A DNA stretch of 64,000 nucleotides, taken from assembly GCA_021790195.1 (NCBI GenBank), contig JAJYIF010000008.1, forward strand, positions 1 to 64,000, in the 5' to 3' direction. Both the position numbers and the translations under genes were made by a program. Position 1 is the first letter of the stretch. Each line of letters starts with the position of its first letter. Under the pieces are notes generated by a model, which was given only the letters and a program-made list of their open reading frames with translations, had not been told where the DNA came from and did no database searches. The stretch is from Nitrospirota bacterium (GTDB lineage: Bacteria; Nitrospirota; Thermodesulfovibrionia; Thermodesulfovibrionales; UBA9159). This document shows positions 1 through 64,000 of this stretch, piece after piece.

Positions 1-1
1 C

Positions 2-1264
2 ATAAACGCTGTGAGGAACAGGGAAGGCGCGCTCGTGGTATTGAACAGGAACGCCCTCATAGCCATTGTGGACAAGCAGGGACGGGAGAAGGAAAAATAC
101 AATCTCGTCTACGGCGCCAAGCTGAAAGTCGAGGACGGAGAGAAGGTCGAATCAGGGCATCGCCTCGTTGAATGGGACCCCTATTCGACGCCGATACTTA
201 CCGAGGTCGGAGGCAGGATAGCCCTCGGCGATATTGTTGAAGGCGTCTCGGTCAAGGAAGAGGTCGATGAGGTGACCGGCCTTTCGCACAAGGTCATCAT
301 CGACTATCCCGCCACCATGAGGCCCAGGGTATCCATAAAGGACGAGCACGGGAAGACTTTGAAGATACCGGCATCGAGCAACCTCGCGCGGTATCTCCTG
401 CCCTCGGGAGCGCACATACTCGTGGAGAAGGGATCTGCCGTCTCCCCGGGCGATATCCTCGCGAAGATACCGAGGGAAACGACCAAGACAAAGGACATCA
501 CGGGAGGTCTGCCGAGGGTCGCGGAGCTCTTCGAGGCCAGGCGTCCCAAGGAGCAGGCGATCGTCACCGAGATCGACGGAGTGGTCGAGTTCCGGGGCGC
601 GCATAAGGGTATGCGCGTCGTGGTCGTCAAGGGAGGCGAGGAGGTCAGGGAGTACCATATCCCTAAGGGCAAGCATGTGAGCGTCCATGAGGGCGACTGG
701 GTGAAGGCCGGCGAGCCTTTGATGGACGGCGCTGTGAACCCGCACAGCATTCTCGATATCCTCGGTCCCAATGAACTCCAGAGCTATCTCGTGGATGAGG
801 TCCAGAAGGTATACAGGCTGCAGGGCGTCTCGATCAACGACAAACACATCGAGACGATCGTCCGCCAGATGATGCGGAAGGTCAGGATCGAAGACCCCGG
901 CGATACAGTGTTTCTCATCGGGGAGCAGGTCGACAGGATGCAGTTCCAGGAGGAAAACGAAAGGGTGAGGTCCGAAAACGGGGCCCCGGCCCAGGGAAGA
1001 CCTCTCCTGCTCGGCATCACGAAGGCCTCTCTCACGACAGAAAGCTGGGTCTCGGCGGCCTCCTTCCAGGAGACCACAAGGGTCCTCACAGAGGCGGCCC
1101 TCAATGCCCAGGTTGACGAGCTCAGGGGATTGAAGGAAAATGTGATCATGGGCCGGGTGGTGCTTGCGGGCACGGGCATGCAGAAATACCGCAATACCTT
1201 TGTGAAGAGGGAACTGCAGCCGTTGCTGGCGGCCCCTGAGCCTGCTGCCACCGAGGAAGAATAA
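2..1264 (+). CDS. rpoC: DNA-directed RNA polymerase beta-prime subunit, C-terminal part
   Basis: The frame is open to the left edge of the window, so only about the last 420 residues of the beta-prime subunit are present. Seen directly: the segment [19 protein letters not shown], then [29 protein letters not shown] and [16 protein letters not shown]. These are the conserved C-terminal blocks of beta-prime, which close the active-site cleft around the RNA-DNA hybrid. The frame ends in an acidic tail (PAATEEE). Many bacteria place rpsL, rpsG and fusA after rpoC. Here the next genes are a Mut7-C protein and a K+ channel, so the ribosomal str operon must lie elsewhere. The assignment is very safe. 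Confidence 0.97.
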
Positions 1265-1273
1265 TTACAACAT

Positions 1274-1349
1274 CAGGTTAAGGTCAAGGCCAAGGTTAAG
1301 GTGAGACTCCGAGTGTCTCTTCCTCAGCCTTGACCTCAACCTTAGCCTG
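1274..1349 (+). terminator. Long imperfect hairpin after rpoC
   Basis: Two 28-nt arms, 1274-1301 and 1322-1349, are inverted copies with 22 matches; every difference is a transition. A small inner stem (GAGAC/GTCTC) occupies the loop. A short T-rich run (TGGTTTATTT) follows. The position directly after the rpoC stop suggests a transcription terminator or an mRNA-stabilising structure. The arms are themselves built from AAGGTT/AAGGTC-like units, so a repeat origin is also possible. Confidence 0.45.
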
Positions 1350-1367
1350 TGGTTTATTTCATCAAAG

Positions 1368-1841
1368 ATGAAATTCATCGCTGACGCCATGCTGGGCCGC
1401 CTCGCCAGGTGGCTGAGGCTTCTCGGTTTCGATACCTTGTACTACCGGGACATAAGTGACGGCGATCTTCTCAAACACGCAGTCCGGGAGGAGCGGATCT
1501 TGCTCACGAGGGACACGCACTTCCTTAATATCAAGAACCTCGGAAAGCTCCTCATGCTCCATTCCGATTGTCCGCTGGAGCAGGTAAGGGAAGTCCTTGC
1601 CGCGTTTGATATAAAAGCGTTCTGCCCCGCCAGATGCCCCGGCTGTAACGGCGCGCTCAGCCCGGCAGATAAAAAGGAAGTGAGGGACCTGGTGCCCGAG
1701 CATATCTTTTTTGCCCACTCGAGTTTCCAGTCATGCCGCTCCTGCGGCAAGGTCTTCTGGGAGGGGACCCATCTGAAGAGGTTCAGGGAGAGGATAGGTC
1801 CTCTCATCGGAGAAGGCGGTCGGGAGGCCGGCAAGAAATGA
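1368..1841 (+). CDS. Mut7-C RNase domain protein (PIN-like, with zinc ribbon)
   Basis: This 157-residue protein starts with FIADAMLGRLARWLRLLG, contains ILLTRDTHFL, and ends with a four-cysteine zinc ribbon (CPGC and CRSC pairs). This is the typical layout of the Mut7-C (DUF82) family, named after the C-terminal domain of the C. elegans exonuclease Mut-7. The fold is PIN-like, and RNase activity is proposed for the family; the substrate is unknown. The conserved Asp near the N-terminus and the Arg-Asp in the middle are the expected acidic positions. The stop codon overlaps the start of the K+ channel gene (ATGATG junction), so the two are probably translated together, although no functional link is evident. 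Confidence 0.8.
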   Translation: MKFIADAMLGRLARWLRLLGFDTLYYRDISDGDLLKHAVREERILLTRDTHFLNIKNLGKLLMLHSDCPLEQVREVLAAFDIKAFCPARCPGCNGALSPADKKEVRDLVPEHIFFAHSSFQSCRSCGKVFWEGTHLKRFRERIGPLIGEGGREAGKK

Positions 1842-2842
1842 TGACGAGGGTGCAGCGGCAGTTCATCGTCTCGCTCATGCTGATAGCGGTGGTGATCCTT
1901 ATAGGCACGGCCGGCTATATGCTTATCGAGGGCTGGGCGATGTTAGATGCCCTTTATATGACGGTAATAACGATAACGACCGTCGGGTACGGCGAGGTCC
2001 ACAAGCTCTCGCACGGCGGGCAGGTGTTTACCCTTTTTCTGATAGTCTTCGGGGTCGGCACGATACTCTACACCTTCAACAATGCGGCTAGGATCGTTAT
2101 CGAGGGAGAGATACAGGAAATCTTCGGGAGGAGAAAAGTGGAAAAGAAGATCAGGGAATTGAAAGACCACTATATTGTCTGCGGGTTCGGCAGGATGGGC
2201 AGCGTCATATGCAGGGAGCTGAAGGAAAAGGGAGCGAGGTTCGTGGTTGTGGAAAAGGAAGCGGCCATGATCGAGGGCTCGGAGACAGGGCCCCTTTTTG
2301 TGAAGGGGGACGCCACAAAAGACGAAGTCCTGAGAGAGGCGGGCATAGAGAGGGCAAAGGGTCTGATCTCGGTGCTGCCCACGGATGCGGAGAACCTTTA
2401 TGTCGTCCTGAGCGCGAAGGTGCTCAACCCCGACCTCAATATCGTCGCGAGGGCGGGAGAGGAGGGCTCGGAGCAGAAGCTCCTGAGGGCCGGCGCGGAC
2501 CGGGTCGTTTCACCGTATCACATCGGCGGATTGAGGATCGCGCACACGGTGCTCAAGCCCTCCGTAGTGGACTTCATAGAATTCGCGACACGCTCCGGCA
2601 ATATCGACCTTCAGATGGAGGAGGTATATGTCCATGAGGGCGCGGGCATAGCGGGCTCGACGCTCGACCAATGCGGCATAGGAAGGGAGCTCGGCATCAT
2701 AATCGTTGCGATAAAGAGAACGGGCGGGGGCATGAAGTTCAACCCGACCTTCAAGACGGTCATCAGACCGGGCGACATCCTGATAGCCCTTGGCGAGACT
2801 ACAAAGCTCAAGATACTCGAAGAGATGGCCGAGAGGAAATAG
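1838..2842 (+). CDS. Potassium channel with TrkA-N/RCK domain
   Basis: The 334-residue product has two membrane helices (about residues 8-30 and 62-82) around a pore loop with the K+ selectivity filter TVGYG. A cytoplasmic RCK module follows: a Rossmann nucleotide-binding part (HYIVCGFGRMGS, GxGxxG type) and a TrkA-C part near the end (IRPGDILIALGETTKL). It is a two-helix ligand-gated K+ channel of the MthK/Kch type, likely gated by a nucleotide or ion at the RCK ring. The start at 1838 was chosen because it overlaps the previous stop codon; the frame is open further upstream, but that stretch lies inside the Mut7-C gene. Confidence 0.9.
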   Translation: MMTRVQRQFIVSLMLIAVVILIGTAGYMLIEGWAMLDALYMTVITITTVGYGEVHKLSHGGQVFTLFLIVFGVGTILYTFNNAARIVIEGEIQEIFGRRKVEKKIRELKDHYIVCGFGRMGSVICRELKEKGARFVVVEKEAAMIEGSETGPLFVKGDATKDEVLREAGIERAKGLISVLPTDAENLYVVLSAKVLNPDLNIVARAGEEGSEQKLLRAGADRVVSPYHIGGLRIAHTVLKPSVVDFIEFATRSGNIDLQMEEVYVHEGAGIAGSTLDQCGIGRELGIIIVAIKRTGGGMKFNPTFKTVIRPGDILIALGETTKLKILEEMAERK

Positions 2843-2883
2843 GTTCTGATATGATAGTCTTATAAGTAAAGAAGGAGAGAGCT

Positions 2884-2928
2884 ATGCCAAGAGCGAGCAT
2901 GAACCGGACAACTGATTCTGGGAGGTGA
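2884..2928 (+). other. Possible 14-codon leader ORF before the antitoxin gene
   Basis: An ATG at 2884, preceded by AAGGAGAGAGCT, opens a 14-codon frame whose TGA lies inside the GGGAGGTGA ribosome-binding site of the antitoxin at 2930. Translation of this leader could couple to, or mask, antitoxin initiation. It may equally be chance; there is no other support. Confidence 0.25.
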
Positions 2929-2929
2929 T

Positions 2930-3151
2930 ATGAAAAAAATAACCGCGACAGATACCATTTCATTGTCAATACCTGAAAGAATCCAGCTTGTGGAGGATAT
3001 TTGGGATACGATAGCAACAAGGGCTGAGGCAGTTGAATTGACGGCTGACGAGAAAAGGGTGATCGATGAACGCCTTGAAAGTTATCACAAGAATCCCGCT
3101 TTGGGTTCCCCATGGGAAACTGTCAATAAGAGGATATTGGGCAGACAATGA
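2930..3151 (+). CDS. Addiction-module antitoxin, putative
   Basis: This 73-residue acidic protein has the pattern of the unstable antitoxin family known as 'putative addiction module component': an N-terminal LSIPERIQLVEDIWDTI helix and a C-terminal part with ELTADEKRVIDERLESYHKNP and a Trp near the end (SPWETV). It would bind and neutralise the RelE/ParE-type toxin encoded directly downstream, and probably represses its own operon. A strong GGGAGGTGA ribosome-binding site supports the start. Its stop overlaps the toxin start (ATGA), the usual arrangement that keeps the antitoxin in excess. Confidence 0.82.
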   Translation: MKKITATDTISLSIPERIQLVEDIWDTIATRAEAVELTADEKRVIDERLESYHKNPALGSPWETVNKRILGRQ

Positions 3152-3450
3152 AATGGGAAGTCATTGTTAGGCCTGAAGCCGAAGATGACTTAAAGGAAGC
3201 CTTTTCGTGGTATGAAGACAGACGCGCGGGGCTAGGTTATGACTTCCTTCTGCAGGTCGATGCCGCAATAAGTTTCATAACGCGAGATCCCGAGATTCAT
3301 CCAATAGAATACAAAGGAACAAGGAAGCATCTTATCAAGCGGTTTCCATACAAGATCGTTTATCTGGTAGATGGGAAAAAAGAGAAGGTCATAATCCTTG
3401 CTGTAATTCACGGCAGAAGAAGACCTGATTTGACAGAGGAAAGAATATAG
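3148..3450 (+). CDS. RelE/ParE-family toxin
   Basis: This 100-residue basic protein has the RelE/ParE fold pattern: EVIVRPEAEDDLKEAFSWYE at the start, the middle motif RKHLIKRFPYKIVYLV, and the end VIILAVIHGRRRPD. ParE members poison gyrase and RelE members cut ribosome-bound mRNA; sequence alone does not say which applies here. The RFPYKIVY core and the HGRRRP tail are typical of the plasmid-stabilisation (ParE-like) branch. It overlaps the antitoxin by four bases and so forms one operon. The pair lies alone between housekeeping genes and the pilus operon, a common place for such mobile modules. Confidence 0.83.
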   Translation: MKWEVIVRPEAEDDLKEAFSWYEDRRAGLGYDFLLQVDAAISFITRDPEIHPIEYKGTRKHLIKRFPYKIVYLVDGKKEKVIILAVIHGRRRPDLTEERI

Positions 3451-3930
3451 GGCATCATATCTTATTGTATCCTCACCGGGGCCTTTGATATACTTACCCT
3501 TCTTCCCTCTGTGACTCGGTGACTCTGCGTTCTTTGCGTTCTTTGCGCGAGACCGTTTCTTATTGATCAAACATTTTCTTCGATTAACTTCAAGATGCAC
3601 AAAATGTATAAAAAAAACCACAAAATGTGTAGATATCGAAAGAAATGATTTGTTAAAATTCACTTATGTTTTTTCTGGTGCGGCCCGATTTGAGGGATTT
3701 TTTTCGGTCAGGTCGTCAGAAAAATTTGTACGAGCGGGTTGGATGTTTTGCAACTGAAGGGGAAATAGATGCAGGCGCGCATATCGTTTCTTGATCGATC
3801 ACGATCTCCCCATCACAGGCGCGTCGGACGGCTTATTTGCCGGTCTTATATTTTTGGAGAAGCCCGTTTAAAGAATTAAAAGATTTCTTGAGGGAAGAGG
3901 GCGCAGCGGCCTGACAAGGAGGGGGTCAGC
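3451..3930 (+). other. 480-base gene-free stretch upstream of pilY1
   Basis: No convincing gene was found. At 3527-3544 there is a tandem 9-mer (GCGTTCTTT twice), part of a dispersed repeat also seen near 13250 and 26157. The middle is AT-rich (3560-3670). The last 20 bases hold a strong ribosome-binding site (AAGGAGGGGG) for pilY1. I looked for a cyclic-di-GMP riboswitch, which often precedes pilY1 in related bacteria, and could not recognise one. Confidence 0.5.
3501..3560. repeat. Dispersed TTTGCG-type repeat
   Basis: The stretch holds GCGTTCTTT twice in tandem (3527-3535, 3536-3544) followed by GCGCG. The same word family recurs around 13247-13280 (TTCTTTGCGACCTTTGCG) and, inverted, at 26157-26172 (CGCAAAGAACGCAAAG). 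Each copy lies between genes, which points to a small intergenic repeat family. Confidence 0.5.
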
Positions 3931-6900
3931 ATGAGATATCGCTGGTTTTTAGGCAGAACATTTATCACAATAGTTTTTCTTCTTCTCGCTCTTTTTGTGT
4001 CCGAAATATCTTACGGGGCATCAGCCCCCACCATGAATAATTATTGCGTTGTGCCTCCTTTTGCTTCCCAGGCAGTCCCGCCGCTCGTCATGCTTATTTT
4101 GTCGAAAGACCAGCAGCAGTTTTTCGCCGCATATACAGACACCGTCGACCTTGACGGAGACGGCGTGCCCGATGTCACTTATAAGGATTCAATTGCTTAC
4201 TATGGATATTTTGACTCCAACAAGTGCTATGACTATTCCAGCGGGGTATTTGTGCCCTCCGGATGGGTGAGCGGCTATAACTCTTCCACCGGCACGACCA
4301 CGAACCATTATTGCTCTGGCAACTGGAGCGGGAATTTTATGAACTGGGCTACTATGTCTCGTCTTGATGTGCTCTTGAAGGTCGTTTATGGCGGAAGAAG
4401 AGATACGCCTGAGAATAATAATAATACCGTGCTGTCGACAGTGCTTGTGCCCGATGATGCCCACGCGAGAGCAAAGGTCTATACAGGTTCTGACCTTGCC
4501 CAGCTGACGCCCGGAACAAATACTGCCATAACCATGTGTGTGGCTAATTGCACCGGTAACCAATCAAATGCCTCTTGCAATGAGACAAGCGGAAGAGTGG
4601 ACGTTTATTGGGGTGACAAGACAACAGGCCCGGCATCGCCGTCTAATACCGGCGGGCAGTACTACCCTGATGCAGCGAGCCATGATGGTGGCAGTGTCTC
4701 CGGGAATCCCGGACAATGCAGATATAAATATCAGGGCGATACTGTGGGATTGAGCGGCGGCACGACCTATTATACAAAAGTGCAGGTTTGCACCTTTTCC
4801 GGTACAGATTCAAGTATGATCGAGCCCAATTGCATGGAGTATGGCACGTCTTCGAATCCGGCATGGAGGCCGGCCGGTCTGATGCAGAAATACGGGACAA
4901 ACAGACACGGCACCTTGGATACAACCCAGTGGACAAACCAGATGTACTTTGGCCTTATGACCGGTAGTTATGACAAGAACAAGAGCGGCGGAGTGATAAG
5001 GAGCAACATCTCAAGCATAAACTCAGAGATAGGCAGCACGGATGGGAAAAAGAAGAACAGTTCATCTTTAATTCAGACACTACAAATGTTTTCGCCCGCT
5101 GACTACGACTGGAAGGCTAAGGACTGGGGCAGCGGCTGCGGCTTGTCGGCGACTTTCACTGAAGGAAATTGCAGGGACTGGGGCAATCCGATAGGAGAGG
5201 AGTATTATGAGGCGCTGCGCTACTTTATTGGCAAGCAAGCGCCTAGAAAAGAATATGCCGGGGGAGACACGAGTTCAATCTTTGCAAATATGCCTAACCA
5301 GTCAGTCCCTAATGCGTGGTGCAACCCTTACGATCCGAGCAACACAGGTGACGGTACGAGCGCTACCTGCGCATATTTTCCTCCCTGTTCAAAGCCTTTT
5401 ATTCTGATACTAAGCGACATATATCCCTCGTTCGACTCGGATCAACTGCCGGGTTCTAATTTTGGAGGGATTGCGGACGATTCAGGATACAGTCTGAATG
5501 TCGATAGTCTTCTGGATACTTCGCATTCAAGTTTTAACAAACTAGAGCTGGCGAATAACAGTCTAACGAGCATATTTATCGGCGATGAAGGCGCTAGTGT
5601 CCCGATCCAGTATGAATGTACTGCCAAACCGACGACCGACGTCGGATTTGTTAGGGGTCTCTGCCCTGAGGAGCCTGCAAAGGAAGGCTCCTATTATTTG
5701 CCGGGCCTCGCTTGGTGGGCGCGTACGCAGGGGTTCAATAATAATGGTCAGCATAAGGTCACTACCTTTGCTGTTGCGACACCTACAAAGATGCCGGACC
5801 TCGAGATTAACGTGAATACCAGTACCGGCACCAAGACCGTGCAGATACTTCCCATTTTTAAGGATTTAAGCATGGCCCCGTCACGAGGACAGCTTGCAAA
5901 TTTTAGGATATTGACGACCGCAACCCCAACCGGCGGAACGTGTTCAGCAGGCTCGACCAATTGTGTACCCTGTCCTTCGCTCGATTCAGACTGTACAACG
6001 CAACAGGGCAAAAGATATCAATACGGTTATGAGATGATGTGGGACGACTCGGGCCAGGGCAATGATTACGACCTTGACATTCAGTACAGGATATTCGTCC
6101 GGGATAATAATAACGGCACCGTTACAGTCAAAACGAAAGGCGTCTATGCGGCTGCTGGACATACTGATGTCGGCGGTTACAGCATCAACGGGGTTTCGAG
6201 TCCGGGTGAATATTTTGAAATAGGATGCGGAAACAACACTGACAATTGCAGAAGATATTGCAGTAATAATACTACATGTGGAACAGCTTATAAGGATGAT
6301 GAGGTGACTATTGCTAATTACAATATGCCGCCCGCCAATGGTGCTGGAATGCTGGATTCAACGATAGTAAGGACTTTTACAGTCGCGGACACTAGCGCTG
6401 ACTTTCTCGAAAACCCTTTGTACTATGCGGCAAAGTACGGCGGGTTTGACGACAGGAACGGCAATAACATTCCCGACCAAACCGCGGAGTGGTACGATTC
6501 CGATAGAAACCTGCCGAATACCTATTTTTATGCCTCGAACCCGAACGCGCTCGAAGGCCAGCTTGAAACTGCTTTCCAGGATATCCTCAAGCGGGCCTCT
6601 TCCGGCACAGCGGTCTCAGTCCTTGCCTCCAGCGGCGGCAGCGGCGCCCTTATCCAGCAGGCAGTTTTTTTCCCGCTAAAGGATTTCACAGAGGCGGGCG
6701 GCAAGCTGAAGCAAATTATGTGGACCGGACAGCTTCAGAACCTGTGGTATTATATCGACCCTATTCTCAAGAGCAGCTCAATAAGAGAGGAGACCGACGA
6801 CTCTTCTTCTCCCTACAAGCTCGATCTTGCGAACGATTACATCATAAATTTCTTTTTCGACAACACTGAGAATAAGACAAGGGTGAACCGTTCCAGGGAT

Positions 6901-9150
6901 AACCGGGATGGGACATATACGTATATAGATACCGTCGAGATAGATCAGCTTAAGAATCTGTGGGAGGCGGGCAATATGCTCTGGAATAGAGACCTTTCTA
7001 CCTCGCCGAGAAAACTATATACATATCCCATTAAAGATACTACCGGCGCTAAGCTGACGTTCACCCCGCCCTATGATTTGTCGACCGGCGCGGCGGCTCA
7101 ATTCACGACCACCAATGAACCAAATTTGAGGCTTGACCTTCAAGTTGCATCGTCGGATACAACAACAGGCGCAAGCATAATCAATTACATAACCGGTTAT
7201 GACGTGGACGTGGCGGGGTCCCACAGAAACAGAACAGTGAGCAATAAGGTATGGAAACTCGCAGATATCGTGGACTCCACTCCCAGCACGGAATCGTCGA
7301 TGCAATTGAATGATTACAATCTAACCCCGCCGGGCGGATATAGTGACACCACGTACGGGGCCTATATCGGATCAAATGACTACAAAAATAGGGGAATCGT
7401 CTACGTCGGCACGAACGATGGAATGTTCCACGCAATCAGGCTTGGCACCTTCAGCTCACTTTACGACCCGTCGAACAAAAACCTTATCGCGCAATTGTCG
7501 GGTTCCGGCCTCGGAACAGAGGAGTGGGCCTATATTCCATATAACACTCTACCGTACCTGCGGTATTTTGCCGATCCCAATTATTGTCATCTCTATTATG
7601 TGGATGCGACCCCTTTTCTGTTCGATGCTATGATAGCGAGACCGTCGAGTTGCACGGCGACAAATGACTGGGATTGCACAAAGAATACTGCCACAGATGG
7701 AAGCGGGAATCTTGATTTGAGTAACACGAGTTGGCGAACTGTTGTGATCGGCGGTATGGGTCTTGGCGGGGCTTGTAAGGCTTATGATACTAAGTGCTCG
7801 ACCGATACGCCCAATGGGGTATGCGCTCCGAATACTTTAGCGGATGGCACGAGCATCGGTTATTCATCCTATTTCGCCCTTGACGTTACGGAGCCGCTCA
7901 CCCCCCATCTTCTGTGGGAGTTCTCAGATCCGGAATTGGGATACACTACCTCGGGGCCGGCGATTGTAAAGATATCCGCTACTCAGTCGGATGGCGTTAC
8001 GCCTGATAAGACAAAGAACGGAAAGTGGTTCGCTGTCTTCGCCTCGGGTCCTACCGGACCTATCGATACGACGAGCCGCCAGTTCATGGGGACGTCCGAT
8101 CAAAAGCTGAGGCTCTTTATTCTTGATTTGAAAACAGGGACGGTGTTGAGAAAGATAATCATGGACGGCTCGGTCCAGGCTGACGGCACCAGCTTGCCGA
8201 CCCTTGCCAACGCGTTTGGAGGCTCTCTGATGTACTCAACCGTGGACGTTGACAGGGCGTACGTCAGCCATCCTGGAAACTATCAGGACGACGTGGTCTA
8301 TATCGGTTATTCACAGGCATCCGGCACTGGTTGGGCCGGGGGGGTTTTACGCCTCCAGACGAACGAAAACCTCGATCCGGCAAAGTGGACGGTCAGCACT
8401 CTGATCAGCGGAATTGGTCCTGTAAGCACTTCTGTTGATCATATCCTGGATACAAGGGGCAAGACTATAACGAAGAGCGGAGTAGTGCAGATAATAAAAG
8501 GAGAGTTCTGGACATATTTCGGGTCTGGTAGGTACTTCTATAAGTACGGCAGCACTGTTGATGACACTTCCGATTTATCTCAAAGGGCAATCTATGGTGT
8601 CAAGGACCCCTGTTATAACAAGAACGGCGATAACGCCTATGCCAAGAATTGCAGCGATTCTGCGACTGTGGGAAATCTTGTTGATGCGACATCGACAGCG
8701 CCCACAACAGAGGATTCAAGTAAGAACGGATGGGTTATATATCTCAACCAATGCGCCAACTCAAGCGGGGCGGTTGTTTCTTCCTGCACAGATTCGTCGA
8801 TGTTCTACGGCAATGAAAGGGTGATAACAAATCCTGTTTCATCTCCGTTGGGTGCAGTTTTCTTCACGACTTTTGTCCCGTCCGCTGATGCCTGCGGGTT
8901 CGGCGGAAATTCATATCTCTGGGCCGTTGGGTATAACACGGGTGGACAGGTATCTTCGGCAGCGCTGAGAGGGACTGCATTGATCCAGGTGTCCACAGGC
9001 AGCATAGAACAGATTGATCTAAAGAGCGCTTTTACCGCGTCCTCCGGAAGAAAGACTGGCGCGATAGTAGGTAAGCCACCGGGCCCCGGCGTTGCTCTGG
9101 TGTTGCCTCCTCGTCCAGCCAAGCGGATCCTCCATATCAGGGAGAGATGA
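3931..9150 (+). CDS. pilY1: Type IV pilus tip-associated protein PilY1
   Basis: The product is 1739 residues with an N-terminal signal peptide (hydrophobic core FITIVFLLLALFV, cleavage near SYGASA). An early calcium-loop-like segment DTVDLDGDGVPDVTYKD follows. The C-terminal half carries the PilY1 beta-propeller, recognisable by GIVYVGTNDGMFHA, AYIPYNTLPYLRYF and the closing GKPPGPGVALVLPPRPAKR. PilY1 sits at the pilus tip, promotes pilus extension and acts in adhesion or surface sensing, often through Ca2+ binding (a DRNGNN-type loop is seen around residue 845). It leads an operon of minor pilins; in Pseudomonas the order is reversed, with pilY1 after pilX. The protein is rich in Cys pairs, consistent with export. 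A strong ribosome-binding site supports the start. Confidence 0.93.
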   Translation: MRYRWFLGRTFITIVFLLLALFVSEISYGASAPTMNNYCVVPPFASQAVPPLVMLILSKDQQQFFAAYTDTVDLDGDGVPDVTYKDSIAYYGYFDSNKCYDYSSGVFVPSGWVSGYNSSTGTTTNHYCSGNWSGNFMNWATMSRLDVLLKVVYGGRRDTPENNNNTVLSTVLVPDDAHARAKVYTGSDLAQLTPGTNTAITMCVANCTGNQSNASCNETSGRVDVYWGDKTTGPASPSNTGGQYYPDAASHDGGSVSGNPGQCRYKYQGDTVGLSGGTTYYTKVQVCTFSGTDSSMIEPNCMEYGTSSNPAWRPAGLMQKYGTNRHGTLDTTQWTNQMYFGLMTGSYDKNKSGGVIRSNISSINSEIGSTDGKKKNSSSLIQTLQMFSPADYDWKAKDWGSGCGLSATFTEGNCRDWGNPIGEEYYEALRYFIGKQAPRKEYAGGDTSSIFANMPNQSVPNAWCNPYDPSNTGDGTSATCAYFPPCSKPFILILSDIYPSFDSDQLPGSNFGGIADDSGYSLNVDSLLDTSHSSFNKLELANNSLTSIFIGDEGASVPIQYECTAKPTTDVGFVRGLCPEEPAKEGSYYLPGLAWWARTQGFNNNGQHKVTTFAVATPTKMPDLEINVNTSTGTKTVQILPIFKDLSMAPSRGQLANFRILTTATPTGGTCSAGSTNCVPCPSLDSDCTTQQGKRYQYGYEMMWDDSGQGNDYDLDIQYRIFVRDNNNGTVTVKTKGVYAAAGHTDVGGYSINGVSSPGEYFEIGCGNNTDNCRRYCSNNTTCGTAYKDDEVTIANYNMPPANGAGMLDSTIVRTFTVADTSADFLENPLYYAAKYGGFDDRNGNNIPDQTAEWYDSDRNLPNTYFYASNPNALEGQLETAFQDILKRASSGTAVSVLASSGGSGALIQQAVFFPLKDFTEAGGKLKQIMWTGQLQNLWYYIDPILKSSSIREETDDSSSPYKLDLANDYIINFFFDNTENKTRVNRSRDNRDGTYTYIDTVEIDQLKNLWEAGNMLWNRDLSTSPRKLYTYPIKDTTGAKLTFTPPYDLSTGAAAQFTTTNEPNLRLDLQVASSDTTTGASIINYITGYDVDVAGSHRNRTVSNKVWKLADIVDSTPSTESSMQLNDYNLTPPGGYSDTTYGAYIGSNDYKNRGIVYVGTNDGMFHAIRLGTFSSLYDPSNKNLIAQLSGSGLGTEEWAYIPYNTLPYLRYFADPNYCHLYYVDATPFLFDAMIARPSSCTATNDWDCTKNTATDGSGNLDLSNTSWRTVVIGGMGLGGACKAYDTKCSTDTPNGVCAPNTLADGTSIGYSSYFALDVTEPLTPHLLWEFSDPELGYTTSGPAIVKISATQSDGVTPDKTKNGKWFAVFASGPTGPIDTTSRQFMGTSDQKLRLFILDLKTGTVLRKIIMDGSVQADGTSLPTLANAFGGSLMYSTVDVDRAYVSHPGNYQDDVVYIGYSQASGTGWAGGVLRLQTNENLDPAKWTVSTLISGIGPVSTSVDHILDTRGKTITKSGVVQIIKGEFWTYFGSGRYFYKYGSTVDDTSDLSQRAIYGVKDPCYNKNGDNAYAKNCSDSATVGNLVDATSTAPTTEDSSKNGWVIYLNQCANSSGAVVSSCTDSSMFYGNERVITNPVSSPLGAVFFTTFVPSADACGFGGNSYLWAVGYNTGGQVSSAALRGTALIQVSTGSIEQIDLKSAFTASSGRKTGAIVGKPPGPGVALVLPPRPAKRILHIRER

Positions 9151-9151
9151 G

Positions 9152-9739
9152 ATGTTTGAATGGAAGGTCAAGGTTGTGAAGGCTTACCGATTCGACCGTG
9201 ACCTTTTCGAGAAGAAGATAAAAGGAAACTCAGGATTTTCTTTGATCGAGCTCTTGATCGTGGTGAGCGTTGCAGGTATCCTTATGGCCATAGCGGGCGT
9301 CCAATATTCGGCGTGGGTGACCAAGGCCGGCGTGGAGAGGGAGATAAGGGCTATGTATGTTGACCTGATGAATACGAGACTAAGGGCGATGCAGAGAAAC
9401 AGATTGCATTTCGTGGATTTTAGTGTCAACAATCAATACACGGTTTATGAAGACACATACGACGGCATGCTTTCGACTTATACGCCGGACGGCGACGGCT
9501 CTTTGCAGAAGACAAGTCCTGGAGACACGATTGTATTACAGACGCGAACAAAGAATAGTATCATTCCCGACTTGACCTCGGGACTTAAGATCTTTTACTT
9601 TGACAGAAACGGGCTTCCGTCGCTGACAGGAGATATAAGGCTTAGCTCAAGCGTCTCGCCTGACTATGACTGTATTTTGTTAGCTCAAACAAGAATAAAT
9701 CTGGGGAAATGGGATGGCACCACCTGCAATATCAGATAA
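9152..9739 (+). CDS. FimT/GspH-like minor pilin precursor
   Basis: This 195-residue prepilin has an unusually long charged leader (about 28 residues) before the prepilin peptidase site, which reads SG^FSLIELLIVVSVAGIL. The hydrophobic N-terminal helix and a C-terminal mixed globular domain match the FimT/GspH group that forms the priming complex of type IV pili. The start at 9152 lies two bases after the pilY1 stop. The frame is also open upstream of this ATG, but that stretch is inside pilY1. The product would be cleaved and N-methylated by PilD before assembly. Confidence 0.85.
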   Translation: MFEWKVKVVKAYRFDRDLFEKKIKGNSGFSLIELLIVVSVAGILMAIAGVQYSAWVTKAGVEREIRAMYVDLMNTRLRAMQRNRLHFVDFSVNNQYTVYEDTYDGMLSTYTPDGDGSLQKTSPGDTIVLQTRTKNSIIPDLTSGLKIFYFDRNGLPSLTGDIRLSSSVSPDYDCILLAQTRINLGKWDGTTCNIR

Positions 9740-10124
9740 CAAAGGCATGACGCTAATCGAGGTGCTTATTTCCTTGTTACTGTTTCTCATTGTGGCCCTT
9801 GCACTTCTACAAACTTCCATCTTGTCTATGGATCAGAACGTTGCGAATGTCTTGAGGGACGAGGCAGTGAGCATAGCGGATCAGCGGATGTCGGAGTTGA
9901 GGGACAAGTCGATCGATGACCCGGATCTGAACGATACGGGCGGCTTATGGAAGTCTGAGACAAGTATTACAAGGAACATCAGAAACGCCTCCGTAAGTTT
10001 CACGCCTAAGAGAAGGATCTCTACTGTTGATCAAGTCACAAGGAGGGTGGAGGTGGAAGTGGACTGGACATGGATGGGAAAGACTATGACGCATAATATC
10101 AGCTCGATAGCGAGGAGCCAATAG
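9714..10124 (+). CDS. pilV: Minor pilin PilV-like precursor
   Basis: This 136-residue prepilin has a short leader and the cleavage motif KG^MTLIEVLISLLLFLIVAL, with Glu at position 5 of the mature protein as required for assembly. The motif DEAVSIADQRMSELRD follows the helix and is characteristic of PilV-type minor pilins. It overlaps the FimT-like gene by 26 bases, a sign of translational coupling. PilV joins PilW and PilX in the sub-complex that primes the pilus and carries PilY1 to the tip. Confidence 0.85.
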   Translation: MAPPAISDNKGMTLIEVLISLLLFLIVALALLQTSILSMDQNVANVLRDEAVSIADQRMSELRDKSIDDPDLNDTGGLWKSETSITRNIRNASVSFTPKRRISTVDQVTRRVEVEVDWTWMGKTMTHNISSIARSQ

Positions 10125-10126
10125 CT

Positions 10127-11404
10127 ATGAGGGAGAAGGGCTTCTCTTTGATAGAACTCCTTATCGCAATGGGTGTGTTTGTGATCTCGCTTGTTCTTGT
10201 CTCGCAGTTTTTTGTGGACCAGCTTACCATGTTCAAGCAGCAGTCCAAGATAGCCGAGACCAATATCGAAGGTATTGTCGGCCTTGAAATCCTGAGGCGC
10301 GATATCGAACATGCGGGATTGGGCTTGCCGTGGAGTATAACTGTCTGGAACAGCCTTGGACAAGTTGCAGGAGTGGATTGGCCGAATCTCACAAGCTATA
10401 GCGAGGCGGTCTCGTCCGGGTCCTCGCCGGACCCAGCGAGTTTTAATGACGGCGATCCGGCCTCTGCTCTGCCTACGCCCGCTAATACAAAAAGAGCGCC
10501 GAGGGCTATTCTAAATGGTGATAATGTCGGAATCAACGGCTCGGACTATCTCGTTATAAAGTCGATTAATGTGGCCAACAGCCCGGCCTATAATACATCG
10601 AATAAATGGAATGATTTGAGCAGCGGGGGCGTGGTCACCGTAAAGAGCCCGGCCCTTGAAAATGTATATAGTAAAGAAGACGGTACCACCGATAACAATG
10701 TTAGAGTGATAGTGATCTCTCCAGGCGGCAAAGACCCAACCGGTCAAAAGCCGATCAGGGCACTGATCGTACAGGACTCACCAAGGGTTTTCTATGCGAA
10801 GTATAGCGACGTGACCAGTGCTTCTTCGATCTGGCCACCAGACAACACAGAGACCAGAATAATATACGGTGTTGATTCTGATACCGACCTGAGAATGCCC
10901 TTTAATAGGGCGGACTATTTTATTTCGCGTTCGAATGTCCCTACGTCTTGCGCTCAAAATACGGGGGTACTTGAAAAAGCCGTGGTCAATCAGGCCGATG
11001 GGAAATTTACTTATTTGCCGCTGCTTGACTGCGTCGCCGATGTGCAGGTGGTTTTCGGAATAGATTCGAGTGATCCGCCTGATAATAAAGCGGACTGCTA
11101 TGTGAACAATCTTTTGGATTCCGTGAGTCCTCTCGACGCTCCGACAATAAGGCAGAAGGTTCGGGAAGTCAGGATGTACGTGTTGGCCCAGGAAGGGCAG
11201 TATGACCGGTCTTTTAAGTATATTGCTCCGATAAGCCCGAGCAGCATCAGGGTTGGCGAAAGCGCGTCAGGCAGTCTGCCAGCTTGTGCAGGAGCGGCGC
11301 TATTCGGTCGCGATTTCAACTTTACAACTAACAACATTACGAATTGGCAGAATTACAGGTGGAAGGTTTACACTTTGGTTGTGGAATTGCATAATCTGAT
11401 GTGA
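10127..11404 (+). CDS. pilW: Minor pilin PilW-like precursor
   Basis: At 425 residues this is the largest minor pilin in the operon. The leader is only four residues (MREK) before G^FSLIELLIAMGVFVISLVL. The following IVGLEILRRDIEHAGLGLP segment is the hallmark of PilW. The long insert between the N-terminal helix and the C-terminal beta region is as expected for PilW. It lies two bases after pilV and its end meets pilX. With PilV and PilX it should link PilY1 to the pilus. Confidence 0.88.
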   Translation: MREKGFSLIELLIAMGVFVISLVLVSQFFVDQLTMFKQQSKIAETNIEGIVGLEILRRDIEHAGLGLPWSITVWNSLGQVAGVDWPNLTSYSEAVSSGSSPDPASFNDGDPASALPTPANTKRAPRAILNGDNVGINGSDYLVIKSINVANSPAYNTSNKWNDLSSGGVVTVKSPALENVYSKEDGTTDNNVRVIVISPGGKDPTGQKPIRALIVQDSPRVFYAKYSDVTSASSIWPPDNTETRIIYGVDSDTDLRMPFNRADYFISRSNVPTSCAQNTGVLEKAVVNQADGKFTYLPLLDCVADVQVVFGIDSSDPPDNKADCYVNNLLDSVSPLDAPTIRQKVREVRMYVLAQEGQYDRSFKYIAPISPSSIRVGESASGSLPACAGAALFGRDFNFTTNNITNWQNYRWKVYTLVVELHNLM

Positions 11405-11424
11405 GTGCGGTGGGGAGGGACAAT

Positions 11425-12135
11425 ATGGAAAGAAAGATAAAGAAATCAAACAACTCATTTACCGAAATGAGGGTTGTCGTCACAAGAGCCAGCCTTCGTA
11501 ATGAAGAGGGCATAGCGCTTATTATGGTCCTAATATTATCGGCAATTGCTCTCATCGTCATGGCGGGGCTATTATACGTGATTATGTCGGGCACGCAGGT
11601 CTCAGGAATACAGAAGCGCTATAAATCAGTCCGGGAAGCGGCAATTGGCGGCCTTGATGTTAATTTGGGGTTTGTTGACCTCAGAGGGGATACATCTCTC
11701 GATAACGATTTCATAACGAGTTTGCAGACTACAGGCATCACGACAGCCATCTTGACAGGGGGTTCATGCGCAGGAACGAATGCCCTTGGCACCGCCTTTA
11801 CGGGGTTGGCGGCAAAGTTTAATACCCCGGCGACGAGCTGGTCCGGGTGTGATAAATCGATAACTATTAATCCGAAAGACGCTTCTACCTATGACATGAG
11901 CTTTGATTTGCCCGGCCCCAATCCGGCATCTCCGACATATAGGGTCTATTCGAAAGTCGTGGACACAGTTGAGGGTAATTCGGGACAGGACACAGGATTA
12001 GTAAAGGGGGGTGTTGTGGCCAATAGAGAGATTGCTCCCGGAGGTCAGCCGTACCTTTACCAGATAGAACTCTATGCTGAGAACCCTTCAAATCCCTCTG
12101 AGAGGGCTAAGTATTCCATCCTTTATCAATATTGA
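11425..12135 (+). CDS. pilX: PilX-like pilus assembly protein
   Basis: This protein of about 236 residues begins with a basic stretch followed by NEEGIALIMVLILSAIALIVM, the atypical prepilin-like N-terminus of PilX, in which the usual leader Gly-Phe/Met is replaced by EEGIAL. The start at 11425 follows GGGGAGGGACAAT, a good ribosome-binding site; a GTG eight codons upstream (11401) is less likely. PilX stabilises assembled pili and is needed for aggregation in other bacteria. It is followed after one base by a lipoprotein gene, which probably belongs to the same transcript. Confidence 0.78.
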   Translation: MERKIKKSNNSFTEMRVVVTRASLRNEEGIALIMVLILSAIALIVMAGLLYVIMSGTQVSGIQKRYKSVREAAIGGLDVNLGFVDLRGDTSLDNDFITSLQTTGITTAILTGGSCAGTNALGTAFTGLAAKFNTPATSWSGCDKSITINPKDASTYDMSFDLPGPNPASPTYRVYSKVVDTVEGNSGQDTGLVKGGVVANREIAPGGQPYLYQIELYAENPSNPSERAKYSILYQY

Positions 12136-12136
12136 C

Positions 12137-13072
12137 ATGCACAGGTTTTTCTTCTTTGCAGCTATCTTCCTTCTGCTCTCCTGTTCGTCAGAAAAACAGC
12201 CCGGCGTTGCCGGGCAGGAGGCTTCAACTCCTGAAGTCGGCGCTGCGGCCGAAACATCTCAGGCCCCGGCAGCTTCAGCAGGCGTCTACTCTTTAGAAAT
12301 TAAACCTGTCGAAGCCACAGGCAGATCAACTTTTTACCTTGTGCCCCAGGGCCTCGGGCTTTCGGATGCGAAGATAGTCTGGCTGGTCAACGGAGAGCCC
12401 GCGGCCGGTCAGTCCTCCAACCAATTCAAATCAACAGATATCAGGAAGGGCGACAGGGTCCAGGCCAAGGCGGAGATCGGGGGACAGGAAGCGCTATCGA
12501 ACGTCGTCCAGATCAGGAACTCTCCCCCTGCCGTCAAGGAAGTGAAGCTCATCCCCGGGGGGCCGAAGCAAGAGGATGAGCTTGGAGTGGAGGTGAAGAC
12601 AGAGGACATCGACGGCGACGACGTGAGCCTCACTTACGAATGGTCAAAGAACGGTGAGCCCGCCGGAAACGGCAGGTATCTGAGTGTCCCTTTGAAGAGG
12701 GGAGACAAGATCAAGCTGAGGATAATCCCTTTCGACGGCGAGGCATACGGACGTCCTGTACTTCTCGAAAGGGAGGTAAGCAACTTTCCGCCTGTCGTCA
12801 TAAACGATAAGAAGTTCAATTTCGACCAGAAGGTCTTTACGTATCAGGTCCTGGCATCCGACCCCGACGGAGACCGCCTCACCTACTCCCTCAGGTCGGG
12901 CCCTCCCGGCATGAGCATCGATTCCGCAACAGGGTTTGTGAAATGGAATGTTCCTCTTGATTTCAAGGGGCCGGTGTCAGCGTCTGTGCTTGTGGACGAC
13001 GGCCACGGAGGCACTACGTCCTACGATCTCAATGTAATTATCGGTTCTGAATCAGTTCGTCAGCCGCGGTAA
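12137..13072 (+). CDS. Lipoprotein with Ig/cadherin-like domains
   Basis: The 311-residue product has a short signal with FFFFAAIFLLLSC, an ideal lipobox ending in Cys16, followed by an Ala/Pro/Glu-rich linker. Two Ig-like segments follow: PPAVKEVKLIPGGPKQEDEL with DIDGDDVSLTYEWSKNGEP, and a cadherin/He_PIG-type domain with ASDPDGDRLTYSLRSGPPGM and VDDGHGGTTSYDLNVII. DxDGD loops suggest Ca2+ binding. The position one base after the pilX stop suggests a role in the pilus-tip system, perhaps as an outer-membrane anchor or tip ligand. No ribosome-binding site is visible, so translation is probably coupled to pilX. The role is inference. Confidence 0.72.
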   Translation: MHRFFFFAAIFLLLSCSSEKQPGVAGQEASTPEVGAAAETSQAPAASAGVYSLEIKPVEATGRSTFYLVPQGLGLSDAKIVWLVNGEPAAGQSSNQFKSTDIRKGDRVQAKAEIGGQEALSNVVQIRNSPPAVKEVKLIPGGPKQEDELGVEVKTEDIDGDDVSLTYEWSKNGEPAGNGRYLSVPLKRGDKIKLRIIPFDGEAYGRPVLLEREVSNFPPVVINDKKFNFDQKVFTYQVLASDPDGDRLTYSLRSGPPGMSIDSATGFVKWNVPLDFKGPVSASVLVDDGHGGTTSYDLNVIIGSESVRQPR

Positions 13073-13380
13073 GCTAATAAGCCGGGACCAGGAAATCTTT
13101 CTCTCGCAGAGCCCCGACTGCCGGCAGGCAGGGCGGGTCATCGCCACGGGCGATTCGCCGAGGAGAAAGCCCGGAATGACAACCAAAGATTTACGCTCTC
13201 GTTGACAGAACAATGCTGTCCGGGAAATCTGTTTCGAACAGGAGTGCTTCTTCTTTGCGACCTTTGCGTCTTTGTATGAGCAATCGCCTTGAATTCTTCA
13301 CCCTGAATGCCGTAAGATGTTTTTATGCCTTTGGGAGGCTTGTTTGAAGGCCGGTTTCAGTGTCTATGGGGGCAGGTAAC
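13073..13380 (+). other. 308-base intergenic stretch with small palindromes
   Basis: No gene was found. It contains a 10-bp palindrome CTGCCGGCAG (13118-13127), a hairpin ATCGCC-acg-GGCGAT (13140-13154), the word CCCGGAATGACAAC (about 13173) that also ends the repeat at 24779-24804, and the TTTGCG-type repeat near 13250. It looks like a small cluster of worn intergenic repeats. Part of it may serve to end the pilus transcript. Confidence 0.45.
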
Positions 13381-14097
13381 ATGGGTAGAAAGACTATCCT
13401 TCTTGTCGATGACGATGGGGTGGTGAGAGAACTTTTAAAGGACTTTCTCAAAAGGCAATATGATGTTCTCGAAGCGTCGATGTATTCCGAGGCGGTCGAT
13501 TGCCTCAGAAAGCGCATTGACCTCGCCCTCGTCGACTATTCCCTGCCGGACAGAAACGGCCTCGATGTGTCGAAGGAGATCAGGAGGCAAAAAGGCGGTC
13601 TGCCGGTCATACTGATGACCGGATACAGTACGGAGGACCTGGTGGTGCGGGCACTGAGGGCCGGCGTGACGGACTATGTGAGAAAGCCCTTCAACCTCTC
13701 TTATCTCATGATGAAGCTGTCGGTCATGCTGGAAGGGGAGGAGGAGCGCTGGACCACTGAATATGTGGAAAGCCGCGAGGCCTTTATTATCGATTGCATG
13801 GCAGCCTTTGTTGAAGAGAATTATATGAAAGACATTACGAGGGACCAGCTCGCGGAGAAGGCCTGCATGGACAGGCACAAATTCAGCAAGGCCTTCAACA
13901 AGAGGATGGGAGTGAGCCTGCCTTATTTCCTGAACAGCCTCAGGATCAGGAAGGCGGCGGAGCTGCTCAAGAACCCCGACCTGAGCATTTCGGAGGTGGC
14001 GCGTCTTGTGGGCTATAAGAGTCTTGTCCAGTTCGACAGGGTCTTCAAGGACGCTTACGGCATCCCGCCGAAGGGTCGCTCGGAGCGGTCGAAATAG
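13381..14097 (+). CDS. Response regulator with AraC-type DNA-binding domain
   Basis: This 238-residue protein has an N-terminal receiver (ILLVDDDGVVRELL; phosphorylatable Asp in LALVDYSLPDRNG; conserved Lys in YVRKPFN) and a C-terminal AraC/XylS double helix-turn-helix (DQLAEKACMDRHKFSKAFNK and ISEVARLVGYKSLVQFDRVF, ending YGIPP). It is therefore a transcription factor controlled by a histidine kinase. No kinase gene is adjacent. The ATG at 13381 follows GGGGGCAGGTAAC; a GTG seven codons upstream (13360) is possible. Targets may include the upstream pilus operon or the downstream membrane gene, but no binding sites can be shown. Confidence 0.88.
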   Translation: MGRKTILLVDDDGVVRELLKDFLKRQYDVLEASMYSEAVDCLRKRIDLALVDYSLPDRNGLDVSKEIRRQKGGLPVILMTGYSTEDLVVRALRAGVTDYVRKPFNLSYLMMKLSVMLEGEEERWTTEYVESREAFIIDCMAAFVEENYMKDITRDQLAEKACMDRHKFSKAFNKRMGVSLPYFLNSLRIRKAAELLKNPDLSISEVARLVGYKSLVQFDRVFKDAYGIPPKGRSERSK

Positions 14098-14148
14098 CAG
14101 AGAGTCGTTTTGAGTAAAGGCAGTCGTCTGAATAGCGGGTCGATAAGC

Positions 14149-15807
14149 ATGACCCGTTTGAAATATCTGGCCGCATTTCTTGTCGCGGTCCTCGCATTCT
14201 GCATTTATCTCCCGTCGCTCCATAACGGCTTTGTGAACTGGGACGACGACCATTATGTGTACGAGAACCCCCACATTCAGTCGTTCGGCCCCGGCGTCTT
14301 TTCGTGGGCCTTTACAAAGTTTTATGCTGCTAACTGGCATCCGCTCACCTGGATTTCGCATTCCGCAGACATCCTGCTCTGGGGGCTGAACCCCGAAGGG
14401 CATCACCTTACCAATATTATCATCCATTCGCTGAACACCTTCCTCGTTGTTCTGTTGGCGGTGAGGCTGATGCAGGTTTATGAAGACAGATCGCGCAGCG
14501 GTCTCTTCAGCGACAGGCGTTTGCTGCTTGTGGCGCCGGTTATTACAGGCCTGCTTTTCGGGCTTCACCCGCTTCATGTGGAGTCGGTGGCATGGGTCTC
14601 TGAGAGGAAGGACCTCCTCTGCGCCTTCTTCTTCCTTTTGAGCATAATCGCCTACACCGGATACGCCGGACAAGAGACGGGCGGCGCAGGACCGATCGTG
14701 AAACACCCCAACAAAGATTACCTGTTGGCCCTGATCTTTTTTCTTTCTGCGCTCCTGAGCAAGCCGATGGCGGTGACCCTCCCCCTCGTTTTGCTCATTA
14801 TCGACTGGTTCCCTTTTGGAAGGTTTGCAAAGGGGGGACCTGTCAAATCTGTTCTTCTCGAGAAGGTCCCCTTTTTTGTCCTGAGTCTGGCTTCGTCCAT
14901 AATCACTATCCTGGCCCAGAAATCGGGAGGCGCTATAAGGTCTCTCGACATGATGCCCATAGGTGGAAGGATAGCTGTCGGGATCGAGTCTATTGCGCTC
15001 TACCTCGTGAAGATGGTGTTTCCGGCCAACCTTGTCCCATTCTATCCTTATCCCAAAGAGATACACTTCATGTCATTTCAATACCTGTTTCCGGCCTTCC
15101 TCGTGGCCGGGGCGACTGTTTTATTTGTCGTCCTGTCGGGAAGACGAAAGATCTGGATCGCGGCCTGGGCTTACTACGTGATCACGCTTCTGCCGGTATT
15201 GGGCATTATTCAGGTGGGCAGGCAGGAGATGGCGGACAGATATACTTATCTGCCGAGCATCGGCCCGTTTCTCGTTGCAGGGCTCGGCGCGGCCTTTCTT
15301 TTCAGGAAATGTATTTCTTCTCAAAAAAGAGCGGTGGCCCTGCCGGCTGCTGTCTTTATTTTTGCTGTCCCGCTCTTTCTCCTTTCTTATAAGACTGTGC
15401 GCCAGGAGGGGATATGGAAGGACAGTCTGACTTTTTGGGATTATGTCATCAGGAAACAGCCGGGGTTCGAAATAGCCTATTACCAGAGGGCGCTCGTCTA
15501 TGCAGGGAGAGGAGACATTGACCGCGCGATCCATGATCTGAGGAGCACTCTTGCCATAGCCCCTGACAATGACAGGGCGCACAACAACCTCGGCTGCGAT
15601 TACCTCCGGGAGGGCCGCTTCGGGGAGGCCTTTGACGAATTCAATAAATCGGTCGAGGCGAACAAGGACAATGCAGAGGCCTGGGGGAACCTGGCGGTCC
15701 TTTATCTGAGAGAGGGAAATGTCGCCTCTGCGGTGTCGGATTTCAAAAAGGGCTGCGGCCTGGGCGACGCTAGGTCCTGCGACGAGCTGCGAAAATTGCA
15801 CGGCTGA
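14149..15807 (+). CDS. TMTC-like membrane glycosyltransferase with TPR repeats
   Basis: The 552-residue product has about ten membrane helices followed by a soluble C-terminal TPR region (ARVHNNLGCDY-like units: RAHNNLGCDYLREGRFGEAF, AEAWGNLAVLYLREGN). The first loop contains FVNWDDDHYVYENP, the acidic motif of the TMTC/PMT-like GT-C superfamily, and later HPLHVESVAWVSERKDLLC, a very conserved block of that family. Such proteins transfer sugars from lipid-linked donors to proteins or other envelope acceptors. The acceptor is unknown. The start is taken at 14149, where the signal anchor begins; a TTG at 14110 keeps the frame open. It ends tail-to-tail, one base from the thioesterase gene on the other strand. 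Confidence 0.8.
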   Translation: MTRLKYLAAFLVAVLAFCIYLPSLHNGFVNWDDDHYVYENPHIQSFGPGVFSWAFTKFYAANWHPLTWISHSADILLWGLNPEGHHLTNIIIHSLNTFLVVLLAVRLMQVYEDRSRSGLFSDRRLLLVAPVITGLLFGLHPLHVESVAWVSERKDLLCAFFFLLSIIAYTGYAGQETGGAGPIVKHPNKDYLLALIFFLSALLSKPMAVTLPLVLLIIDWFPFGRFAKGGPVKSVLLEKVPFFVLSLASSIITILAQKSGGAIRSLDMMPIGGRIAVGIESIALYLVKMVFPANLVPFYPYPKEIHFMSFQYLFPAFLVAGATVLFVVLSGRRKIWIAAWAYYVITLLPVLGIIQVGRQEMADRYTYLPSIGPFLVAGLGAAFLFRKCISSQKRAVALPAAVFIFAVPLFLLSYKTVRQEGIWKDSLTFWDYVIRKQPGFEIAYYQRALVYAGRGDIDRAIHDLRSTLAIAPDNDRAHNNLGCDYLREGRFGEAFDEFNKSVEANKDNAEAWGNLAVLYLREGNVASAVSDFKKGCGLGDARSCDELRKLHG

Positions 15808-15808
15808 G

Positions 15809-16204
15809 CTATCTTGCAGACGCGAGCAGTTTTGCGGTCCCTTCCGCGACTACGGACGAGTCGGGTCTTCTTATCGCCGCCGATGCCTCGATGAGGTTCT
15901 TCTTCACCTTCAGGACCTTCGCCTCGACCGATAGCCTTTCCCCAGCCATCAGTGGGGCCTTAAACCTTACTGTCAGCTCAGAAGTAACGGCATGTATGTC
16001 CTTGGTCTGTACCGCCTGTATCATGGCCTCGTCAAGGATTGCCGCTACCATGCCACCGTGGACGATGTCATTAAATCCCTGGGACTTCTTCTGGAGATTG
16101 AACTCGGCGATTACCTTATCGCCGGAAGATGAGAAACTGAGGCCGAGGCCTGCCGGGTCCTGCTTGCCGCAAACAAAACAGTAGTTGTCGTCCTCGATGG
16201 TCAT
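15809..16204 (-). CDS. PaaI-type hotdog thioesterase
   Basis: The 131-residue product has the hotdog-fold core NDIVHGGMVAAILDEAM, where HGG and the following Asp/Glu mark the PaaI-like acyl-CoA thioesterase group. The N-terminus carries CFVCG, a pair of cysteines common in this uncharacterised subfamily. It would hydrolyse a thioester, probably an acyl-CoA, in the cytoplasm; the substrate is not visible. It lies downstream of rho on the same strand, but a hairpin between them suggests separate transcripts. Confidence 0.82.
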   Translation of the reverse strand: MTIEDDNYCFVCGKQDPAGLGLSFSSSGDKVIAEFNLQKKSQGFNDIVHGGMVAAILDEAMIQAVQTKDIHAVTSELTVRFKAPLMAGERLSVEAKVLKVKKNLIEASAAIRRPDSSVVAEGTAKLLASAR

Positions 16205-16246
16205 TGATTATCGGTGAGCTTCAGTAAGAGGCGAAAGTATCAATAA

Positions 16247-16259
16247 GGCCGTCCCGGCC
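16247..16259 (-). terminator. Hairpin terminator of rho
   Basis: On the minus strand the stem GGCCG-gga-CGGCC begins three bases after the rho stop and is followed by TTATTG. The stem is short but very GC-rich, and the position is right for an intrinsic terminator of the rho transcript. The T-run is weak. Confidence 0.5.
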
Positions 16260-16262
16260 GTC

Positions 16263-17522
16263 TTACTTGTTCATCATCTCGAGGAATTCCTTGTTGCTCT
16301 TGGTCCCCATGAGCTTGCCGAGGAGGAATTCCATGCTTTCGATCGTGCTGAGCGGGTTAAGCACCTTCCTCAATATCCACATCTTATTGAGCGTGTCCCT
16401 GTCCACGAGCAACTCCTCTTTCCTTGTGCCCGAGCCATTGATGTCGATACTGGGGAATACCCTCTTGTCGACCAATTTTCTGTCGAGATGGAGCTCCATG
16501 TTGCCGGTCCCCTTGAATTCTTCGAATATCACGTCGTCCATCCTGCTGCCGGTGTCGACGAGGGCCGTAGCCAGAATGGTGAGGCTGCCTCCGGTCTCGA
16601 TGTTCCTCGCCGTGCCGAAGAAGCGCTTGGGCTTCTGGAGGGCGTTTGCATCGAGACCTCCCGACAGGACCTTGCCGCTCGTAGGGATGATGGCGTTGTA
16701 TGCGCGGGCGAGCCTCGTTATGCTGTCGAGCAGAATGACTACGTTCCTCTTGGACTCGACAAGCCTCTTGGCCCTCTCTATGACCATCTCCGAGACCTGG
16801 CAGTGCCTCTGCGGGGGCTCGTCAAAGGTGGAGCTTATTATCTCGGCGGTTTCGACCTGGCGTTTCCAGTCTGTGACCTCTTCAGGCCTTTCATCTATCA
16901 GGAGTATTATCAGATGGATGTCCTTGTGGTTCTTCTTTATGCCCTTCGCGATCGACTGAAGGAGCATCGTCTTTCCGGTCCTCGGCGCCGCCACGATCAT
17001 TCCCCTCTGTCCCATGCCGATGGGGGTGATCAGCTCCATGACCCTCGTGGAATAATCATTGGTAGTATATTCCAGTTTTATACGCTCAGTGGGGTAGTAG
17101 GGGATAAGGTTATCGAAGAGCGAACGGCTGATATTATCTTCAGGGGACTCATGGTTGATCGCCTCGACCTTCAGAAGCGCGAAATAACGCTCGCCCTCCT
17201 TCGGGGGCCTTATCTGGCCCGAGACGAGATCGCCGGTCCTCAGGTTGAACCTCCGTATCTGGGACGGCGAGACATAGATATCGTCAGGGCTCGGTAGATA
17301 GCTGTAGTCGGGGGACCTCAAGAAACCGAAGCCGTCTGGGAGGATCTCGAGGACCCCGGCCCCGAAGACGTTGCCTGTCTTCTCTATCTGGGCCTGGAGG
17401 ATGGCAAAGATGAGGTCCTGTTTGCGCAGGCCCGCCGCGCCCTCGACGTTCAGTTCCTTTGCGACCTTTGTAAGGTCGTCAATAGTCTTTTCCTTCAATT
17501 CTGAAATTGAGATATTTTCCAT
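16263..17522 (-). CDS. rho: Transcription termination factor Rho
   Basis: The 419-residue product has the N-terminal Rho helix domain ([20 protein letters not shown]), the cold-shock-like RNA-binding domain ([11 protein letters not shown], then [19 protein letters not shown]) and the hexameric RecA-type ATPase with P-loop APRTGKT and the [12 protein letters not shown] Walker-B region. Length and order match ordinary Rho without inserts. Rho loads on C-rich unstructured RNA and uses ATP to release RNA polymerase. The start at 17522 was chosen because GAGGTG lies six bases upstream; nine more codons are open before it. A promoter is visible at 17627-17655, giving a leader of about 100 bases with small stem-loops, a place where rho autoregulation usually acts. 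Confidence 0.97.
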
Positions 17523-17626
17523 TAGTGCACCTCTTCTGGAGCTTTTCATCGGGTAGTATTTTTGCCCGGTAGGCGTTTACCTATCCAGGGGGGTCAAACA
17601 ATAAAGAAGATTCTTATTCTTTATCT

Positions 17627-17655
17627 ACTTTAGCTGCAAAAACTTTTTTTGTCAA
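17627..17655 (-). promoter_or_regulatory. Sigma-70 promoter for rho
   Basis: On the minus strand TTGACA (17650-17655), a 17-base spacer and TAAAGT (17627-17632) lie about 105 bases before the rho start. The leader between contains two short inverted repeats (CGGG...CCCG and TAGG...CCTA, around 17552-17585). The -35 box overlaps that of the divergent promoter. Confidence 0.6.
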
Positions 17656-17678
17656 TACCCCTTCTTTCCGGTTATAAT
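17649..17678 (+). promoter_or_regulatory. Sigma-70 promoter for the divergent envelope operon
   Basis: TTGTCA (17649-17654), an 18-base spacer and a perfect TATAAT (17673-17678) lie 54 bases before the ATG at 17733. The -35 box shares five bases with the -35 box of the rho promoter on the other strand, so the two promoters should exclude each other. Confidence 0.6.
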
Positions 17679-17732
17679 TCAGAAAAGGGAAGAGACCGGC
17701 TGCGGTTCCGCGCTGCCGGGATAGGAGCTGCC

Positions 17733-18497
17733 ATGAGGTATATTTATATCGTTGCGGGGATCATTCTGATTGTCCTGGGCATATCGGGGATCACGTTTCT
17801 TAAGGTCGGCCCTCCCGCCTCCGTGGAGCTGGCCCGCGTCAATGATAGGATAATAACCGTCAATGAATTCGACAAGGCGCTCGGAGAGAAGAAGAGCGCT
17901 TCTCCTGCTCCCGCCGACAAGAAGCGGTTTCTCGATGAGCTCGTTACGAGAGAGGTCCTTATCCAGGAGGCGAAGAGACGGGGACTCGATCTGAAAGAGC
18001 CCTTCCGGAGCTCGATCCAGAACTATTATGAGCAGACCCTCCTTAAGAACCTGACCCAGGAGAAGATGTCCGAGATACATGTGTCTGTGAGCGAGGAGGA
18101 GATAGAGGACTATTACAGGAACATGGGTAAGATATATGAGCTGAAGATCGCGGTACTTCCCACTGAACGCGCGGCGGATGAGGCCATCAGGAATTTCCCT
18201 TCCTCGACCGTCCGGGCAAGGTATCTCCGCATGGAGGAGATACCTCCCGAGATACTGGACGCAGTTACTGCGCTCAGGGCTGGCGAGGTGTCGAAGAAGC
18301 CTGTCCCGTGCGACGCAGGGTTCTTTGTCTTCAAGCTCGAAGGGTATAAGACCGAACCCATGCCGCCCCTCGGGACCGTCCATGACGAGATCAGGAAGAC
18401 TCTCGAGGAGAGAAAGAAACAGGCGGATATGGAGAGATGGCTCGACGGCCTCAGGAAGAGCGCAAAGATAACCATCAACGAGGCATTATTGAAATAG
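17733..18497 (+). CDS. SurA-like periplasmic chaperone/PPIase-type protein
   Basis: The 254-residue product has an N-terminal membrane anchor (YIYIVAGIILIVLGISGI) and then a SurA/PrsA N-terminal chaperone domain (LARVNDRIITVNEFDKALGE, RFLDELVTREVLIQEAKRRG). A reduced parvulin-like region follows, with PPEILDAVTALRAGEVSKKP and DAGFFVFKLEGYK. This is the layout of periplasmic peptidyl-prolyl isomerase chaperones that help fold exported proteins. The rotamase part is shorter than in SurA, so catalysis is uncertain. The start at 17733 is supported by TAGGAG six bases upstream. It leads an operon with the HAMP protein and the HExxH protein, all at or beyond the inner membrane. Confidence 0.75.
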   Translation: MRYIYIVAGIILIVLGISGITFLKVGPPASVELARVNDRIITVNEFDKALGEKKSASPAPADKKRFLDELVTREVLIQEAKRRGLDLKEPFRSSIQNYYEQTLLKNLTQEKMSEIHVSVSEEEIEDYYRNMGKIYELKIAVLPTERAADEAIRNFPSSTVRARYLRMEEIPPEILDAVTALRAGEVSKKPVPCDAGFFVFKLEGYKTEPMPPLGTVHDEIRKTLEERKKQADMERWLDGLRKSAKITINEALLK

Positions 18498-18506
18498 GAG
18501 GACAAA

Positions 18507-19115
18507 ATGCAGCAGCGCACGTGGAGAAGGAGAAATTATTTTGTCAGAAAGGAATTTCAGGGACGGTTTATCCTCAGGTTCTTCCTGACCATACTCATAG
18601 GCGCTGTCGTATTCACCGCCATCTTCAGCCTCTTTTCCTCTCATACTATCACTGTGACATATGAAGGGTCCGTCCTGAGGATAGATAGGACGCCGAAGGC
18701 GCTTCTTGTGGAGATCCTTCGTACCTACGGCGTATATATATTTCTGCTGGGTCTCGGCATAAGCATAGTCTCCCTGTTCATCTCGCACCGTATAGCGGGT
18801 CCCCTTTACCGCCTGGAGAAGTCCGTGGAGGAGATAACAAAGGGGAAGCTTGATTTTAAGATCACGCTGAGAAGGAAGGATGAACTGAAGGAGCTTGCGG
18901 CCTCCATGAACTCGATGATGAGGGAGCTCTCGGGCCGCATCGGGGACATAAAGAGAGAGGCGGACATTGTGCAGGGCGCCCTGCTCGGTCTTTCGGAGAG
19001 TGCGAAAGGCGAGAAGGTCGTTACCGCCGAAATGAGGGAAGGCGTTTCAGAAGCCGTGCGGTCGATGGAAGATCTGAAGAAGACCCTTTCCTTCTTCAAA
19101 CTGCATAAAGGTTGA
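18507..19115 (+). CDS. Two-helix membrane protein with HAMP domain
   Basis: This 202-residue protein has a basic N-terminus, a first membrane helix (FFLTILIGAVVFTAIFSLF), a short periplasmic loop of about 25 residues, a second helix (YGVYIFLLGLGISIVSLFI), and a HAMP domain (SHRIAGPLYRLEKSVEEITK ... DELKELAASMNSMM). A C-terminal coiled-coil tail follows, with no kinase, cyclase or methyl-accepting output. HAMP domains pass conformational signals across the membrane. With no output here, it may act on a partner, perhaps the neighbouring chaperone or protease. It lies nine bases after the SurA-like gene. Confidence 0.72.
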   Translation: MQQRTWRRRNYFVRKEFQGRFILRFFLTILIGAVVFTAIFSLFSSHTITVTYEGSVLRIDRTPKALLVEILRTYGVYIFLLGLGISIVSLFISHRIAGPLYRLEKSVEEITKGKLDFKITLRRKDELKELAASMNSMMRELSGRIGDIKREADIVQGALLGLSESAKGEKVVTAEMREGVSEAVRSMEDLKKTLSFFKLHKG

Positions 19116-19138
19116 GGTCCATCTCCCGGGCCGGACCC

Positions 19139-19699
19139 ATGCGCAGGAAACAGGTCATTATCTCATCCATATTCCTTCTGGTCCTTCCGATTGTTTCCAC
19201 AGATGTCTTTGCCCAGCCGACACAGGCGGCGCCGAAGATCTCTTCCCGCTACGCAAAGGTATTTTACCAGAGCGACGCGCTCCTGAGGCTGTTCAACAAG
19301 AGGATAAGGCTCGGCTCTCTCAGTTATCTGCTCAAGCGCAGGGTGTCCGAGGAGTTGTCATTGAAGGGCCAGGTCTCCGAGAAGATAGACATTATTGTGG
19401 AGCGAGTCGAGACCATCCTCGAGATGAGGCCGAAGGAACTCAGGTTCGATATAATCATCACTCCCGATGCCGACGCGGTCAGGTCCCTGTATAAAAAGAT
19501 ATATCACAGGGACGTGGAATTCTTGGCCTTCTATTCTCCCCTGGCGAAGGCGATCTATGTGTCGGCGGATGATATAAAATCAAAGGTCCTTGCCCATGAG
19601 ATTGCCCATGCCGTCATAGACCAGTATTTCGGGGTGGCTGCGCCGATCAAGATCCACGAAATCCTCGCAGACTATGTGACGGAGAATTTCGAGGAGTGA
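19139..19699 (+). CDS. Exported HExxH metallopeptidase-like protein
   Basis: The 186-residue product has a signal peptide (VIISSIFLLVLPIVSTDVFA) and, near the C-terminus, HEIAH (residues 153-157), the zinc-binding motif of metallopeptidases. Glu174 in KIHEILADYV, 17 residues later, is a fitting third ligand, which would place it among gluzincin-like peptidases. The protein is short and lacks the usual large peptidase lobes, so substrate and activity are unclear. A TTG at 19112 overlapping the HAMP gene stop is an alternative start; the ATG at 19139 gives a clean signal peptide. It is co-transcribed with two envelope genes and probably acts in the periplasm. Confidence 0.65.
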   Translation: MRRKQVIISSIFLLVLPIVSTDVFAQPTQAAPKISSRYAKVFYQSDALLRLFNKRIRLGSLSYLLKRRVSEELSLKGQVSEKIDIIVERVETILEMRPKELRFDIIITPDADAVRSLYKKIYHRDVEFLAFYSPLAKAIYVSADDIKSKVLAHEIAHAVIDQYFGVAAPIKIHEILADYVTENFEE

Positions 19700-19715
19700 T
19701 GAAGTCAAGGCCGGT

Positions 19716-20696
19716 TTAGACTTCCGGTATATCAGGACGGGGATAGAGACCCGCCGCCTTAACGATCTTCTCGATGGCGCTCTCCCACTCGATGGCCTGA
19801 ATGTGCACGCCCCTGACCCCCGGCGTCTCCAGCACCTGGTGAATGAGCTCGACCGTTATCTTGATGCCTTCAGCCTCCTGAAGCTCCTTCGCCTTTTTCT
19901 TGTCGTCTCCCGCTTCTTCTTTCGCCTTGTTCATGCGGTTGATCAGGGATTTCGGGACCGACACACCCGCAACAGAGGAATCCATATATTTAAGCATCAT
20001 TGCGCTCTTGGGGACTATGATCCCTCCGAGAATGGCGGTCCGCTCGTGGAGGCCCATGTTCCGTATCTTCTCCATCTGCGATCTGAAGCCTTCGACATCG
20101 TATATGCCCTGGGTCTGAATAAAATCCGCCCCTGCATTAACCTTCTTCAAAAGGTTGACCGGTCTGAAGTCTATGGGGTCCGCCATAGGGGTCCATGAAG
20201 CCCCTACGAATAATTTTGGCGCGGCTTCGAGCTTGTCCCCTCCTTCCTGAAGGCCCTCGTCGCGCATCTTCTTGAGTATCCCGACAAGCTGGCAGGTGTC
20301 CACGTCATAAACGTTCTTGGCCCCCGGATGTCCCTTGAGTTTTCCAGCCGCGCTGAACTTCTGATGGTCTCCGGCAAGACAGAGACAATTCTTGAGACCG
20401 AGGGCCGCGGCCCCGAGCAGATCGGCCTGCATGGCTATGCGGTTTCTGTCCCTGCAAGTCATCTGCATCACGGGCTCGAGCCCTTCCCTTAAGGCTATTA
20501 CCGCAGCGGCTATGCTCGACATGCGCACCACCGCAGTCTGGCAATCGGTGATATTCGCCGCGTCGCAAAATCCCCTTAGGATGTTCGCCTTCTTCATTAC
20601 CTCATGCGGGTCGGCGCTCATGGGGGGGCCGAGCTCCGCCGTGACCGCAGGCCGGCCGCTCATAATGACTCTTTCAAGGTTGCTTCCGCTCTTCAT
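19716..20696 (-). CDS. metF: Methylenetetrahydrofolate reductase
   Basis: This 326-residue TIM-barrel flavoprotein converts 5,10-methylene-THF to 5-methyl-THF. Seen: AVTAELGPPMSADPHEV at the start, CDAANITDCQTAVVRMSS, the NCLCLAGDH block that lines the FAD site, GADFIQTQGIYDVEGF and ILGGIIVPKSA. It is the short catalytic form found with MetV in acetogens and other anaerobes, which lacks the eukaryotic regulatory domain. It overlaps metV by four bases, so the two subunits are made together. With MetV and the oxidoreductase upstream it belongs to the methyl branch of the Wood-Ljungdahl pathway. Confidence 0.93.
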   Translation of the reverse strand: MKSGSNLERVIMSGRPAVTAELGPPMSADPHEVMKKANILRGFCDAANITDCQTAVVRMSSIAAAVIALREGLEPVMQMTCRDRNRIAMQADLLGAAALGLKNCLCLAGDHQKFSAAGKLKGHPGAKNVYDVDTCQLVGILKKMRDEGLQEGGDKLEAAPKLFVGASWTPMADPIDFRPVNLLKKVNAGADFIQTQGIYDVEGFRSQMEKIRNMGLHERTAILGGIIVPKSAMMLKYMDSSVAGVSVPKSLINRMNKAKEEAGDDKKKAKELQEAEGIKITVELIHQVLETPGVRGVHIQAIEWESAIEKIVKAAGLYPRPDIPEV

Positions 20697-21412
20697 TGCT
20701 TCTTACCTCCCGCCTGCTCGACCTTCTTTTCTTCCCTTTCCTCGTATTCGCGTATGTGCTCAAGCGAGACCCTGCGCGGTCCGCCGTCACGAGAGGTCGA
20801 CCAGTTGCGCGCGGGCAGTACCTCGGAAAGTCTGTCGAGGGTCCCGAGCTTCTTCATCCGCTCGACGATCAGATACCAGGCGCAATCTATCTCCTGACTG
20901 ACCTCGCACTTGCCCTTGTTCGTCCCTCCGCAGGGCCCGTTCATCAATGTCTTTGAGCATCTCGCTACCGGGCAGATGCCGCCTGTGAGATGGAGGATGC
21001 AGTTTCCGCATCCGGCGCAGAGCTCGACGAACCTGCCGGGCGCCTCGACCGCCCCGTAAAAGGAGGTGTTTATGCCCGGATAAACAGGGACATTTCCTAT
21101 CCTCTCCGAGAGGAAGTTCACTCCCACACCGCAGGCCGTCGAGAGCACGAGATCGTATTTCCTGACCTCGTCCAAGACAGGGTCAAAGTATTCCGGCTCG
21201 CAGTGGCGCATGACCCCCATGTGATTCACTTCCATGGCCTTCCCTTCCTGGGCGGCGCGCATACGGATAAGGGAGGCTATGGTCTCGGCCTCCTTTTCCC
21301 CGCCGGCGTGGCAAACGGCAACACACGTGTTGCACCCGAACACGAGGACCTTTTTGAAGTCCTTGACCATGTCCCATATCTCTTCAATCGGTTTCTGTGA
21401 TCCAATGATCAT
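20693..21412 (-). CDS. metV: MetV-type Fe-S/zinc subunit of methylene-THF reductase
   Basis: The 239-residue product begins MIIGSQKPIEEI, typical of MetV, and is rich in cysteines: FGCNTCVAVCHAGG, RHCEPEYFDPV, STACGVGVNF, LCAGCGNCILHLTGGICPV, then NGPCGGTNKGKCE. These bind Fe-S clusters (and Zn in related proteins) and pass electrons to the FAD of MetF. MetV is known from Moorella and other acetogens as the partner of MetF that accepts electrons from ferredoxin or a bifurcating complex. The start at 21412 was chosen by family fit and an AGGAG upstream; eight further codons are open. A 167-bp repeat separates it from the next gene upstream. Confidence 0.88.
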   Translation of the reverse strand: MIIGSQKPIEEIWDMVKDFKKVLVFGCNTCVAVCHAGGEKEAETIASLIRMRAAQEGKAMEVNHMGVMRHCEPEYFDPVLDEVRKYDLVLSTACGVGVNFLSERIGNVPVYPGINTSFYGAVEAPGRFVELCAGCGNCILHLTGGICPVARCSKTLMNGPCGGTNKGKCEVSQEIDCAWYLIVERMKKLGTLDRLSEVLPARNWSTSRDGGPRRVSLEHIREYEEREEKKVEQAGGKKQ

Positions 21413-21441
21413 GGTTATCCACTCCTTTACCCTCAAGTTGC

Positions 21442-21608
21442 CCGGAAATCGGATATGGCGAAAAACCTTTTATGGCGATACCTATAGACGGCAAGGATCA
21501 GCCAAACAAAAACAAGTCAAACCACAATATCCGGGAGTTCCTCTTGCACACCCAATGTCTAATGTCCAATCGCATTATAAAAGGTTTTGAGCCGTGTCCG
21601 ATTTCCGG
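21442..21608. repeat. MITE-like element with 32-bp terminal inverted repeats
   Basis: The ends 21442-21473 and 21577-21608 are inverted copies matching at 26 of 32 bases; both begin CCGGAAATCGGA and end ACCTTTTAT. The 103 bases between carry no gene. The size and structure fit a non-autonomous miniature inverted-repeat element or a large intergenic hairpin. No clear target-site duplication was seen. It sits in the metV leader, between co-directional genes of one pathway. Confidence 0.65.
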
Positions 21609-21654
21609 TTTCTATGACTGCAAGATTAATATAAATCGTTCTCACCTGAGACAA

Positions 21655-23757
21655 CTATTTTGACTGCCGCAGCCCTATCTGCTTTATGCGACCGGAGAAA
21701 TCCTCACAGACCGACGCATAGGGATTTCCGCCGTTGCCTGACTTTACCGGGAGAAGCTCGACACGGTCAGACCCGATCTTCAACATTCCGAGGAGCTCCT
21801 TGACCCGGCCGACGCGGGCGCTCACCCTGTGTTCTATACCCCTGTACTTGCAGATTGTGTTATCGCAGCGCACCACGGCAACTCCGTCCGCGCCTGATTC
21901 GAACGCCTTTAGCATATCCAGGATATCGATCCTGCTGGTGCAATGGACAGGCACCGCCCGCACGTTCTTCGGCAGGTCGAAACCGAATACGCCGACATGG
22001 TGCGTGCATACGAAGGCCGCAATGACCGGCTCCTGTCTCTTCTGATCAATCGCGCCGATGATCTGATGCATCGTATTCCTGATCTCCCTGACGTCATAGC
22101 TCACCATGCTGATAGCCTGCGCGGGACACTCCGGCGAGCAAAGCCCGCAGGCCTGACAATACTCCGGCCTTATCTCAGAGACCGAGGCGACCACAGGAGC
22201 GCCGTATGGGCAGACGCGCATGCACGTAAGACAGGCCATGCACTTCTTCTGGTCGACCACAGCGCCGCCTCCGCAAGCGCGACACCTTCCCGCCTCTTTA
22301 AGGGCCTCTTCCTCGTCGTAGCCGATCTCGAAATGGACCATCGAGTCGCAGCGCACTTCCGGCGCGATATGTTTGATCGCGAGACGGGGCTCCCTTTCGA
22401 TCTTTCCGGCAACGTCGGCAGGCATCTGGCTGATCTTCTCCTTCTCCTGATCAGGGAGTCTGCCTTCTATGCCTTCTCCCTGGCAAAAGAGATGGACCGC
22501 AATGGCCGCACGGTGGCCGTTTGCGACCGCGGCTATGGCCGATCCAGGTCCGGTCACGACCTCCCCCGAGACAAACACGCCCCTGGCGCTGCTCATCTGG
22601 GTGGCCGGGTCCCAAACCACCCGGCCGCGCTCATCGAGCTTCACGGAGCTGTCCTTCAGAAAAGAAAGGTCCGACATCTGCCCGATTGTGATAATGATTG
22701 TATCAGCATCCAAAACAGTCGTGACATCATTATCGAAAGAAGGGTTGAAGCGACCGCTCTGATCGAAGACGGATTTCACCTTTACGACCTCAAGTCCGAG
22801 GACTTTGTCTCCTTCGCGCCTGACCGCCTTCGGCCCCCAGCGATGGTTTATCCTGATCCCCTCCTCGATCGCCTCATCCACCTCCCATTTCCAGGCAGGC
22901 ATCTCCTCCGCGCTCTCGAGACATACCATGGAAACGTCCTCCACTCCGAGCCTTCGCGCGGTCCTTGCAACGTCCATGGCCACGTTTCCACCGCCGATGA
23001 CGAGGACCTTATCACCAAGTTTCGGTTTACGATCGAAGGCGACGTCCTCGAGGAAGGGTATGGCGAGCATAACTCCGGGACCTTCCGCTCCCGGGATGTT
23101 CAGAGACCGGCTCTGTGAGAGGCCGATGGCAATGAGGACCGCCTCGTGCTTCCCGACAAGGTCTTTAAGCTTCACGTCCTTTCCGATCTCGCAATTCGTT
23201 CTTACCTCGATTCCCTTGGCAGTCACATCGTCTATGTCTTCCTTTAACACTTCCCTCGGCAGGCGATAAGGGGGGATGGCCGATGCGAGCATTCCGCCCA
23301 GGACCGGGTGACGTTCGTAGATCGTGACATTGTATCCGAAATTCGCGAGGTCGTTTGCGGCAGTAAGTCCGGAAGGGCCCGAGCCGATGATGCCTACGCT
23401 CTTGCCCTTTGTCTTCTCCACGAGCCTGCGCTTGTTTCTCCTGTAGTCCGCGGACTTCTCTATGGCGAACCTCTTCAGGTGCCTGACGGCAAGGGGCTCG
23501 TCGATAGCGCAGCGCCTGCACGCCTGCTCGCACGGATGATGGCATATCATCGAGCAGACAGAGGCGATGGGGTTCACCGAGGTGATCACCTCGAAGGCCT
23601 CGTTGTATCGGCCCTGGGCAATAAGCCCTACATATGCCTGAACGTCAGTGTGCGCGGGGCAGGCCGCACGGCAGGGCGAATAAGGCCTCGTTTCCTTTAT
23701 ATCAGCGCCGTACGGACGGTAAGGTTTTGGATATTCTTCTGCTTTCAAGGGCGCCAT
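21655..23757 (-). CDS. Fused GltD-like FAD oxidoreductase with ferredoxin and MvhD domains
   Basis: The 700-residue protein joins three modules. Residues 1-450 resemble the glutamate synthase small subunit: an N-terminal Cys region (PCRAACPAHTDVQ, CHHPCEQACRRC), an FAD site (VGIIGSGPSGLTAAND) and an NAD(P)H site (VLVIGGGNVAMDVARTA). Residues about 485-555 hold two 4Fe-4S motifs (CMACLTCMRVCPYGAP, CQACGLCSPECPAQ). The C-terminal about 130 residues resemble MvhD, the delta subunit that links hydrogenase or formate dehydrogenase to heterodisulfide reductase (HCTSRIDILDMLKAFESGAD, RCDNTICKYRG). The first MvhD cysteine cluster is reduced to a single Cys (FVCTHHVG). It probably carries electrons from NAD(P)H to MetV-MetF. 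It lies in the same gene run as folD. Confidence 0.85.
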   Translation of the reverse strand: MAPLKAEEYPKPYRPYGADIKETRPYSPCRAACPAHTDVQAYVGLIAQGRYNEAFEVITSVNPIASVCSMICHHPCEQACRRCAIDEPLAVRHLKRFAIEKSADYRRNKRRLVEKTKGKSVGIIGSGPSGLTAANDLANFGYNVTIYERHPVLGGMLASAIPPYRLPREVLKEDIDDVTAKGIEVRTNCEIGKDVKLKDLVGKHEAVLIAIGLSQSRSLNIPGAEGPGVMLAIPFLEDVAFDRKPKLGDKVLVIGGGNVAMDVARTARRLGVEDVSMVCLESAEEMPAWKWEVDEAIEEGIRINHRWGPKAVRREGDKVLGLEVVKVKSVFDQSGRFNPSFDNDVTTVLDADTIIITIGQMSDLSFLKDSSVKLDERGRVVWDPATQMSSARGVFVSGEVVTGPGSAIAAVANGHRAAIAVHLFCQGEGIEGRLPDQEKEKISQMPADVAGKIEREPRLAIKHIAPEVRCDSMVHFEIGYDEEEALKEAGRCRACGGGAVVDQKKCMACLTCMRVCPYGAPVVASVSEIRPEYCQACGLCSPECPAQAISMVSYDVREIRNTMHQIIGAIDQKRQEPVIAAFVCTHHVGVFGFDLPKNVRAVPVHCTSRIDILDMLKAFESGADGVAVVRCDNTICKYRGIEHRVSARVGRVKELLGMLKIGSDRVELLPVKSGNGGNPYASVCEDFSGRIKQIGLRQSK

Positions 23758-23768
23758 CGTTCTTTATT

Positions 23769-24683
23769 CTAACTTATCGACAGGCCCGCGTGCGTCCTTG
23801 CCGAGGTGACGGTGTTCTTCATGAGCATCGTGATCGTCATTGGTCCCACGCCGCCCGGGACCGGGGTGATCGCCCCCGCGATCTCTTTTGCAGCGTCAAA
23901 ATCAACGTCTCCCTTAAGGATCGGAACAGGCTTGCCCGTCTTCTCGCTTATCTTCTCACCCACCCTGTTCACACCCACGTCTATGACGCATGCGCCCGGC
24001 TTGATCCACTCCGGTTTTACAAGGTGCGGCACACCTGCTGCAACTATAAGGATATCCGCGCGTTTGCAGTGCGCCTCGAGGTTCTTCGTGCCGGTATGTA
24101 CTATAGTGACAGTAGAGTTGGCCCCTCTGCCCTTCTGGAGCATCATGTTGGCGATGGGTTTCCCCACTATGTTGGAACGGCCGACAACAACTACCTCGGC
24201 CCCCGAGGTCTCAAAGCCCGAGCGCACGATCAGCTCCTGGATGCCGGCCGGCGTGCATGGAAGAAATTTGGCCTCGGCCCCGCCGATCATCAAACGCCCC
24301 ACGTTTACAGGATGGAAGCAGTCTACGTCCTTGTCGGGGTCTATGGCGTTGAGGACTTTCTTTTCATTGATGTGCTTCGGAAGAGGGAGCTGGACGAGGA
24401 TGCCGTGGACCTTCGGGTCCTTGTTGTATTTATCGACGAGCTTGAGCAGGTCGGCCTCGGACAGGTCCTCGGGCTGATCGTCCTGTATCGAGTTAAAACC
24501 TAGCTCGTGAGCGGTCTTCTGTTTCCCGGTCACATAGCTGACAGATGCGGGGTTCTTGCCTACCAGGATGGTGACCAGGCCCGGAACGACCCCGTGCTTA
24601 TCTTTCATCTCCTGGACCTCTTTCTTGAGCTCTTCTCTGATCTGAGCAGCGACCTCTGTGCCGCTTATAATCTTTGCAGACAT
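23769..24683 (-). CDS. folD: Methylene-THF dehydrogenase/methenyl-THF cyclohydrolase
   Basis: The 304-residue bifunctional enzyme interconverts 10-formyl-, 5,10-methenyl- and 5,10-methylene-THF. Seen: YVTGKQKTAHELGF with the catalytic Lys, GILVQLPLPKHI, the NAD(P)-binding VVVGRSNIVGKPIANMML, and PGGVGPMTITMLMKNTV near the C-terminus. Length is normal. A good AGGAGG ribosome-binding site lies seven bases before the ATG. The stop is 11 bases before the oxidoreductase start, so folD probably leads the transcript folD-oxidoreductase-metV-metF, which covers successive steps of the methyl branch. Confidence 0.96.
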   Translation of the reverse strand: MSAKIISGTEVAAQIREELKKEVQEMKDKHGVVPGLVTILVGKNPASVSYVTGKQKTAHELGFNSIQDDQPEDLSEADLLKLVDKYNKDPKVHGILVQLPLPKHINEKKVLNAIDPDKDVDCFHPVNVGRLMIGGAEAKFLPCTPAGIQELIVRSGFETSGAEVVVVGRSNIVGKPIANMMLQKGRGANSTVTIVHTGTKNLEAHCKRADILIVAAGVPHLVKPEWIKPGACVIDVGVNRVGEKISEKTGKPVPILKGDVDFDAAKEIAGAITPVPGGVGPMTITMLMKNTVTSARTHAGLSIS

Positions 24684-24730
24684 ATTGATTCCTCCTTGTA
24701 TTTAAGTGTCAGCCTATAAATGTCTTATTA

Positions 24731-24804
24731 TCGTCATGCCGGACTTGATCCGGCATCCATAGGTATTTAAGTCACTGGATTCCGGCTTTTGCCGGAATGA
24801 CAAC
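24731..24804. repeat. Double-hairpin intergenic repeat
   Basis: Two perfect 8-bp stems stand in a row: ATGCCGGA-cttga-TCCGGCAT (24736-24756) and ATTCCGGC-tttt-GCCGGAAT (24779-24798), followed by GACAAC. This type of paired CCGG hairpin is a widespread intergenic repeat in bacterial genomes. A fragment of its right end (CCGGAATGACAAC) also lies near 13173. It separates folE and folD and could help end the folE transcript. Confidence 0.65.
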
Positions 24805-24874
24805 TGACGGTATCAACCCTGAGCCTTGATTGTATCGCGTCGTATCTCACAGGCTGAAGCCCCGCGACCACCTC

Positions 24875-25438
24875 TTAATCTCTTTTCTTTATAAGTTCGA
24901 GCAACTCGGCCCTTGTTGATTCCTTGCTCCTGAATATCCCTCTCACCGCAGATGTGACGGTCCTCGCACCGGGCTTCTTTATGCCCCTCATCGAGAGACA
25001 CAGGTGCTCGGCGTCTATTATGACCATGGCGCCCTTAGGCTTGAGTTTTTCCATCAGCATGTCGGCAAGCTGCGCGGTCAGTCTCTCCTGCACCTGCGGC
25101 CTTTTGGCCAGGATCTCGACCGCCTTTGCAAGTTCTCCTATCCCGGCGATCTTCCCTGCCCCCGGAATGTACGCCACGTTGGCTTTTCCGATAAAGGGAA
25201 GCAGGTGGTGCTCGCAGACGGAATAAAAAGGAATATCTTTCAGAAGCACCATCTCGTCGTGGCTTTCTCCCTCTATGTGCTTCAGTATCTCTTCAGTGGG
25301 GGTTTCGAGACCGGAAAAGATCTCCTGATACATCCTTGCGACGCGCTCGGGCGTGTCTTTTATGCCCGGTCTTTCAGGGTCCTCGCCGATCCCCTCGATG
25401 ATGAGCCTCACCCCTTTTTGTATCTTCTTGATATCCAT
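24875..25438 (-). CDS. folE: GTP cyclohydrolase I
   Basis: The 187-residue enzyme converts GTP to 7,8-dihydroneopterin triphosphate, the first step of folate (or tetrahydropterin) synthesis. Seen: [16 protein letters not shown], the zinc-site segment [20 protein letters not shown] and [19 protein letters not shown], with the later zinc Cys region [14 protein letters not shown]. Length and motifs are those of the type IA decameric enzyme. A sigma-70-like promoter is visible upstream. It supplies the folate carrier used by the neighbouring one-carbon enzymes. Confidence 0.96.
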
Positions 25439-25466
25439 GGCTTAGGCGCTTGTTTAAAGGACTTTA

Positions 25467-25495
25467 ATTTAACATTTCTTATCTATAGTTGACAA
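25467..25495 (-). promoter_or_regulatory. Sigma-70 promoter for folE
   Basis: On the minus strand TTGTCA (25490-25495), a 17-base spacer and TTAAAT (25467-25472) lie about 30 bases before the folE ATG. Spacing is ideal and the -10 box differs from consensus at two positions. Confidence 0.5.
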
Positions 25496-25653
25496 GGCGG
25501 AAAAGGGAGCAATTTTCACAGAGTTTTGTTTCCATCTGTCTGTTATTCCGCGCGGGTGCGTTTCCTGTGCAGCCCGAACCGTGGTGAAGTGAGGATGAGC
25601 AGGAATTTAGACTGAAGACGAAGGCTGGAGTGAGCCAGGCAGGAAGCTTTCTT

Positions 25654-26082
25654 TCAGCCGCCCTGTCTGCAATCGCAGCAGCAGCCCTTGATCTCGAGCG
25701 TATGGGTCATGCCGTCGAAATCGCTTTCCCTGCAGAGTTCGTTCTGGATGGCCTCAAGTTTCGGAGAGTAGACCTCTATGACCCTGCCGCACTTCATGCA
25801 TATGAGATGGTCGTGGTGACCGTGGCCGAAGGTGTGTTCATAATGGGCGTGCTTGTCGTTCTTTTCGACCTGCTCTATGAGGCCGCTCGCGACAAGAAGA
25901 GGAAGTGTCCTGTAAACGGAGGCCTTTGAGACCTTCATGCCCTTGTTCTTCATCCTGAGGAGCAGCTCCTCGGGATCGAAATGACCGTGAAGCGCAAAGA
26001 CCTCGTCGAGTATCCTCTGTCTTTCCTTGGTGAGCTTGAGGCCCCTCTTATAGAGGAAGTTCCTGAAGACCTCCTTCTCCAT
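25654..26082 (-). CDS. Fur-family metalloregulator
   Basis: This 142-residue protein has the Fur winged helix (GLKLTKERQRILDEVFALHG, ASVYRTLPLLVASGLI) and the metal-binding dimer domain (HAHYEHTFGHGHHDHLICMKCGR). The zinc CxxC pair is ICMKC. The C-terminal cysteine group is unusually dense (GCCCDC) compared with the single CxxC of typical Fur. It represses or activates genes according to Fe, Zn, Mn or peroxide. Which metal it senses cannot be read from sequence. It lies alone between folE and the glycosyltransferases. Confidence 0.9.
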   Translation of the reverse strand: MEKEVFRNFLYKRGLKLTKERQRILDEVFALHGHFDPEELLLRMKNKGMKVSKASVYRTLPLLVASGLIEQVEKNDKHAHYEHTFGHGHHDHLICMKCGRVIEVYSPKLEAIQNELCRESDFDGMTHTLEIKGCCCDCRQGG

Positions 26083-26145
26083 GACACTATTCTAACCCGA
26101 AGGGCGCCGATATCGCAAAAAACCGGACATAACAAAGGAGAGCCG

Positions 26146-26180
26146 CGGCGCCAGGTCGCAAAGAACGCAAAGTCAGAAAG
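26146..26180. repeat. Dispersed TTTGCG-type repeat (inverted copy)
   Basis: CGCAAAGAACGCAAAG (26157-26172) is the reverse complement of the word family at 3527-3549 and resembles that near 13250. It lies between fur and a glycosyltransferase gene. Confidence 0.45.
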
Positions 26181-26215
26181 GATTGACGGATTTGAGGAAG
26201 CATGACCGTCCTCTC

Positions 26216-27373
26216 CTATACTTGGGTCCAATCACCAGGCACCCGCGCCGATTTGCAGATTAGCTCCTCATATCTGGATACGATCTCCGCGGCGGCAAAA
26301 TCTCTTGCCCGTTCTCTTGCCGTTTCGGAAAACTTTTTCCTCAGCGTCTTGTCTCTCAGCAACCTCGATAAGGCCGCCGAAAGGGCGTCTACATCCTCGA
26401 CCGGAACAAGCACACCATGACTGCCATCCTGCAATATCTCGCGAGGTCCCGATTTGCAGTCCGATGAAACGACAGGAGCGCCGCAGGCCATCGCCTCAAG
26501 TATTACCATCGGCAGTCCTTCGTAACGGGACGGAAGAACAAAGATGTCCGCCTTGGACATGAACTTGTAGGGGTTTCCCTGAAAGCCCGCGAAAGAGACC
26601 TTTCCTGTTATCGCCAGGTCCCCGGCAAGCATTAAGAGCGGCTCTCTTCCCTGTCCTTCGCCGAGTATTATCAATCTCGCGTCCATTTCTTCGAGAACCT
26701 TTCTGAAGGCTTTGAGAAGAATATCGAAACCTTTTTGCGGGACCAGCCTGCCGACGGATAAAAGGACCGGGACCCCTTCCTTGAAAAAGACATGCCCTGC
26801 GGAAACCCTGCTCAATTCCGAAATGAGGTCCAGGTCTACGGGGTTATACAGCACCTCTGTCTTGTGAGGCGGTATATTGAACTCTTCGACAAGGTTCGCC
26901 TTGATTCCTTCTGAAACCGCGACGATCTTGTCCGCGAACCGGTAGAATGTCTTGATCAAATGCCTTGTAGAAAACCAAAGCATCCGCCCTCCTTCCTTTG
27001 TCTTGATGACTTCAGAAGGAATGATATGCTCGCAGACGATGACCCTTATTCCGGAGATGAGTTTCAGCAGGATGGCCATGATATTGCAATGGGTCAGCAT
27101 GCTCATGATCAAATGCGGCTTTTCACTTAAGACCGTACGGATAAAACCGACATACTGCCGGATCTTGTCAATGGTGGTGTCCGAATTGCGATCAACAACG
27201 ATAACCTTTATCTCCTCCGGGATGTTTTTCTTAAAAGGCGAATTCGCATATGGCTGCAACAGGACGAGAACAGGCTCAATCCTCTCACGATCAACGGAGC
27301 GGAGGATTTCGACCATGACCCTTTCAGCTCCGCCGCCTTCGAGGGACGGGATAAAAAACAGGACTTTCAGCAT
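26216..27373 (-). CDS. Glycosyltransferase family 4 (GT-B)
   Basis: The 385-residue protein opens with VLFFIPSLEGGGAERVM, the N-terminal Gly-rich loop of GT4 enzymes. The C-terminal nucleotide-sugar domain has LSVGRLVPQKGFDILLKAF and the E-x7-E region LPSRYEGLPMVILEAMACG. This is a retaining transferase that moves a sugar from a nucleotide donor to a lipid-linked or surface glycan. The GGGAER start and GPREIL near the end place it near N-acetylgalactosamine-type transferases, but the sugar is not certain. It stands next to a second GT4 gene on the same strand and a divergent GT2 gene, which suggests a small surface-glycan locus. Confidence 0.88.
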   Translation of the reverse strand: MLKVLFFIPSLEGGGAERVMVEILRSVDRERIEPVLVLLQPYANSPFKKNIPEEIKVIVVDRNSDTTIDKIRQYVGFIRTVLSEKPHLIMSMLTHCNIMAILLKLISGIRVIVCEHIIPSEVIKTKEGGRMLWFSTRHLIKTFYRFADKIVAVSEGIKANLVEEFNIPPHKTEVLYNPVDLDLISELSRVSAGHVFFKEGVPVLLSVGRLVPQKGFDILLKAFRKVLEEMDARLIILGEGQGREPLLMLAGDLAITGKVSFAGFQGNPYKFMSKADIFVLPSRYEGLPMVILEAMACGAPVVSSDCKSGPREILQDGSHGVLVPVEDVDALSAALSRLLRDKTLRKKFSETARERARDFAAAEIVSRYEELICKSARVPGDWTQV

Positions 27374-27391
27374 CCGACGAAGGACTCCATC

Positions 27392-28531
27392 TTATCGTAT
27401 CGATCCGTCCGGCGCTCCGCGATTGGCCAACAGCCGTTCATAAGCCGACAGAGATGTCTCAAAGCCAAAAGCGCGGGACCTTTCCAGGGCAAGGGCGGAC
27501 AGATTGCCCCTTAATCGCTTGCTCGTTATAACCGACAGGAGCGCTCCGGCCAGCGCGTCTGGGTTTTCCGGCGGGACCAGGATGCCGTATCTGCCCCCCT
27601 TGGTAATTTCAGAGGGACCAGCATGGCAATCCGTTACTACCACTGGCACCCCGAGGGTCATGGCTTCAAGGACTACGTTTGGGAACCCCTCGTATCTGGA
27701 GGCCAGACAAAACACGGTGGCGTGCTTGAAGTACTTCCAGGGATTTTGCTGGAAGCCGGAAAAAAGTATATCATCGCGCAGGCCGAGTGATTCCCTCATG
27801 GACAACAGTTCTCTCTTCAAGTGGCCGTCTCCGATGATCAGCAGTTTTGCCGGTGTCCGGTCCCTGACTTTTCTGAAGGCCCTTATGAGAACATCGAAGG
27901 CCTTTTGGTAGACTAGCCTTCCCGCCGAAACAACCAAAGGGCCTTCGATATTCAAGCCGGCCTCTTCCTCCGCCATCCCGGCAATCATGTCTCTGTTAAG
28001 CGGGTTGTAGATCATGTGGACTCTTTCGGTCTCCATCCCGAACTCGAGGAAGTTGTCCGTCACTCCCTGAGAGTTCCCGATAAGCGCATCGGCATCGGCA
28101 TATGCCCTGCGGATGAGCGACAGTTTCAGTCTTCTCAACCGCTCACCGGAGATTTCGTATTTTATGAATTCCCTCATGGGGACTGTATCGTGAATCACAT
28201 GGGTAAAAGCGCCCGGAGAAAGTTTTCGGGCGCCGTAGGAGATGAGGGCCGGATACGACATGCAGCTCATGATCACTTCAGAGTCCAGCTTGCCTAGCAT
28301 TCTCCTCAGTCTCAAAACCAGCCGGGGAAGCTTTGTCCTCTTTCCTTCGTCGAGGCTGAATGTTTCTATGTCGTCCGGGATCAGGTCCATAAACTCACCT
28401 TCGTTTCTCAGCAGTAGGAGCCTGGGGTTTAGAATCCGCCTTTTCTTAAGGGCCGGCAGGAAGTTCCGGACCAGCTTGGCCTCGGTCCCGCCGAGTTTTA
28501 CGGTGCCTATGAAAAAAGTTACGTTTGTCAT
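27392..28531 (-). CDS. Glycosyltransferase family 4 (GT-B), second copy
   Basis: The 379-residue protein has the same layout as its neighbour: TFFIGTVKLGGTEAKLVRNF at the start, VSAGRLVYQKAFDVLIRAF and LASRYEGFPNVVLEAMTLGV in the donor-binding half, then CHAGPSEITKGGRYG. It shares clear similarity with the product of 26216-27373, and the two probably arose by duplication. The gap between them is 18 bases, consistent with one transcript read toward fur. The acceptor is unknown. Confidence 0.88.
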   Translation of the reverse strand: MTNVTFFIGTVKLGGTEAKLVRNFLPALKKRRILNPRLLLLRNEGEFMDLIPDDIETFSLDEGKRTKLPRLVLRLRRMLGKLDSEVIMSCMSYPALISYGARKLSPGAFTHVIHDTVPMREFIKYEISGERLRRLKLSLIRRAYADADALIGNSQGVTDNFLEFGMETERVHMIYNPLNRDMIAGMAEEEAGLNIEGPLVVSAGRLVYQKAFDVLIRAFRKVRDRTPAKLLIIGDGHLKRELLSMRESLGLRDDILFSGFQQNPWKYFKHATVFCLASRYEGFPNVVLEAMTLGVPVVVTDCHAGPSEITKGGRYGILVPPENPDALAGALLSVITSKRLRGNLSALALERSRAFGFETSLSAYERLLANRGAPDGSIR

Positions 28532-28619
28532 TTTCTTTAATATTAGCGTTATGAGCTATGATGAAGCAAACAGTAATGATGCGAACGATAAAGTATAATA
28601 ACAAACAGCCGGTATTGTC

Positions 28620-29729
28620 ATGGAAAAAGGACCCCTTGTAAGCATTCTGACAGTCGTATTCAACCAGCGTCACTATATCGATCAAACCATCAGCTCTGTT
28701 TTGGGGCAGACTTATCGGCATTGGGAATGGATAATCCTTGATGATGGTTCGAACGACGGCACAGGAGAGGTCATAAAGAAGCTGCGCGACGGCAGGATAC
28801 ACTATACTTCGCAGCGGCACGCGGGGGACCGTCGTCTCACCGGGTCGTGCAACAAGGCGCTCTCGATGTGCAGGGGCGAGCTTGTGGCCTTGCTCGACGG
28901 CGACGATTATTGGCCGAGGGACAAGCTGGAGGCCCAGGTAAGGTGCTTCGACAGCGACGATGTCGTATTGAGTTACGGTGAATGCTGCGTAGTGGACCCG
29001 CATGGTATGAAGATAGATTATATGGGGCTCCCTGAAGACACGGGCATTGCCTGTAACGACCCCGTCGGGTCTTCTATAAAGATGTTTCTCAAAAGGTATT
29101 GCTTTATGGCGGTTGCAACGGTAATGCTGAGGAGGAGTGCGCTGGTCGGCATAGGCGGCTTTGTAGAGGCCGAAGGACTTTTCCAGGATTTCGCTACATG
29201 GACAAGACTTTCTCTTGAGGGCAGGTTTTCGCCGCTTCCACGCTGTCTGGGGTTTTACCGCAGGCAGCCCATGTCTGTCAGCCTGAACAGAAATGCAGAA
29301 GAGTTGTATTGCTCCGGCATCGAATACCTGAAGAAGTTCATGGCCGCCTACGAGGGAAGACTCCGCGGCCTCGGCTTCGAGTATGACTTAAAGGCCCTTG
29401 AGGAACAATGGCAGGAAATGATAAAGACATTTGTTTCTTTCCTGCCTTACAATAGGGCCGTCTTCATGTTGAAGATAGGGTCTTTTGAGGAGGCCGGGTC
29501 GGAATTCAAGAACTTTATGGACAAATCCCCTTCTATAAAGACGAGGTTCATTTATATCCTGATCGCTTTCTCGGGTTTGCTGAAGGTCGACATAGTGAAC
29601 CCTTTGGCAGCTCTCAAACAACGGGTCCTGCGGATGATAGGGACACTCAGACCCCGGCAGCTTAAGATACCTTCTTACGCCCAGCGGGCGGACCCGTCGG
29701 ACGGCATACAATCGTCCTCCTGTCGGTGA
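28620..29729 (+). CDS. Glycosyltransferase family 2
   Basis: The 369-residue protein has a GT-A domain in its first 230 residues: LVSILTVVFNQRHYIDQTI, the donor-site WIILDDGSNDGTGEVI, and the DxD-like LLDGDDYWPRDKLE. The remaining part is helical and without a known domain. GT2 enzymes invert at the sugar carbon and often build O-antigen or exopolysaccharide. It is divergent from the two GT4 genes; the 88 bases between are AT-rich and should hold both promoters. Its last 68 bases overlap the 3' end of the cyclo-ligase gene on the opposite strand. Confidence 0.85.
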   Translation: MEKGPLVSILTVVFNQRHYIDQTISSVLGQTYRHWEWIILDDGSNDGTGEVIKKLRDGRIHYTSQRHAGDRRLTGSCNKALSMCRGELVALLDGDDYWPRDKLEAQVRCFDSDDVVLSYGECCVVDPHGMKIDYMGLPEDTGIACNDPVGSSIKMFLKRYCFMAVATVMLRRSALVGIGGFVEAEGLFQDFATWTRLSLEGRFSPLPRCLGFYRRQPMSVSLNRNAEELYCSGIEYLKKFMAAYEGRLRGLGFEYDLKALEEQWQEMIKTFVSFLPYNRAVFMLKIGSFEEAGSEFKNFMDKSPSIKTRFIYILIAFSGLLKVDIVNPLAALKQRVLRMIGTLRPRQLKIPSYAQRADPSDGIQSSSCR

Positions 29730-30306
29730 CTATCATCTGTACGCGGACGTCATGAGGCTCTGACCGTATGAAGTCGACTATCTGCTCTTCGTAAGCAAGG
29801 GCTATCAACGGAATCCGCCTTGTCAGGCGCGAGAGCATTTTGTCGTAATATCCCGCCCCATAACCCAGCCTGTTTCCCCCGGTGTCAAAGGCCGCGCCCG
29901 GAATGATTATGAGGTCCGATTCGCCGGCGTCTCTTTCCATTTCCTTTCTGACGGCGGGCTCGGGTATGCCCATGAACCCGGATGAGAGCTCGGACAAACT
30001 GCGGATCTGGTAGGGCCTCAACTCCTTGATCTTGTTGTCCACTACCGGAAGGAACACTCTTTTCCCGGCTGCGAGCGCGTCTTCCATTATCGAAAAAGTG
30101 GAAACCTCGGACCTGAAGGACGCGTAGAGGAGGACTGTTTTTGCCAGTCTGAATTCAGAGGTGGAAGAGAGCCTCTTCCTTATTCCGGCGTCCTTTAATT
30201 TCCTGGAAGCCGGCCCTAGAAGATCTCTCTTCTTTAGGACAGATTCCCTGATGCGGGCCTTTTCATCCGATGCGGCTTTCAAGGGCAGCCTTGATCCTTG
30301 TGACAT
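29662..30306 (-). CDS. 5-formyltetrahydrofolate cyclo-ligase
   Basis: The 214-residue enzyme uses ATP to turn 5-formyl-THF into 5,10-methenyl-THF. Seen: ARIRESVLKKRDLL at the start, KTVLLYASFRSEVST, DLIIIPGAAFDTGGNRLGYG (the phosphate-binding region GxGxGYYD continues as AGYYDKML) and PHDVRVQMIVTDRR. The start is uncertain: ATG at 30306 lies inside cooC, and a TTG at 30282 also fits. It overlaps the cooC end, so it is co-transcribed with cooC. It links to the folate genes 5 kb away. Confidence 0.9.
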   Translation of the reverse strand: MSQGSRLPLKAASDEKARIRESVLKKRDLLGPASRKLKDAGIRKRLSSTSEFRLAKTVLLYASFRSEVSTFSIMEDALAAGKRVFLPVVDNKIKELRPYQIRSLSELSSGFMGIPEPAVRKEMERDAGESDLIIIPGAAFDTGGNRLGYGAGYYDKMLSRLTRRIPLIALAYEEQIVDFIRSEPHDVRVQMIVTDRRTIVCRPTGPPAGRKKVS

Positions 30307-31036
30307 CTCCGACAGCGCTTTCTATTTCGAAAGGCGAGATCCCTGCAATATCCGACTCCATGATCTCATGACTGAAAGAGATGTGACCTATAAGCTCCAT
30401 GCCTTGCAGCTCTCTCATGATAAAATCGAGGTCCTGCTCGCCTCTCACCTTGTTGGCGACGACAAAGACCTTCTTCACCCCAAGGCCGACCGCCATGTCT
30501 CTGACCGTATTGGCCGTCTGGATGCTCCTCTGTCCGGGCTCCACGACGACGATGAAGGCGTCCACAGCCTCGGCCGTCCCCCTTGTCAGGTGCTCTATCC
30601 CGGCCTCCATATCCACTATGACTACTTCATCGCGGCTCACCACCAAATGCCTGAGAAGCCTTCTCAGGAAGACATTCTCGGGGCAGTAGCAGCCTGAAGC
30701 CGCCTCCTTGGACTTGCCCGTTCTGAGAAGGACTATATTGCCGGACCTGTAGCCGAACTGTTCCGGGATGTCGTCGACCCTGGGGTTCAGCTTGAATATC
30801 CCTCCGCTCACCCCGGGTCTCGCCCCGGTCCGCTCTTCGATCAATTCCGTTATCTCAGCGATGGGCCTTATCCTGTCCGCGTCCGTCTTCGGTATGCCGA
30901 GGGCCGCGGCGAGGTTCGCATCCGGATCGGCGTCCACGGCGATGACCCTTTTCCCTTCAGACGCGTAAAGCCGGCTCAAGACGGCGGACAGGGTCGTTTT
31001 TCCCACGCCGCCTTTGCCTGTAACTGCAATTTTCAT
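30263..31036 (-). CDS. cooC: CooC-type nickel-insertion ATPase
   Basis: The 257-residue P-loop ATPase begins MKIAVTGKGGVGKTTLSAVL (deviant Walker A with the signature Lys), followed by VIAVDADPDANLAAALGI. It contains GCYCPENVFLRRLL, the CxC motif by which CooC dimers bind nickel, and IVDMEAGIEHLTRGT. CooC loads nickel into carbon monoxide dehydrogenase, or into acetyl-CoA synthase in the AcsF form. No CODH gene is in the window, but the one-carbon genes nearby fit an organism with that enzyme. The start at 31036 is set by the family N-terminus; 38 more open codons upstream are unlikely to be coding. Confidence 0.88.
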   Translation of the reverse strand: MKIAVTGKGGVGKTTLSAVLSRLYASEGKRVIAVDADPDANLAAALGIPKTDADRIRPIAEITELIEERTGARPGVSGGIFKLNPRVDDIPEQFGYRSGNIVLLRTGKSKEAASGCYCPENVFLRRLLRHLVVSRDEVVIVDMEAGIEHLTRGTAEAVDAFIVVVEPGQRSIQTANTVRDMAVGLGVKKVFVVANKVRGEQDLDFIMRELQGMELIGHISFSHEIMESDIAGISPFEIESAVGDVTRIKAALESRIG

Positions 31037-31278
31037 GCTTTCAGTATACCAGAAATTCCATCTGCCATGACCCCGCTGTTCATTGACACCTCTCAATTTT
31101 TCCTGATATACTGGCTGCATAAGCGCCTGATCGAAGCATAGAATCTCCACGAGGGAAGAAAAGGGGTTGATGAATTCTAGAGAGATGCACTGCTATGCGC
31201 CCGTCTCCCGCCTTTTTGATTATTTATCCGCCTATGTGACATCATGTATATAATTTCGTTGTCTTTCCCTGATTAGAA

Positions 31279-32409
31279 ATGAGCCTTGTCGGACGATTAG
31301 AAGACCTTGCCCTCTCTGACATCTTCCAGATTCTGAGCATAGGCAAGAAGACCGGAACCCTCGTGATAGAGAGCGAAGAGGGAAACGCCTTCATAGTGTT
31401 CAAGAACGGGCTGATTGTGAGGGCCGAGACCGACATACTCGAAGGCAATATCGGGCAGGACCTGCTGAAGAAGAACATTGTGAAGGACAGGATATTCGCC
31501 ATCGGCCTCAATGTCAGGAAGGAGCTGCCGGGAAAGTCCATAGCCGAGATACTGTTCGAGCTCGGCTCGGTGAGCAAGGAGTCTCTTGACAAGACCGCCA
31601 AGAAGAGGATCGAGAAGATAGTTTATCATCTCCTTCTCATAAACCAGGGCGATTTTCGCTTTGAACTCGACAACCTCGATGTCAGGGGGCTGAGCAAGGT
31701 CGATGACACGGGATGGGAGGTCTCCAAGGGGATCAGCCCGGAGTACCTTCTCATGGAAGGCGCAAGGGTCCATGACGAGGAGATGCAGAAGGAGGACCTG
31801 GGTGAAGGCCTCACGGAAGAGGCCGCAGGCGAAACATGGGAAGAGGACTGGGGGGAGCATCCTCATGCGGTCGAGCGGAAGGACATCTCCGCCCTCAAGT
31901 CCCTTACGCAGGAGCTGAGGTTCCCCAATTCAACGTCCGAGATCACCCTCCTCGTCCTGAGGTTCGCAAGCGACATGTTTCAGAGGGGAGTATTGTTCAT
32001 GGTTGGAGAAAAAGAGCTTGCCGGGCTGGGGCAGTTCGGTCTGGACATCGAAAGGGCCGACGAAAAGATAAGGGAGACCGTTCTCATGTATGAAAAAAGC
32101 CCTTTTCTAAGGAAAGTCATAGAGAACGGGCAGCCGTTCAAGGGCGCGCTGGAGAGGGACGGTGTCACGGAGGCCATAATGCGGGAGCTCGGGGGAGGAT
32201 GGCCCGCGGAGATCGCCTTCTTCCCCGTAATCACGGAGGGCAAGGTCGTCGCGCTTCTCTATTGCGACAACGCCGGCAGTGGAGAGGGCTTTTCCGAGAC
32301 CGAGGGGTTGGAGATATTCATAAGCCAGGCGGGTCTGGCCCTCGAAAAATCGCTTCTCGTGAGGAAATTGCAGGAGTTCCAAAAAGAGCAGGGGAGACCC
32401 AGGCACTGA
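31279..32409 (+). CDS. DUF4388 (PATAN) domain protein with GAF-like C-terminus
   Basis: This 376-residue soluble protein begins with SLVGRLEDLALSDIFQILSI and KTGTLVIESEEGNAFIVFKNG, the pattern of the DUF4388/PATAN domain found in bacterial signalling proteins. Residues 195-365 resemble a GAF fold (FASDMFQRGVLFMVGEKEL, then IAFFPVITEGKVVALLYCD). No catalytic output is seen. PATAN proteins serve as adaptors in two-component and gliding or chemosensory pathways. It stands first in the run of chemosensory genes, 60 bases before cheY, and is likely an input or adaptor of that system. Confidence 0.78.
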   Translation: MSLVGRLEDLALSDIFQILSIGKKTGTLVIESEEGNAFIVFKNGLIVRAETDILEGNIGQDLLKKNIVKDRIFAIGLNVRKELPGKSIAEILFELGSVSKESLDKTAKKRIEKIVYHLLLINQGDFRFELDNLDVRGLSKVDDTGWEVSKGISPEYLLMEGARVHDEEMQKEDLGEGLTEEAAGETWEEDWGEHPHAVERKDISALKSLTQELRFPNSTSEITLLVLRFASDMFQRGVLFMVGEKELAGLGQFGLDIERADEKIRETVLMYEKSPFLRKVIENGQPFKGALERDGVTEAIMRELGGGWPAEIAFFPVITEGKVVALLYCDNAGSGEGFSETEGLEIFISQAGLALEKSLLVRKLQEFQKEQGRPRH

Positions 32410-32430
32410 GAAATCAGAAGGTCCTCTGAG

Positions 32431-32460
32431 TAATGATTTTTTTGCATCCTTCTGCTAAAA
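32431..32460 (+). promoter_or_regulatory. Possible promoter before cheY
   Basis: TAAAAT at 32455-32460 is a good -10 box about 27 bases before the preferred cheY start at 32488, with a T-rich -35 area (TGATTTTTTT). No clear -35 hexamer is present. An internal promoter here would allow cheY-cheA expression apart from the DUF4388 gene. Confidence 0.3.
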
Positions 32461-32487
32461 TTACATAACGTGTCTGAGGGAGGCAAG

Positions 32488-32859
32488 GTGAAGTCGGTTC
32501 TCGTTGTTGAGGATTCCGCAACTACAAGGGCGATGATAAGGGCGGCGATCGAAGATATGGGAGAAGACTTCACCGCGCTGGAAGCCTCTACCGGCTTTGA
32601 AGCGCTCAAGATGCTGCCCCGCGAGGAACTCGATCTCATCATTACCGACATAAACATGCCCGACGTGAACGGGCTTGAGCTTATCAATTTCGTAAAATCC
32701 AACCCGAACTACCGGCACATACCAATGGTGATCGTCACCACCGAGAGGAGCAGCGAAGACAAGGAAAGAGGACTTTCCCTGGGAGCGAGCGCATACGTCA
32801 CAAAACCCTTCAGGTCCGAAGAGCTCCAGGCGGTGATCGCGAAGATACTCAATCAATGA
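32488..32859 (+). CDS. cheY: CheY-like single-domain response regulator
   Basis: This 123-residue receiver has SVLVVEDSATTRAMIRAAIE (acidic pocket Glu-Asp), the phosphorylation site ITDINMPDVNG, the Thr switch VIVTTERSS and the Lys of VTKPFRS. It has no output domain. It should be phosphorylated by CheA, encoded directly downstream with a four-base overlap. The GTG at 32488 follows GGGAGGCAAG, a better ribosome-binding site than for the GTG at 32470. The target of phospho-CheY could be a motor, a pilus or another protein. Confidence 0.92.
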   Translation: MKSVLVVEDSATTRAMIRAAIEDMGEDFTALEASTGFEALKMLPREELDLIITDINMPDVNGLELINFVKSNPNYRHIPMVIVTTERSSEDKERGLSLGASAYVTKPFRSEELQAVIAKILNQ

Positions 32860-34841
32860 AATCTTCTAAGAAGGATTTTATCGCAGAGACTGAGGAGCTC
32901 ATAGAGGAAGCGGAAAGGCTCCTGACCGAGGTCCAGGAGACATACTCCTCAGGCGTAAACCCGGATACGATAAACGCCCTCTTCCGTGCGGTCCATACCA
33001 TCAAAGGCATCTCGGGACTTTTCGGCTTCAAGGACATTGCGGATTTCAGCCACGCCTTTGAGTCTCTTCTGGACGACATAAGGCTCGGAAGGCTCGGGAT
33101 CACCGAGGATGTGGTCAGGTTCCTTTTCAGCAATACAGACGCCATCAAGAAGGTCTTTGAAGATATAGAAGCCGAGAGGCCGCACGACGTGTCGGGATAT
33201 CTGAAGAACATCGCGTCTTTCAGAGAGGCGGCGAAAGAGTCCGGGGGGGAGGGCAGGCCCGAGGACTTGCTTGCGCGGATCGATCCGTCCATCATCAAGG
33301 TCCTCTCCGAATACGAGGAGCATAGATTAAAGACGAATATAAAGGAAGGCAAAGGGATCTATCTCGCCAGGGCCGTCTTTTCCCTTACTGACTTCGACAA
33401 GCTTCTGAACGACCTTACCGGCAGGATCAAGGCCCAGGGGGAGCAGATATCGACCCTGCCCACCTCATCCGACCTGCCTCCCGAATCTATAGGGTTCAAC
33501 ATCCTGTTCGGCAGCGTCAGGCCCCGGGAAGATCTGGCGCAGGCGCTCGGCATCCCGGTGGATGAATTTGTACAATGCAAGTCAGCCCCGGCCCCTCCCC
33601 CTCCAGTCCCTGCGCCGAAGACGCAGGAGGCGTCGCTGAAGAGCGCGAGCACGTACGTCAGGGTCGATATAGAAAAACTCGACAGGATCCTCAATACCAT
33701 AAGCGAATTGAACCTTGCCAGGTCGGCCACGAACAGGATTGCGGCCGAGATGAAGGAAGAGTTCGGGCACACCCCGCTCGTCATAGACGTGTTCAAGATA
33801 TCGCAGTCCTTCGAAAGGAGGATCACCGAGCTCAAGGAGCAGGTGCTCGAAATCCGGATGATACCCATAGGCCAGATCTTCTCGAGGCTCGGCCAGGTCA
33901 TACGGCGCTACTCCCGCGAGGCGGGCAAACAGATAGAGCTTGTCCTCTACGGGGAGGACACCGAAATAGACAAATATCTGGCGGAGGAGATAATCGACCC
34001 TCTCATGCACATAGTCCGGAACGCGATAGATCACGGCATGGAGACCGCGGCTGAAAGAAAGGGCCTCGGCAAAAGGGAGAATGGGACGATCGTGCTCAAG
34101 GCGTTCCAGAGGGGAAACCATGTCATCATCGAGGTGAAGGACGACGGCCCGGGAGTGGACGTGGAAAAGGTGAGGAGGAAGGCGGTGGAGAAAGGCCTCA
34201 TGGCAGAGGGTGCGGAGATGACCGACCGCGAGATCCTGGACTTTATCTTTATGCCCGGCTTCAGCACGAAGGCGACGGTAAGCGAGATCTCCGGAAGGGG
34301 CGTGGGCATGGACGTGGTGAAGGAGAAGCTGTCGAGCCTCGGCGGCTTTGTGGATGTGGAGACCGAAAAAGGAAAAGGTACGACCTTCACGCTGACTGTC
34401 CCGATAACCCTCGCCATTCTCAAGGCCCTGATAGTGCGGGTCGGCAGGGAGAGATTTGCGATCCCGCTGACCTCCTCCTCGGAAAGTCTGGTGATCGAGC
34501 ACAAGGACATCCAGACGATAGAGGGAAGGGACGTATATAACCTGAGGGGGGAGATGCTCCCCATCGTGAGGATCGCCAATGTCTATGACATTGACGGCGA
34601 AGTCTCGGAGAGGTCCTTTGCGGTTGTTGTGGGCTTCGGGGAGAGAAGGATCGGACTTTTCGTCGACGAGATGATAGGGCAGCACGAGATCGTCATAAAA
34701 TCCCTGGGTGACTACTTCAAGGGATTGCGGGGATTTGCCGGCGCAGCCGAGATCGGAAAACATGAGGTGGTCCTGGTCATCGACGTGGAATCGGTAATAG
34801 AGGATTCCCTTTCAAAGCAAAGGGTGGCGCACCATGTATAA
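32856..34841 (+). CDS. cheA: Chemotaxis histidine kinase CheA
   Basis: The 661-residue product has an N-terminal HPt domain with phospho-accepting His47 (ALFRAVHTIKGISGLFGF), a variable middle domain (about 150-250) that replaces the classic P2, and a Pro-rich linker (APAPPPPVPAPKT). A P3 dimerisation helix pair (VRVDIEKLDRILNTISELN) follows, then the P4 ATPase (HIVRNAIDHGMETAAERKG; VKDDGPGVD; GRGVGMDVVKEKL) and the P5 CheW-like domain. All kinase boxes are intact. It phosphorylates the two CheY proteins and CheB of this operon in response to the MCPs. The unusual P2 region fits the alternative-function or pilus-linked chemosensory classes rather than flagellar CheA. Confidence 0.95.
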   Translation: MKSSKKDFIAETEELIEEAERLLTEVQETYSSGVNPDTINALFRAVHTIKGISGLFGFKDIADFSHAFESLLDDIRLGRLGITEDVVRFLFSNTDAIKKVFEDIEAERPHDVSGYLKNIASFREAAKESGGEGRPEDLLARIDPSIIKVLSEYEEHRLKTNIKEGKGIYLARAVFSLTDFDKLLNDLTGRIKAQGEQISTLPTSSDLPPESIGFNILFGSVRPREDLAQALGIPVDEFVQCKSAPAPPPPVPAPKTQEASLKSASTYVRVDIEKLDRILNTISELNLARSATNRIAAEMKEEFGHTPLVIDVFKISQSFERRITELKEQVLEIRMIPIGQIFSRLGQVIRRYSREAGKQIELVLYGEDTEIDKYLAEEIIDPLMHIVRNAIDHGMETAAERKGLGKRENGTIVLKAFQRGNHVIIEVKDDGPGVDVEKVRRKAVEKGLMAEGAEMTDREILDFIFMPGFSTKATVSEISGRGVGMDVVKEKLSSLGGFVDVETEKGKGTTFTLTVPITLAILKALIVRVGRERFAIPLTSSSESLVIEHKDIQTIEGRDVYNLRGEMLPIVRIANVYDIDGEVSERSFAVVVGFGERRIGLFVDEMIGQHEIVIKSLGDYFKGLRGFAGAAEIGKHEVVLVIDVESVIEDSLSKQRVAHHV

Positions 34842-35664
34842 GAGGTTCTATCGTTTCGATGCGAAGCCTTTCAGCAAGACCCCTGATCCCAGGTTTCTCT
34901 ATATGTCCAGGACCCATGAAGAGGCCCTTGCCCGGCTGCAATATGCCGTGGAGGAGAGGGAGATCGCCGTGCTGACAGGCGAGATAGGGTGCGGCAAGAC
35001 GACCCTTACGAGGGCGCTTATGGATTCCTTCGATGAGACCTACAGGGCCATTGTGGTGCTTAACCCGAGGCTCACCTCGATGGATTTCGTGAGGACCATA
35101 GGCGAAAGGCTCCAGTGCGGTTCTGCGTCGGACCGGAAGAGCGACCTTCTGAATGTGATCTATGCGAAGCTTTATGAGGATTATAAGGCCGGGATAACTC
35201 CCGTTCTTATAATCGATGAGGCCCATCTGATCCCTTACAGGGAGACTTTCGAGGAGATAAGGCTGCTCACGAATTTTCAGATGGACGACGACAACCTCCT
35301 TGCGCTTGTCCTTGTCGGCCAGCCTGATTTGATGAAGAAGCTTCAACTTCCCTCCCTTGCCGCCCTGAGGCAGAGGGTGGGGCTTTTTTGCCGGCTCGAA
35401 ACCCTGGGAGAAGATGAAATAAAGGCCTACGTCGAGCACAGAGTTGCCGTCGGAGGAAGGTCGGAGCCGGTCTTTACCGATGCTGCGATCCGCGCACTTT
35501 ACAAATACTCCGAAGGCATTCCAAGGGTCATAAACAGCCTCGCGGGCATGTCGCTCCTTGAAGGTTTTGCAAGAGATGCTGCGCTCATAGACGAGTCGGT
35601 TGTCCGTTCAGCCGCAAAGGAGATCGGTCTCAATGGATATCGCAAAGATAAGGAAGAAGTTTAG
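34834..35664 (+). CDS. ExeA/GspA-type AAA ATPase
   Basis: The 276-residue ATPase starts with FYRFDAKPFSKTPDPRFLYM, the N-terminal mark of the ExeA (GspA) family, and has Walker A GEIGCGKTTLTRAL, Walker B VLIIDEAHLI and a C-terminal helical part (GIPRVINSLAGMSLLEGF). ExeA proteins help assemble secretion or pilus secretins, or act as DNA-transposition ATPases. This copy ends without the peptidoglycan-binding domain and has no membrane helix. It overlaps cheA by eight bases and cheW by 32, so it is truly embedded in the chemosensory operon. Its role there is not known. Confidence 0.85.
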   Translation: MYKRFYRFDAKPFSKTPDPRFLYMSRTHEEALARLQYAVEEREIAVLTGEIGCGKTTLTRALMDSFDETYRAIVVLNPRLTSMDFVRTIGERLQCGSASDRKSDLLNVIYAKLYEDYKAGITPVLIIDEAHLIPYRETFEEIRLLTNFQMDDDNLLALVLVGQPDLMKKLQLPSLAALRQRVGLFCRLETLGEDEIKAYVEHRVAVGGRSEPVFTDAAIRALYKYSEGIPRVINSLAGMSLLEGFARDAALIDESVVRSAAKEIGLNGYRKDKEEV

Positions 35665-36256
35665 GGGGGTCCCTGGCCAGGAGGCTGAAAGGCCTGCTGC
35701 GGAACAGGAGGACGTACCCCGGGGCGCCGGGGAAACGGAGTTTCCTGAAAACCCTGTCCCTCCTCCTCCTCCTCCTCCTCCTGTTGTAGAGGAAGCGAAA
35801 GAAGCGGAGGCCGGTGAAGGGGATGAGGACGCTACGGTGCAGCTCCTCGCGTTCAAACTCGCAAAGGAAGAATACGCCTTCAGGATCGATGAGATAGAAG
35901 AGATCGTGAGGCCCCAGGGAATCACGATAATACCGAACACCGGGCCGCATCTGCTAGGCATCACCTCTCTTAGAGGGAAGATTATCCCAGTGATAGACCT
36001 GAAGACGATGCTGTCTCTCGGGTCGCCGGGGACGGCCGGAGACAACAAGGAGAAGATACTGATCCTGAAAGGACCGAAAGGTCCCATTGGGGCGATGGTG
36101 GACAGCGTCATCGGGGTGATAAGGCCGTCCGCCTCCAGGATCGTCGAAACGCCGCTTCATCTGCCGGACGCAGAGATGAAGTTCATCGAGGGAGTCGCGA
36201 TAGTGGACGGCAGGTTCGTCTCGGTCATACGGATGAGCGAGGCGGCGGCGATATAA
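35633..36256 (+). CDS. cheW: CheW-like adaptor with proline-rich N-terminus
   Basis: This 207-residue protein has a 70-residue disordered start containing a run of eight prolines, then one CheW domain (QLLAFKLAKEEYAFRIDEIE, HLLGITSLRGKIIPVIDLK, GPIGAMVDSVIGVIR). CheW joins receptors to CheA. The ATG at 35633 follows AAGGAG and lies inside the ExeA-type gene; 11 further codons are open upstream. The long Pro-rich tail is unlike ordinary CheW and may bind another component. Confidence 0.9.
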   Translation: MDIAKIRKKFRGVPGQEAERPAAEQEDVPRGAGETEFPENPVPPPPPPPPVVEEAKEAEAGEGDEDATVQLLAFKLAKEEYAFRIDEIEEIVRPQGITIIPNTGPHLLGITSLRGKIIPVIDLKTMLSLGSPGTAGDNKEKILILKGPKGPIGAMVDSVIGVIRPSASRIVETPLHLPDAEMKFIEGVAIVDGRFVSVIRMSEAAAI

Positions 36257-36307
36257 GGCAAAAGGAGAAAATTTTGATGACGAAAATTTATCATATACGG
36301 AGGCTTT

Positions 36308-39160
36308 ATGAGAAAGAGACTTGAATTCAAGGTCCTCGCAATCGTTGCTGCGATGCTCTTGACCGTGGCGCTCCTCTCGGGGCTTATATCGGCCTACATA
36401 CAAAAAGACACGGTCCTTGACATTACGCAATCCGGCACCGAGACTACGGCCCGCATGGTCCTCGACAATATCGAGACGACCATGCTTGCCGGAAAGGCCG
36501 ATGTCACCCGCAAGAACGTGGAGGACATGAAGCAGATCCGGGGAATGGAGGCGATCACGGTCATAAACTCCGAAGGCAGGGAAGCGTTCAAGCCGGACGC
36601 CCCCATAACCGATGCGGGTCTCATAAGCGAATTTGAGAAGGGCAAGCTGAGCAAGCCCGAAAGAAAGAACGGACTGCTCATCTATTCCCTGCCGCTGAAG
36701 AATGCGACGCGTTGCCAGGAGTGCCATGGGGCCGATAAGCCGATACTGGGCGCCGTGAAGGTCTCGCTCTCACTGGAGAAGGAGTTCCAGAAGGCCAGGA
36801 CTCAGATTGTGTCCATGGTCGCCGCGACGGTCGTCGTGTCGCTGCTCATCAGCATTGTCCTCTGGCTCCTGCTCAGAAGGATGGTCATATCCCCCATTAA
36901 GGCGATCAACTCGGCCGCTGCCAAGATCTCTGGCGGGGACCTCTCCTTCGATGTGAAGGTGGCGGGCGACGACGAGATAGGGACGATGAGCGGTATTTTC
37001 AAGGAATCCTTCAGGTCTCTCGGCGTGATCCTCCAGAGGCTCAAGGACCTCTCGGGAAGAATCTCCAGGGTGACACAGGATGTCGAGAAGGAGTCGAGGA
37101 AGGTCGTGAACGGAGCGGAGGTGGAGGCGGAGGCCCTTTTGAATATATCCAATTCCGTTTCCGAGCTGAACTCTACTGCCTCTGAGATCTCCGAAAGCAC
37201 GGAGGGCCTGGCGGCCTCAGTGGAGGAGACATCGGCGTCTATGGACCAGATGGTCTCGAGCATCAACAACGTCAATGAGAACATCCACGACCTGTCGACT
37301 GCCGTCGAGTCCACTTCTTCTTCCATAGAGGAGCTTTCTGCTACGATCAAGGAGGTGGCCTCCAATGCCGAAGAGCTCGCAACTGCATCAGAGGAGACCC
37401 TTTCGGCCATTTCCGAGATCACCTCGGCGATCAAGGAAGTGGAGCTCAACGCGAAGGAGTCTTCAAGACTTTCGGAGAAGGTCACGAGCGATGCAGCCAC
37501 CTACGGCATGGTGTCGGTCGACAAGACCATAGAGGGCATGAAGAACATAAAGGCGTCGGTCGAGCGTACCGCGGACTTTATCACCAAACTCGGGGGGAGG
37601 TCTGACGAGATAGGGAAGATACTTAATGTCATAGACGAGATCACCGATCAGACGACCCTCCTGGCCCTGAACGCTGCGATATTGGCGGCGCAGGCCGGGG
37701 AACACGGGAAGGGGTTCTCGGTCGTGGCCGACGAGATCAAGGACCTTGCGGAGAGAACGGCCTTTTCTACTCAGGAGATAGCCTCCCTCATTCAGGCCGT
37801 TCAGCAGGAAGTAAGAAGCTCTGTGGAGGCGATGCACGAAGGCCTCCGCTCTGTCGAGGAAGGTTTCAAGCTCTCGCGCGAGGCCGGCGACTCCCTGAGA
37901 AAGATCCTCGACAGCTCCAAAAAATCTTCCGAGATGGCGCTTTCCATAGAGCGCTCCACTACCGAGCAGTCCAAGGCGGCGAAACTCGTCACAGAGGCGA
38001 TGGAGCGCGTCAGGAACATGACCGACCAGATCGCCAAGGCGACTTCTGAGGAATCTAAAGGCATCCTCCTTATAATAAAGGCCACTGAGAAGATGCGCGA
38101 CGCGGCCCACCAGGTCAGCAAGGCGACCGAGGAGCAGACGGTCAGCAGCCGCCATATATCAAAGGCGATGGAGTTCGTCTCGGAGCGGAGCCAGCAGATA
38201 TCGAAGGCCCTCGGCGAGCACAAGATAGGCACGCAGCACATATTGAACCTGACGGACGGGCTGAAGGGCATTCCGCTGGACAACAGGAAGCTCGCCTTCA
38301 GGATCACAAATACCCTCAGGGACCTTCATCAGGACTCGGAGCTGCTGAAGATGGAGATGGAGCGTTTTAAGTTTTCGGAGGAGAGGGGGGCGGTTCTCAA
38401 ACTCGGGGTCCTGCCCCTGGAGTCTCCTTCGACCATGTTCAAGAATTTTCTGCCCCTCGCGGATTTCCTGAGCAAGAAGCTGGGCAGGACGGTCGAGCTC
38501 AAGGTCGCCGTGGACTTCGAAGGCGCCCTGAAGGACATAGGACAGAACGTCACACAGTTGTGCGCGCTGGGGCCTGCCACTTACATAGAGGCCCAGCGGA
38601 GATACGGCGTCAAGGTGCTGGTAAAGGGGCTTCGCGACGGAAAGCCGTACCACCGCTCGGTCATTATAACGCGGTCGGACACCTCCATAAGGTCTGTTTC
38701 GGACATCAGCGGGAGGTCCTTTGCCTTCGGAGACGTGCATTCCTCTGCCGGCTATATCGTCCCTAGACTGATCCTGAAAGACGCGGGCATCGAACTGGAG
38801 GACCTGCTCAGCCACAGCAATCTGGGGCAGCACGACGCCGTTGCTCAGGCGGTGCTTCGCGGGGATTTCGATGCTGGCGCCGTTATAGAGTCCACCGCAA
38901 ACAGGTATAGGGACCGCGGTCTGCGCTTCGTCCATCTTTCGGAAGAGATCCCCGAGATGAACATCTGCTACAACACTTCTGTTGTCGACAAAGAAGTGTC
39001 GGCCATAAAGACCGTACTGATTTCGCTCAATGATTCTTCGGCTGAGGGGGCCGTGATCCTGAAATCCATCGACAAGGACTATACGGGCTTTGTCGAGGCC
39101 GACGACGGCGACTACAGCGGCATCAGGTTCAAGATGTCGAAGCTGGGAATGATAACGTAA
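36308..39160 (+). CDS. Methyl-accepting protein with periplasmic haem motif and C-terminal PhnD-like domain
   Basis: The 950-residue protein has a membrane helix (about 8-30), a periplasmic domain of about 135 residues that contains CQECH (136-140), a CxxCH haem c motif, a second helix (168-190) and HAMP (190-243). The long methyl-accepting coiled coil has its conserved tip around residues 430-470 ([20 protein letters not shown]). Residues 695-950 resemble the PhnD/phosphonate-binding periplasmic-protein fold ([59 protein letters not shown]). By topology this binding domain is in the cytoplasm. The signals could be redox state or a small ligand outside and a second ligand inside. CGGAGG precedes the ATG. 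Confidence 0.88.
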
Positions 39161-39173
39161 GGGCGGTGCCGAA

Positions 39174-41234
39174 ATGATAAAGTTCAAAAATTATTCCCTG
39201 GTCACGAATTTTACCGTCATCATATTGTTGATACTCGTGGTGGGGCAGGGAGTTCTTTATACCTGGCTCCTCCTTTACCAGAAGAGTTATCTCGAAAAGA
39301 GGCTGAGGGCGGAGGTCGCCGCCATGGCCCGGCACGTTGCGGAGATGGTTTCCGAAGACACGACCAACGCAAAGCCTTTGGACCAGTTTCTCGATGTTCT
39401 TATTAAGGAAGGGCTTGTCCTGTCCGTGACGGTCTATGACGCCTCCGGGAAAACGCTTGTTTCGAAGGCCCAGACCGAGAACATGAGCGAACCGGACAGG
39501 GGCGGGCTGAACCCATACTCCATCTTTTACATCCCCTCCGTGAACACGGTCGAGGTCCCGCTGAAGGACGGCGAGGGGAAGGTCGAAGCGGTCTACAGCG
39601 GCCGGTCCGTGAACGAGCTCATGAAACGTTTTCTTTTTGTCCCGCCTTTCATGCAGGGTGTCACTTTTCTGGTTGTCGTCTATGCCATAGTCAGGTTCTT
39701 CAGGAAGAAAGTGTCCGACCCGGTGAGGAGTATCAACGACGCCCTCGGAAGGATCACCGCAGGAGACCTGACCGTGGAGATGCCCGAGACCGCCGACAAG
39801 GAAATAGGGAGCATCGTCAAGGGCCTGCAGTTCCTTGTCGAGAGCCTCTCTTCGACCATTGCGCGGTCCAATTCGCTCTCTGGCAACGTGGCGGCCGCAA
39901 TGGCCCAGCTTACCGTCACCCTTAACGCGGTCGGGGAGAGGGCCAGGAAGCAGTCCAAGTCTATCGACGATGTTGTTTCGATGATCCGGGAGGTAAGCGA
40001 ATCCCAGAAGAGGACGACGGACAATACGGACAAGCTCTCCCGCGTCTCTTCGGAGAACGTGGCCTCCCTGCAGGAGATGAAATCCGTGGCCCAGGAGATC
40101 GCGGTAAGCACCGGGAGGCTGTTCAAATCGAGCGGCGATTCCTACGCCATGATAGCCGAGCTTTCACAGACGGCAAAGGCGATTGCCGAAAGCTCCGGAG
40201 AAGTCTCCCGCGCCGTGGAAAACACCGCTACTTCCGTAGAGCAGATAAGCGTCTCTCTGAACGAGGTCAGGGACAATACGAAGAGGTCTTCGGATCTGAG
40301 CGCGACTGTGAGGCAGCTCCTTACCGACCGGGGCACGCTCGCCGTGGCGGACGCGATAGAGGCCATGGAAAAGATAGTGGATGAGGTGAACTATTCCGCC
40401 AAGATCATAACCCGTCTCGAACAGCGCTCCAAGGACATCGAGAAGATCCTTTCGGTAATAAAGGAGGTGACCGAGAAGACCAACCTGCTCAGTCTGAACG
40501 CGGCCATACTTGCGGCCCAGGCGGGGGAATACGGCAAGGGCTTTTCGGTGGTGGCCGACGAGATACGGTCTCTCTCCGACAGGACCTCGTCGTCGGCAAG
40601 GGACATAGCGAGTATCGTTAAGTCCATACAGACGGAGATCCACGACGCAGTCGGCGCGATAAACCAGGGCGTCATAAAAGTCGAAGAGGGCAAGGACCTT
40701 ATCTTCAAGTCGGGGGAGGCGATGGGCGAGACCCTCGAGGCCGCTCAGAAGTCGGTACAGATGGCCCGGCTGGTGGAGAAGGCGACCGCTGAACAGGCCG
40801 AGGGGCTGCGCCAGATACGCATGTCCATGGAGAACGTGAAGGTGATGATAGAGCAGGTGGTGAATGCCACCGAGGAGGAGAAGCGGGGTTCCAGCCATAT
40901 GCTCGAGAGCATAAGCGACGTGAAGGAGGTGGCGGAGCTTACCAAGAAAGCGACCGAAGAGCATGCAGTGGGGACGAATGTAATTTCCAGGAACCTCGAG
41001 CTGACCCTTGAGATGGCGTCACAGATAAACCAGGCCGCTATGAGCCAGCTCAAGGTCAATGAGGACGTGGTTTCAGCAGTGGAGCAGATGAAGAATGCCG
41101 GCGTCTCGGCGGTGCGGGACATGGAAGAGGTCACGCTTTCTTTCGGCACCCTCAGGAGCGAGGTCGAAAGCCTGAAGAAGGAGATGGAGGCATTCAAAAC
41201 GTCGGAAGCACGCAGCTCCAGGGGTTCGAGGTAG
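39174..41234 (+). CDS. Methyl-accepting chemotaxis protein
   Basis: The 686-residue receptor has a first membrane helix ([20 protein letters not shown]), a periplasmic domain of about 125 residues with a small PAS/Cache-like pattern ([17 protein letters not shown]), and a second helix ([16 protein letters not shown]). A HAMP domain and a full signalling coiled coil follow, with the tip [20 protein letters not shown]. It ends in a Ser/Arg-rich tail without the CheR-binding pentapeptide. The gene is 13 bases after the haem-type receptor and resembles it in the cytoplasmic part, so the two probably act in one array. No haem motif is present here. Confidence 0.93.
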
Positions 41235-41241
41235 ACTTCCT

Positions 41242-41727
41242 ATGCCGAGGGTCGCGGTTGCGCGCGCAGGAGATGAGCATTTCGGTATCGACATCAACCG
41301 TGTTGTCGAGATACTGAAGGCGCAGCGTATATACCTTTTGCCCCAGTTGCCGTCCTTTCTTGCCGGCGTGGTCAACATCAGGGGAGATGTCATACCGCTT
41401 CTTGACCTGAGAAAGCGCTTTGGAATAAGCTCGTCGTCCGAGAAGGAGCGCATTGTAGTAGTGAGGTGGGGCAAAGAAAAGGTGGGGCTGCTTGTGGACG
41501 GCGTTAAGGAGATTGTCAACCTCCAGCCCGAGGAGATCACAGGGCCTCCTTCAATGTTCAGGGGGCTGAAGACGGAGTACCTTACCGGGATCGGCAAGAA
41601 AGGGGAGAACATAATAATCTTGCTGAATATCGACACCCTCCTCAGCTCGGAGGAGAAGATACAGATGGAAGGCATAACTAAGAATACGGGAGCCGAAAAT
41701 GGAAGAGACAAGAAGGCCGCCGGCTGA
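41242..41727 (+). CDS. cheW: CheW-like adaptor, second copy
   Basis: This 161-residue single CheW domain has RVAVARAGDEHFGIDINRVV, PSFLAGVVNIRGDVIPLLDL and VGLLVDGVKEIVNLQPEEI. Unlike the first CheW in this operon it has no Pro-rich extension. Having two CheW proteins and two receptors suggests pairing of each adaptor with a receptor, or a mixed array. It overlaps the HEAT-repeat gene by 29 bases. Confidence 0.93.
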   Translation: MPRVAVARAGDEHFGIDINRVVEILKAQRIYLLPQLPSFLAGVVNIRGDVIPLLDLRKRFGISSSSEKERIVVVRWGKEKVGLLVDGVKEIVNLQPEEITGPPSMFRGLKTEYLTGIGKKGENIIILLNIDTLLSSEEKIQMEGITKNTGAENGRDKKAAG

Positions 41728-43672
41728 AGGGGACACCGAGATACGCAGAAAGGCGGTACTCGAACTCAGGGGCAGGCAATCTACTGTCGCAGTTCGGATG
41801 CTCCTTAAGGCGATGGAGGACCCAAGCTGGAGGGTGAGGAAGGCCGCCTCAGAAATCCTCACGAATGAATACCCGGTCGAACACTACGCGGACGGGCTTA
41901 TCAAGCTTCTGGCAATCGAAGAAAATGCCGGGGCAAGGAATTCAGCTATAGAGACGCTGGTCAGACTGGGGAAGAAGGTCACGACACATCTCGTGGACGC
42001 CTACGATTCTTCCGGCAGGGACGTGAGGAAGTTTATCGTGGACATCATAGGCGAGGTGAAGGACAAGAAGGCCCTTCCCCTTCTGCTGAAGGCGTTGAAG
42101 GACGAGGACGACAACGTCAAGGCGTCGGCGGTCGAGCACCTCGGTCAGATGGGAGACCGTTCGGTCGTCGATGCCCTGATAGAGATCCTGAACAGCGGTG
42201 ATATCTGGACGGCCTTTCCCGCTGCCGATGCCCTCGGAAGGATAGGGGACAGGAAAGCCATTCCGGCCCTTCTCGGAGCACTGAAGGTCAAGGCACTGAG
42301 GGAGCCGGTGCTCAGGGGTCTCAGCCATTTGTCGGCGCCCGAGACCTTGGAGCATATCGTGCCGCTCCTAGCAGATGCATCTAGGAGCATACAGGAAGAG
42401 ACGATGATAACGGTGGGGACCTTCTACCATAAAGGGGTCCCGGCAGACTTTATCTCCGGGACGATACACAGGCTTTGCGGCCCCGAAGTAATCCACAAGA
42501 TAGCGAAACATGCGTGGTCCGCCAAGACTGATGTGAGAACGGCCGCAATACTGCTTTTGGGACTTATGCAGGACGAAAGGGCGCTCGGTCCGCTCCTCGA
42601 TCTTTACTCAGAAGAAAGCGTTGCCGAGGACGTTAAAAAGGCCCTTGCATTCATAGGAAAGGGCAGACCGGAGTCTCTCATCGGGCTCCTTCGTTCGGAC
42701 AATGAGTATCAGAGGCGGTTGATCGCAGAGGTGGCGGTGGAAGTCGCGTCCCCTCTTTACCGCCAGCTTTTTGAGGACCTCCTTTCCGACAGGGACGGAC
42801 ATGTGAGGGCCTTTGCGGCGATAGGCCTTTCGAGGCTGCGGGACAAAGGCGCCGTGCAATCTCTGAAGAGGCTGCTTTCCGATCCATACGAGGATATACA
42901 AGAGGCCGCTGTCGCGGCCCTTAGCGACCTCAGGGAGGGTCTTGATGTGGAAGAGTTCGTGGCCTGTCTGAGGGCAGAAGACGCAGCTCTGAGGAAGAAT
43001 GCAGCCTTTCTCCTCGGAAGGATAGGGGCGAGGGACAGCATTGCCGCACTCGGTTTTGCGCTCAAGGACGCTGACGTTACGGTCAGGCAGGCAGTCGTGG
43101 AAGCGCTCTCTTCCCTCAAGACCGAAGAGGCGGCGAAGTACCTCGTCTTTGCGCTCACTGACGAAAACCCGCACATAAGGGCCTCTGCGGCCCTGAGCCT
43201 CGGCTCCATGGAAGGCAGGAGGCCCGATCCCCTGATCCTTTTGCTTTCAGACCCGGACGATTCGGTAAAGGTTGCGGCGGTCAGGGCGATAGGCATGACA
43301 GGAGACAGAAGCGCGGTCGGACATCTTGTAAATATGCTTGTGAACCAGAACGGCTTCGTCGTGACGACTGCAATAGAATCCCTCGCCAGGCTCGGAGGGG
43401 AGGAGGCGGGAAATGCGATCGCAAACATGCTTGGCACGAACGACCCCGAGATAAGGCGAACCGCCATACGCTCTCTATCCTGCTTCAGCGGTTTTGAAGA
43501 GAGAGTTCTTTCATTTCTCCATGATCCGGACTGGGCCACGAGGATCGCAGCGCTCGAGACACTGAGCAGGTGCGCCGCCGGGAGGCTTGATGAAAAGATC
43601 GGGGAGCTGTACGACCGGGAGGAGGACCCAGCGGTGAGAAGGATCATGGAGGAGCTTTTTGGCGTTCGGTAG
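41699..43672 (+). CDS. HEAT-repeat protein of the chemosensory operon
   Basis: The 657-residue protein is made almost wholly of HEAT/PBS-lyase-type repeats of about 30 residues (for example ALPLLLKALKDEDDNVKASA, ALIEILNSGDIWTAFPAADA, ALGFALKDADVTVRQAVVEA). It has no signal peptide, membrane helix or catalytic motif. Such alpha-solenoids serve as docking platforms. It lies between cheW and cheR, overlapping both (29 and 14 bases), so it is an integral part of the operon. A role as scaffold for the array or as target of CheY is plausible; this is inference. Confidence 0.88.
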   Translation: MEETRRPPAEGDTEIRRKAVLELRGRQSTVAVRMLLKAMEDPSWRVRKAASEILTNEYPVEHYADGLIKLLAIEENAGARNSAIETLVRLGKKVTTHLVDAYDSSGRDVRKFIVDIIGEVKDKKALPLLLKALKDEDDNVKASAVEHLGQMGDRSVVDALIEILNSGDIWTAFPAADALGRIGDRKAIPALLGALKVKALREPVLRGLSHLSAPETLEHIVPLLADASRSIQEETMITVGTFYHKGVPADFISGTIHRLCGPEVIHKIAKHAWSAKTDVRTAAILLLGLMQDERALGPLLDLYSEESVAEDVKKALAFIGKGRPESLIGLLRSDNEYQRRLIAEVAVEVASPLYRQLFEDLLSDRDGHVRAFAAIGLSRLRDKGAVQSLKRLLSDPYEDIQEAAVAALSDLREGLDVEEFVACLRAEDAALRKNAAFLLGRIGARDSIAALGFALKDADVTVRQAVVEALSSLKTEEAAKYLVFALTDENPHIRASAALSLGSMEGRRPDPLILLLSDPDDSVKVAAVRAIGMTGDRSAVGHLVNMLVNQNGFVVTTAIESLARLGGEEAGNAIANMLGTNDPEIRRTAIRSLSCFSGFEERVLSFLHDPDWATRIAALETLSRCAAGRLDEKIGELYDREEDPAVRRIMEELFGVR

Positions 43673-44531
43673 AGAAGAGACAATACCCCTTGTGGAAGAC
43701 GAATTCAGACTCATCAGGGACCTGATAAAGGGCGAAATCGGGCTGTTTTTTGACGACGGTTCAAGGTTCCTCCTCGAGCGCAGGCTTTCGAGAAGACTAA
43801 AGCTTCATCACATCAACGATTTCAGGGACTATTACCGTTTTCTCCTTTACGACAGGAAGAGAGACGAGGAGATGACTGCGCTCGTAGACCTCCTTACCGT
43901 GAACGAGACCTTTTTTTTCCGGGAACAGAGACAGCTCAAGGCCTTCAGCGAAGAGATACTTCCCGAGATAAGGGAGACCAACAGAGAGAGGAAGAGATTG
44001 CGGGTATGGTCGGCGGGCTGTTCCACCGGAGAGGAGCCCTATACAGTGGCGATGCTCGTGCTGGAATACGGCCTCTCCGGCTGGGACGTAGATATCCTGG
44101 GCAGCGACATCAACCAGAGGGTCCTCACGGCGGCGAGACAGGGCCTTTACAGGAAGAATTCCTTCCGGGTCACCGAGAAGCATTACATGGACAAGTATTT
44201 TAAGGAGGACGAGGGGACCTTTCTTATATCCGAGGATGTCAAGCGTCTCGTCAGCTTCAGCCATCTCAACCTCCTGGACCCCTTCAAGGTCAGGTTCGTA
44301 GGGAAGATGGATGTGATATTCTGCAGAAATGTTCTGATATATTTTGACCAGACTGCAAGGAAGAAGGTGGTGGACAACTTTTACGACAGTCTTGTGGATG
44401 GCGGGTATCTGCTGCTGGGGCATGCCGAGTCTCTTATAAACATATCCACATCTTTCGCGCTGAAGCATCTGAAGAACGACATGGTGTACCAGAAACCGAC
44501 AAGTCAGAAGGTTGCGGCAAATGCACGGTAA
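43659..44531 (+). CDS. cheR: Chemotaxis protein methyltransferase CheR
   Basis: The 290-residue enzyme methylates receptor glutamates using S-adenosylmethionine. Seen: the N-terminal helical domain (EFRLIRDLIKGEIGLFFDDG), the SAM site VWSAGCSTGEEPYTVAML, DILGSDINQRVLTAAR and CRNVLIYFDQ near the C-terminus, with LLLGHAESL. The start is TTG at 43659, preceded by GGAGGAG five bases upstream and lying inside the HEAT-repeat gene. It has no TPR extension. Confidence 0.94.
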   Translation: MAFGREETIPLVEDEFRLIRDLIKGEIGLFFDDGSRFLLERRLSRRLKLHHINDFRDYYRFLLYDRKRDEEMTALVDLLTVNETFFFREQRQLKAFSEEILPEIRETNRERKRLRVWSAGCSTGEEPYTVAMLVLEYGLSGWDVDILGSDINQRVLTAARQGLYRKNSFRVTEKHYMDKYFKEDEGTFLISEDVKRLVSFSHLNLLDPFKVRFVGKMDVIFCRNVLIYFDQTARKKVVDNFYDSLVDGGYLLLGHAESLINISTSFALKHLKNDMVYQKPTSQKVAANAR

Positions 44532-45615
44532 GATAAAGGTCCTCATAGTGGACGATTCATCGTACAGCCGGCAGACCATTAAGGAGATGATCGAGACGGA
44601 TGCCGAGATAGAGGTGCTGGGGGTGGCGTCGAACGGTGTGGAGGCGATGGCTAAGACGGTCAAGCTCAGACCGGACGTCATAACGCTCGATTTCGAGATG
44701 CCCGAGATGGACGGGTTCAGCTTTCTCAGGTGGATCATGAAAGACAGACCGATGCCGGTGATAATGGTTACGTCTTTTTCTGATTCTACGACTGTTTTTA
44801 AGGCTCTCGAATTCGGCGCTGTCGACTTCGTAGCAAAACCTTCCAAGAGGGCCTCGATGGAGCTCCACAACATTCAGGATGATCTTATTCAAAAGATTAA
44901 GAGCACGCGGCATCTTAAAATGGACAGGGTCGGTATATCGAGCGATCCTGTCGAACAGGCCCCGGAGGACGACGAGAGGGTGGCATATGCTCTTGATCAG
45001 GACGGTCCCTCGCAAAACATCAGGGTTGTAACCATCGGAGCATCTACCGGAGGTCCCACCGCTCTGCAGGTCGTTCTGACAAGGCTTCCGGCTAAGTTCC
45101 CCGCGGCGATCCTTATCAGCCAGCACATGCCGAGGGGTTTTACAAGACCTTTCACCGACAGGCTTGCCAAACTGTCCAGGATCGGGATAAAAGAGGCTGC
45201 CGACGGCGACCTTGTGGAGCCGGGGAACGCCCTTGTCTGTCCGGGCGGCTATCATATGACCCTAAAGAGCAAAAACGGCCTCGTCCGGGTTGCGCTGAGA
45301 GAGCCGGCGCAGAAGGACAGGTACATCCCTTCGGTGGACCTTATGATGTCCCATACGGCGGAACAGTTCGGTCCTTCGGCCATGGGGGTCGTCCTCACCG
45401 GCATGGGCAACGACGGCAAGAACGGCATAGTGGAAATAAAGAGGAAAGGTGGGTATACTATAGCAGAAGCAGAATCGACTGCGGTGATTTTCGGCATGCC
45501 CAATGAAGCGATAAAGACCGGCGCCGTCGACAGGGTGTTGCCCCTGTACAAGATAGCTGGGGAGATTACGATGACTCTTATGGGAAAAAGGGACAAAAAA
45601 TGGAAAAAGAATTGA
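44521..45615 (+). CDS. cheB: Chemotaxis methylesterase CheB
   Basis: The 364-residue protein has an N-terminal receiver (KVLIVDDSSYSRQTIKEMIE, phosphorylation site TLDFEMPEMDG, KPSKRAS) and a C-terminal methylesterase with the catalytic Ser in IGASTGGPTALQ, His in ISQHMPRGFTRPF and Asp in LTGMGNDGKNG. It removes methyl groups added by CheR and resets the receptors. The ATG at 44521 overlaps the cheR stop by 11 bases. All catalytic residues are present. Confidence 0.95.
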   Translation: MHGKIKVLIVDDSSYSRQTIKEMIETDAEIEVLGVASNGVEAMAKTVKLRPDVITLDFEMPEMDGFSFLRWIMKDRPMPVIMVTSFSDSTTVFKALEFGAVDFVAKPSKRASMELHNIQDDLIQKIKSTRHLKMDRVGISSDPVEQAPEDDERVAYALDQDGPSQNIRVVTIGASTGGPTALQVVLTRLPAKFPAAILISQHMPRGFTRPFTDRLAKLSRIGIKEAADGDLVEPGNALVCPGGYHMTLKSKNGLVRVALREPAQKDRYIPSVDLMMSHTAEQFGPSAMGVVLTGMGNDGKNGIVEIKRKGGYTIAEAESTAVIFGMPNEAIKTGAVDRVLPLYKIAGEITMTLMGKRDKKWKKN

Positions 45616-46418
45616 CAACCAAGAAAGTTGACGAATTTCTGGAGATCTTCAAGAAGGGAGAAGAGTTCACTAAGGACCTTCTCAAGGAGAATGAAAAGCT
45701 CCGTTACAGGATCGCGGAGATGGAAGACTCGCTTCAGGGCTCGGCCGGCGAAGAAAAGGTGCGGGTTTTCGAGGAGCGCATCAAGAAGCTTGAAGACGAG
45801 GTCGTGGCCGTGAAGGAGAGGTACAAGCGCGTCGAAGAGGAGAACAAGGATTTCGCGGCAAAGTATATCGAGGTCGAAGAGATAAACAACGCCTTGGCCA
45901 ACCTCTATGTCGCAAGTTATCAGCTCCATTCGACGCTCGATTTCGACGAGGTGCTCAGGATCATAAAAGAGATCGTGATCAATCTGATAGGCGCCGAGAT
46001 ATTCGCCGTGCTTCTCATCGATGAAAAGACGAACGATATCGTCCCTGTTTCGACCGAAGGTGTTACGCTTGAGGCGATCCCGAAGGCCAGGATCGGCGAA
46101 GGGATCGTCGGCTCGGTTGCAAAAGAGGGGGAGAGTTATTTCGCAGCTGACCTGCGCGAAGGAGGAGACGTAGAGAAGGGGATGCCCATGGTCTGCATCG
46201 CGCTCAAGATAAAGGAGCACGTGATAGGCGTTATCGCGATCTATTCGTTGCTTATGCAGAAAGAGGGGTTCAACAACGTGGACTACGAACTTTTCAACCT
46301 CCTGGCGGGACATGCGGCGACCGCCATATTCTCGGCGAAACTCTATACACAGTCCGAAAGGAAACTGACTACCATACAGAGCTTTCTTGAACTCTTGAAA
46401 GAGAAGCCGAAAAAATAG
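45600..46418 (+). CDS. Coiled-coil GAF domain protein
   Basis: This 272-residue soluble protein has a long N-terminal coiled coil (about 1-100, highly charged, with EKVRVFEERIKKLEDEVVAV) and a C-terminal GAF domain (about 110-260: LHSTLDFDEVLRIIKEIVIN, RIGEGIVGSVAKEGESYFA, HVIGVIAIYSLLMQKE). No kinase or cyclase output follows. GAF domains bind small ligands or cyclic nucleotides, and coiled coils bind partners, so this may be a soluble sensor or CheY-binding adaptor. It overlaps cheB by 16 bases and is followed after eight bases by the last cheY. Confidence 0.8.
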   Translation: MEKELTTKKVDEFLEIFKKGEEFTKDLLKENEKLRYRIAEMEDSLQGSAGEEKVRVFEERIKKLEDEVVAVKERYKRVEEENKDFAAKYIEVEEINNALANLYVASYQLHSTLDFDEVLRIIKEIVINLIGAEIFAVLLIDEKTNDIVPVSTEGVTLEAIPKARIGEGIVGSVAKEGESYFAADLREGGDVEKGMPMVCIALKIKEHVIGVIAIYSLLMQKEGFNNVDYELFNLLAGHAATAIFSAKLYTQSERKLTTIQSFLELLKEKPKK

Positions 46419-46426
46419 GAGGTAAG

Positions 46427-46795
46427 ATGCCGAGCATCCTGGTCGTTGAAGATTCCCCGACAATGAGGCAGCTTATCACCTTCGCCATGAAGAGGATATC
46501 GGGGGCGAAGGTCATCGAGGCGACCGACGGCGTAGACGCCTTGAAGAAGCTTTCTTCCGAAAGGGTGGATCTCATCCTGGCGGACATCAATATGCCTGTA
46601 ATGGACGGTCTCAAACTGGTGAGCCTTGTCAAGAACAATCAGTCGTACAAGGACATACCGGTCATAATAATCACGACTGAGGGCGCCAGGGAAGACAAGG
46701 AAAAAGCCCTCGCCATTGGCGCGAATGCGTATCTCCCTAAGCCGATCCAGACCCAGGAGCTTATTAAACTCGTCAGCACCTTTCTAGGCTCTTAA
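46427..46795 (+). CDS. cheY: CheY-like single-domain response regulator, second copy
   Basis: This 122-residue receiver has ILVVEDSPTMRQLITFAMKR, the phosphorylation site LADINMPVMDG, the switch IIITTEGAREDKEKAL and the Lys in LPKPIQTQEL. The GAREDKE segment is close to that of the first CheY (SSEDKER), so the two are related. The start follows AGGAGGTAAG. As the last gene of the operon it is a likely output regulator or a phosphate sink. Confidence 0.92.
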   Translation: MPSILVVEDSPTMRQLITFAMKRISGAKVIEATDGVDALKKLSSERVDLILADINMPVMDGLKLVSLVKNNQSYKDIPVIIITTEGAREDKEKALAIGANAYLPKPIQTQELIKLVSTFLGS

Positions 46796-46813
46796 ACCTT
46801 TCGCAAGATCTCC

Positions 46814-46830
46814 CGGTCGGGTCAAGACCG
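46814..46830 (+). terminator. Weak hairpin after the chemosensory operon
   Basis: CGGTC-gggtcaa-GACCG, extended by mismatched C/G bases, lies 19 bases after the cheY stop and is followed by CCCTTCATATTC. The stem is short and there is no T-run, so this is only a possible end of the long transcript. Confidence 0.3.
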
Positions 46831-46894
46831 TCCCTTCATATTCTTGCTCAGGCCCGGCCCGAATGCATCTGTATAACAGACGGCGGAAGTTCCT

Positions 46895-47809
46895 TTATCC
46901 TTTCCCTCCGGTAATGACTTCATGCAAGGCCCTGCCGAGCTCCTTCATCTTATACGGCTTCGCTACCACCCCGCTGAAACCGAACTCTCTGAAGTTGGAG
47001 ATAACGGCATCGTGGGGATACCCGCTCGAGACGATGCCTTTCGCCCCGGGATCGATCCGGATGACCCCCCTTTCGGGCATCGCCTGGTCGTTGATGACTA
47101 GATTATTGACCACCTGGCCCATCTGGCCCTCTTCAACATCGACAGGCCAGACGTCGTCGGCAATCGAGAACTCACACTTCGCATTGGAACCCCCGAGTGC
47201 AAATCGCGCCGAATCCCTCACTATCTGCCCCACAGAGACCGTCTTCTTGAGCGGTTTTCCCCCTTTCGAAAAGGTGAGCAGCTGCTGCGTCAGGTCCCGC
47301 GCACGCTCCGACGCCTTTTCCGCTTCATCCAGTCTCTCAAAGACCTTGTCTTCCTTCTTCGTGAGCATCTTTGCAAGAGAGATATTCCCTAAGATACCTG
47401 TGAGGAGATTATTGAAGTCATGAGCGATGCCCCCTGCAAGCACTCCGATGGATTCAAGCTTCTGGGCCCTTATGAGCTCCTCCTCCATTTGCTTTCGCTC
47501 TGTAATGTCGATGAGGGTCCCGATTATCGCGGGCCTCCCCTCAAACTCCGTTCTTGTCCCGTTAGTCTCCATATCGATCAGGACGCCGTCTCTTCTCCGC
47601 CCGCGGAATGAAGCGAGGATGCTGTTCAGCTCTCCCCGGAGACACCTTTGAATGTTCTCCTCGACCAGCTCGCGGCTGTCTTCCGCAAGCACATCGGAAA
47701 ACAATCTCGAAGAGATCAGTTCATCCTGTGTGTATCCGAAGATCTGGACGAATTTGGGGTTAATGAATGGTGAATGGTTTAATAATTGTTTTCCCCTCCA
47801 TTGCTTCAA
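46895..47809 (-). pseudogene. PAS-histidine kinase remnant with internal deletion
   Basis: The frame is open over 304 codons but is a damaged hybrid kinase. It begins abruptly inside a PAS domain (FINPKFVQIFGYTQDEL), goes on with an intact HisKA box (LAGGIAHDFNNLLTGILGNI, phospho-acceptor His) and reaches the N-box of the ATPase (GQMGQVVNNLVINDQAMPER). It then jumps, around 47050-47062, straight into the last third of a receiver domain (DPGAKGIVSSGY, VVAKPYKMKEL). The rest of the ATPase (G1, F and G2 boxes) and the phospho-acceptor Asp of the receiver are missing. The join is in frame. The region beyond its 5' end holds an IS and other debris, consistent with recent rearrangement. It is unlikely to be active. 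Confidence 0.78.
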
Positions 47810-47879
47810 GCAAAAACCTTCTTACAAATTATCACAAAACATCTCAATTATCAACCCGTTTCCTACCATGGGTTAGGCA

Positions 47880-48001
47880 GTAGAAAGGATGCGGCATCTC
47901 TATGGAAGCAGGGAGCGAGGCTTTCTGCCGAAAGACGTAAATCCGCCTGTCCTTGCTCAAGATCCGCCTGAATATAAGAAACTGGGCGTCACGGCTACAT
48001 G
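47880..48001 (+). pseudogene. Fragment duplicated from the lipoprotein gene at 51368-51925
   Basis: The 113 bases 47889-48001 match 51650-51762 without gaps and with about ten differences (roughly 91 percent identity). They encode the same stretch including ERGFLPKDVNPP and QDPPEYKKL. Beyond 48001 the similarity ends abruptly. The fragment has no start, no signal sequence and no proper end. It lies next to the IS, so the copy probably arose during the same rearrangement. Confidence 0.8.
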
Positions 48002-48129
48002 GCGAGATTTTGTGGAAAACGGTCGGCCGTCTGCAATTCAGACCAAATCCCCGCTTGTCCTGAGGGACATTAAGCACTTAAGAAACAGCCGCATCAGACA
48101 TTCTCATGGGTAGCCCCATCATATTGTGG

Positions 48130-49392
48130 TCATGTTGCTCGGAAGCATAGAGTTGGCTTAGCCGGGGCCTTGGGAAATAGGTCCAGGCCGCCGCAATGGA
48201 AATATATGGCGGTTCGATAATGGGAGCGATTACGAAAACCACAGGCCATCCGTTTTACTTTCTCGATCTTGCCGTTGATCGCCTCGCCCAGGGCGTTGGT
48301 GATCCGATGCCGCGCATAGGTGACGATGTTGTCTATATGTGCCTTCACGGTCTTGGCCACTTTCTTCATAGGCTCAAGCCGACAATGAGTGGCCCAGAAA
48401 TACCACCGTTTAAAATACTTCCTCATAGAGGCTCCGTACCGGTAATTCCACAGATGCCGAAGGTTCTCTTTGATTGCCCACGCCCGGCATACTCGCAGGT
48501 CTTGGGCTCTCAATGCCTCAAACTCTCCCCGCCGCCACAACGGGATATTCTCCTCGCTCCACAACCACAGATATTTTGTCCCCTTAAGAATTTGCTCTCC
48601 GCCTTCCGAAAGTTCGCGGTGTTCGCTCTTTCTGACCTCGTCCACCGCCTCCAGAACATGCTTCATGACATGAAAACGATCAAAGACGATCTTCTTTTCC
48701 GCATCAGGCACATACGCCTTGGTAGCCGCAATGTAGGGATCCCACATGTCCATCGCCACGGCCTTGACCCCGGCAAGCTCCTCTTTCGTAAACTGCCGAT
48801 AATAACTCTCAAGGCTTCCCTGCCCCCGATCATCCCATACAAACTCAACCGTACCGGCATCAATGTCGTATACCAACGATTCATATTTGTGCCCTTTGGC
48901 TATCGACTTCTCGTCCACCCCGATGCGACTGGGTATCCGATGCTCTTTGCGCGCCCGGCCACGATTCACCGCCCGCTCCAGAGCGTGCCAGCTTCTGTCC
49001 CAGCTCAAATCACAAAGCCGCGCCGTTGCCTCAATGCTGCACTCCTGGGCCACTCGGATCACCCGGCTCTCAAAGGCATACGTCATATCGGTGCCGTTTT
49101 CACCCATCTCCGAGTCAATCTGCTTTACCCCATGCTTAGGACAGTTCACCCTCGGCGGCCGCACATGAATGTAGGTCTTCATCTGGCAGGTGTCCAAATG
49201 CCGATAGATGCGCTCCGGCGCATGATCGTACATGCCGTAAAACTCCCCGCATTCAGGACATCTCACTCGTATGTCAGGCTCATGGTCAATGTAAATATCA
49301 ATCCGCTCCGCCCCTTCATCCACAACCACCTGCTTCACATACCAAGGCAGCTTGATTCCCAATATCGTCGTATAAAGCGCTTTCTCATCCAT
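48130..49392 (-). mobile_element. ISL3-family transposase (insertion sequence)
   Basis: The 420-residue transposase has the ISL3 layout: an N-terminal zinc-finger part (VRCPECGEFYGMYDHAPERI, RPPRVNCPKHG), a helix-turn-helix (CSIEATARLCDLSWDRSWHA), then a DDE catalytic core with IGVDEKSIAKGHKYESLVYD, AVAMDMWDPYIAATKAY and DRFHVMKHVLEAVDEVRK, and a final NALGEAINGKIEKVKRMACG. The gene is complete, so the element may be active. I could not define convincing terminal inverted repeats: GGGT words occur at both sides (about 48114 and 49446), but the outer ends do not align well. The coordinates given are those of the gene. Confidence 0.9.
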
Positions 49393-49511
49393 AGCTTCTT
49401 AGATTACTCAAACTACTATATCTTGTATACACCCATTAAGAACCCGGATGCGCCAAGAAACAAAAGGGCGAGAAGTGTTACCGCCCCTTGTGTTAGTCTT
49501 CTGAATCTCTT

Positions 49512-51083
49512 CTAACTGTCAGCTCTTCTCTGTCTCCTCAGATAATAAACCGCGCCGAGTCCGGCAAGGAGCATAAATATAATCATACCCCATTCGTTCA
49601 TAGCCGGGACCGAGGCTGGGGCGGGTGGATCTTGATATTCATAAGCACCGATGTCACATTGCGAGTGCTGTGGCCGCGTCACACCGCGCTGATCGACGCC
49701 GTTTACCGGAGCTGCGGCGCAGACCGCATTATTGCCCGCGTCGATTGCCGCGCTTCCTAAAGGAAGGGCGATAGTCTCGGTCGGCCCTCCGTTATTTGCC
49801 AGAACATTGCTCCCAAGCGGGTCGCTCCCAGGAGTCGGAATCGTGGCGCCACAGGAGTTTGCGATCGTACCGCCGAATTGTAGGTTGTTGCCGCCATTCG
49901 TAATCGTCCCCGATCCGCCGCAGTTACCCCCTGTAGGACTGTCAGCCACAATCGTATTCGTAAGAGTAAGGGTTGTCCCAGAAGCACCATAAATTGCCCC
50001 CCCTGCTTTAGATGCGCCGTTCCCTGCAAAGGTACAGTTGGTGACCGATGCCGAGTTGCCTAAAAAAAATATTGCTCCGCCGTTATATGTAGTGCTGTTT
50101 CCGGAAAAAGTGCTGTTTGCGAGAATCAATACGTTATATTCACCAATGGCGCCAGCTTCGCTATTGGTGGCCTGGTTTCCGGAAAAAGTACTGTTCGTAA
50201 TTGTAAGAGTCCCATAGTCGTGGTCGATTGCGCCCCCAGACGGTGCAGTGTTATTCAAAAAGGAAGTTTTGTCGATAGTTACATCTCCTGCATCCAAATC
50301 GAGTGCACCGCCAAAGTATGAATGCGCAGCACTGTTGCCGGAAAAAATGCTTCCCGAGATATTGAGAGTGCCCCCATTAAGCTTGATGGCGCCGCCCTGA
50401 TAGGCACTATTGCCTAAAAAAGAGCTGTTTGTGATAGTGACCTCGACCGCCGAAGTGTCCGAAAAAATCGCGCCGCCCCTCTCCGCGGGGGCGTTATTAT
50501 TCGAAAAAGTACACCCTGTAATGTCCAGGGTGCCCTGATTGTAGATCGCGCCGCCTGGGCCCGGGACTGATGCCGAAGAGCCCTTAGTCAAGGTAAGGTT
50601 GTTGAGCGTGAGCGTGGTAGAAGCGTTAATGTGAAACAACTGCCATTTGTTGTCTCCGTCCATGGTAACATTTTGGCCTGTGCCGTCAATCGTCTGGTCC
50701 CTGGTGATGTTGGGCAGGGCAGCGCCCAGAGTGATAGTGCCGCTGACTGAAAAATTGATAGTGTACGGCCCCCCGCTATCTGCGCCGCAATCGGCATTGG
50801 CGGGAGTCCCGTCCGCCGCAAGTATCGCTTCGCGCAAAGTGCAATTGCCATCGGTAGTCGTATTGTCCAATAGCGAATTGACGGTAAACGTTGTCGCCGC
50901 CTGTGCGACCGGCACATGGACAAAGGATATCATAAAGAAAAGTAGTGCTAATATGAAAATGAATAGAACGCCTCCCCGTTTCGTAGTTCCCCTGCCAAAC
51001 AATTCATAGATAAGGCCGTCGGGCGGTCTACTTACAAGGGTTTCTAATGAGAACAACGCAGGATTGCCGCGATTCTCGATCAT
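49512..51083 (-). CDS. Exported beta-helix protein with CSLREA motif and IPTL-CTERM anchor
   Basis: The 523-residue product has a late signal peptide (LFIFILALLFFMISFVHVPVA), then the CSLREA-type motif TVNSLLDNTTTDGNCTLREA. A long run of parallel beta-helix repeats follows (GGAIYNQGTLDITGCTFSNN and TLTITNSTFSGNQA patterns), rich in Asn, Thr, Gly and Ser. The end matches the choice-of-anchor/IPTL-CTERM pattern: VPAMNEWGMIIFMLLAGLGA followed by Arg residues (RRQRR). Such C-terminal signals are processed by exosortase-like systems, none of which is in this window. The ATG at 51083 follows AAAGGAGGG; 31 upstream codons are open. It is likely a surface protein of unknown ligand. Confidence 0.85.
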   Translation of the reverse strand: MIENRGNPALFSLETLVSRPPDGLIYELFGRGTTKRGGVLFIFILALLFFMISFVHVPVAQAATTFTVNSLLDNTTTDGNCTLREAILAADGTPANADCGADSGGPYTINFSVSGTITLGAALPNITRDQTIDGTGQNVTMDGDNKWQLFHINASTTLTLNNLTLTKGSSASVPGPGGAIYNQGTLDITGCTFSNNNAPAERGGAIFSDTSAVEVTITNSSFLGNSAYQGGAIKLNGGTLNISGSIFSGNSAAHSYFGGALDLDAGDVTIDKTSFLNNTAPSGGAIDHDYGTLTITNSTFSGNQATNSEAGAIGEYNVLILANSTFSGNSTTYNGGAIFFLGNSASVTNCTFAGNGASKAGGAIYGASGTTLTLTNTIVADSPTGGNCGGSGTITNGGNNLQFGGTIANSCGATIPTPGSDPLGSNVLANNGGPTETIALPLGSAAIDAGNNAVCAAAPVNGVDQRGVTRPQHSQCDIGAYEYQDPPAPASVPAMNEWGMIIFMLLAGLGAVYYLRRQRRADS

Positions 51084-51367
51084 ACTAACCCTCCTTTTAT
51101 AGATGCATTCCCCCAATATACCTTTTGCCGCTTTATAAGCTCGCACAATTAAAACATATCGTCCGGGGTTTGTCAATTTACCTGGATGTTTTCTTTATCT
51201 GCTGTAAACGCCGGGGTAAGAGGATTGTTATGGAAAGGCAAGAGTGAGGGGCATGGCGGCAACTGGAAAGGGGGAGGGCGGACGTATTCAAGCGACTTTC
51301 AAGATGATGACAATACACTTCCATGAACAGGTAATATTGCGCTAAAAGGTATACTATTAAAGAGGGT
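51084..51367. other. Intergenic stretch between divergent exported-protein genes
   Basis: These 284 bases separate the beta-helix gene (minus) and the lipoprotein gene (plus). Apart from the beta-helix ribosome-binding site (51086-51093 region) no gene, hairpin or repeat was recognised. Confidence 0.4.
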
Positions 51368-51925
51368 TTGTTTGCGAAGGGTGCAGTTATTATCTTTCTT
51401 GGAGAAGAAGAGATAAAGAAATATCTAATCGCCTTTATCGTGACAATGCTGACGGGTTGCACAAGCTTGTCGCCGCCGCCAGTGAGCATATTAAGCCGGT
51501 TCGACGCTGATCAGGCAAGGGGAATGTTGAAAGAGGGGACCAATACAATAAAGGGAAGTTGCCGTATTCAGCAAAGAGGCAGCGGTGTCGTAACGTGTGC
51601 GGGCCGGCAAGTGAACTTGCTTCCGGCCACAGATTACGCCATAGAGAAAATGCGATTTCTCTATGGAAGCAAGGAGCGAGGCTTTCTGCCGAAAGACGTG
51701 AATCCCCCTGTCTTTGCTCAAGATCCGCCTGAATATAAGAAACTGAGCGTCACGACAACATGTGATGCCAAGGGTTACTTTAAATTCGAAAAGGTGGCCG
51801 ACGGCAGCTTCTTTGTTGTTATGGAAGTCTCATGGCAGGTCGATGGATTCCCGCAGGGAGGGTCATTGATGCAGCGAGTCGAGGTGTCGGGCGGACAAAC
51901 AAGGGAGATTGTCCTTGGACTGTAA
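51368..51925 (+). CDS. Small lipoprotein, carboxypeptidase-regulatory-like
   Basis: The product of up to 185 residues carries a hydrophobic start ending in the lipobox LTGC (KKYLIAFIVTMLTGC), then SLSPPPVSILSRFDADQARG and a C-terminal beta-rich part (TTTCDAKGYFKFEKVADGSF, VEVSGGQTREIVLGL). That part resembles carboxypeptidase regulatory/SdrD-like domains, in which xxG.F.F..V..G.Y is typical. The start codon is unclear; TTG at 51368 is the only in-frame candidate noted. The central part is duplicated as a fragment at 47880-48001. The function is unknown. Confidence 0.65.
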   Translation: MFAKGAVIIFLGEEEIKKYLIAFIVTMLTGCTSLSPPPVSILSRFDADQARGMLKEGTNTIKGSCRIQQRGSGVVTCAGRQVNLLPATDYAIEKMRFLYGSKERGFLPKDVNPPVFAQDPPEYKKLSVTTTCDAKGYFKFEKVADGSFFVVMEVSWQVDGFPQGGSLMQRVEVSGGQTREIVLGL

Positions 51926-51971
51926 GCGGTGCCTTTTCAGTTCATGAATAACTTTCCACGCGGATTACATC

Positions 51972-52559
51972 TCAATGAAAAAGGGGAATACGGAACAAAA
52001 GAAGATAACCGTTTAACATGAACACGACGCCCAATATAGAGGTGGCCAGAGCAAAGTAAAATATCTGCCTGGAAACCGCCAGTATCGAGATTGAAGCCAT
52101 TACGATAGAAATCTGGAGTAAAACTTCTGCATAATCAAAATAGGGATCTTTGGTCCGATATCTATCGCGCTCGCCTTCGAGTTCCTTGGCTTGCTGCTCG
52201 ATTTTTTTCTTCTCGGCATCATAACGTCTCTCTTCATCGCTCATTTTTTTCAGCGCTGCCTCGTATTGTCCTCTGTCTTCCCGACTCATCAAATGACCCG
52301 ACTTGAGGAGTTCGGCCTCCATCCGCATCTTCTCGATGTTATAGAGATGCTGCCGAATCACCTTGGACTGGTAGAATGCCCACTGGTCAGAGGATTGCTG
52401 TTGTGCAAGGAGCATTTCTTTAGTTGCATTGTTGCCTCCCAGTGACGTGACAGCCAGCATGACGGCAAAGACAGCAGTGGTAAGCGCCACTTTTTTGGTG
52501 AATTGTTTTCTGCCGGCCTCAGCAAGTTCTTCAGTGTTCGGAAGTTCTACCTCGGGCAT
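51972..52559 (-). CDS. DUF4337-type membrane protein
   Basis: The 195-residue protein has one N-terminal membrane helix (VALTTAVFAVMLAVTSLGGN), a long charged coiled-coil section (RREDRGQYEAALKKM-like, with EKKKIEQQAKELEGERDRYR) and two C-terminal helices (EVLLQISIVMASISILAVSR, FALATSILGVVFMLNGYLLL). This is the layout of the DUF4337 family, whose role is unknown. The start at 52559 is supported by AAGGAG seven bases upstream; the frame is open for 35 codons more. No functional tie to its neighbours is visible. Confidence 0.75.
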   Translation of the reverse strand: MPEVELPNTEELAEAGRKQFTKKVALTTAVFAVMLAVTSLGGNNATKEMLLAQQQSSDQWAFYQSKVIRQHLYNIEKMRMEAELLKSGHLMSREDRGQYEAALKKMSDEERRYDAEKKKIEQQAKELEGERDRYRTKDPYFDYAEVLLQISIVMASISILAVSRQIFYFALATSILGVVFMLNGYLLLFRIPLFH

Positions 52560-52872
52560 AACATGCGCTCCTTTCCGCTGACCATTATCTTTATTCATTA
52601 TACTAAAGACACCGCAGTCACGCCAAAGACAGTAAATTCGGAATGCTTGATTGTCACTTCTCACAGGAGACTGTCTAAGTATACAGATTCAGATAAGAGC
52701 ACGATGAGACACTGATACGCGCTGTCCGCCTGATATCAGATACCCTGGCCGACTCTTAGGGAACGTTGGTTTCCGGTACAAACATGTATGGCCTGCCGCT
52801 TCATAAAGCCAAAAAGAAAGAAATAATATGGAAGCGTCTCCATGTTTTTCGAGGCAATTCGCAGGGCGACGT
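52560..52872. other. Intergenic region between divergent genes, with a small inverted repeat
   Basis: No gene was recognised in these 313 bases. An inverted repeat ATGGA-agcgtc... -TCCAT at 52828-52843 lies 30 bases upstream of the hydrogenase promoter and could be an operator for a dimeric regulator. The remainder shows nothing noteworthy. Confidence 0.35.
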
Positions 52873-52903
52873 TTGACATTTTTTTGGTCGGTTTTGCTAT
52901 ATT
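52873..52903 (+). promoter_or_regulatory. Candidate promoter of the hydrogenase-kinase-cyclase cassette
   Basis: A perfect TTGACA (52873-52878) is followed after 19 bases by TATATT (52898-52903), with TG one base upstream of the -10 (extended -10 form TGCTATATT). The long spacer is partly offset by the extended -10. It lies about 70 bases before the ATG at 52972. Confidence 0.45.
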
Positions 52904-52971
52904 AAGGAGCGCGGGCAGCTCGGCCAAGACGGTCAAGCAGAAGCCCTTCATTGATATTGAGGCGGGGAACT

Positions 52972-53913
52972 ATGACGGCAAAGACTCTTTATTGGCTTCA
53001 GTGTGGCGGATGCGGCGGGGACAGCATGTCCTTTTTCAACATAGAGTCTCCCAACCTGGCAGATCTTTTCAGCTATCTCGATATTGAAGTGCTGTGGCAT
53101 CCGTCTCTTTCCAGAAAGTCATCATCTGCTCACAGGTCATTGATTGATGACCTATTGGAAGGCAGACAACCCCTTGATATCCTTTGTATAGAGGGCTCTA
53201 TCATCCGCGGCCCTGGCGGTACGGGGATGTTCAACACCTTCGAAGGTCAACCCAAGAAGAATCTTGTAGCTGCCCTCGCCGGAAAGGCCGGCAGCGTGGT
53301 CGCGGTAGGCACCTGCGCCAGTTTCGGCGGAATAGGCGCGGACGGTGACATTGAGGCCACCGGGGCGATGTTCACCAAGACAAAGAAGGGCGGCTTCCTG
53401 GGTGAGAATTTTCTTTCGGCAAGCGGCACGCCGGTCATTAACCTGCCCGGATGTCCCTGTCATGGCGATGTCCTCTGCGGCGCTTTGACAGCGCTCTGCA
53501 CCGCCACGAAATTGCCATTGAACGAGTACAACGTTCCTCTCCAATGGTATGGATTGTTGGTTCATCAGGGATGTGTCAGAAACGAATATCATGAATACCG
53601 CGTGGAGGAAAAGGATTTCGGCGATAAGGGCTGCCTCTTCTTTCATCTGGGATGCCGGGGACCGATTTCCTACGGTCCATGCAACAAGCTGCTCTGGAAC
53701 CGCCGCAGTTCCAAGACGCGTGTAGGCGTTCCGTGCGTCGGATGCACAAGCCCGGATTTCCCTCAGAGTTACCCCTTTTTCCATACGCGTAATCTTGCAG
53801 GTATTCCGCTCGAATTGCCGGATGGGGTTGACAGGGCCCATTATATGGCCTACAAAGCCATGGCTGCCGCAGCTGCCCCGATCAGACTGAAGAAGAGAGA
53901 AACAGAAGTTTAA
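52972..53913 (+). CDS. [NiFe] hydrogenase small subunit, group 2-like (sensory type)
   Basis: The 313-residue subunit has no Tat signal peptide, so it stays in the cytoplasm. It begins TLYWLQCGGCGGDSMSFFN, then IEVLWHPSLS, DILCIEGSIIRGPGGTG, VAVGTCASFGGIGADGD and NLPGCPCHGD, the ordered Fe-S ligands of small subunits. The C-terminal Cys set is GCLFFHLGCRGPISYGPCNK, then VGVPCVGCTSPDFPQ. The WHPSL block and MSFFN start are typical of group 2 (uptake/sensory) enzymes. At the proximal cluster the usual second Cys is Asp17. It passes electrons from the Ni-Fe site of the large subunit encoded 13 bases downstream. The start at 52972 fits the family; seven upstream codons are also open. Confidence 0.9.
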   Translation: MTAKTLYWLQCGGCGGDSMSFFNIESPNLADLFSYLDIEVLWHPSLSRKSSSAHRSLIDDLLEGRQPLDILCIEGSIIRGPGGTGMFNTFEGQPKKNLVAALAGKAGSVVAVGTCASFGGIGADGDIEATGAMFTKTKKGGFLGENFLSASGTPVINLPGCPCHGDVLCGALTALCTATKLPLNEYNVPLQWYGLLVHQGCVRNEYHEYRVEEKDFGDKGCLFFHLGCRGPISYGPCNKLLWNRRSSKTRVGVPCVGCTSPDFPQSYPFFHTRNLAGIPLELPDGVDRAHYMAYKAMAAAAAPIRLKKRETEV

Positions 53914-53926
53914 GGACAGAAGTGAT

Positions 53927-55414
53927 ATGGCATCCAAGAGAATAAGCGTTTCGATGAACCGAGTGGAGGGCGACCTCGAGGTCCGAACCGAGATCAAGGG
54001 CGGCGTAGTAACAGACGCCTGGTGTTCCGGGACCATGTTCAGGGGATTCGAAAGGTTGCTCGTGGGCCGCGGCTCTTATGACGGCCTTGTCATCACGCCT
54101 CGCGTATGCGGGATTTGCAGTACAAGCCATCTCGTAGCGGCATCAGGGGCACTGGATATGATAACAGGGGCGAGGGTCCCGCCCGATGCCATAAGAATCC
54201 GCAATATAGCCCAGATCGCTGAACATATACAGAGCGATATCCGCCACTATGTGCTTATGTTTGCCGTAGACTTCACAAATCGCTCTTACAAGGGCCAGGC
54301 GCTGTTTGAAGAGGCGGTAGCCCGGTACGAACCCTTCAAGGGAAGTTCGGTCGTCGATGCAATCCGGGAAACAAAGAGGGTCCTCGAAATAATTGCCATC
54401 ATAGGAGGCCAGTGGCCCCATTCCTCTTTCATGGTGCCCGGGGGTGTAGCCTCGATCCCTAACAAGAGCGATCTGCTTCAGTGCAGCCTGCTCCTGCGTC
54501 AATACAGGGCCTGGTATGAGCAGCGTATCCTCGGGTGCAGCATCGAACGCTGGCAGGAAGTGAAATCCTCCAATGGGCTGGATGAATGGATCGAGGAGCG
54601 GCAGGAACACCGCGAAAGCGAATTGGGTTTCTACTTGCGCTTTGCACGTTCCGCCGGTCTGGACAAGACCGGAAGAGGGACGGCATCCTTCCTCAGCTTT
54701 GGCTCCCTTGAGAGGCCTGAAGGCACTACAGTGGGGACATCCGGCACAAAGACTCTTATTCCGGCGGGCTTTGCCCGCGCAGGCGGGATCAACGGGTTTG
54801 ACCAGGACAAGGTTTCCGAGCATGTTGCCAGTTCATGGTATGTGGATTACGAAGGGGGCAGACACCCATTTAGCGGGGAGACTCAGCCTTATGCGACCGG
54901 AAAGGAAAACGATAAATACTCCTGGGCAAAGGCGCCCCGATATGAGGGTCATTCTGTGGAGACCGGTCCCCTCGCAGAAATGGTTATTGCGGGAAATGAG
55001 CTGATCGCCGACCTGATCCGCAAAGAGGGACCAAGCGCCTGCGTCAGGGAGCTTGCCAGGCTCATACGGCCGGCCGGGCTGATTCCCGCAATGGAAGGAT
55101 GGATCACCGAGACCAATGGAGGCGGAAAGTATTACGCGGATCCGGGCAATGTGCCGGACGGCAAGGGTTTCGGGCTTACGCAGGCTTCCCGTGGAGCCCT
55201 CGGGCACTGGGTCAAGATAAAGGACCGCGTGATTCAACATTACCAGATTATTACCCCTTCGGCATGGAATTTCTCTCCCCGCGATTCCGGGGGTAGCCGG
55301 GGTCCGGTGGAAGAAGCCCTTGTGGGCACAAAGGTTCGGGATCCACAGAACCCCATTGAGCTGGAGCACATAGTAAGGTCATTCGATCCCTGTCTCGTCT
55401 GTACTGTTCATTAA
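53927..55414 (+). CDS. [NiFe] hydrogenase large subunit, regulatory (HupV/HoxC-like)
   Basis: The 495-residue subunit carries both metal-binding motifs: [10 protein letters not shown] (Cys61, Cys64, His68) and, at the extreme C-terminus, DPCLVCTVH (Cys489, Cys492, His495). The protein ends on that His. Catalytic hydrogenases have a further peptide that is cut off by a dedicated protease after metal loading; H2-sensing enzymes such as HupV and HoxC lack it. This strongly suggests a sensory enzyme that binds and slowly oxidises H2. Other blocks ([44 protein letters not shown]) are as expected. It is followed after 16 bases by a soluble histidine kinase, its likely partner. Confidence 0.93.
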
Positions 55415-55430
55415 CGCTTTGGGGAGGCTC

Positions 55431-57206
55431 GTGACAAACCACAGATCTGAATCTATTTCGGAGTCCCGGGAATCCCTGCAGTCTGAAAACAGAATGCTCC
55501 ATGAAGAAATCCGCACGGCACACAAGGCCTTCAAGATCATTTCCGAGCTCGTAGTAGAACAGTTCCAGAAGATGGAAGAGGTCCAGCTGCTTCTGGAAGA
55601 GAAGGCCGAGTCCGAGCGTCAACTGCGAGAGTCGCTGGCAATAGCAAAAGAGTCCGCCGAGTCTGCCAACCGCGCCAAGAGCACTTTTCTTGCAAACATG
55701 AGCCACGAGCTCCGCACCCCCATGAATGCGATCATCGGCTATAGCGAAATGCTCATGGAAGAAGCGGAGGACCTCGGGCAGGACGGGTTTGTTGCGGACC
55801 TGAAGAAGATCACTTTTGCAGGGAAACACCTCCTTAGCCTGATCAACAACGTCCTGGATTTTTCCAAGATCGAAGCAGGAAAGATTGAGCTTTATCTTGA
55901 AACTTTTGACGTGCCGGAAATGGTCCGTGACGTGACGGCCACAATAGGCCCGCTTGTGGATAAGAATTCGAACCGTCTGCAGGTAGCCTGCCCCGCCGAC
56001 ATAGGCGCCATGCGCGCGGACCTCACCAAAGTCAGACAAACCCTGTTCAATCTTTTGAGCAATGCCTGCAAGTTCACAAAGAACGGCACCGTGTCGCTTG
56101 AGATCAGGCGTGAGATCGGCAGGGATGATGGTCCCGACCAGTTCGTCTTTGCCGTCAGCGATACCGGCATCGGCATGACTGCGGACCAGGAGAAGAACCT
56201 TTTTCAGGCCTTTTCCCAGGCCGATGTTTCCACGACGCGACAGTTCGGCGGCACGGGTTTGGGGCTTGCCATAAGCAGGCAATTCTGCGTGATGATGGGC
56301 GGTGATATAACGGTTGAGAGCGAATACGAAAAGGGATCGACCTTTAGGGTCCGCCTCCCCGTAAATGTTTCCGCCGGGTTCGTGAAGAAAGTGGAAAAGA
56401 CTGCGGCACAGGAGGTTGCCGTATCGGCCATTCCGGATGCAAACTCCATATTGATTATCGATGACGACCCTCAGGCAAGGGACTTGCTGTCGCGGTATTT
56501 CAGAGGGTACAAGTATTCCGTGACATCTGCCGCAGGCGGCGAAGAAGGGTTGAATCTGGTCCGGCAATTGCACCCCGACGTGGTCATTCTGGATGTGCTG
56601 ATGCCCACGATGGACGGATGGGCAGTCTTGTCGGCTGTGAAGTCAGATCCGCAGATCGCGGATATCCCGGTCATAATGCTTTCCATTCTCGACAATGAGA
56701 ATATGGGGTTTGCGCTCGGGGCTTCAGATTACCTGACCAAGCCCGTAGACCGCGACCGCCTGCTCACCGTCGTCAACAAACACATGCCCGATAGAAAGAT
56801 GAGACGTGTGCTTATTGTCGAGGACGATGCCGCTACGCGGGACATGATGACGCGTATGCTCGAAGATGAGGGGTGGACCGTTTCGACGGCACAGGATGGA
56901 AAAGTCGGACTGAAGCAGGCAACGGCGATCAGGCCGTCGCTTATCTTGCTGGACCTCATGATGCCTGAGATGGACGGTTTTGAGTTTGTCGAACAGATAC
57001 GACTTGTGGAAGACCTGAAATCCATCCCGATTGTGGTGGTTACGTCAAAGGACCTGACACAGAGGGACCGCGAGCGCCTTGAAGGGAACGTGAGGCTCAT
57101 TTTCCAGAAAGGTGCGTACAGTAGAGACGATCTTCTCGGCAAGCTGCACGAACTGGTCGCTGGGTATATGTCGGTGAGACGTTCCAATGCTCCCGGAACC
57201 GAATAA
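55431..57206 (+). CDS. Soluble hybrid histidine kinase with two receivers
   Basis: The 591-residue kinase has no membrane helix and no PAS. It starts with a coiled coil (about 1-85), then HisKA with phospho-acceptor His92 ([20 protein letters not shown]), and an intact ATPase ([43 protein letters not shown]). Two receivers follow: [14 protein letters not shown] with [12 protein letters not shown], and [15 protein letters not shown] with [13 protein letters not shown]. In the second receiver the usual KP loop is FQKGAYS. HoxJ, the kinase of the Ralstonia H2 sensor, uses a PAS domain to bind the hydrogenase; here the coiled coil would have to do so. The GTG at 55431 follows GGGGAGG. Confidence 0.9.
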
Positions 57207-57224
57207 TCCAAGGAGGGGAAAACC

Positions 57225-57602
57225 GTGCCAAGGATACTATTAGTGGAAGACAATGAGATGAACCGAGACATGCTCTCCCGGCGTCTTCAGCGCAAGGGGT
57301 ACGAAGTGATAATGGCGCTTGACGGCCAGGAAGGCATAAACATGGCATGTTCGGAGTCGCCTGACCTTATCCTTATGGACCTGAGCCTCCCCGTAATCGA
57401 CGGATGGGAGGCCACCCGCCGTCTCAAGGCCGCGCCCGAGACCTGCTCCATACCTGTCATAGCATTGACCGCACATGCCGTTTCAGGAGACAGGGAAAAG
57501 GCCCTCGATGCAGGCTGTGACGATTACGACATCAAGCCGGTGGAGATCACAAGGCTCCTGAGCAAGATCGAAGTCCTGCTGAACGGCAAGCCGTCGGCAT
57601 GA
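57225..57602 (+). CDS. Single-domain receiver (DivK-like)
   Basis: This 125-residue receiver has RILLVEDNEMNRDMLSRRLQ, the phosphorylation site LILMDLSLPVIDGWEATRRL, the switch VIALTAHAVSGD and DIKPVEITRLL. The NEMNRDMLSRRL helix is nearly repeated in the receiver of the cyclase encoded downstream (YEMNRDLLSRQL), so the two receivers are close relatives. GTG start after AAGGAGGGG. Its stop overlaps the cyclase start (ATGA). It is probably a phosphate shuttle or sink between the hybrid kinase and the cyclase. Confidence 0.92.
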   Translation: MPRILLVEDNEMNRDMLSRRLQRKGYEVIMALDGQEGINMACSESPDLILMDLSLPVIDGWEATRRLKAAPETCSIPVIALTAHAVSGDREKALDAGCDDYDIKPVEITRLLSKIEVLLNGKPSA

Positions 57603-59590
57603 CCAGCAGCGAGGACACAGGCGGGAATCATCCTGACTCATATTCCGTTTCCTTCATACGGCATGAGCTGAAAACGCCGATCAACGCCGTCATCGGCTAC
57701 AGCGAGATGCTCCTTGAAGACCTGGCCGAAAGCGATGACGCGGCAGGCGGCCTCCATGCCGGCATCGAGCGCATCCGTGCCGCGGGTCATGAAATGTTGG
57801 ACCTTGTTAATGACCTGAAGTTAGAGACCGATCTGGATAATCGTGGGTCCAGGTTCAGACACGCCGGTCTCAGAATAACCAATTCCGTCATTGATATTGC
57901 CGGAAAGCTCCTGGAAGAAGCTTGCGAGGGCAGGGATGTCGCCTTTACAAGTGACATCAAAAAAATCCAATCTGCCGGAAAGCTTCTGTTGTCGATGATC
58001 GAAAGCTTCTTCGGAACCGAGACGCAATCTGACTCAAGGAGCAAACTTGATTGCGCCGTGGAACCACTGTCTCACTCCGTCGATCACGCCATTCCTCTCT
58101 CCGCTTCTTCTTCGATTAAGAATGCAGAGCATGAACCGGGGGGGCAGACGATCCTCGTTGTGGACGATTATGAGATGAACAGGGACCTTCTCTCCCGCCA
58201 GCTGACAAAACAGGGTTATTCGTATGAGACCGCATGCAACGGACGCGAGGCCATAGAGATGATGCGTCTGCGCCGGTTCGATCTCGTGCTCATGGACGTT
58301 ATCATGCCCGAGATGGACGGGATTCAGGCTCTCAAAGAAATAAAGAAAGACCCTGAGCTGCACCATATCCCTGTGATCATGGTCTCTACCCTCGATGATA
58401 TGGAGAAGATCGTGCAGTGCATAGAGATAGGCGCTGAAGATTACCTGCCCAAACCCCCTGATCCCGTGCTCTTGAAGGCGAGGCTCGGGGCCTGCCTCGA
58501 AAAGAAACGGCTGATCGACCAGGAAATAGAGAGCCAGAAGAGATTGAAGAAGCTTAATGAGGCCCTCGATGTCCGAAACAGGTTTATACGTAAGACCTTC
58601 GGGCGGTACCTTTCGGACGAGATCGTGGAAAGCATCCTCGAAACCCCGGAAGGTCTGAGTCTTGGCGGCGAGAAGCGCAGCGTAACCGTGATGATGAGCG
58701 ACCTCAGGGGTTTTACTTCCATTGCGGAGAGGATCTCCCCTGAAGAGGTCGTGGCCATGATAAACATATATCTTGAGGTGATGACGAGTGTTATCATGAA
58801 GTACAACGGCACGATCGGCGACTTCATCGGCGACTCGATCCTGGCGCTGTTCGGGGCCCCGATACTGAGGGATGACGATGCAGTGCGCGCCGTGGCCTGC
58901 GCGGTAGAGATGCAGCTTGCGATGAAAGAGGTGAACAGGCGGAACCGGGGGGCCTCATATCCGGAAGTGGCCATGGGCATAGGCATCAACACCGGTAACG
59001 TGGTAGTCGGAAACATCGGCTGCAGCGAGCGGGTCAAGTATTCGGTCATGGGAAGAAACGTGAACCTCAGCTCGCGCATCGAATCCTATACCGTGGGCGG
59101 GCAAATCCTGATCTCGGCGACCACTCTTGAATCATGCCACGAAGATTTAAGGATCGACAGGCAAATGGAGGTCATGCCCAAGGGCGTCAAGGAGCCTATT
59201 GCCATATATGAGATAGGGGGGGTGGGCGGCAAGTTCAGTATCTATTTGCCGGAAAAGAAGAGGCTGAGACTTACAAAACTCAAACAGCCTTTGCCCGTAA
59301 AGTTCGCTATTATCGAGGGGAAAAACGCGGGCGCGCGGCCTTACGAAGGAGCGATATTAAGCTCGCACCGCAATGGGGCTGAAATCCGCGCCGGAATCTT
59401 GCCGGAAGTATTAACGAATCTGAGAATCTGCCTGCATGATAATGCGGGCGAGACTTCTCCCGAGATATTTGCCAAGGTTACTGAGAATGTCGCTTCCGAT
59501 CCGCCTGTCTTCAGGGTCCACTACACCTATGTCTCACCTGACGCGGATAGTCTTCTATCAGAGATTGCCGCGCGAGGCCCGAAGGTATGA
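57599..59590 (+). CDS. Class III nucleotide cyclase with HisKA-like boxes and receiver
   Basis: The 663-residue protein has, in order: a HisKA-like box with His22 (FIRHELKTPINAVIGYSEML), a second box without His (about 97-138, TSDIKKIQSAGKLLLSMIE), and a receiver (ILVVDDYEMNRDLL, phospho-site Asp233 in LVLMDVIMPEMDG). A helical linker and a class III cyclase domain (about 355-530) follow. Metal-binding Asp368 (MMSDLRGFTS) and Asp412 (FIGDSILALFGAP) and the catalytic Asn489/Arg493 (VNLSSRIES) are present. The purine-selecting Lys is Asp408 and its partner is Ser482, so whether it makes cAMP or cGMP is open. The last 100 residues form an unassigned, possibly PilZ-like, domain. No ATPase domain follows the HisKA boxes. 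Confidence 0.88.
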   Translation: MTSSEDTGGNHPDSYSVSFIRHELKTPINAVIGYSEMLLEDLAESDDAAGGLHAGIERIRAAGHEMLDLVNDLKLETDLDNRGSRFRHAGLRITNSVIDIAGKLLEEACEGRDVAFTSDIKKIQSAGKLLLSMIESFFGTETQSDSRSKLDCAVEPLSHSVDHAIPLSASSSIKNAEHEPGGQTILVVDDYEMNRDLLSRQLTKQGYSYETACNGREAIEMMRLRRFDLVLMDVIMPEMDGIQALKEIKKDPELHHIPVIMVSTLDDMEKIVQCIEIGAEDYLPKPPDPVLLKARLGACLEKKRLIDQEIESQKRLKKLNEALDVRNRFIRKTFGRYLSDEIVESILETPEGLSLGGEKRSVTVMMSDLRGFTSIAERISPEEVVAMINIYLEVMTSVIMKYNGTIGDFIGDSILALFGAPILRDDDAVRAVACAVEMQLAMKEVNRRNRGASYPEVAMGIGINTGNVVVGNIGCSERVKYSVMGRNVNLSSRIESYTVGGQILISATTLESCHEDLRIDRQMEVMPKGVKEPIAIYEIGGVGGKFSIYLPEKKRLRLTKLKQPLPVKFAIIEGKNAGARPYEGAILSSHRNGAEIRAGILPEVLTNLRICLHDNAGETSPEIFAKVTENVASDPPVFRVHYTYVSPDADSLLSEIAARGPKV

Positions 59591-59675
59591 CGGCATGGGA
59601 TCGATTTGCCTGCTGCCTCAGATGGAGCCGCATCTAAGTCTTTGAGTCTTTGGGGTCAGGCTTACTCTTGTGCAT

Positions 59676-60177
59676 TTAGCTGCAATCATATTTCCTGTTG
59701 TACTCTGCAGATTGATAAGGATGCTCCAAAAGTTTCGATTGTGAGTCTGTGTACAACAAATCGGCCATCAACCCTCCAATCTCTTCTTTGGTTATAGTTA
59801 CGTCATGAGAAATCTTGCCGATCAGCAGGCAGGCCTTCCTGAAATCCGTTATATGCCTCAGTGCCCGCACGGTTTCTATAGAGCCCTAGGAATATACGCC
59901 GCGTATCCATAAAGGGCCTTTCCCCTCAGGACAGAATACGGGCAGTAACCGCGCCCCGTAAGCAGGCTGTTTCTTCTTACAATGACAAAGCCCAGATGCT
60001 TGAGCAGGTCGGTGCCGCCGTCGATGCTCTCCTGCAGAGCCGGCAGTATTTCCACGCCGAAGTTAAAAGTGCCGTCGAAGCGGGTCACTTTCGGGTAGAC
60101 TCCTTACAGAAAATCGGGCGGTCCGCTCTCTTCTTCCCACATAGCCCTTTCTACGGCCTTCTGATTCCTATAGTCAT
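59676..60177 (-). pseudogene. Decayed gene of unknown family
   Basis: On the minus strand an ATG at 60177, preceded by AGGGGAG, meets a stop after eight codons. In the next frame coding-like sequence continues (NQKAVERAMWEEESGPPDFL), is cut by a TAA, resumes as VTRFDGTFNFGVEILPALQ ... SLLTGRGYCPYSVLRGKAL to a TAG at about 59877, and continues in another frame as IETVRALRHITDFRKACLLI to 59676. This series of pieces looks like one protein broken by a stop and at least two frameshifts. I do not recognise the family. It lies between the cyclase and a palindrome that would have been its operator. Confidence 0.5.
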
Positions 60178-60261
60178 GACGATCTCCCCTTTGTTTTTTA
60201 CTTTAGCGCAGTGGGTCCTGTTGTCGCAAGAAGTTCGTAAAATGCATGCTAAACGTTAAGA

Positions 60262-60287
60262 TATATTCTGCCCATGGGCAGAATATA
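60262..60287. promoter_or_regulatory. 26-bp perfect palindrome
   Basis: A perfect 26-base palindrome centred between 60274 and 60275, with core TTCTGCCCATGGGCAGAA and AT-rich ends. It lies about 85 bases upstream of the decayed minus-strand gene and about 70 bases upstream of the -35 box for the plus-strand gene at 60428. The size and symmetry fit the operator of a dimeric repressor; a stem without a loop is unlikely to act as a terminator. Confidence 0.6.
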
Positions 60288-60358
60288 AAATTGAAACTTC
60301 ACCAGCGTTCAGGTTTTCAATGCTGAAGTTTAGCTATCTTCCTAATCAAAAGTTCAAA

Positions 60359-60388
60359 TTGACATGACTCTTTTCTTTTGAGTAGGAT
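60359..60388 (+). promoter_or_regulatory. Sigma-70 promoter for the exported protein gene
   Basis: TTGACA (60359-60364), an 18-base spacer and TAGGAT (60383-60388) lie about 40 bases before the ATG at 60428. The -10 box is modest. Confidence 0.45.
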
Positions 60389-60427
60389 TACTGAGGAACC
60401 GCAACGACAGCATATTGGAGGAGGGAA

Positions 60428-61198
60428 ATGAAACAGACGAGGGGACTGATGAGCACAGCAATAATTGCGCTTATATTACTGTCTATTACTTTACAATTCT
60501 ATTCTGCAGAGGCCTGGACAAACCCATATTTCGGCACGACGTGGAACAATCCGACTTCATCTCTGGCGCAGACAATGATCATGAACAATATTATGTCCAA
60601 ATCCCTTAAGAATAATCTTTCACAGGGACGACCTGCGGGAAACTATCCTTCCTCTTTTCAAGGAGAAAGAAGGGAGCAAAGAACTCCTGACTATATTTTC
60701 CAAGCGACACCGAGGAAGATAATGCCTAAAGTTATAGCCGATAGAATGAGTGATAAGGCGGATAGGCGCAGAGAATGGGAAAATACATTCATTCAATTCA
60801 TAGATTCCTTCGAGCAAAATGCGCGGAGGGAGCATCTCCCGCACAATCTTGTATACGCCATATCCTTCTTCATTTGGGCCAATTATTCCGTTGCAAAAAA
60901 CGGCATCTCAATAACCGATGACCAACAAAGAGACTTGTATAGAATGATAGCGCCATCTTTCGCCAACAATGCTGATCTCAAGTCAATGTCGGATCTTCAA
61001 AAGCAGGGACTGTATGAGACGAGGGTCATTGAGGGCATGTTTGCTCTGGTCGGTTTCAATGGTGCCCGGGAGAGAAATGATATCGACGCGCAAAAGAAGA
61101 TAAGAAAATTTGCGATGAACAATTTAAAGGCTGCCGGTATCTCCTATCAGCAAATACATTTGACTCGCCAGGGATGGTCAATAAAGAAGGCGGGGTAA
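60428..61198 (+). CDS. Exported protein of unknown function (DUF6683-like)
   Basis: The 256-residue product has a signal peptide (STAIIALILLSITLQFYSAEA), an Asn/Ser-rich linker with ending RTPDYIFQATPRKIMPKVIA, and an all-helical C-terminal half (EWENTFIQFIDSFEQNARRE, LVYAISFFIWANYSVAKNGI, FAMNNLKAAGISYQQIHLTR). This pattern resembles the uncharacterised DUF6683 group. No catalytic motif is seen. A strong GGAGGAGGG ribosome-binding site supports the start. It ends tail-to-tail with a large gene on the other strand. Confidence 0.65.
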   Translation: MKQTRGLMSTAIIALILLSITLQFYSAEAWTNPYFGTTWNNPTSSLAQTMIMNNIMSKSLKNNLSQGRPAGNYPSSFQGERREQRTPDYIFQATPRKIMPKVIADRMSDKADRRREWENTFIQFIDSFEQNARREHLPHNLVYAISFFIWANYSVAKNGISITDDQQRDLYRMIAPSFANNADLKSMSDLQKQGLYETRVIEGMFALVGFNGARERNDIDAQKKIRKFAMNNLKAAGISYQQIHLTRQGWSIKKAG

Positions 61199-61246
61199 GA
61201 AAACCGTCACCTTTCCGAAGTATTAACACCTCATATTATCGGCGAC

Positions 61247-61480
61247 AAGAGAGTATGGGAATATCCCAATAGAGAGTTTAACCGAAGCTGTGCATATGCC
61301 CCGCGGCTTGCCGCGTGGGAACCGTGCGTCTTCGGGGTCCAGGGCGTCGGAGCCGGAGGCGGAGACCCTTGGCCAAACACGGGGTCTAGTGCCCCGTGTG
61401 CGGAGCGGGTCCGGGAGCGCATCGAGCGACCGGGCCCTTACTTCGGAATATCCCCATCTTTTGTCCCGTTACTCTCTTAT
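61247..61480. repeat. GC-rich inverted-repeat block between convergent genes
   Basis: Imperfect outer arms (AGAGAGTATGGGAATATCCC at 61248-61267 and its broken inverse at about 61445-61480) enclose a GC-rich core. The core has two clean hairpins: CGCGG-cttg-CCGCG (61302-61315) and ACACGGGG-tctagtg-CCCCGTGT (61377-61399). The second is a good candidate for a bidirectional terminator. The right arm overlaps the end of the minus-strand gene. Confidence 0.5.
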
Positions 61481-64000
61481 GCTTGCATCAGTTTTGAGCG
61501 ATGACCCCGCTCTGCCCAGGGGACGAGCGCACTGACCGAGTGAATCAGAGAGCGACGCTGCTTCCTTGGAGAAGGACTCTAAGCCAACAAGAGCCGTTCT
61601 TAGCTGGCCCTGCACATTCCGTAGCTTCTCGGTGCCCTTGTCTTTTGGCAATGCAAGTGCTTCCCGGACACCGTTGAGCGCAGCCCCGGCTGCATCAAGT
61701 GCTGGCTTTAGCGCTTTCACACTGGCCTGAGCGGCTCCCACGCAACGCCGTGCCCCCGAGGCATCCTTTGTGAACTGTCTTAAGACTGAGGCCCCTCCAC
61801 CCGCCCACTGATCGGTGTTCCACGATGCACAAGGGCAGTCGATGGGAACCCCGGCTCTGTATGCGGGCGGCTCCTCCGGAGGTTGCTCGATGATAGGCGG
61901 CTCGTCCTGAGGAGGTTGTTCGATATCAGGAGACGATGGCGGGCTTTCGCTCGTTCTTTGTGATCCCTTGGGCGAGGCTTTCTCATTGCCCTTTTGGGGA
62001 GGTTCGGCCGAAATCTGTCTAGCCTTGCAGACTTCATAGAGTTTCCGATCAGTCTCCTTTTTTGCCTGCTCTACCTCCGCCATTAGTTTCTCGTACCTTT
62101 CCAGCTCATTCGCGACACCAACCAAGTCTCCGAGGTCTTGAGCTACCTTGTTCAGTGCATCACTTGTTGTCGACAGTGTATCAGCCGCGCTATAGAGGCT
62201 CGCAAAATCCCCAAGCTTGCCACCGAGGCCTCCCTCTAGTTTCAAAGCAGCGGAACCCATGAGATCTTCCACTGTGGTCCAATCACCATTAATCGCTGCC
62301 GCCACCCCGTTCCCGAGCTTCAAGGTCCAACGACTGAGATCCGCCGCCTGCTGAACAGGTTTTGCTGTTTCTGAGCTCTTACTGGCGATGAGCATCATAA
62401 GGTCTGCCAATTTATAGGCTGCCTTCCAGGTATCGCCCTCAATATTGTCGCCTGCCCCTATGAATTCCTTGCTTGCGAGCATAGCCGTGACCTTCGCTGC
62501 TATGCTTTTGATGTCCTTTATTTCTTGCTGCCTCTCTTTGCTGAGGCGCTCTATTTCTTCCTTGCTGCAGGCCACCACTCTTATCGGCAGAGATTTTGCC
62601 CCAAACTCACCACACTTTGTCTTCGGCTGAATTGTCGTGGAGCCCTCCTTTACACTTTGCACAAGAAGCAATCCGGTCTGTGCAACCGCGCTTGCAATAC
62701 CGCGGTCTGTAACATGGAAGTCGAGGACATCTACTGCATCGGGAGGCGCCAGACCGAACGGCACCGACACGGGGGGCAGACTCTTGCCGTTTCCGTCGTG
62801 CAACGGGACCTCAACAGTTCCGCCACTTCCAACCGACCTGAGATCGAAACACGTCACCGACACTTCGTCCTCAGCAGTTGTCCCATCTGGTGCGTTATAA
62901 ATTACGCGCACCAGAGCGTGACTGGGCTCCTTGCACGAGAACCTGGCAGAACTGCCGTGGGTCGTGAAAGCAATTGTTTGACTATCAGCGGACCATTTGT
63001 AGGTACCACCTGATGGTCGGCTTTCGGCCTGAAACGTTCCGCCTTTTCCTGTGCGCTGGTCCCCGCAGCCAGAGATTTTGACTTGAGTCGTCTTATCCTC
63101 ATCTGCGGGATAAAATTCCCATTCTACAACAGCGTCAGAGTGCTTGTTGGAGCCGGAAGGACCACCAAAGTGCCCAGGTATTGCCATTCTGCCTATAATG
63201 TTTGCGACCGTGGCGGAAGGCAGGGGCAGATCCTTAAAGTCAAAAAACAAATGACTCCACGTGTCGACTCTGTCCTTCCAGGTTCTGCCGCAACGCTTGT
63301 TCACCTCATCAGCCTTAGGATTGATCAGCTCACAGCTGGTATCGTAATCGACATCTAAGGTAGCATTATTGACGGACATTTTGAGACTGTAAGTGTTATT
63401 TGCAGTGTTAATGGTTAGTTCGGGATAATAATCGAGGTCCAGGCGGAACTTTGCATCGTCCTTGCTGATCACTCTTCTGCCAGTTCCAGTGTCACGCCCT
63501 TCGATACCGCTGTCTTCGCCTTGCGGATCAAGATGATAGGTCTCAAGATAGTCAAAACTGATTGTAATTTTTTCTACCCCACCATAGTAAGTTCTGCTGT
63601 TCCAGAACAAGTTTGGATGCGTTTGTACTGGAGAACCGACTGTATGTGCGCATTCAGAACATAGAGGGATCTCTACCAAGAGCTTCTTAACCGTCGAACT
63701 CCTATCCATACTGTTATCGCTCTTTTGTTCTTCTCTGTACTCGTCCTTAATTCTTATAACGCCCTTCCATGCTTTTACTTTGAGCCACTTGTTATCTATA
63801 TAATGGACCGATTCATCAGAACCATTCTTACACTTATCACTGTATTTGTCCTTAACCAGAGGAGCCAACGTCACATCCGTACTCTTCTTATTCTTCTTTT
63901 TTCCCGCAGCTTTATTGGACTCGTTAGCCCACTTCTCTACCGCCTTCCTCTCTGCCGAAGTAAGTTTATTCCTTGCTTCAATCTTGTCCAGGATACGCTG
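61469..64000 (-). CDS. Large unknown protein, 3' part of gene (open at window edge)
   Basis: The frame is open from the right edge to a stop at 61469, 843 codons in the window; the true start lies outside. A GTG at 63874 is not needed, since upstream codons (a Lys-rich stretch AGKKKNKKS) read through. Visible: a basic coiled N-terminal part, several CxxC-like pairs (PLCSECAH, CELINPKADEVNKRCG), beta-rich Ig-like segments (about residues 290-420 of this part), a long helical region (KTIAAKV-like, 470-660), a Pro/Glu/Gln-rich linker (EQPPQDEPPIIEQPPEEPPA) and a helical C-terminus. I recognise no family. The mix of Ig-like, Cys and Pro-rich parts suggests an exported or surface protein. Confidence 0.7.
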   Translation of the reverse strand, partial: QRILDKIEARNKLTSAERKAVEKWANESNKAAGKKKNKKSTDVTLAPLVKDKYSDKCKNGSDESVHYIDNKWLKVKAWKGVIRIKDEYREEQKSDNSMDRSSTVKKLLVEIPLCSECAHTVGSPVQTHPNLFWNSRTYYGGVEKITISFDYLETYHLDPQGEDSGIEGRDTGTGRRVISKDDAKFRLDLDYYPELTINTANNTYSLKMSVNNATLDVDYDTSCELINPKADEVNKRCGRTWKDRVDTWSHLFFDFKDLPLPSATVANIIGRMAIPGHFGGPSGSNKHSDAVVEWEFYPADEDKTTQVKISGCGDQRTGKGGTFQAESRPSGGTYKWSADSQTIAFTTHGSSARFSCKEPSHALVRVIYNAPDGTTAEDEVSVTCFDLRSVGSGGTVEVPLHDGNGKSLPPVSVPFGLAPPDAVDVLDFHVTDRGIASAVAQTGLLLVQSVKEGSTTIQPKTKCGEFGAKSLPIRVVACSKEEIERLSKERQQEIKDIKSIAAKVTAMLASKEFIGAGDNIEGDTWKAAYKLADLMMLIASKSSETAKPVQQAADLSRWTLKLGNGVAAAINGDWTTVEDLMGSAALKLEGGLGGKLGDFASLYSAADTLSTTSDALNKVAQDLGDLVGVANELERYEKLMAEVEQAKKETDRKLYEVCKARQISAEPPQKGNEKASPKGSQRTSESPPSSPDIEQPPQDEPPIIEQPPEEPPAYRAGVPIDCPCASWNTDQWAGGGASVLRQFTKDASGARRCVGAAQASVKALKPALDAAGAALNGVREALALPKDKGTEKLRNVQGQLRTALVGLESFSKEAASLSDSLGQCARPLGRAGSSLKTDASIRE

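Follow-up and report, generated by a model that had tools for sequence, protein, structure and literature searches.

What does a binding domain of a normally periplasmic family do at the cytoplasmic end of a chemoreceptor, and how might it work together with a haem sensor on the other face of the membrane? The question arises from an open reading frame at 36308..39160 (+ strand) in a 64,000-nucleotide stretch of a Nitrospirota genome (the window; contig JAJYIF010000008.1), with a ribosome-binding-like GGAGG immediately 5' of it. The frame encodes a methyl-accepting chemotaxis protein (MCP) of 950 aa, here called MCP-PhnD, in which Pfam places Mcp40H-20_sensor (residues 50-157), HAMP (188-234), MCPsignal (392-571) and Phosphonate-bd (699-936) in that order. 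The original prediction, made from the letters of the sequence, was of an MCP joining a periplasmic CQECH motif to a PhnD-like domain after the coiled coil, and reading frame, motif and domain order all bear it out. Proteins with the PhnD-type domain, PF12974, are normally periplasmic.

Hydropathy gives two membrane helices, at residues 9-27 (36332..36388; coordinates are on the + strand unless otherwise given) and 171-189 (36818..36874), the first preceded by MRKRLEFK with an inside-positive charge count. There is no third helix in the protein, whose next-best segment scores 1.0 on the Kyte-Doolittle scale, and exactly two are found in 32 of 33 near-full-length orthologues, the remaining one (L037) starting at the edge of its stretch and showing the second helix only. 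The HAMP domain (residues 188-234; 36869..37009; PF00672, 40 bits) is followed by an antiparallel coiled-coil hairpin (37028..38377; PF00015, 158 bits, with arm count and model in agreement), whose arms are of equal length, about 225 residues each, around a tip near residue 465; candidate methylation motifs, by pattern only, lie between residues 302 and 367. The features of the MCP class are present, namely the MCPsignal hairpin with its conserved 16-residue tip, HAMP, and adjacent CheA, CheW, CheR and CheB. The usual MCP hairpin tip is NAAIEAARAGE, and in E. coli receptors the residues altered here contact other dimers; the tips of MCP-PhnD (37670-37717) and of a second MCP (39174-41234) share an 11-residue reading that departs from this usual one. 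A conserved helical linker (residues 641-694; 38228..38389, by alignment), matched also in a short MCP-PhnD lineage, leads from the hairpin to the PhnD/PtxB-type binding-fold domain (residues 699-936; 38402..39115; assigned from PF12974, the PtxB match and the fold).

Because HAMP and hairpin must reach CheA, and the domain comes directly after them with no further helix, its location in the cytoplasm is supported, so that the two-helix, inside-facing arrangement originally proposed holds. The equal hairpin arms imply that the C-terminal domain should emerge beside HAMP, a placement suggested solely by the lengths of the arms; confidence in the full-length model is middling (pTM 0.42). Export of the domain, which would put both sensors outside, would agree with the normal location of PF12974 proteins, but we regard it as extremely improbable given the two helices in all orthologues except the incomplete one, the absence of a third hydrophobic stretch, and a position directly behind a hairpin and HAMP that must be cytoplasmic for CheA contact.

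On the outer side, the periplasmic domain (residues 50-157; 36455..36778) is assigned as a haem-c sensor by PF21563 (Mcp40H-20_sensor; 37.9 bits against a cut-off of 27) and by alignment with the crystal structures 3B47 (GSU0582; E 3e-8) and 3B42 (GSU0935; E 1e-5), with CxxCH in register. The CQECH attachment motif (residues 136-140; 36713..36727) lies between the two helices, and a chance occurrence is ruled out, as all 33 near-full-length orthologues have CxxCH. In GSU0935 the distal haem ligand is Met60, which departs upon oxidation (PMC8396549); its equivalent here is Met59 (36482..36484, by alignment), and Met occupies this position in 34/34 haem-bearing members. The host genome encodes C-type cytochrome assembly genes, and covalent attachment of haem to MCP-PhnD is predicted. 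A 2026 preprint classes the domain as a haem-bearing single Cache (sCache_heme), common in Nitrospirota, and reports that members joined to signalling modules behave much like NO sensors (PMC12889525). By analogy with its family, the periplasmic domain of MCP-PhnD would thus sense redox or NO. GSU0582 and GSU0935 of Geobacter sulfurreducens likewise combine the periplasmic domain, CxxCH and distal Met with HAMP and an MCP hairpin, whereas the C-terminal binding domain found in the window protein is not reported for them (PMC8396549, PMC12889525).

On the inner side, PF12974 is matched over its whole profile (1-242 of 242; 202 bits), and the nearest protein by sequence is PtxB (E 4e-24), followed by ArrX and PhnD. 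AlphaFold2 modelling of residues 641-950 (40 sequences) returned the anticipated two-lobed fold with a mean pLDDT of 89. In Foldseek, PtxB in its closed form with ligand bound took the top rank for this model (TM 0.87-0.89, normalised by target length, at an rmsd of 2.1-2.5), open apo PtxB being a poorer fit (0.64-0.67). The fold, the full domain length and the positions of the oxyanion Ser/Thr and His are common to PtxB, PhnD, ArrX and the window domain; the former, however, are free periplasmic proteins, and the latter is the cytoplasmic C-terminal end of an MCP. An ABC-transporter solute-binding protein is ruled out, the domain being internal to an MCP in an operon without ABC genes.

The oxyanion motif of PtxB consists of Ser-Thr-Ser plus His (PMC5700983). 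In the sequence alignment of PtxB with MCP-PhnD, from which all residue equivalences between the two are taken, the loop corresponds to Ser812-Ser813-Ala814 (38741..38749) and PtxB His155 to His842 (38831..38833), so that the window copy reads S-S-A in place of the family consensus S-T-S and keeps the His. Ser812 is present in 41 of 42 family rows (the other has a gap) and His842 in 38, and conservation at eight positions equivalent to the PtxB pocket exceeds that of randomly drawn domain positions, modestly so (0.81 vs 0.66, p about 0.02). The cap, which sets specificity, is unlike that of phosphite and 2-aminoethylphosphonate binders: Tyr203 of PtxB is replaced by Met884 in the window copy and by Phe in 36/42 rows, and its partner Asp16 by Leu704. 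A PtxB-like phosphite specificity is rejected because of this exchange of the capping Tyr and Asp for hydrophobic residues. Pocket conservation, together with the retained Ser812 and His842, supports a predicted pocket for some anion across the family, although binding by the window copy itself could be weak or altered, since Ala814 and Met884 depart from the family. The original prediction of a dual sensor fares well on architecture, topology and evolution; the phosphonate or phosphate ester that it named as the inner ligand is a guess, as the window copy has lost part of the motif and the cap is a different one.

The fusion occurs in 51 of 101 related genomes, in the same open frame. Across the phylum Nitrospirota, 91 of 396 genomes have it, counted as matches covering the whole linker-plus-domain profile (five of the 91 have the short form, one of them alongside the long form). 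It was not seen in the phylum to which a Geobacter MAG belongs (345 genomes), where the matches listed all begin after the linker. The named carriers among the matches listed are Nitrospirota, mostly metagenome-assembled genomes, and rare cases elsewhere are possible. An assembly chimera or frameshift fusion is ruled out by the intact frame in the 51 genomes and the conserved linker. In the same operon slot, some receptors lack a periplasmic domain altogether (L068, L042, L053 and L199) and others have a different one in its place (Cache_3-Cache_2 in L064, sCache_3_2 in L196; CxxCH is missing from L193, L195, L196 and one of two L194 copies); the PhnD domain is kept in every one of these. The same domain forms the C-terminal end of another MCP lineage, 639-655 aa long (L187-L191), which lies outside the conserved operon, has a different hairpin tip and spans the membrane with no more than a short hairpin. 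The commonest-residue fraction is 0.64 for the PhnD domain vs 0.43 for the periplasmic domain. As the PhnD domain is kept where the outer sensor is lost or swapped, it is, judged by sequence comparison, the constant sensor of the family, the haem domain being commoner but exchangeable. This greater constancy, the conservation across much of the phylum and the role of MCP-PhnD as a fixed receptor of its operon had escaped the original prediction.

In a tree of the domain, the fused copies fall into one group with an SH-aLRT of 93, below the 95 mark, which also takes in nine unfused rows on long branches; a single origin of the fusion is likely from this topology. The closest unfused Gammaproteobacterial relatives are single binding proteins whose genes adjoin that of a GGDEF cyclase at the three loci checked, and the role of the donor branch may by then have been in signalling and not in uptake. 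At L136, L139 and L150 (near 2800-3800), single PhnD-like binding proteins are encoded directly 3' of a GGDEF diguanylate cyclase, which suggests that the two form a signalling pair. Proteins with two tandem PhnD-like domains (L202:670-2424, L203:988-2781, L204:2345-4045 and L206:760-2433) are frequent within the order of the host, one half being close to the chemoreceptor domain, and a related genome holds the odd architecture of a DsbD/CcdA-type membrane domain joined in one protein to two tandem PhnD-like domains (L052:5341-7602, - strand).

The receptor sits in an operon that encodes, in order and by Pfam and gene order, a DUF4388 protein as conserved upstream neighbour (31279..32409), CheA kinase (32856..34841), an AAA ATPase (34834..35664; PF13401), CheW (35636..36256), MCP-PhnD, the second MCP, without a PhnD domain (39174..41234), a second CheW (41242..41727), a HEAT-repeat protein (41699..43672), CheR methyltransferase (43659..44531), CheB methylesterase with a receiver domain (44512..45615) and a GAF-domain protein (45600..46418). 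This order is conserved across families, with small losses, and the conserved operon holds neither a separate CheY nor transporter genes. FlhA was not found in the host genome, which has three PilT above the cut-off; among the 101 related genomes, FlhA is present in 17/51 with the fusion vs 39/50 without it (p 8e-6, kinship ignored), and PilT in 99. With a host that lacks FlhA and has PilT, the output most likely runs through type IV pili or is non-flagellar in some other way, PilT being too general to serve as proof. A further MCP gene pair lies on the same contig outside the window (G000:C21:89698-93232). Elsewhere in the window, one protein (57599-59590, +) combines a HisKA-like segment with a receiver and a nucleotide cyclase domain, and is encoded next to a hybrid kinase and the large subunit of a nickel-dependent hydrogenase; a 554 aa frame (49512-51176, -) has Chlamydia-PMP-type repeats; and two frames of 801 and 425 aa (61469-63874, -, and 10127-11404, +) have no Pfam match at 1e-8.

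We interpret MCP-PhnD as a dual-input transmembrane chemoreceptor, with haem-c outside and the PhnD-like domain inside, both feeding the CheA of its own operon, and we consider this reading probable. The constancy of the PhnD domain in the operon's receptor, and the partial loss of the oxyanion motif in the window copy, would also be expected if the domain no longer bound a ligand and had become a structural or protein-docking module, one that might, for instance, receive CheR/CheB or the HEAT protein or help to pack the arrays. Against such a loss of binding stand the invariant Ser812 and nearly invariant His842, pocket positions conserved above the domain average, and the same domain on a different MCP lineage outside the operon, so that we hold it to be rather unlikely. 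Less likely still is that the domain docks a signal-bearing partner, such as an enzyme or a transporter subunit, and that ligand binding is merely stabilising: the closest unfused Gammaproteobacterial relatives do stand beside a GGDEF cyclase, and their branch may already have signalled with partners, but the conserved operon has no transporter gene.

In the dual-input reading, the single-Cache haem-c domain would report redox state or a diatomic gas from outside, probably through a Met59 on/off ligand switch as described for GSU0935. Inside, we infer that the captured two-lobed domain, which follows the returning arm of the hairpin and by length should lie beside HAMP, would bind a small anionic cytoplasmic ligand and then close. 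HAMP and the methylation bundle would be the place where the two conformational inputs converge and set CheA activity. A wider version of this proposal, which we hold with less confidence and put at somewhat below an even chance, is of a phylum-wide, mostly non-flagellar system in which an intracellular metabolite, read by the captured domain of periplasmic-binding type, is the defining input and periplasmic haem a replaceable second one.

In the open-licence literature we found no chemoreceptor described as having a PhnD-type domain at its cytoplasmic end; both halves of MCP-PhnD are already known, and their combination is apparently undescribed. In DcrH-type MCPs the cytoplasmic sensor at the C-terminus is a hemerythrin, in TlpD-type MCPs a CZB domain. 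They share with MCP-PhnD the principle of a cytoplasmic sensor after the signalling hairpin, and are set apart from it, by description, through another fold and ligand class. The effector domains of LysR-type regulators are an instance of a two-lobed binding fold inside the cell; this much they have in common with MCP-PhnD, whereas family and output, there DNA binding, differ.

If the wider proposal is correct, the receptor would weigh the redox conditions outside against the metabolic state inside. Its relatives with and without the outer sensor form a natural set for testing how outside and inside signals are integrated in one receptor, and the family offers a test case for the evolutionary transfer of binding domains across the membrane.

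Follow-up and report, generated by a model that had tools for sequence, protein, structure and literature searches.

A tail-less, group 2c-like [NiFe] hydrogenase from a Nitrospirota bacterium as a probable H2 sensor

Group 2c of the [NiFe] hydrogenases is listed in HydDB as 'Diguanylate cyclase-linked (putative)', with its role given as undetermined (PMC5037454), and SFDxCLVCTVH has been quoted as the L2 motif of the group (PMC4853749). Large subunits lacking the C-terminal tail are described for groups 2b, 2d, 4c, 4e and 4g in one source (PMC7294309) and for groups 2b, 2d, 4c and 4e in another (PMC12134894); 2c is not named in the passages concerned. Groups 4c and 4e are tail-less catalytic enzymes (PMC7294309, PMC12134894), and HoxC is a known sensor that matures without a tail (PMC7294309). 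Signalling by HoxJ has also been described (PMC10073562). The hoxJ gene lies 3' of hoxC in C. necator. A literature search for three of the four topics group 2c, NiFe-hydrogenase, H2-sensing and cyclic di-GMP in one paper returned none, and neither did a search on HoxJ docking.

The locus described here lies in a window of 64,000 nucleotides (positions 1 to 64,000 of contig JAJYIF010000008.1, assembly GCA_021790195.1). A sequence-only reading of the window had assigned a sensing role to the hydrogenase and had taken the missing tail as the strongest argument for it. The role is probably right, but the argument from the tail was found to be weak.

The hydrogenase genes and their downstream neighbors

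The genes and features of the locus are as follows:

52951..53913, + strand: hydrogenase small subunit (Pfam NiFe_hyd_SSU_C and Oxidored_q6; best solved chain 7uur_D, Hydrogenase-2 small subunit)
53927..55414, + strand: [NiFe] hydrogenase large subunit, 495 aa (Pfam NiFeSe_Hases), group 2c-like clade, without C-terminal tail
55370..55414, + strand: C-terminus of the large subunit, then TAA (ORF reading)
55419..57206, + strand: hybrid histidine kinase, HisKA-HATPase-REC-REC (ORF, Pfam)
55467..55604, + strand: N-terminal helix of about 40 aa found in partner proteins across the clade, with a proposed role in coupling to the hydrogenase (helicity judged from the sequence pattern)
57225..57602, + strand: stand-alone response regulator receiver (Pfam Response_reg)
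57599..59590, + strand: HisKA-REC-class III nucleotide cyclase, proposed output (Pfam HisKA, Response_reg, Guanylate_cyc)

The small-subunit ORF opens at a TTG codon; the ATG at 52972 (MTAKTLYWLQ) is a likelier start. No Tat leader was seen by eye on the small subunit. Cys21, 122, 168, 208, 228, 235, 244, 262 and 265 align with cysteines of HoxB. Cys18 and Cys170 are common to the window and several close relatives and are absent in the 2a-like and 2b references; both residues are presumably close to the proximal cluster, whose ligation they could change.

The four NiFe ligands of the large subunit are taken to be Cys61, Cys64, Cys489 and Cys492. These cysteines, together with Glu14, Arg452 and His495, were conserved in the rows compared. 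The best solved chain was 7uus_A, a Hydrogenase-2 large subunit, which we take to be M. smegmatis Huc. The last eleven residues match the L2 motif of group 2c, and the TAA stop codon at 55412-55414 follows directly. This confirmed the earlier reading that the protein ends with DPCLVCTVH and no further peptide, including the coordinates and the numbering of His495. The statement that it stops exactly at its last metal ligand holds in part: His495, presumably the usual cleavage site, is the final residue, but we assume that it binds the separate Mg/Fe ion of solved structures and not the NiFe site, and it is therefore the last ligand only when that ion is counted. Gas-channel residues were uninformative as discriminators. 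Ile63 corresponds to HoxC Ile62 and is shared with the rows shown for L033, L011 and the 2a-like proteins. Met111, found where HoxC has Phe110, equals neither the HoxC nor the HoxG/HybC residue.

Pfam found no PAS domain in the hybrid kinase at E 0.001, and no GGDEF domain was found in the output of the window operon. Residues 312-653 of the cyclase protein had their best match in the helix-bearing cyclase partner of locus L059 (E 1.6e-108), residues 17-334 matched a protein of L035 (E 3.6e-68), and a cyclase domain was also present in loci L045 and L057. In the window protein, the HisKA domain stands without a HATPase (Pfam) before the receiver and cyclase, and this part may be a phosphotransfer relay or a decayed kinase. 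A chemotaxis-like cluster (CheA-, CheB-, CheR- and CheW-like proteins, two receptors and receivers) at 32470-46795, 6-20 kb before the hydrogenase genes, was read by eye from ORFs, with only CheR confirmed by Pfam.

C-terminal tails, maturation proteases and phylogeny

Scanning of genome contigs for homologues yielded 209 relatives, of which 80 were retained for analysis. The close set consists of 47 of the retained relatives (L033-L078 and L112), 44-63% identical to the window large subunit. A tail of 4-19 residues was present in all 47. The argument from the missing tail had been offered with the reservation that it would fall if the close homologues all carried an extension, and so it falls. 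Among the other 33 retained relatives, 11 were tail-less (L080, L081, L084, L085, L088, L094, L098 and L108-L111). Tails are likewise missing from L010 and L011, same-order homologues identical in sequence to L111 and L109. A search of 60 genomes of the same order or family gave a near full-length match only in G011 and G023 at E 1e-30; at this threshold the remaining genomes gave a match to the C-terminal part or none.

All five 2b large subunits among the plasmid references are tail-less and end at His. Tails of 13-16 residues were found in the three 2a-like references, the Ideonella protein, HoxG and HybC, and the tail of HoxH has 24 residues. The window's own genome encodes two further [NiFe] large subunits above the family cut-off, both tail-bearing, with 15 residues on contig C26 (group 1-type by our label) and 7 residues on contig C31 (group 3-type by our label). 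Matches on C17 and C33 (24.1 and 21 bits) were set aside at the cut-off of 25.8. The alignment of C-termini that the sequence-only reading had proposed thus bears out a difference between the tail-bearing groups 1, 2a and 3 examined and group 2b, but the close homologues are tail-bearing as well. As a general contrast between catalytic and regulatory enzymes, it breaks down with the published tail-less catalytic groups 4c and 4e.

The large subunit on C26 drew attention for another feature, as it looks like a twin-selenocysteine [NiFe] hydrogenase. At about 1561-1581 of L001, the places of both cysteines in the N-terminal Ni motif are taken by in-frame TGA codons (RI-TGA-GV-TGA-TTVHA). Of 18 group 1-type loci inspected, 14 have the double TGA followed by 143 codons free of any further stop; the motif was not found in the remaining four (L012-L015). 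A recurring small stem-loop with a weak consensus (-3.9 kcal/mol) lies downstream, and SelA is encoded in the genome together with two tRNA-Sec candidates over cut-off. Among 295 genomes from the phylum, 85 match the pattern, in part by chance; a reversed control pattern also matches some. Hydrogenase alpha subunits are listed with one Sec in a 2026 review (PMC13188914).

In a quick tree of 94 rows, the window protein falls inside a 49-row clade (SH-aLRT 100) with 42 long tails and 6 short tails of 4-6 residues. It is the sole tail-less row, all 48 others having a tail. The nearest row is L033 (63% identity, 13-residue tail), and the quick tree gives no exact sister. The GGDEF-linked rows L029, L043, L048 and L073 belong to the same clade, a clade of diguanylate cyclase-linked enzymes in which the first partner is a kinase in many rows. 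The window itself has no linked diguanylate cyclase and a class III cyclase instead. Since many rows are kinase-linked and the window has a class III cyclase, the protein is called 2c-like here and not a plain member; the name 2c is our own inference for the clade. The HydDB label may be too narrow.

The tail-less label requires three changes on the 94-row tree. Forcing the 19 tail-less rows into one clade gave a tree 236 log units worse (AU p 8e-41, for a quick tree and a tail-less group named after the tree had been seen). The loss of the tail in the window protein appears to be a separate event within an apparent group 2c clade, and not a sign of kinship with HoxC/HupV.

With our own models, a HycI-type protease match was found at most 1.5 kb after the large subunit in 40 of the 47 close loci, the exceptions being L033, L034, L037, L043, L048, L067 and L112. 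L033, L034 and L037, among the nearest relatives, have no adjacent protease, yet they retain tails of 13, 15 and 6 residues. The short tails without an adjacent protease, 5 residues in L067 and L112 and the 6 residues of L037, look like decay under way; L045, L062 and L071 are counter-cases in which a short tail is accompanied by a protease. Counting the window, 80 rows had 600 nt or more of downstream sequence. Of those with a long tail, 52 had an adjacent protease and 8 did not; of those with a short tail or none, 3 had one and 17 did not. A general statistical rule by which tail and protease are lost together was rejected, as this strong raw table contains only three supported independent pairs and is not significant given shared ancestry.

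A PF01750 search of 35 chosen entries (33 distinct genomes, G091 and G093 repeating G023 and G011) gave a match in 33 entries (31 distinct), 32 of them over cut-off, and none in G078 (L081) or G081 (L086). Proteases acting in trans are therefore common, and the absence of an adjacent protease gene does not prove the absence of processing. The single HycI-type match in the window's own genome lies about 0.7 kb downstream of the C26 large subunit, with one gene between. Removal of the tail from E. coli Hyd-2 or from the NAD-reducing enzyme results in nickel-free large subunits (PMC7294309), so tail loss is not harmless everywhere.

The partner helix and the proposed role

A helix model was seeded with residues 13-66 of the window kinase, built iteratively from its own matches and run against the 7593 ORFs of at least 60 aa in 85 loci. 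It gave 46 matches, one apiece in all but one of the 47 close loci, and none elsewhere. All matches lie on the large-subunit strand, 128-1024 nt past its end, and in the one close locus without a match, L077, 520 nt of contig remain. Among the 46 proteins with the helix, an output domain was recognized in 41, comprising 37 kinases, three GGDEF proteins (L043, L048 and L073) and one class III cyclase (L059); in the other five none was recognized. The GGDEF-EAL partner of Ideonella L029, on the sister branch, gave no match to the model. Pfam assigned no domain to the helix region. Ten genomes of our choice were searched with an alignment of 36 sequences, taken from the window and from 35 of the 46 matched loci, and each of the 11 matches was by position beside a [NiFe] large subunit. 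Ten of these are known loci already in the model, and the eleventh, absent from the model, belongs to a second hydrogenase copy in G065 (L132). The kinase was the single match in the window's genome at E 0.01, and the only one of 421 ORFs in the window to rise above noise.

A HoxJ-seeded model gave 17 matches, namely HoxJ, three other 2b-linked kinases (Azospirillum, Afipia and Fuscovulum) and 13 kinases outside the close set, all 13 coming after large subunits. This model had no match in the Rhizobium L115 kinase, one of the five 2b kinases, or in the kinases of the tail-less L080-type loci. Helices of the HoxJ type accompany tail-less hydrogenases (HoxC, L108-L111) as well as tail-bearing ones (L079, L086, L090 and L096), so partners of the sensor type are found whether or not the hydrogenase has a tail. 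Given these four tail-bearing cases and the tail-bearing homologues in the same operon type as the window, the kind of signalling partner does not go with the tail. The shared helix of the partner kinase, and not the missing tail, would be the best sign of H2 sensing.

The gene pair probably encodes a tail-less H2 sensor, a member of the group 2c-like clade, whose signal runs through a phosphorelay to a terminal cyclase. In the proposed mechanism, H2 would bind at the intact NiFe site of a presumably cytoplasmic hydrogenase. The state of the large/small-subunit complex would be passed to the hybrid kinase docked through its conserved N-terminal helix. Phosphate would then pass by way of the kinase receivers to the single-domain receiver and to the HisKA-REC-cyclase protein, the latter producing a cyclic nucleotide. 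Both the tail and the neighboring protease gene are missing in this lineage, and loading and closure of the NiFe site would therefore have to proceed without proteolysis, as they do in HoxC. The reading is favored by the intact ligands and catalytic Glu and Arg, by the kinase, receiver and cyclase genes close behind the large subunit, by the helix-bearing partners of the close loci and by the similarity of the cyclase half to the L059 partner. The isolated position in the 49-row clade, the rejection of a single tail-less clade, the raw tail/protease table and the HoxC precedent are counted in addition. Against it stand the Ideonella partner without a helix match, the five partners without a recognized output domain, the iterative nature of the helix model with 10 of 11 genome-wide matches already included, and the tail/protease link that lost its significance, with L033, L034 and L037 retaining tails. 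The HycI-type protease elsewhere in the genome and the nickel-free Hyd-2 and NAD-reducing enzymes also count against it.

A substitution or frameshift in sequencing or assembly could have produced the TAA, as the stop is known from a single assembly and all 47 close homologues have a tail. Reading past the TAA in frame gives 11 residues and then TGA, a peptide unlike the tails of the homologues: Arg occupies tail position 2, where 46 of the 47 have I, L, V, F, M, A, C, W or Y and none has Arg. The +1 frame after the stop leads into the kinase ORF, whose start at TTG 55419 or GTG 55431 is 4 or 16 nt past the stop, with GGGGAGG at 55421-55427, and no protease gene was found before the kinase in the ORF list or by Pfam. 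Indirect evidence thus indicates a genuine stop, and an artefact is very improbable.

The tail-less end resembles that of all five 2b references, and the earlier comparison with HoxC and HupV implied a 2b regulatory hydrogenase, in line with Ile63. The protein is however nested in a tail-bearing clade, the tail-less rows do not form one clade, Met111 differs from the HoxC residue, and CLVC is found where the five 2b references have CMVC. In addition, the kinase scores 60.4 bits with its own clade's helix model, and the HoxJ-type model does not fit it (E 9.2). Filing as 2b because of the missing tail is ruled out by the tree and the helix type, and there is hardly any chance that the large subunit belongs to this group. 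Of the two features of group 2a, tail and maturation protease, neither was found at the locus. The large subunit could still be a catalytic, electron-delivering group 2 uptake enzyme, placed before a kinase operon by chance and neutral in its tail loss; the Huc-type Hydrogenase-2 is the best solved relative, the catalytic residues are intact, and HoxG without its tail is still active, at lower levels (PMC7294309). Chance placement fits poorly with the helix on the partners in 46 of the 47 close loci. By contrast, the 15 genome loci of the 2a-like clade (our label) gave no HK, REC, GGDEF, EAL or cyclase hit in the 2.5 kb following the large subunit. A catalytic role is therefore considered unlikely.

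Returning to the sensor reading, a missing tail alone cannot mark a hydrogenase as a sensor, and the presence of a tail does not rule out sensing; the partner helix is a better marker, easily searched and tested. We lean slightly towards a broader view of the 2c-like hydrogenases as a plug-in H2 sensor, in which a helix of about 40 residues is the adaptor connecting one [NiFe] module to interchangeable outputs (hybrid kinases, diguanylate cyclases and class III cyclases), and in which this lineage has dropped a tail-and-protease checkpoint retained by the rest of the clade. A tail-less enzyme in a tail-bearing clade offers a way to ask why most [NiFe] enzymes retain a proteolytic checkpoint, and the lineage would, if this view is true, be a natural experiment on the need for proteolytic maturation in a sensor.

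Comparison with known hydrogenase systems

The window shares with HydDB group 2c the L2 motif, the clade with GGDEF-linked rows and the signalling genes downstream; it differs in the lack of a tail and of an adjacent protease and in its output of a kinase and a class III cyclase. The 2b systems HoxBC-HoxJ and HupUV-HupT are alike in the tail-less large subunit, the two subunits and the kinase partner with a conserved N-terminal helix, but the window belongs to another clade, its helix to another family, and its kinase is a hybrid with two receivers in which Pfam found no PAS. The Huc-type uptake hydrogenase of group 2a is the closest solved sequence for both subunits. The 2a-like rows differ from the window in their tails of 15-19 residues, in the protease and Hyp genes nearby, in the lack of signalling genes within 2.5 kb (15 of 15 loci scored) and, in the small subunit of the 2a-like reference, in the absence of the Cys18 that is present in the window.
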